DNA of 20,203 bases. Source: a virus. Where the stretch lies: positions 1 through 20,203 of IMG/VR virus record IMGVR_UViG_3300030329_000133. One strand, given 5' to 3'. The notes beneath the pieces are model-generated. The model searched no databases, had not been told where the DNA came from, and worked only from the letters and a program-made list of their open reading frames with translations. A program made the position numbers and the translations under genes. Of the stretch, positions 1 through 20,203 are shown piece by piece (the stretch's first letter is position 1; each line of letters opens with the position of its first letter).

Positions 1-198
1 GGTGGACGTGAGGCCGCATCCGAAGCACTCCGCAAAGCTGGCATCCCCGGCCTCAAGTATTTCGATCAGGGTAGTCGCGCAGGGGGCGAAGGCACCCGCA
101 ACTACGTCACATGGGATCAAGACGTTCTCGACCGCTCCAAGATGCTGGAACGCGATGGGCAAGATTTAGCTAAAGCACTAATGGAAGTTGAACCATGA
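1..198 (+). CDS. 3' end of a large phage protein, possible polyvalent/MuF-type C-terminal domain (partial)
   Basis: Frame 1 is open from the first base to a TGA at 196-198, giving the last 65 residues of a protein whose start lies outside the window. The segment contains AGIPGLKYFDQGSR and then GTRNYVTWD. From memory, this looks like the C-terminal signature of large polyvalent or MuF-type phage proteins, where a short AGI(P/K)G+(R/K)Y block precedes an NYV(V/I)(F/W)D block. That link is recall, not a search. The stop overlaps the ATG of the next gene (195), so the two are translationally coupled. The first 160 bases are about 60% GC with many C-ending codons, unlike the gene that follows. 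The role is unknown; an internal virion protein or a toxin-like domain delivered with DNA are both possible. Confidence 0.75.
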   Translation, partial: GGREAASEALRKAGIPGLKYFDQGSRAGGEGTRNYVTWDQDVLDRSKMLERDGQDLAKALMEVEP

Positions 199-1706
199 GA
201 CAGGCACAAGGCACGTCTATCCCTGCACCAATAGGTGGTTGGAACGCCCGTGATGCGGTTGACATGATGGGGCCGTCTGATGCGGTGGTATTAGACAACT
301 ATTTCCCAGATGAGAACGAAGTTCGTTTGCGGCAGGGTAGCTCAGACCATGCGACAGGACTGACGGATGACGTTGAAACGCTTATGTCTTATAAAAGCGG
401 GTCAGCTTCTAAGATGTTTGCGGCCACGGATGGCGGGAACATATTTGAAGTCACCAGTTCTGGGGCGGTCGGTTCGGCGGCAATATCAAGTTTAAGTAAT
501 GCACAATTTCAATATGTGAATTTTGGAACGTCCGGGGGTAATTTTCTCTGGATATGCAACGGAGCGGACGCGCCACGACATTACAACGGGTCATCGTGGG
601 CAACGCCGACCATAAGTGGTGTAACAAGCACAACAATAGTCAATGTGACGGCGCATAAAACGCGGTTATTTTTTGCTTTAACTAATAGTTTAAAATTTGG
701 GTATCTCCCCGTGGCTAGTGTAGCCGGGACGGTAGCAACCTTTGACCTAGCGAGTTTAGCAACCAAAGGCGGCTCATTAACGGCGATTGGAACGTGGACG
801 CGTGACGGCGGGGATGGCGCGGATGATTTAGCCGTGTTTATTACCAGTGAAGGCGAGGCGATTATCTATGCCGGGACGGACCCCGGTGATGCAACAAAGT
901 GGTCACTGGTTGGTGTTTTTAGCATTGGTCGGCCTATAGGTAGACGGTGCGTTGAGAAGGTAGGCGCGGATTTAATCGTCATCACGGAAAACGGGTTCAT
1001 ACCGCTTTCTAAAGTTTTGCCATTGGGGTTGAGTGCGCCAAGTGTAGCAATATCGGACAAAATATCGGGAGCGGTAAAAACAGCGGCCAAAAGTTTCAAG
1101 GATACGTTTGGCTGGCAAGCAATTTTATATCCAAAAGGTGGTTTTGGGTTATTCAACGTCCCTAATTCGACGGTGCGAAATTATCACCAATATGTTGTAA
1201 ATTTAACAACAGGCGCATGGTGCAAATTCACTGGTCTAGACGGCAATGCGTGGGTGGTTCACGACGGAAGTTTATATTTCGGCGGTGTAGGCAAAGTGTA
1301 CCTTGCGGATACGGGAACAAATGACTCTGGCACTGCAATATCGGGTAGCGGGAAAACCTCGTTTCAGTATTTTGGCGGCAGGGGGGTTTTAAAACAATTT
1401 ACTCTCATTCGCCCAATTATCGCATCTGATGGGGCGTTACCCGTTTCGATAGGTTTTGATGTGGATTTTAAAAACGGGACGGATGTGTATACGCCATCAA
1501 GTGTAACCAGCGAAGGTGCCGAGTGGGACACGGCAACGTGGGATACGGCGGTATGGGCTGGAGAGTCAGCGCCGATACAGGCGTGGCGTTCAGTTACGGG
1601 CGTAGGTTATAACGCGGCGGTACGAATAAGAACGTCAACAACAAATCAAGGTGTCACTTGGCATGCAACAGACGTGCAATTCATTCCGGGGTCTGGACTT
1701 CGATAG
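195..1706 (+). CDS. Tail nozzle/stabilisation-like protein, copy A
   Basis: This 503-residue protein is rich in beta-strand-like Gly/Ser/Thr/Val blocks and has no signal peptide or membrane helix. It is probably the ring protein below the adaptor in a podovirus tail (nozzle or packaged-DNA stabilisation type). Support comes from the second copy at 12231: three blocks occur in the same order and nearly the same spacing, namely QYVNFGTSGGNFLWICNG near residue 106, AIIYAGTDPGDATKW near 223 and GADLIVITENGFIPLSKV near 257. The N-terminus (MRQAQGTSIPAPIGGWNARD) has the Pro-Ile-x-Gly-Gly-x-Asn pattern seen in such proteins. It starts at an ATG overlapping the previous stop, with TGGAAG upstream at 184-189. 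No adaptor gene is visible immediately upstream, unlike copy B. The protein is about 120 residues shorter than copy B, partly because it lacks the inserted C-terminal domain there. Confidence 0.75.
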   Translation: MRQAQGTSIPAPIGGWNARDAVDMMGPSDAVVLDNYFPDENEVRLRQGSSDHATGLTDDVETLMSYKSGSASKMFAATDGGNIFEVTSSGAVGSAAISSLSNAQFQYVNFGTSGGNFLWICNGADAPRHYNGSSWATPTISGVTSTTIVNVTAHKTRLFFALTNSLKFGYLPVASVAGTVATFDLASLATKGGSLTAIGTWTRDGGDGADDLAVFITSEGEAIIYAGTDPGDATKWSLVGVFSIGRPIGRRCVEKVGADLIVITENGFIPLSKVLPLGLSAPSVAISDKISGAVKTAAKSFKDTFGWQAILYPKGGFGLFNVPNSTVRNYHQYVVNLTTGAWCKFTGLDGNAWVVHDGSLYFGGVGKVYLADTGTNDSGTAISGSGKTSFQYFGGRGVLKQFTLIRPIIASDGALPVSIGFDVDFKNGTDVYTPSSVTSEGAEWDTATWDTAVWAGESAPIQAWRSVTGVGYNAAVRIRTSTTNQGVTWHATDVQFIPGSGLR

Positions 1707-2025
1707 GGCTTGGCCGCTTTTAGAAGAAGCGGTTCAAATGGGCGATGGCATTTCTAAAGAAGAAGTGCGGGACGCCATAAAAGTCGGCGAGTTTTCTTTT
1801 TTTAGTAGAGAAAAAAGCGCAGCGGTTACAGCCGCTGACGGCACAACCCTTCGGATCGGGTTAGCTGGCGGCGATATTGAAGAGCTTTTAGATATAGAAG
1901 AAGAAATAACGGTTTATGCCATGAACAATGGTTTTGAGCGAGTTGAGATTATGGGCCGTCCCGGTTGGGAGAGAGCCTTGGACGGCTATGAAAGAGTAGC
2001 CATTTTATTAAGGAAAGAGCTATGA
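1651..2025 (+). CDS. Small conserved phage protein, possibly GNAT-like (start uncertain)
   Basis: Up to 124 residues, overlapping the end of the nozzle gene. The pattern RAWPLLEEAV, then LRIGLAGGDIEELLDI, then GRPGWERALDGYERV and a terminal LRKEL matches a small protein I recall from podovirus structural clusters. The final GRPGWERxL...L+KEL block resembles the C-terminal strands of GNAT-fold acyltransferases, but catalytic competence cannot be judged. Start choice is open: the longest frame begins at a GTG (1651), an ATG follows at 1663, and an ATG at 1738 has the best ribosome site (AGAAGAAG eight bases upstream). The last option would remove the RAWPLLEEA block that I believe belongs to the family, so 1651 or 1663 is preferred. 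The stop overlaps the next ATG (2022). Confidence 0.75.
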   Translation: MSLGMQQTCNSFRGLDFDRAWPLLEEAVQMGDGISKEEVRDAIKVGEFSFFSREKSAAVTAADGTTLRIGLAGGDIEELLDIEEEITVYAMNNGFERVEIMGRPGWERALDGYERVAILLRKEL

Positions 2026-2996
2026 GTTTTATAAGGAACCTGTTTTCGTCACCAAGTCAACCAACGTACCCAAACCCGGCGCAGACGATAGCGGCACAAA
2101 CAGCATCGAATGAAGCAACGGCACGGCTACAGGCGGGGTTGAATAGACCTGATGTATACACGCCGGGAGGTTCGACAACGTGGACGGACTTAGGAGATGA
2201 TAGGTGGCGTTCTGATACAACGCTATCGCCAGCCTCACAAGGTCTCTATGACCAGCAAATAGGCATAGGTGGCGGGATGCTAGGTTTGGCACAGGGCGCG
2301 GTTGGTCAATTGCCCACCGAAGCGTTTACTTTAGAGGGTGCGCCAGCTTATCAGTCAGGGATCGACTATGCAGGTTTAGAAAGCATACCGGGTTTAGGTG
2401 ATTTTGAGACATCAAGACAGGCGGCTGCGGATGCGGCCTTTAACAGGGTGATGGACAGATTAAATCCACAGTATGATGACCAGCAACGGGCCTTGGAGAC
2501 GCAATTAGCGAATGAAGGATTTATGCGGGGTTCCGAAGGTTACACACGGGCAATGGACGAATTTGCCCGACGCAGGGGTGATATGGGAATCGCTGCGGGA
2601 TATGACGCTATTCAGGCGGGTGAAGCTATGCGGCAGGGTTTATTTGCTAATGCCATGCAAGCTAGAGGACAAGGAATAGGGGAGCGTGTGTTTGATTATA
2701 ACGCTGCGAACCAAGCCCGTCAGCAATACCTTAATGAGCAATTGATGCAACGTAACCAACAGATCAATGAGTTGGCAGCATTATTACAAGGTGCGCCAGC
2801 TATACAAGGCCCTGCGCCAATGAGTGGTAGCCAAGTGAATGTGCAGCCCACGGACGTGACGGGAGCTTATGGTTTGGCGCAAGCGGCTGGTCAAAACGCA
2901 TATAACCAACAGTTGGCGCAACAAAACGCGGCAATGGGCGGTCTTACAAGTCTGGGTGGAATAGGACTTATGGGAGCAATGGGGGCGTTTAAATAA
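2022..2996 (+). CDS. Podovirus structural protein, Gln/Ala-rich, 324 aa
   Basis: The N-terminal third includes YTPGGSTTWTDLGDDRWRSD followed by LSPASQGLYDQQ. The middle (about residues 147-190) contains LNPQYDDQQRALETQLANEG and then MRGSEGYTRAMDEFARRR. This combination matches a structural or internal protein I recall from many podoviruses, often annotated only as virion structural or tail protein. The C-terminal half is rich in Gln, Asn and Ala (NAANQARQQYLNEQLMQRNQ) and ends in a Gly-rich hydrophobic tail (LTSLGGIGLMGAMGAFK) that could contact a membrane or another subunit. It starts at an ATGA overlap with AAGGAAAGAG just upstream, and its TAA overlaps the next ATG. The 259-aa protein at 14118 sits in the equivalent place in the second module and shares the layout weakly. 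Confidence 0.8.
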   Translation: MSFIRNLFSSPSQPTYPNPAQTIAAQTASNEATARLQAGLNRPDVYTPGGSTTWTDLGDDRWRSDTTLSPASQGLYDQQIGIGGGMLGLAQGAVGQLPTEAFTLEGAPAYQSGIDYAGLESIPGLGDFETSRQAAADAAFNRVMDRLNPQYDDQQRALETQLANEGFMRGSEGYTRAMDEFARRRGDMGIAAGYDAIQAGEAMRQGLFANAMQARGQGIGERVFDYNAANQARQQYLNEQLMQRNQQINELAALLQGAPAIQGPAPMSGSQVNVQPTDVTGAYGLAQAAGQNAYNQQLAQQNAAMGGLTSLGGIGLMGAMGAFK

Positions 2997-4483
2997 TGGC
3001 AACAACATACGGGCCAGCCGCCCGAAAAATGGCTCTTGCAAGAATGCTGATGGCAAACGCCAACCAGCCCATCCAAAACCCTTGGAATGCAATATCTAAT
3101 CTAGCCAATACCTACATGGGTTGGAAGATGGCGGGACAGGCGGGTGATTTGCAAGATGCTCGCAAGGCAGACAAGCAAGCAAAGTTACAGCAAGCCATCC
3201 GTGCGGGGCGTGGTTGGACTAACCCAGATGACACATATTATCAGCTAACAGAGCCAATGAGATATTATCATGATTTTGGTGTAACGTCGCCTAGAGGCCC
3301 AGATGCTCTTGAGCATTCGCTAACCCGTGATCAGTGGGACAAAAAACAAGCTGAGTGGGTAGCGCATGATCGTAACAGAAGCAATTTTCCAACCGGGAGT
3401 GTGAGTAAATATGCAAAGTTGCGACCTGAGCCTTTACCATTATCACAACAGCCGGGCGCAAGACTTATGCAGTCACCAAAAGGCCCAATGGTTCCGGGTT
3501 CCCGTCAGGCAATGGCAGATGTTCTTATGGGTTCGGGGCATGACGATTTGGTGACGATGGGCATGAAGCTCGACCCCGCATTTCGTGATCCGCTGAGGAG
3601 CCGCGAATCGGCAACAATCCAAGACTATAGGTTCTTTCAAGATTTAAATAAAAGGTTCCCATTAACCGAAGAAGATAAACGATTAGGGAATGTTTATAGC
3701 AAAGAAGCGATGGCTTTTATGGGGATGAAAAAAGGGTACAAGCAGAGGGATGTGGGAGACCGCATCATAACTTATGACCCGTTAGACCCAACCCAAATCC
3801 TGAGAACAGACAAAAAGAAACTTGCCCCTTCTGAACAGCCAGAACATAAGGCGGAGGTTGTCGAAGCGGAAGGCGGGGCAAGAACACGAGTTAAACTTGC
3901 CGAAGCATTGCCGACACGGATTCAAGGGATTGAAACTAAATTAAGCAATCTGCCATTTCTTGACAGAAATTTGAAAAGAGTTAAAGACTTAGCAGCTTCG
4001 CCTACGACTTCGGGTAAACTAGGCGTACTTACAGGGCTAGACCCATCATCTGACCAATACTCTTTAAATGAGGCAGTTATTCAGTTTCAAAGTTTAATTG
4101 GTTTAGACAGCCTTGTGCGGCTTAAAGCAACGGGCGCGACAATGGGTGCGCTTAATAAGGAAGAAATGGGGCTATTGGTTAATAAAGTTGGTTCGTTAAA
4201 TACGCTGGCAGACCCAAGTATGTTATCAGAAACGCTCGACACTATCATGTATCTATACAAGAAAGGCATTCGTGGAGATCAAGATAAATTTGCAAAAGAG
4301 TATCCTAACGAAAAACCAACGTGGCAGCTTCTTGACGTTCCAAATCCTATCCATCAAAACGCAATTAGAGAGGCTAACGAGGCGATTGAATATCAAGACT
4401 CTCAAGGCAATGATGTTCGGGACGAAGTTCGTAAGCGTCTGCAAAAGAAATACCCAAATATAGATTTAACGGGGCTAAAATAA
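2996..4483 (+). CDS. Putative internal virion/DNA-transfer protein, 495 aa
   Basis: The N-terminus (AARKMALARMLMANANQ, then PWNAISNLANTYMGWKMAGQ) is a helical, alanine/methionine-rich block of the kind that opens internal virion proteins of podoviruses. Residues about 50-290 are polar with no recognisable domain. Residues about 305-440 form a helical region with GATMGALNKEEMGLLVNKVG near residue 379, a pattern (GAT-x-GAL-x-x-x-E) I recall from podovirus structural proteins. There is no signal peptide or clear transmembrane helix. It is coupled on both sides by TAATG overlaps, at 2994-2998 and 4481-4485, which fits stoichiometric co-expression with the 324- and 504-aa proteins. Ejection into the host is inferred from position and composition, not shown. 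Confidence 0.75.
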   Translation: MATTYGPAARKMALARMLMANANQPIQNPWNAISNLANTYMGWKMAGQAGDLQDARKADKQAKLQQAIRAGRGWTNPDDTYYQLTEPMRYYHDFGVTSPRGPDALEHSLTRDQWDKKQAEWVAHDRNRSNFPTGSVSKYAKLRPEPLPLSQQPGARLMQSPKGPMVPGSRQAMADVLMGSGHDDLVTMGMKLDPAFRDPLRSRESATIQDYRFFQDLNKRFPLTEEDKRLGNVYSKEAMAFMGMKKGYKQRDVGDRIITYDPLDPTQILRTDKKKLAPSEQPEHKAEVVEAEGGARTRVKLAEALPTRIQGIETKLSNLPFLDRNLKRVKDLAASPTTSGKLGVLTGLDPSSDQYSLNEAVIQFQSLIGLDSLVRLKATGATMGALNKEEMGLLVNKVGSLNTLADPSMLSETLDTIMYLYKKGIRGDQDKFAKEYPNEKPTWQLLDVPNPIHQNAIREANEAIEYQDSQGNDVRDEVRKRLQKKYPNIDLTGLK

Positions 4484-5997
4484 TGGGAATGTTTGATGAC
4501 TTACGGAAGCCCCAAGCAAACACAAGCCAACCAAGTGCGCCCGTGGAATCAAAAAGCACGGAGTTGTTTAAAGATTTTCTAGCTCCGCAAGAGTTAGAAG
4601 AAACCGCCGTTTTGACTCAAGATGAGCGGTTGCCTCCGATGGCGGTTGTTCCTGTGTCAGATGATGTTTATGGCAATATTAGCTTTGACCCTAACGCGGG
4701 AATAGTTGGAGCTTTAAAAAGAGGAATTGAAGCACCGGGAGCCGTGTTACGAGGCGAAGCACCGCCAGAACGATTAGCGGAAACAGCGTTCTTATTTTCT
4801 CCGGGTTCAGCGGCAAGCAGGGCGGCGTCACAAGCGTATAGAACAATGGTTCCCCGCGCTCCAACGCGGCAAGAATTGCGAGAGGCTGCGGATGCGGGAT
4901 ATAAAGCTATTAGAGAGTCACCCGTTCAATTTAGTATAGAAACGCTAACTAAATTTGGCACAGATTTGAAATCAAAATTAAATGAAAAACTTTGGACAGA
5001 AAAAACTGCCGCTGGCAAAGAACTTCATAAAGTTATTGACGATTGGCTCCTCAGTCCACCACCCGGTGCAACAGGAGCATCATTTGGGGCGTACACGATC
5101 TTGCGTGAACGCTTGGGAGATATTGCCGGGAGTCCTGAAACGAAAATACGAAAAGCAGCCATGTTCGCTATGGACGAGTTGGACAAATTTGTTAAAGCGT
5201 TTGGTGATGAGGCTTCTGTGGCTGGAGCCTCTACCGCAAGAGGCACAACGCCGCTTGCACGTCCCGGTCAGGCACAGGTATCAAGTCCCGCAGCGCAGCG
5301 ACAAATCGCCCAACAGTATGAAGAAGCAAGGGCTAACGCGGCGGCTGGATTCCGTTCCGATGCAATTCAAGGATTAGATAGGGCCACTAGATTAAGGACG
5401 GCAGCAAGTGCCTCTGGTCGGAACCTCGACAATACTATCCGACAAAGGCTGACTAGTTTAAGACTTAACGACAGGGCGATGCGTGGCTTTAGCAAAGCTG
5501 AAAAGCAAGCTATTGACGACATCATTGAAGGCCGTCCAACCAAGAACGCGGCAAGGTTTCTGGGAAATTTATTAGGCGGCGGCGGCGGTCTTGGTATGGG
5601 AGTAACAGGCGGCTTGGGGTTTGGAGTCGGTGCTTATTCCGGGGGGGGCAGCCCGTTGTTAGCGTTGTTAGGACTTGTGCCGCCAGCCGTAGGGTATGGA
5701 TCGAAAACGCTTGCCAATCTTTTATCGCAACGTCAAGTAAAAGCGTTGGACGAACAAATCCGCAGCCGTTCAGCCTTGGCCCAAAGTATGCCAAATGTTC
5801 GTCAGTATGCACCAAGGGCAGCTGATGCAAGAACACGGTTAGGTGAGAGAGAAGTATTGCGTCCTTTGGCAAGGGCGTTAATGGCTTCGCCAGTTCAGCC
5901 TAAAAGTCTTTCAGAAAACAGGCCAAAGAGTCAATTAGAGCGACGAAGGGAAGAAGCCTATAAGCGGTGGTTCTATGGGCGCGGTGGTGGTGCTTAA
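4483..5997 (+). CDS. Putative internal virion/ejection protein with Gly-rich hydrophobic segment, 504 aa
   Basis: The first 60 residues look disordered and acidic. A helical region follows, then an Ala/Arg/Gln-rich middle (about residues 250-340). A long Gly-rich hydrophobic stretch spans about residues 363-406 (NLLGGGGGLGMGVTGGLGFG, then LLALLGLVPPAVGYG). Such stretches in phage internal proteins are candidates for membrane insertion during DNA ejection; that is inference here. The C-terminus is strongly basic (SQLERRREEAYKRWFYGRGG), compatible with DNA or portal contact. The gene starts at a TAATG overlap and is the last gene before the intrinsic terminator at 6023-6044, so it closes this transcription block. 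No enzymatic motif is visible. Confidence 0.75.
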   Translation: MGMFDDLRKPQANTSQPSAPVESKSTELFKDFLAPQELEETAVLTQDERLPPMAVVPVSDDVYGNISFDPNAGIVGALKRGIEAPGAVLRGEAPPERLAETAFLFSPGSAASRAASQAYRTMVPRAPTRQELREAADAGYKAIRESPVQFSIETLTKFGTDLKSKLNEKLWTEKTAAGKELHKVIDDWLLSPPPGATGASFGAYTILRERLGDIAGSPETKIRKAAMFAMDELDKFVKAFGDEASVAGASTARGTTPLARPGQAQVSSPAAQRQIAQQYEEARANAAAGFRSDAIQGLDRATRLRTAASASGRNLDNTIRQRLTSLRLNDRAMRGFSKAEKQAIDDIIEGRPTKNAARFLGNLLGGGGGLGMGVTGGLGFGVGAYSGGGSPLLALLGLVPPAVGYGSKTLANLLSQRQVKALDEQIRSRSALAQSMPNVRQYAPRAADARTRLGEREVLRPLARALMASPVQPKSLSENRPKSQLERRREEAYKRWFYGRGGGA

Positions 5998-6022
5998 TTC
6001 AATTAACAAGTAATGACGAGTG

Positions 6023-6044
6023 ACCCGCTTCGGCGGGTTTTTTT
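6023..6044 (+). terminator. Intrinsic terminator, ACCCGC stem with TTCG loop
   Basis: A perfect six-base stem (ACCCGC at 6023-6028 with GCGGGT at 6033-6038) closes a TTCG tetraloop and runs into seven T residues (6038-6044). This is a textbook rho-independent terminator. It lies between the 504-aa gene and the tail-fibre gene, all on the + strand, so the downstream genes need readthrough or their own promoter. I could not see a convincing sigma70-type promoter in the remaining 15 bases before the fibre start. Confidence 0.93.
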
Positions 6045-6058
6045 AATGGAGTAAAGAC

Positions 6059-7312
6059 ATGGCATGGAATGGAAGTGGTGCATTTAGTCGCACCAACGGC
6101 GTTAATACGGGTTCAACTACGTGGACGCAAGATAGAGATGCGGGAACCAAGATAACGTCAGCCCGACATGATACACACGATCAAGACCTAAGTGATGGCA
6201 TCAACGCGTGTATCGCTAAGAATGGCGAAAACTACATGACGGGGGCGTTTGATCTTAATGGTCAAGTCATTGAACTGGATGCCGATGCGGATACAAAGAT
6301 TGGTGCAACGGCTGACGATAGAATTGACATAACGGTTGGGAACTCAATCACAGAGCGTATTGGACACGACTCCACAAACTCCAGTGCTTTTCACCTTGTC
6401 GCTCCAGCGGCTCTAACGGCGCAAGCGAACACGGCTTATGCCCACGTTAATGTGGCCCCTGCGGGTGCGGTGACAGTGCCATCGGGAACTACAGCGGTGG
6501 TTGCGTCCCTAGAGCTTAATGAGCCTAATATCACGGCCACTGGGACGGTTACAGCGGCATCTACGTTATACATTGCAGCGGCTCCAACAGAGGGTTCCAG
6601 TAATTACGCTCTATGGGTTGATGCGGGTAATGTTAAGTTTGATGCAGACCTAACTCTAGGGGCTGGTGCGGCTACGGATGTCAAGCTGGTTTATGATGGA
6701 AACGCAAAGGACTTCTATATTGGGCTAGATGACTCAGCCGATAAGTTTGTAGTCGGTGTGGGTTCGACTGTAGGCACTAACTCAATAATGACTTTGGACG
6801 ATGACGCTGTAACTATAGGTGACGGGGCGGCTGTTGATACCAAGATCGTATTCGATGGAAATGCCCAAGATTACTATATAGGGTTGGACGATTCTGCTGA
6901 TGATCTTGTTATAGGATTAGGGTCAACGGTCGGTACAACTCCCGCTATTTCAATTGATGAAAACCAAATGACCACTTTTGGGAAGGCGGCGTTAGGTGCA
7001 ACATTAACGGACACGTCAAACACCGGGAGCATCACGCTAGATTTTAACGCATACCAGAATTTCATTCTTACGTTTACGGGTAATGTCACTTTAGCGAATC
7101 CCACAACGGAATCGGTGGGACAATCTGGTTTTATAGTTATTATCCAAGATGGCACAGGTTCAAGAACGCTTTCTTTGGGAACCGATTATGAAACTGCCGG
7201 GGGGTCTGGCCTGACCATATCAACGGCAGCTAACGCCGTTGACGTTGTTCCGTATATTGTAAAAGCAGCCGGGTCTATTCAGTTAGGCGCACCGCAGTTG
7301 GCGTTTGCATAA
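6059..7312 (+). CDS. Tail fibre protein with 53-residue tandem repeat
   Basis: The N-terminus (AWNGSGAFSRTNGV, then STTWTQDRDAGTKITSARHD, then THDQDLSDGINACIAKNG) matches the particle-binding N-terminus of tail fibres from many marine phages, as I recall it. Residues about 204-306 hold two copies of a 53-residue unit built round DGNAKDFYIGLDDSADKFVV and DGNAQDYYIGLDDSADDLVI, a beta-rich repeat typical of trimeric fibre shafts. The C-terminal part (SGFIVIIQDGTGSRTLSLG) resembles a small fibre tip domain. A ribosome site GGAG (6048-6051) lies seven bases before the ATG, right after the terminator. Its TAA overlaps the ATG of the LamG/SPRY gene (7312), so the two proteins are probably made together and may form one adsorption apparatus. 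Confidence 0.88.
   Translation: MAWNGSGAFSRTNGVNTGSTTWTQDRDAGTKITSARHDTHDQDLSDGINACIAKNGENYMTGAFDLNGQVIELDADADTKIGATADDRIDITVGNSITERIGHDSTNSSAFHLVAPAALTAQANTAYAHVNVAPAGAVTVPSGTTAVVASLELNEPNITATGTVTAASTLYIAAAPTEGSSNYALWVDAGNVKFDADLTLGAGAATDVKLVYDGNAKDFYIGLDDSADKFVVGVGSTVGTNSIMTLDDDAVTIGDGAAVDTKIVFDGNAQDYYIGLDDSADDLVIGLGSTVGTTPAISIDENQMTTFGKAALGATLTDTSNTGSITLDFNAYQNFILTFTGNVTLANPTTESVGQSGFIVIIQDGTGSRTLSLGTDYETAGGSGLTISTAANAVDVVPYIVKAAGSIQLGAPQLAFA
6668..6976 (+). repeat. In-frame tandem repeat in the tail fibre, two units of about 159 bp
   Basis: Unit 1 (6668-6826) and unit 2 (6827-6976, slightly shorter or decayed at its end) encode residues 204-256 and 257-306. Matching residues are exactly 53 apart, for example Asp213/Asp266 in DGNA and Asp224/Asp277 in GLDDSAD. 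The protein copies are far better conserved than the DNA, where many third positions differ, so this is an old duplication held by selection on the fold. Confidence 0.88.
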
Positions 7313-9834
7313 TGGTTGTATGGGCACCGACTTGGTTTGGTAGTGCCGCAGCGGGCGGTTTTGCTATCACTAATTGCGTTATGCTAGATGGTTCGGCTGA
7401 TTATCTAAGTTTTACGCCGGGATCAGCGGGTAATCGCGATGCATGGACGTTATCGGTCTGGTTTAAACTTAGTGAAGTGCCAGCGGGTACGGGTCAGACG
7501 ATTCTTAGTGCTGGCGCAACAAATGATGAAGATTACTTGCGATTAGATGGCGACGGTAAACTACAATATCGTGTAATCACTAGTAGTAGTACGGTTGTTA
7601 ATAAAATTTCTAGTGCAATTTATCGTGATCCGACAGCCTGGGGGCATGCGGTTGTACGTTATGATAATTCGGGTAGTACATGTAGACTGTGGTTTAACGG
7701 CTCAGAAATTACAGCTTTTGCCACAAACACTAATCCAAGCAGTGATTCGTCTAATTTAAATAATAATGTAGCCATAAACATAGGTAGACGAGTCGCAGGT
7801 ACAGATCAATATGCCGATCTGTACGTTTCCAACATAGTGTTTGCGGACGGGACTATGACGGATGCGGATAGTTTTGGCGAGATAGACAGCGACACAGGCA
7901 TATGGATACCCAAGGATTATAGTGGATCATACGGGACTAATGGATTCAAACTTGAATTTAAACAAACAGGAACAAGTCAAAATTCGTCAGGCATAGGTGC
8001 GGATACGAGCGGAGAGGACAACCACTTCGCGGTTACGTCATTGGCGGCTGCAAATATTACAACCGACTCACCCACGAATACCGCTGCCGATAATGAGGGG
8101 AATTACTGTACTCTAAATCCATTAGATAGTGGTGGTGGTACATTTTCCAACGGTAATTTAAATTGGACAGGCAGTGCCAGCAAATCTGTGCGTGGAACAA
8201 TAGTTTTACCAGCGGGGGTGAAGGCACGATGGGAAGTGAAAACAAAAGGCACAGGGGGTAGTCATTATGTTGGGGTGATAAAGTCATCTGACGATGCGGA
8301 TGCGTATACTTTTGATGCGAATGAAATTCGATATAACACCGATGCCTGGGGTATTTCTGTCGATACCACAGGCACAAATGGCGCAAGACCCCAACATAAC
8401 AATTCATTAGAAACATCACTATTTGATTGGGCAGAAGATGATGTTCTTGGTGTCTACTGGGATGGTGAAAATGGCACTCTAAAATTTAATAGAAATGGAG
8501 GTTCATTAGGAACTGCTTACTCAAGCCTTGCTACTACAGCAAGTTGGATTCCTATACTATCGGATGGTGTAACAGATGGATACGAAACTAACTTTGGATC
8601 AACAGCATTTACGCATTCAACTGTTGATAGTAATTACGAGGAAGGAATAGCAACTCAAAATCTTCCAGAGCCGACAATCACAGATCCAAGCGCACATTTT
8701 CAAATTAAAACATGGACAGGAAATGGCAGTGACGCTAGGGCTTTGACTTTCGATGGAAATTCTGACCTACAGCCTGATTTAATATGGATCAAGAATAGAG
8801 ATGATAGTGCAGATCATGTTCTTTTCGACAGTGTGAGAGGATTCTCCACTTCAACGACAGGGACACAAATCTCTTCTAATTTAAATGCTGATCAACCTTC
8901 TACAACGGGTGGTCATGTTCAGTCCGTTCAGTCTGACGGATTTACGTTAAAAGATGGTACTGCTGGAAATGCAGATCATAATGTTAATAATTCATCGGAT
9001 GACTATGTAGCGTGGGGTTGGAAAGCTGGCGGTGAGCCTTCAGCCGATAATACTGAGAGTGCTGGTTCTTCACAGACAGCCGGGAGTGTTAAAATAGATG
9101 GGGCGAATGGTAGTTCCGCAAATGGTTCTATAGCAGTGACTAGAGCATCAGCTAATACTACGGCTGGTTTTTCTATAATTACTTACACAGGAACAGGTAG
9201 TAATGGAACTGTACCACATTTCTTAGGTGTAGCCCCTGAATTTATTTGTGTTAAGAAGCGAGGGAATGGAGATGATTCTACTGACAGACACTGGGGAGTT
9301 TATCACGTTAGTCAAGGAAACACTAAGTATGCTTTATTAAGTGATAGTAATGCTTTTGGTACAAGTTCAGGGTATTGGAATGATACTACACCGGGAACTT
9401 CCACCTTTGCAGTAGGAACTGATGACTCAGTTAATGGTAATAATGCACCTTATGTTGCCTATTGCTGGACGAGTGTAGAAGGCTTCTCAAAAATCGGATC
9501 ATATACAGGTAATAACAACGATGACGGACCTTTTATTTACCTTGGCTTCAAACCAGCTTTTTTTATGGCGAAAATGTCTAGTGCATCTGGCAGTTGGTTT
9601 TTGTGGGACAATGCTCGTGCTACGGATAATCCTGTAGAGCATGTTCTGTTTCCAAATGAAAGTGCGGCAGAAAATAACAGAGCTACTTCACACACGTATT
9701 ATCAAGGCGTTGATTTTCTGGCGAATGGAGTGAAATTCCGCAATGACCATCCCGACTGCAATGGTAATGGTACAACCAATATCTATGCAGCATTTGCAGA
9801 AACACCATTTGCATTTAACAATAGAGCGAGATGA
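7312..9834 (+). CDS. LamG + SPRY + beta-repeat receptor-binding/tail protein, 840 aa
   Basis: Residues about 21-190 look like a LamG/concanavalin-type jelly roll (LDGSADYLSFTP, AWTLSVWFKLSE, LRLDGDGKLQYRV). Residues about 285-435 look like a SPRY domain (ARWEVKTKGTGGSHYVGVIK, DDVLGVYWDGENGTLKFNRN). The rest carries three related beta-rich units: about 462-577 (LQPDLIWIKNRDDSADHVLF, DDYVAWGWKAG), about 618-720 (FSIITYTGTGSNGTVPHFLG, APYVAYCW) and about 724-836 (FSKIGSYTGNNNDDGPFIYL, NIYAAFAETPF). These match a tail-protein repeat common in marine phages. Carbohydrate or protein recognition at the host surface is inferred from the domains. The ATG overlaps the fibre stop and has no good ribosome site, so translation probably depends on coupling. 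Base composition changes inside the gene near 8.4 kb. Confidence 0.88.
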   Translation: MVVWAPTWFGSAAAGGFAITNCVMLDGSADYLSFTPGSAGNRDAWTLSVWFKLSEVPAGTGQTILSAGATNDEDYLRLDGDGKLQYRVITSSSTVVNKISSAIYRDPTAWGHAVVRYDNSGSTCRLWFNGSEITAFATNTNPSSDSSNLNNNVAINIGRRVAGTDQYADLYVSNIVFADGTMTDADSFGEIDSDTGIWIPKDYSGSYGTNGFKLEFKQTGTSQNSSGIGADTSGEDNHFAVTSLAAANITTDSPTNTAADNEGNYCTLNPLDSGGGTFSNGNLNWTGSASKSVRGTIVLPAGVKARWEVKTKGTGGSHYVGVIKSSDDADAYTFDANEIRYNTDAWGISVDTTGTNGARPQHNNSLETSLFDWAEDDVLGVYWDGENGTLKFNRNGGSLGTAYSSLATTASWIPILSDGVTDGYETNFGSTAFTHSTVDSNYEEGIATQNLPEPTITDPSAHFQIKTWTGNGSDARALTFDGNSDLQPDLIWIKNRDDSADHVLFDSVRGFSTSTTGTQISSNLNADQPSTTGGHVQSVQSDGFTLKDGTAGNADHNVNNSSDDYVAWGWKAGGEPSADNTESAGSSQTAGSVKIDGANGSSANGSIAVTRASANTTAGFSIITYTGTGSNGTVPHFLGVAPEFICVKKRGNGDDSTDRHWGVYHVSQGNTKYALLSDSNAFGTSSGYWNDTTPGTSTFAVGTDDSVNGNNAPYVAYCWTSVEGFSKIGSYTGNNNDDGPFIYLGFKPAFFMAKMSSASGSWFLWDNARATDNPVEHVLFPNESAAENNRATSHTYYQGVDFLANGVKFRNDHPDCNGNGTTNIYAAFAETPFAFNNRAR

Positions 9835-9986
9835 TTAAGGTTGGGAATGTATGGTATCCCAAGTCTCAACGGAAACAAGCGATGGCAGCATTTAAGATGC
9901 GGAGAAAGGCTTGGGTAACTGAATTAAGAAAGAGAAGTTTATATGGAACCTATAAGCGCAACAATCGCAGTTATCGCAGCCGCTAA
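9831..9986 (+). CDS. Small strongly basic protein, 51 aa
   Basis: A short frame starts at an ATGA overlap with the stop of the 840-aa gene and encodes MIKVGNVWYPKSQRKQ followed by a Lys/Arg-rich tail ending RNNRSYRSR. About a third of the residues are Arg or Lys, which suggests nucleic-acid contact or simply a small virion or regulatory peptide. Support is the coupled start and the absence of any other gene in the 108 bases before 9943. Against it, the frame runs 44 bases into the next gene and the ribosome site is weak. I do not recognise a family. Confidence 0.45.
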   Translation: MIKVGNVWYPKSQRKQAMAAFKMRRKAWVTELRKRSLYGTYKRNNRSYRSR

Positions 9987-10485
9987 GGGAGCCGTTGAAA
10001 CTGCATCTAATATCAAAGATATAGGCCAATCATTAGAGGCATTATTTTCAAATCACGAAAAAGAGGAAAAAAGTCCCAAGAAGGAAAAAACTAAGGCAAA
10101 ACCTAAAACACGTATGCAGCAAGTTTTACGTATGCGGTCTGGAGATGAAGGGTATGATGACGATACTTCCATAAGTGCAGTAGCCAATAAGGTACTTGAA
10201 GATAAACAAAAAGCTCTTGCATTACAAAATTTAGCTAAAGAGGTAGACCGTAAATGGGGGAGAGGAACTTGGGAGGAAATAAAAAAACAGAGAGTTAAAT
10301 TAATACAGGAAAAGGAAGCCGCTAACCAACTTGCCAAGGAAAACGCATTAAAAAAAGCTAAGGCAGATAAAATATTTTGGCATAAGTTTTGGGTTGAAAC
10401 TGGAAAAGTAGTGTTAATATTTTTATTTGTTGGAATAATGATCGGGTTTGTAATGTGGGCCGCAACTGCCCCAAAGATAAGGTAA
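9943..10485 (+). CDS. C-tail-anchored membrane protein, 180 aa, unknown function
   Basis: A mildly hydrophobic N-terminus (SATIAVIAAAKGAVETA) is followed by a very Lys/Glu-rich region (residues about 37-60), a helical charged body, and one clear transmembrane helix at about 156-174 (VVLIFLFVGIMIGFVMWAA) with a short basic tail. This is a tail-anchored topology with most of the protein on one side of the inner membrane. From memory, similar proteins (small N-terminal hydrophobic block, conserved W/G-rich middle, C-terminal helix) occur next to lysis genes in marine phages, without known function. The start has AGAAAGAGA a few bases upstream. It is followed four bases later by another membrane protein, then by endolysin and holin, so a part in lysis or superinfection control is plausible but unproven. 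Confidence 0.8.
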   Translation: MEPISATIAVIAAAKGAVETASNIKDIGQSLEALFSNHEKEEKSPKKEKTKAKPKTRMQQVLRMRSGDEGYDDDTSISAVANKVLEDKQKALALQNLAKEVDRKWGRGTWEEIKKQRVKLIQEKEAANQLAKENALKKAKADKIFWHKFWVETGKVVLIFLFVGIMIGFVMWAATAPKIR

Positions 10486-10489
10486 CATA

Positions 10490-10834
10490 ATGGAATTTGG
10501 GGTAAGGGAATTAGTACAATTTGGAACTCTATTGGCATCCTTAGCTGGAGCATTTGCCGTAGTAAAGTCACAGCTTGCCAGAGTAATAGAGGACATAGAT
10601 AGTATAAAAAAGGAATTACATGAATTAAATACCAGACTTGATAAAACGGAAGCTGACTCCGCTGTAATAAAACATCAAAATGAAGTCTTTGGTACTATCT
10701 TATCCCCTAAGAATTTAAAAGATTTAAATCGAAGCATAGCGGAATTACAAACGGAAATGAAAGTAGTACATAAAAATTTAGATCAGGTTTATAGGATGCA
10801 TAATGGAACGCATCCACCGATAAAAGGGAAATAA
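10490..10834 (+). CDS. Membrane-anchored coiled-coil protein, 114 aa (lysis-associated candidate)
   Basis: One N-terminal transmembrane helix (about residues 8-25, LVQFGTLLASLAGAFAVV) is followed by a long charged coiled coil (about 27-102, for example SIKKELHELNTRLDK and RSIAELQTEMKVVHKNL). This topology is shared by inner-membrane spanins and by several small phage membrane proteins. No lipobox or second overlapping spanin gene is visible, so a spanin call would be a guess. It lies four bases after the tail-anchored protein and two bases before the endolysin, inside the lysis cassette. A ribosome site (AAGG, about nine bases upstream) fits the ATG. Confidence 0.8.
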   Translation: MEFGVRELVQFGTLLASLAGAFAVVKSQLARVIEDIDSIKKELHELNTRLDKTEADSAVIKHQNEVFGTILSPKNLKDLNRSIAELQTEMKVVHKNLDQVYRMHNGTHPPIKGK

Positions 10835-10836
10835 CT

Positions 10837-11202
10837 ATGCCGGAATTTGGTACTAAAAGTAGGGAAAGATTAGAGACTTGTGATCCTCAGATTCAATTAG
10901 TTCTTGAGGAGGCAATTAAACATTATGATTTTTCCGTACTTGAGGGGCATAGAACTGAGGAAAAACAACAGGAATATTTTGAATCCGGAGCCAGTAAAGT
11001 TCAGTACCCTAATTCCAAACATAATTCCTTCCCATCTATGGCTGTGGATATAGTACCCTATCCGGTTGATTGGGAAAATACACATAGGTTTAATGAATTA
11101 GCTGACGTTATTACACAAGCCTGTGAAACTGTAGGTGTGGAAAATTTATATTGGGGTTATGATTTATGGCAATGGGATATGCCACATTGGGAGCTTAGGT
11201 AA
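10837..11202 (+). CDS. M15-family peptidoglycan endopeptidase (endolysin)
   Basis: A 121-residue single-domain enzyme with the M15 (VanY/L-alanyl-D-glutamate peptidase type) zinc site: His62 in SKHNSFPSMAVDI, Asp71 in AVDI, and His117 in WDMPHWEL, with Asp114 or Glu119 as the likely general base. The preceding GHRTEEKQQEYFESGASK segment is the usual lead-in of phage M15 endolysins. Length is typical of the minimal catalytic domain, with no cell-wall-binding domain and no signal peptide, so it should need the holin to reach the murein. It would cleave peptide stems or cross-links in peptidoglycan. AAAGGGA precedes the ATG, and the stop overlaps the holin start (TAATG). Confidence 0.93.
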   Translation: MPEFGTKSRERLETCDPQIQLVLEEAIKHYDFSVLEGHRTEEKQQEYFESGASKVQYPNSKHNSFPSMAVDIVPYPVDWENTHRFNELADVITQACETVGVENLYWGYDLWQWDMPHWELR

Positions 11203-11600
11203 TGCTACCACTTTTAGGACCACTAATCGGAGGGGCATTTGATATTGGTAAACAATACTTTGCCAATAAAGCGGAAAAGTCCAAAGCTAAACATGAACAG
11301 GAAATAGCGGTAATACGAGGGGATCAAAAGTGGGATGAAATACAGGCTAGGAATAGTGGGGAAAGTTGGAAGGATGAGTTCCTTACGATTGTAATAACAA
11401 CTCCCTTTATTGCGATGTTCCTTGCGGCTGTATTTAATAATCAGGAAATGGTCAATAGAATAGGGGAAGCCTTTATTATATTAAAGTCGGAAGTACCTCA
11501 GGAATACTGGACATTACTTTTGATTGCATTTAGTGCATCCTTTGGAATTAAAGGTATAGTCAAAGGTACAAAAACATTTATTGATGGGAAGAAAAAATAA
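11202..11600 (+). CDS. Holin, gene-transfer-agent/3TM type
   Basis: A 132-residue protein with a hydrophobic N-terminus (LPLLGPLIGGAF), a charged amphipathic stretch (about 20-58), a membrane helix at about 61-79 (LTIVITTPFIAMFLAAVF), a second at about 101-120 (YWTLLLIAFSASFGIKGIV) and a Lys-rich end. The W-K-D-E motif before the first helix and the A-x-FGIKG block in the last fit the 3TM holin family first named from gene transfer agents. It would form the inner-membrane lesion that releases the endolysin encoded just upstream. It is coupled to the endolysin and to the adaptor by TAATG overlaps, which places lysis and tail assembly in one transcript. Confidence 0.88.
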   Translation: MLPLLGPLIGGAFDIGKQYFANKAEKSKAKHEQEIAVIRGDQKWDEIQARNSGESWKDEFLTIVITTPFIAMFLAAVFNNQEMVNRIGEAFIILKSEVPQEYWTLLLIAFSASFGIKGIVKGTKTFIDGKKK

Positions 11601-12256
11601 TGGCATTTCGATCTACATTAAATAAAGTTTTAATAAGACTTAGGGAGGATACAATCAGTTCCGATTGGTCCGGAGCAATTAATGATTCCTCAGCGGTTGA
11701 TGATTATCAAAAACTTATAGGGGAATTTGTTAATGAAGCTAAGACTATTGTGGAGGATGCTTGGAACTGGGGAGCCTTAAGGACAGTCATAAGTATTAGC
11801 ACTACTTCCGGAACATCTCAGTACACTGTAACTGGTGTAAATAATCGTAGTCGTATTTTACAGGTTATTGACTCTACAAATAATTCAATTCTTCCTCAGA
11901 CCTCCGATGACTACTTTTATAATGTAACACATACAGGATCATCCTCCAATGGAATCCCAAGTTACTATCGACTTAATAATAATACTATAGACTTTTGGCC
12001 CACTCCAGGGGGAACTTATGCAATTAAAATACATGCCGTAGATGCCGCTGATGATCTTACAGATGCTACGGACACCTTAGGAGTCCAGGAACATTTAGTT
12101 GTCCTGGGAGCCTACGCATTGGCATTATCGGAACGTGGAGAAGATGGAGGTACGCCCAGTGACCAAGCAATGTTGAGATTCAAGACTGCACTAACTGATG
12201 CAATTTCACAAGATTCCCAACGAACTGTAAATGAGACAACGTGGTATGCCAGCTAA
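11600..12256 (+). CDS. Head-tail adaptor protein
   Basis: A 218-residue protein with a helical N-terminal part (LIGEFVNEAKTIVEDAWNWG), a beta-rich middle (YYRLNNNTIDFWPTPGGTYA) and a helical end (EHLVVLGAYALALSERGED). This helix-sandwich-helix layout, with the WNW and FWPTP signatures, is that of podovirus adaptor proteins that bind the portal and receive the nozzle. It is immediately followed by the nozzle-like gene, which is the usual order for these partners. GGGAAG lies upstream, and the start is a TAATG overlap with the holin stop. No corresponding adaptor gene is visible in the first module of this window. Confidence 0.85.
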   Translation: MAFRSTLNKVLIRLREDTISSDWSGAINDSSAVDDYQKLIGEFVNEAKTIVEDAWNWGALRTVISISTTSGTSQYTVTGVNNRSRILQVIDSTNNSILPQTSDDYFYNVTHTGSSSNGIPSYYRLNNNTIDFWPTPGGTYAIKIHAVDAADDLTDATDTLGVQEHLVVLGAYALALSERGEDGGTPSDQAMLRFKTALTDAISQDSQRTVNETTWYAS

Positions 12257-14105
12257 AGCAATTACACCAATCCCCTTAAGTGGAATGGGGAGTTCCGGAT
12301 TAAATACTCAGGCCCAGGATTCCACTTTGGGTCCTGAGTGGCTCACACAGGCCGATGGCATGGTGTTCGATCTACAGGGTCGGATAGCGTCCCGTAAGGG
12401 TATCAAGATGGTATCCAAAGCCATAGCTAGTCCAGTTAAGTCCATAGCTGGATATATTAAATCCAATCGAACCAGGGAATACTATGCCGGAGCAGGGAAT
12501 GCAATCTATAAGATAGACACTTCCACTACTCCTTATTCCCTAACGTCCCAAAGTTTCTCAGGAAGCGCACAGACTATATCGGACGCTAATTGGACATGGG
12601 TAAACTTTAATGATGAACTATGGGGTATTCAGACAGGTCATAAAGCTATAAATTATGACGGTACAAACTGGTACGATATAGATGATTTAGGTGCCTATGC
12701 CGCACCAGCCGGAGTAACTACCTTTGATCCCTCCTGTGGCCTGGGGGAATTTGGTCGTATGTGGTACGGAGGTATTACTGAAGCACCTGGAGTTGTTTTT
12801 TATTCCGATAACTTAATAGGGGAAAAACTTACCGGAGGAGCCGCTGGTTCCCTTGACCTTAAGACAGTATGGGGTAATGATGAGGTAGTTGGTCTAGCCG
12901 CCATTATGGATAAACTTGTAATATTTGGTAAACAGAATATTGCAATTTATTCCGGAGCCTCCAATCCGGCTTCCATGGCTCTTGAGGAAGTCATTAAGGG
13001 TACGGGGTTAGCGGGGAAGGACAATATAGCCTATGTAGGTACGGACATATTATTCCTAAGTTATGAAGGATTAATGTCCCTGGGCAGACTTCAACAAACC
13101 GATGGTAAAGCTCCCATACAGGATTTATCAATAACTGTTCGTAATGATCTTGCCACAATCTTATCATCCGCTACTGTAGCAAATATAAAGACTGCTTATT
13201 ATCCGGAAGATGGTTTGTTAGTTATCTTTATGCCGGATGAAAAGAAATGTTATGTATTCGATGTTAAGGTACAGACACAATCCCCCAGGGTAACTACATG
13301 GCCCCTTACTACGGCTCCCTTATGTGGATTAGGTACGATTGACGGTAAATTATTTATTGGTTTACCTACAGGTGTAGCGGAGTACACAGGATATATTGAT
13401 GTAACTATTACTTCCGATGGTTCCGGTGGATGGACTTCCACAGATTCAAATTATAGTTATGTATTTCAAACTTCCTGGTTAGATTTAAATTCCCCTACAT
13501 TTGCTAAAATTATTAAGTCCGGACTTTTTGCAATCACGGGTGGTCGAGGGTCCAGTTCCACAATATCAGTCTATAAAGATTTTGAATTGGGTTCCCCTTA
13601 TTCCAAAACTATTTCCCTTGTGTCCGGTGTAACCATATCGTTATATACAGGGGGAGATGACGGTGCAGCATTAGTAGCTGGAACAAGATCATTTTATAAT
13701 AATACAACATTAGTTACTGTAACTCCCACAGCGAATGTAAATGGAGCTACGAGTAGCACTACAGCATTAGTAGTAGATGGAAATTCCGGAACAATAGAAG
13801 CTGGAATGTCCGTAACCGGAACGGGTATTGTAGGAACAGTTACAGTTTCATCTTTATCAAATCAAAATAATCTAGTTTTGTCCTCTGCCCAATCATTAAG
13901 TAATGATACTGCATTAACATTTAAATCACCAGCTTATGGGTCTACATTAGCTAAATACGGGGCTGCTTCTGGTCCCAAGGACTATAAAGTTTCCCTAGGT
14001 AGGACAGGGAAAGTTATTAAATTAAAGATGGATACAACAGTCGAGGGTCATTATTCCAGTTTAACGGCTGCGACATTATTAACGAAACAAGGTAAGATAA
14101 GGTAA
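12231..14105 (+). CDS. Tail nozzle/stabilisation-like protein, copy B
   Basis: The second nozzle-family protein, 624 residues, directly after the adaptor. Blocks shared with copy A at 195: TWVNFNDELWGIQTG near residue 122, IAIYSGASNPASM near 237 and GTDILFLSYEGLMSLGRL near 270, with spacing within two residues of copy A. The C-terminal part ends in KDYKVSLGRTGKVIKLKMDT, typical of a closing beta domain. Between them, about residues 485-566, sits an apparent inserted domain (see separate entry). Two starts are possible: ATG 12231, or ATG 12246, giving MPAKAITPIPLSG, which fits the family N-terminus better; both lack a strong ribosome site and overlap the adaptor stop, suggesting coupling. Serine codons are strongly TCC (9 of the first 16), unlike copy A, which argues the copies have different histories. 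Confidence 0.85.
   Translation: MRQRGMPAKAITPIPLSGMGSSGLNTQAQDSTLGPEWLTQADGMVFDLQGRIASRKGIKMVSKAIASPVKSIAGYIKSNRTREYYAGAGNAIYKIDTSTTPYSLTSQSFSGSAQTISDANWTWVNFNDELWGIQTGHKAINYDGTNWYDIDDLGAYAAPAGVTTFDPSCGLGEFGRMWYGGITEAPGVVFYSDNLIGEKLTGGAAGSLDLKTVWGNDEVVGLAAIMDKLVIFGKQNIAIYSGASNPASMALEEVIKGTGLAGKDNIAYVGTDILFLSYEGLMSLGRLQQTDGKAPIQDLSITVRNDLATILSSATVANIKTAYYPEDGLLVIFMPDEKKCYVFDVKVQTQSPRVTTWPLTTAPLCGLGTIDGKLFIGLPTGVAEYTGYIDVTITSDGSGGWTSTDSNYSYVFQTSWLDLNSPTFAKIIKSGLFAITGGRGSSSTISVYKDFELGSPYSKTISLVSGVTISLYTGGDDGAALVAGTRSFYNNTTLVTVTPTANVNGATSSTTALVVDGNSGTIEAGMSVTGTGIVGTVTVSSLSNQNNLVLSSAQSLSNDTALTFKSPAYGSTLAKYGAASGPKDYKVSLGRTGKVIKLKMDTTVEGHYSSLTAATLLTKQGKIR
13735..13925 (+). other. Probable inserted beta domain within nozzle copy B
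   Basis: This in-frame segment (about residues 502-565) encodes a self-contained beta motif: DGNSGTIEAGMSVTGTGIVG, then a TVTVSSLSNQNNLVLSS block and SLSNDTALTF. I recall the G-x-I-x-x-GM-x-VTG-x-GI pattern as a mobile domain scattered among marine phage structural proteins. It interrupts the region between SLYTGGDDGAA and YGSTLAKYGAASG, and nothing like it occurs in copy A. TCC serines are rarer here (3 of 11) than in the first part of the gene. Confidence 0.6.
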
Positions 14106-14117
14106 GAGGAGTAGATT

Positions 14118-14897
14118 ATGGATTGGACAAGTTTAATACCGTCAGTTATTGGAGGTGGTCTGGGATTATTAGGTTCCAAACTTCAATCCGATGCTGCACA
14201 GGACGCAGAGGAAGCAAGAGCAGCTGCACTGGAAAGAAACGCAGATAGAGCTTTAGCGGAAGCACAACCTTGGGGTGTTGTTGGGACGGGCGGTGTTGCT
14301 GATTTCGATCAAGATAGTCGTACTGCAATGATGGGTCTTTCCCCTGATCTACAGGCAATTTATACCGGAGCCTTAGGAAGAAGTGGTTTATGGGGAGACC
14401 AGGCAATGGCACTGGGAGCTAACCCATTTGCCGCCGCAGATGCTTTTTATAATCAACAACAAGCATACTGGCAACCTAAGGAAGATCAATTAAGAACAGA
14501 TGCGGAAACACGGTTAATGGCTCAAGGACGCTTAGGCAGTACAGGAGGTCAAAGGCAGTACCAAAGTGTAGAGGATGCAATTCTACAGGCTCAAGGCCAA
14601 CGTAGAACGGAATCTTTAAATCAATCACAACAATTAATTAATACTTTATTGGGTAGGGAATCAGCCGATATAGGGCAAGCTGTTGGACTTCTAAATATTC
14701 CATTACAGTACGGTGCGCTTGGTAGGGGTATAGGTGGTGACTTAGGTAAAGCCGCTGCATATGGTTTGGAATCCAGAGCTACCGGAGCAAAAGCATTATC
14801 GGACGTTAGAAGTGCTAGTCCTTGGGGATCAGCTTTAAGTGGTCTTGCTGGTTTATTTACTACACCCCAAGCTAAAGCTGTTTTTGGTGGAGGATAA
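14118..14897 (+). CDS. Structural protein, 259 aa, positional analogue of the 324-aa protein
   Basis: A Gly-rich hydrophobic N-terminus (SLIPSVIGGGLGLLGSK) precedes an Ala/Glu-rich helix. Residues about 109-195 carry QQAYWQPKEDQLRTDAETRL, then MAQGRLGSTGGQRQY and a Gln-rich helix. The order (acidic helix, a Q-G-x-x-G-S/T turn, Gln-rich helix) parallels residues 147-215 of the 324-aa protein at 2022, and both follow a nozzle gene, but the similarity is too weak to prove homology by eye. A strong ribosome site AGAGGAG (14105-14111) lies six bases before the ATG. There are no enzymatic motifs; probably a minor virion or internal protein. Confidence 0.75.
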   Translation: MDWTSLIPSVIGGGLGLLGSKLQSDAAQDAEEARAAALERNADRALAEAQPWGVVGTGGVADFDQDSRTAMMGLSPDLQAIYTGALGRSGLWGDQAMALGANPFAAADAFYNQQQAYWQPKEDQLRTDAETRLMAQGRLGSTGGQRQYQSVEDAILQAQGQRRTESLNQSQQLINTLLGRESADIGQAVGLLNIPLQYGALGRGIGGDLGKAAAYGLESRATGAKALSDVRSASPWGSALSGLAGLFTTPQAKAVFGGG

Positions 14898-14900
14898 ATA

Positions 14901-15767
14901 ATGGCTACACCCTGGACTGAAGTAGGATTAAAATTAAATCCTCCTGTATCTTTAAATCCTGATGATCCTAATCAGGGTCTATTGGGTTCTAATGCGGTCC
15001 TTGGTAATACTTGGATGGAAGATACATTATTAAGTATGGGTGCAGATAACCTTGTTAAAAAACATTTCCCTCATGCAATACCGGAACAACCGGAGATACT
15101 TAAAGGTGCTACAGGGTTATTTGATTCCTTAGGTAAGAAAAGAGTAAAGGTATTTCAAGATCAAGATAGTGAAGGTGGAACTCCTCCAGGTGGTGAGGGT
15201 GGTTCTGCACCACCAGGGGTAAATCCAAACATGGGTCCTGTTTCGGCTGCTGTAGCTGCTAATGATGCGTTACAAAATCCATTCCTAGGATTATTAGCTG
15301 GTCTGTTTGGTCCTATTGGTTCCGCAGTATTAGGTGGAGCAAGGGGATTAGCTACTGATAAAGCAATGAGTTTATTAAGTACAGGACCTGGAGCATTGAC
15401 AGATATATATGGTAATCCATTAACTCCAGATTGGAAAGATAATCTTGCGGGAGCTTTTGGACTTGATCCAGTTAATAAAGCAATATCACTGTCTCTTGAT
15501 CCCTTTGGGGGTTTTGGTCCTTCTGATGATGCTATTGCAGCAAGTTATGATTCACAAGCTGATGCTGCCGATCCTTATGGTTTAGGTAGTCATGCTGACG
15601 ATCCTTATGGTGGAATGGGTGATCCAAATGCACCTACTGATTATAGTATGAGCTTGGCTGGTAGTGGATCAATAGGGGGCATGCACGAAAGCGAATTTGG
15701 TGGAGATGGCGGTGACGATCCCGGCGCTGATGAAGAGGATGGTTTTTCTAACGATGAGACTATATAA
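14901..15767 (+). CDS. Virion-associated protein of unknown function, 288 aa, acidic tail
   Basis: I do not recognise a family. Residues about 92-112 are a Gly/Pro-rich linker, 126-153 a hydrophobic Gly/Leu/Ala stretch (FLGLLAGLFGPIGSAVLGG) long enough to enter a membrane, and about 220-288 a low-complexity Asp/Gly region with two DPYG motifs and an acidic end (DDPGADEEDGFSNDET). GGAGG (14889-14893) lies eight bases before the ATG. It sits between two structural genes of the second module. An internal protein with a membrane-active segment, possibly ejected with DNA, is one reading; a scaffold-like or chaperone role is another. Confidence 0.7.
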   Translation: MATPWTEVGLKLNPPVSLNPDDPNQGLLGSNAVLGNTWMEDTLLSMGADNLVKKHFPHAIPEQPEILKGATGLFDSLGKKRVKVFQDQDSEGGTPPGGEGGSAPPGVNPNMGPVSAAVAANDALQNPFLGLLAGLFGPIGSAVLGGARGLATDKAMSLLSTGPGALTDIYGNPLTPDWKDNLAGAFGLDPVNKAISLSLDPFGGFGPSDDAIAASYDSQADAADPYGLGSHADDPYGGMGDPNAPTDYSMSLAGSGSIGGMHESEFGGDGGDDPGADEEDGFSNDETI

Positions 15768-15791
15768 TAAATTTAGAGTGGAGAATAAATA

Positions 15792-17795
15792 ATGGCTAAA
15801 GTAAACCCATATGGTGATTCAGATTGGGGTGGTTTGTTTGAGGCTCAGGGAAATACATTAAGTGATGTAAGAGCCAAAATAGGTCAAGAGAGGGAAGCTA
15901 AAGTTCGACAGGCTTATGCAGATGTTATAAGTGGTGGAGGTAGTATTGCCGCTGGCAGACAAGCTAAAGCTATAGAACAGCAAAATCAATTATTCCAAGG
16001 TATCGCACAAAATCTCTTTGGTTCCAAAGATGGTATAGTTCAAATGGACCCTCGTTTAACTCAGGCAGCTAAAAGAGATAAAGACCGTCAGGAAATGATC
16101 GACTTATTTAAGACAAGTAAAATGGATAAGCCGGAAGATTTTTATAGGATGGCCGCTGAAATGCGTAATAGGGGTTATATTGGTGAGGCCGCAAAACTTG
16201 TGGCACAGGGGCATGGGTTTAGGGAACAAACACAAGCTGAAACAGGTTTGGATATTAAACTCACTGATGTAGAAGGTAAATTAGATATTGGGAGAGGACA
16301 CTTAGGTTTAGCCAAACTTAAGGAAGATTTTTTACAGAGACAAGATACGAAACGATTAAGCATAGAACAACAAGAATCTAAATGGAAGCAACAGGAAAGA
16401 ATAATACAGAGATCATTTACGAGAAGAGGTTTAGATATACAATCAGATCGTAATCGTGATTTAAAAGTTATTGCAGATAGGGAATCAGATATAAGATTAC
16501 ATTTAGGTGACCAAGCGGCAGGGATAGCACAACAAAATGCTAACACTAATACCTTTAATTCTAAAGTCAATCAAACGTATGGTTTACGAGAACAAAAGCG
16601 TAAAGAACAAGGGCAGGCAGCTACGATTAGACAAGCAGATGCAGCACTGGCATTGAAAAAAGATTTAGGATTAAAGAGTATAGATATTCAACAGCAAAAT
16701 GTTAATGTTGCGGAACGTAATGCAGCGGTTGCTGAGGACAGGGCTGCATTTGCAAAATATCTAGGCATACGGGAACAAGATTACAAAGAAATGTCTACAG
16801 ATCGTTTGTATAAAATGTCCCGTGATAAGATGGAATTTGACCAAAACTTAGCGGAACGTGGTATGACTGTTAAAGAAGCACTTTCAGAACATACTATTGA
16901 ATTAGACGGTAGGAAATTCGATCATACTGTTTTGGACGCAAAGGCTCAACGAGAGTTAGCCCAAGATATGTTTGAATTTAAAAAGGAAATGGGCTACAAG
17001 AGCAATAGTCGAGAAGATAGACTTGCTGGTTTAAAGAAAAAGATGGCTGAACACGGCATGACGCTTGATTTACGTAAGCAAGATTTTACGGAAGAATCGT
17101 TTGGTATACAGGAAGCCCGTCTACAAAAACGCATGGCAATGGAGAAATACTTTAAACAAGCCGGTATAGACCAGAGAGATCGTGAAATAACTATTAACCA
17201 AGAACTAAGACGAGAAGGGTACGATATTGAAAGAATGAATTTAAAACAAAAGGAATCTCAATTTGCCCGTAAGTTATTTCAAGATCGTATGCTTGGTCTT
17301 AAAAATTTAAGTCTTGATGAGCAACGCTTAAAATTACAAACTGATATTGCAGCTGATGATGTTCGTTTAAGAGAACAGGGTATTAATATTAAAAATATGG
17401 AGGTTAAAGATTTAAAAACATATCGTTTAGCCTCTTTGGAAATGAAGGAAAAAGAGTTAGCAATGGATAAGACAATTGCTCAAATAAAGGCAAAAGCGTC
17501 ACTTAATCCTCCTAAAGTAGCAGGGAAGCAAGAACGTATTGGTGTTCATGCTGTGCTTGAGACATCACCAGATTTGAGTGAAAAGTTTGAAAAGAAATAT
17601 GGAGTTGATACACCATGGACTGATTTAAATTGGGATAATGACCCCGATGAAGCGGTAGCTAGGTTTGCTAACGATGTACGAACGCGTATGGATAGAACAA
17701 ATGAGTCCATAAACGAAGCTACAGCTAACGTCTTAGGAGGATCAAGTGCAGATAAAAACAGTAACGATCTTTCTGGATTACTTAAAGGACAATGA
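15792..17795 (+). CDS. Long helical internal virion/structural protein, 667 aa
   Basis: After a short N-terminal motif (NPYGDSDWGGLFEAQGNTLS) the protein is almost entirely predicted helix, rich in Gln, Lys, Glu, Arg and Asp, with no hydrophobic segment. From about residue 210 to 560 a degenerate unit with a Gly followed by a hydrophobic residue recurs many times (RGLDIQ, LGIREQ, RGMTVK, HGMTLD, AGIDQR, EGYDIE, QGINIK). That suggests a long helical-repeat rod. In podoviruses such proteins form the internal core or ejectable tube; this is inference. A GGAG ribosome site (15780-15783) precedes the start, and the stop overlaps the start of the very large downstream gene (ATGA), a pairing typical of internal core proteins. 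Serine codons are not TCC-biased (1 of the first 11). Confidence 0.78.
   Translation: MAKVNPYGDSDWGGLFEAQGNTLSDVRAKIGQEREAKVRQAYADVISGGGSIAAGRQAKAIEQQNQLFQGIAQNLFGSKDGIVQMDPRLTQAAKRDKDRQEMIDLFKTSKMDKPEDFYRMAAEMRNRGYIGEAAKLVAQGHGFREQTQAETGLDIKLTDVEGKLDIGRGHLGLAKLKEDFLQRQDTKRLSIEQQESKWKQQERIIQRSFTRRGLDIQSDRNRDLKVIADRESDIRLHLGDQAAGIAQQNANTNTFNSKVNQTYGLREQKRKEQGQAATIRQADAALALKKDLGLKSIDIQQQNVNVAERNAAVAEDRAAFAKYLGIREQDYKEMSTDRLYKMSRDKMEFDQNLAERGMTVKEALSEHTIELDGRKFDHTVLDAKAQRELAQDMFEFKKEMGYKSNSREDRLAGLKKKMAEHGMTLDLRKQDFTEESFGIQEARLQKRMAMEKYFKQAGIDQRDREITINQELRREGYDIERMNLKQKESQFARKLFQDRMLGLKNLSLDEQRLKLQTDIAADDVRLREQGINIKNMEVKDLKTYRLASLEMKEKELAMDKTIAQIKAKASLNPPKVAGKQERIGVHAVLETSPDLSEKFEKKYGVDTPWTDLNWDNDPDEAVARFANDVRTRMDRTNESINEATANVLGGSSADKNSNDLSGLLKGQ
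16420..17480 (+). repeat. Degenerate helical protein repeats in the 667-aa gene
   Basis: Instances of a turn, usually [R/H/A/E/Q/L]-G-[L/M/I/Y]-[D/T/N/R], appear at irregular intervals of about 20-45 residues, each followed by a charged helix. At least seven are visible. They are too diverged for DNA-level repetition to show and are best read as ancient duplication or convergent helical-hairpin design. Confidence 0.55.
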
Positions 17796-20203
17796 AGGAA
17801 ATTACCCTCAACTTAGATCAGATTAACGCAACCCCCGCTTTACGTGAAGCAGGGGCGTTAGCTGGTGATAAAATTGTGGATGGAGAGTTAGTCCGTGTCT
17901 TTAGTAAAGAAGATGCAGGGCTTGGTCTTGAGATTACTCAAGCTAATATTGATGCAACCCCTGCTCTCCAAGGAATGAACGCTGAACCAGGGGATCGTAT
18001 TAAAGACGGTAAGGTTATACATACAGGTCAGGACTCAGCTTGGACTGCCTTTAGGTACGGGAAGGCCAAAGGGGAGGAAGAGGGATTACTTGATCAAGGA
18101 ACAGAGATACTTGAATCGTACTTCCCCACCACTGGTAGGATTATTGACTACGGTTTAGAGACAATAGGTGATGCTCTTTTCCCTAATCCATTTCAATCTA
18201 TGGAGGACAGGAAAAAATTATATTCCAAAACATATCAATCTCCCGATGAAAAATATGGTGAGGGATTTAGTGAGGCTACTCCGGAAATCCGTAGGGAAAT
18301 GATGCTACGGGAAAAGGAACGTAATCTTCAAAAGAAGTTCAGAGGTTACGTCCCCAAAGGTGGGGCATCTGAAATTATAGGGAATATGTATGGAGCTTTA
18401 AAGGACCCCACTACACTTTTACCAGCGGGGGGTACTGTTAAAACTATGATGTTATCGGGTGCTGCTTTAGGTGGAGGCTATAGTGCAGTAGATGATATGG
18501 CTAAAAGTGGAAGAGGATCATCTTCATTCCTACCAGCCAACATTGATCTTTATAAAGCTGGTCTATTTGCAACTGCTGGTGCGGCATTACCAGGGGCATT
18601 TGCAGTAGCACCTAAAATAGTAAGAGGTTCCGCTGGTTTATACACTAAAAAAACATCTCAAAAAACAGTTAATAAAGCACAGGCAATTATAGCTAAAAGG
18701 AAAACACAGGGTATTAATTTAACGGAACAAGATATGCCTCAAATTGCTGAGGAATTAGGTATGTCCACTAATCGTTTACTCAGTTCCTTTGAAGCACAGG
18801 GAGTTTCCCCTAAAGTATATAATTCAGTTGATGAAGCTGAGAAAGCATTAAATGCCGCTATATCGGAAGATAGTGGAATGTTAAGAGTAGTATCTAAAAA
18901 TGCAGATAACTTCCTTGGTGCTATTTCCACACGTTTAAAAAACATAGATGACGGTCTATACGGTAGGCTTATGCGTATGGAATTTAATATGCACAAGACA
19001 ACGGACTCATACCTTGAGCGTGTTGACCCATTTAGCCAAGAGGTATCTAAGTTACCGGCCTTAGCTAAACAGGAACTTAATAAATTACTTGCCTCAAGAG
19101 ATCATGCAGGGGCCGATCAATGGATGAGACAGCGTGGATATGATGTTATGGCTGATTCATTCGGGGAAGTTAAAAAGGTACTACAAGAGTTAGGAGATCA
19201 ATTACCAATAAAAGCAGATATGGAGGGGTACTTTCCTCGTAATGTTAGGAACCATAACAAATTCCTGGAAGCGTTAGGGGTTAATCCTAATGATGAAATT
19301 AGTATTGCATTACGGAAAGCAGCGGATGCCAAAAAGAAAAGTGTAGAAAATCTTACATCTTATGAGCGTGATCGTGTTATAGAAAAAGTAGCATTGGGAA
19401 AAGCTGGTGGGACGGGTACTAAAACTGAACGTATGAAACAAGCAATGGCTGAAGCAAGAGAAGCTAAAAAAGCTAAAGGTTTAAAAGGTACTCTATCCAA
19501 AAAAGAAAGAGATGCCGTAGTTGCAAGAGTTCTTAAGGGTCATAAACCAATAGGGGATAAGGGTTTAGGTCAAACTAAAAAACGTACAGTTAAAGATGAA
19601 ACATTAACTGATGAACTCATGGCTCACTACCGTTCCCCTGAGGAATCACTCCAAGCCTATATCCGTACCTCTGTAAATAATCTTGAGAAAAAAAAGTTTT
19701 TCCAAGGGTCAGCCGTAGATAACTTAGATGGAGATGGGATTCATCTTGAAGGTTCAATAGACAGTTTAATAAAAAATTTAAGAACTACCCGTGAATTAGA
19801 TGGTAAACAAGTAGAGGAATTAAAGGACGTAATTAGCGCGAGGTTTGGTGCGGAAGATGTAACGATGCACGGTGCAGCAAAAGGAGTAAAGAACTTAGGA
19901 TATATAGGTACACTTGGAGATTTTATGTCAACCATGACACAGCTAACTGACGTTCCTAACGTAATGGGTTATCATGGTTTTTACAATACAGCGAAAGCAG
20001 CATTTGGACCTAAGGTTACTAAAATGGAGGACATAGGTGTTACTGATATTGCTAGGGAACTAGGGGAGACAGGTAATTTTACTAAGACACTTAATACTGT
20101 ACTGAAATGGACAGGATTTAAACGTATTGATAGATTTGGTAAAGAGACACTTATGCAAGCCGTTAGAAATAAAACAATGAAACAATTAAAGACAGATTCC
20201 GGA
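17792..20203 (+). CDS. Very large putative internal virion/ejection protein (partial, 3' end outside window)
   Basis: An ATG overlapping the previous stop (ATGA, with AAAGGA upstream) opens a frame with no stop through the final base, so at least 804 residues are encoded. The first about 78 residues hold two copies of a 42-residue-spaced motif (INATPAL...AGDKIVDG and IDATPAL...PGDRIKDG). Residues about 209-236 and 250-276 are Gly/Ala-rich hydrophobic stretches (MMLSGAALGGGYSAV, LFATAGAALPGAFAVAP) that could insert in a membrane. The rest is helical and charged, with a Lys-rich region (about 545-615). Size, hydrophobic stretches and position after a helical core protein fit the largest ejection protein of a podovirus (the role of T7 gp16), but no transglycosylase motif is visible in this part and any domains beyond the edge are unknown. 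Confidence 0.85.
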   Translation, partial: MKEITLNLDQINATPALREAGALAGDKIVDGELVRVFSKEDAGLGLEITQANIDATPALQGMNAEPGDRIKDGKVIHTGQDSAWTAFRYGKAKGEEEGLLDQGTEILESYFPTTGRIIDYGLETIGDALFPNPFQSMEDRKKLYSKTYQSPDEKYGEGFSEATPEIRREMMLREKERNLQKKFRGYVPKGGASEIIGNMYGALKDPTTLLPAGGTVKTMMLSGAALGGGYSAVDDMAKSGRGSSSFLPANIDLYKAGLFATAGAALPGAFAVAPKIVRGSAGLYTKKTSQKTVNKAQAIIAKRKTQGINLTEQDMPQIAEELGMSTNRLLSSFEAQGVSPKVYNSVDEAEKALNAAISEDSGMLRVVSKNADNFLGAISTRLKNIDDGLYGRLMRMEFNMHKTTDSYLERVDPFSQEVSKLPALAKQELNKLLASRDHAGADQWMRQRGYDVMADSFGEVKKVLQELGDQLPIKADMEGYFPRNVRNHNKFLEALGVNPNDEISIALRKAADAKKKSVENLTSYERDRVIEKVALGKAGGTGTKTERMKQAMAEAREAKKAKGLKGTLSKKERDAVVARVLKGHKPIGDKGLGQTKKRTVKDETLTDELMAHYRSPEESLQAYIRTSVNNLEKKKFFQGSAVDNLDGDGIHLEGSIDSLIKNLRTTRELDGKQVEELKDVISARFGAEDVTMHGAAKGVKNLGYIGTLGDFMSTMTQLTDVPNVMGYHGFYNTAKAAFGPKVTKMEDIGVTDIARELGETGNFTKTLNTVLKWTGFKRIDRFGKETLMQAVRNKTMKQLKTDSG
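17801..18025 (+). repeat. N-terminal tandem motif of the large protein, two units 126 bp apart
   Basis: The motif I-[N/D]-ATPAL at residues 11-17 and 53-59, and [A/P]-GD-[K/R]-I-x-DG at 24-31 and 66-73, are separated by exactly 42 residues. Each unit looks like a short helix plus beta-hairpin, as in small particle- or membrane-docking modules. DNA identity is modest, so the duplication is old. Confidence 0.82.

Follow-up and report, generated by a model that had tools for sequence, protein, structure and literature searches.

A marine podovirus-type contig with two unrelated tail modules, probably an assembly chimera joined in a receptor-binding gene

The stretch of DNA analyzed here (the window; 20,203 bases, the whole of its virus record) encodes two tail modules on either side of a receptor-binding-type gene, which raises the question of whether it derives from one phage or from two. 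The original prediction placed a base-composition step at 8300-8700, within this gene, and proposed, as the cause of both the step and the doubled tails, either domain swapping or a conserved repeat through which genomes had recombined or been misassembled. The doubling is real: tail genes of unrelated sequence are located at 195-5997 and 11600-20203, and the tailB1 and tailB2 proteins have no BLASTP match to each other. All reading frames are intact, including the one that crosses the join (Table 1). The match of tailB2 to the phrog_5107 family is weak in comparison to that of tailB1 (6e-40 vs. 8e-122). This family (window 195-1706) is labelled "amidase" in PHROG; the label is probably wrong, as the position of the gene and its relatives (tubular tail B or phage stabilisation protein) are indicative of a tail-tube protein.

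Table 1. Features of the window and the phage type to which they are assigned
Feature	Coordinates	Strand	Basis
Extra gene (3' end) just 5' of left tail gene, left-type	1..198	+	
tailB1, left-type tail tubular / stabilisation protein	195..1706	+	phrog_5107, 8e-122; 83-86% to G001, L210, L212
Small gene after tailB1, acetyltransferase-like position, left-type	1651..2025	+	70-73% to G001, L210, L212
Left-type internal virion / ejection proteins	2022-2996, 2996-4483, 4483-5997	+	Similarity to L210-L212, G001
fib1, left-type fibre gene	6059..7312	+	Whole protein 84-90% to left-type relatives
Receptor-binding-type gene, 840 codons, SPRY + DUF7483, contains join	7312..9834	+	
Receptor-binding protein N-terminal tip, MVVWAPTWFGSAAAGGF, left-type	7312..7361	+	Tip pattern; left DNA match to 7355
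Composition-step interval (probable join)	7354..8466	.	GC and GC3 3-log-unit intervals
Receptor-binding gene end and spacer, already right-type	9778..9942	.	DNA 74-76% to L290, L289, L047, L058
Right-type lysis block: membrane protein	9943-10485	+	
Right-type lysis block: holin/spanin-like	10490-10834	+	80-86% to G003/G004
Right-type lysis block: endolysin	10837-11202	+	phrog_465, 2e-31; 80-86% to G003/G004
Right-type lysis block: phrog_2524 protein	11202-11600	+	80-86% to G003/G004
Right-type tail adaptor	11600-12256	+	PF24175 SU10_adaptor, 3e-13; 89% to G003/G004
tailB2, right-type tail tubular protein	12231-14105	+	90-92% to G003/G004
Right-type internal virion / ejection proteins	14118..20203	+	83% (14118-14897) to G003

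The two parts of the window belong to different lineages, each of which has its own complete gene order elsewhere (G001 and L210-L212 for the left, G003 and G004 for the right). The left genes (195-7312) correspond to the tail, ejection and fibre genes of G001 (IMGVR 3300030104_002170; 35,459 bp) and L210-L212, with the tail 83-86% and the fibre 84-90% identical to those of G001, L210, L211 and L212; the first ejection protein is 69-77% identical to its counterparts in L210-L212 and G001, and the other two are lower. At the DNA level, window 1-2792 matches L210 3724-6515 at 73%. Both the 5' and the 3' end of the fibre gene are of the left type, and the N-terminal 130 aa of its product are 91-95% identical to those of L210-L216. 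An extra stretch between the tail-tube A and tail-tube B genes is found in L210, L212 and L213 and is absent in G001. The gene order of G001 is portal, capsid, tail, ejection proteins, fibre, receptor-binding gene and lysis, with the head genes in this genome, G003 and G004 named on the basis of their size, their order and start sequences that could be recognised, rather than by family search. The first 943 bases of G001 are 92% identical to its last 943, a divergence too great for the assembly to be cleanly circular or terminally redundant.

From 9778 onward, similarity is to the lysis, tail and ejection genes of G003 (23,649 bp) and G004 (37,998 bp), in which the order is portal, capsid, small genes, receptor-binding gene, lysis, tail and ejection proteins, followed in G004 by convergent replication genes. 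Most of the right-hand genes up to tailB2 are 80-97% identical to those of G003, G004, L044 and their relatives, and the DNA is in places 96% identical to L006 and L048; this includes the right end of the window (19632-20203), which is 96% identical to L006, a contig that runs on into convergent replication genes. No match to tailB2 was detected in genome contigs, and this search therefore pointed to no host. A segment of ~70-85 residues located near residue 490 of this protein (residues ~487-573; window 13728-13931) has its counterpart after ~residue 160 in relatives that are ~90% identical (L060, L058, L070, G003 and G004), as if a domain had been relocated inside the gene. An endolysin 78% like that of the window, together with a related phrog_2524 protein, is also encoded by L302 (42,933 bp) and L303 (69,275 bp), whose fetched stretches had no match to other window genes or to the structural genes tested; this lysis pair seems to move between unrelated phages.

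The base-composition step was re-examined by computation. The GC fractions counted previously for 60-base lines were correct where checked (0.55 at 7981, 0.53 at 8041, 0.37 at 8401, 0.35 at 8461 and 0.53 at 9001). Under a single-changepoint model, the whole window exhibits one strong step from GC 0.491 to 0.405 (LLR 71.9), which is larger than the maximum in a shuffled control (LLR 32.0; 2000 shuffles of 300-bp blocks) and larger than in all 66 stretches from related phage contigs (maximum LLR 54.7, median 9.5); GC3 drops from 0.418 to 0.269 (LLR 78.4). The best GC changepoint is at 7518, with a 3-log-unit interval of 7354-8406 (7306-8466 for GC3), and a changepoint at 8700 is 8.2 log units worse. 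The predicted step was thus borne out as a contig-wide feature, while its proposed location at 8300-8700 lies at or past the edge of these intervals. When the receptor-binding gene is considered alone, there is no significant GC step (LLR 3.4, P=0.18) and a weak GC3 step at nt 8401 (0.353 to 0.252; P=0.043, 2000 shuffles); rather than being a sharp jump inside the gene, the step belongs to the whole left and right halves, with ~1 kb of uncertainty in its placement. Each side has the GC content of its own closest relatives, 0.48-0.51 in L210-L212 and 0.39-0.42 in G003, G004 and L044-L048.

These comparisons make it very unlikely that the window is part of one ordinary phage in which the receptor-binding gene and later genes are merely GC-poorer and the internal step is normal. 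Such a reading does have precedent in the left-type relatives, where GC also falls from the fibre gene to the receptor-binding gene (0.536 to 0.459 in L210 and 0.493 to 0.434 in L212) and, in L210, falls again inside the receptor-binding gene at ~+1500. Because the receptor-binding genes of these two phages are also GC-poorer than their fibre genes, the fall at 7.3-7.5 kb may be partly an ordinary feature of this gene, and a normal feature of the gene was retained as a partial cause at the 5' end and rejected for the window as a whole. In L210, however, GC recovers downstream, whereas in the window it does not, and the lasting fall to the right end is not attributable to the receptor-binding gene itself. 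An ordinary phage would also leave unexplained the size of the step relative to related stretches, the resemblance of most genes right of the join to those of a second phage type that has a gene order of its own, and the presence of two unrelated tail modules.

The receptor-binding-type gene encodes a protein with SPRY (PF00622; 2e-11, 44.2 bits, cut-off 26.3) and DUF7483 (PF24299; 4e-87, 292.7 bits, cut-off 27) domains, for which host receptor binding is a putative function suggested by its adjacency to the fibre gene, its lectin-like domains and its hypervariability. The N-terminal tip of this protein, MVVWAPTWFGSAAAGGF, fits the left-type pattern M-[PV]-[IV]-W-S-P-[AT]-[FW]-F-G-S (G001, L210, L211 and L212) and is unlike the right-type tips, M[FL][IV][FY]P[ST]GIP. 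Its first ~17 residues are left-type and left DNA similarity reaches 7355; right DNA similarity begins at 9774-9781, 5' of the stop codon. Between these points, the nearest relative shifts at ~8152-8392 from left-type (aa 181-280, slightly nearer) to right-type (aa 361-700), and for aa 441-620 the final collection scan gave L314, a right-type phage, as the top match. The last protein segment is ambiguous, and assignment of the whole gene to one type was rejected. The mid-gene assignments are weak because the gene is mosaic. The closest body segments are only ~50-56% alike in protein, and neither the whole protein nor its six peptide patterns matched anything among the viral contigs.

Composition and nearest relatives place the join upstream of or around DUF7483, so that the conserved repeat suspected in the original prediction is not required as the join site. 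Searching the two halves of the gene separately against named phages, a check proposed at the same time, did not separate phage groups, as Pelagibacter, cyanobacterial, Roseobacter and Methylophilales phages were retrieved in the same mixture by both halves. The receptor-binding gene occupies the join position in both types, with the gene order being opposite: in the left type it is the last of the tail genes, and in the right type it precedes the lysis and tail genes. Splicing the two types at this gene therefore yields exactly the gene order of the window. A single cause for the step and the doubled tails is upheld to the extent that two phage types are joined in this gene; domain swapping alone would not yield two tail modules.

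Other genomes carrying both tail modules were sought and none was found. TailB1 and tailB2 did not occur together in any of 394 loci. Of 98 full records, a set in which near-identical records of the window's own genome are possibly hidden, the 49 right-type records contained no tailB1 (the same query matches three left-type records) and the 49 left-type records contained no tailB2 (the positive control matched); no independent second copy of the join was present in these records and loci. The tail of a podovirus is built with one adaptor and one tail-tube protein. A long-established lineage maintaining two different tail modules, e.g., for host switching, would fit the intact state of both modules in the record, but it is highly improbable given this tail architecture, the lack of any relative with both modules among the records and loci searched, and the unblended composition of the two sides.

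Contig ends indicate that marine phage assemblies are generally fragile at the receptor-binding gene. Among 80 independent contigs with the fib1 domain, 30 end no more than 1.5 kb past the fibre gene, a rate 4.6 times that seen further on (P=8e-8), and right-type contigs likewise begin in or near the receptor-binding gene. The concentration of ends in or near this gene is strong in both sets (L124-L203 and L044-L123). DNA comparisons further indicate that related phages, including ones of different types, exchange the body of this gene just after its short N-terminal tip. L211 (left-type) and L301 (right-type) are 91.6% identical over the 83 bp directly following their different tips, and the L211 contig stops in the segment common to both; L171 and L291 are 83.5% identical over 649 bp, and L200 and L104 88.5% over 400 bp. 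A shared body segment of this kind offers a wrong path to an assembler, and is also a potential recombination site for the phages themselves. Near-identical stretches were seen in other pairs (L211/L301, L171/L291); for the window's own parents such a stretch is assumed.

The C-terminal 97 aa of fib1 (7019-7309) constitute a domain that is present in at least 593 viral contigs, with no match in PDB and weak matches in PHROG. This domain is up to 90% identical between phages that differ in other genes (L124-L203). The gene that follows it opens with a lineage-specific tip (WSPAFFGS, QGEFFQNP, KGEFFH, NNELWQKP or SQWLANP) and continues into a similar lectin-like body. The tip probably pairs with this C-terminal domain of the fibre protein encoded just before it, and the two may fit together as plug and socket.

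Taken with the contig ends and the exchange of gene bodies, the window is most likely an assembly chimera of two podovirus-type genomes, produced via a common receptor-binding segment. Two co-occurring marine podovirus-type phages would have carried closely similar bodies of this gene; the assembler would have entered the common body from the left-type phage, after its tail, ejection proteins, fibre and tip, and exited into the right-type phage, taking up the closing part of the receptor-binding gene from it together with its lysis, tail and ejection genes. Such a walk would result in both the two successive tail modules and the GC step. It assumes that the common segment was identical in the sample over at least one assembler word, and implies that no such joined molecule existed. 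In simulated viromes, chimeras account for <5% of contigs of at least 10 kb (PMC5610896). Two observations stand against a chimera: no parent with an exact stretch of the window's receptor-binding gene was found among the viral contigs, and the join does not disrupt the reading frame, an outcome equally expected of homologous recombination.

We consider it unlikely that the window comes from a real phage that arose when a left-type and a right-type genome crossed over once within the receptor-binding gene. Intact reading frames throughout the window, the body exchange visible in the DNA of such phages, and the fib1 domain, which is common to hundreds of contigs and could act as recombination homology, are all in keeping with a crossover. 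The resulting phage would have left head, tail and ejection genes, a hybrid receptor-binding gene, right lysis, tail, ejection and replication genes and two unrelated tail modules, a combination that we similarly regard as doubtful. Its genome would be ~45 kb (G001 ~12.3-29.1 kb, the receptor-binding gene and the remainder of G004) as opposed to the 35-38 kb of most long contigs of either type, and would probably be too long for the head; it would redundantly encode tail and ejection proteins twice over, the 98 full records and 394 loci searched contain no further genome in which the two modules occur together, and the composition of each side shows no blending. An assembly chimera is favoured because the crossover genome would be ~45 kb with two redundant tails, and because the join has no second example among the records and loci searched.

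Read literally, the record would imply a two-tailed phage; it should instead be flagged as a probable chimera. The receptor-binding gene of these marine phages is a hot spot of real body exchange and is also a site of assembly breaks and misjoins, and for this reason read support is needed wherever hosts are predicted or genes are linked across genes of this kind in metagenome contigs.

Both phage types resemble named phages in part. The left type is similar to the Sulfitobacter phages phiGT1 and pCB2047-A, which have phrog_5107 tail genes and share with it the order tail tube A, tail tube B, small gene, ejection proteins, fibre and receptor-binding or spike gene, although protein identity to the named phage collection is only 30-38%. 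The right type resembles Podoviridae sp. ctXG6705 (MW202481), where the receptor-binding gene lies between the capsid and tail-tube genes and fibres are located upstream of the tail tube; it differs in that tailB2, together with two large right-hand proteins, has no detectable match in the named phage collection. The proposed origin of the window is like that of chimeric virome contigs (PMC4247695, PMC5610896), in which a stretch of similarity joins two genomes within a hypervariable region that is also prone to contig breaks, except that the join is deduced here from gene content and composition and not from a mock community or reads. As in metaviromic islands (PMC3909814), the variable and fragile region is a host-recognition module adjoining the tail fibre, with contig ends and gene-body exchange serving here in place of the read recruitment measured in that study. 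Variable host-recognition genes in marine phages were thus already known (PMC3909814), as were tailspikes and receptor-binding proteins of modular build that carry N-terminal anchors (PMC10408124). The organization of the latter, a lineage-specific N-terminus followed by an exchangeable receptor-binding body, is also that of the gene studied here, where by comparison the lineage-specific tip is only ~10-20 residues long. What is new is this very short lineage-specific tip adjoining a widespread fibre C-terminal domain, an arrangement seen in many contigs.
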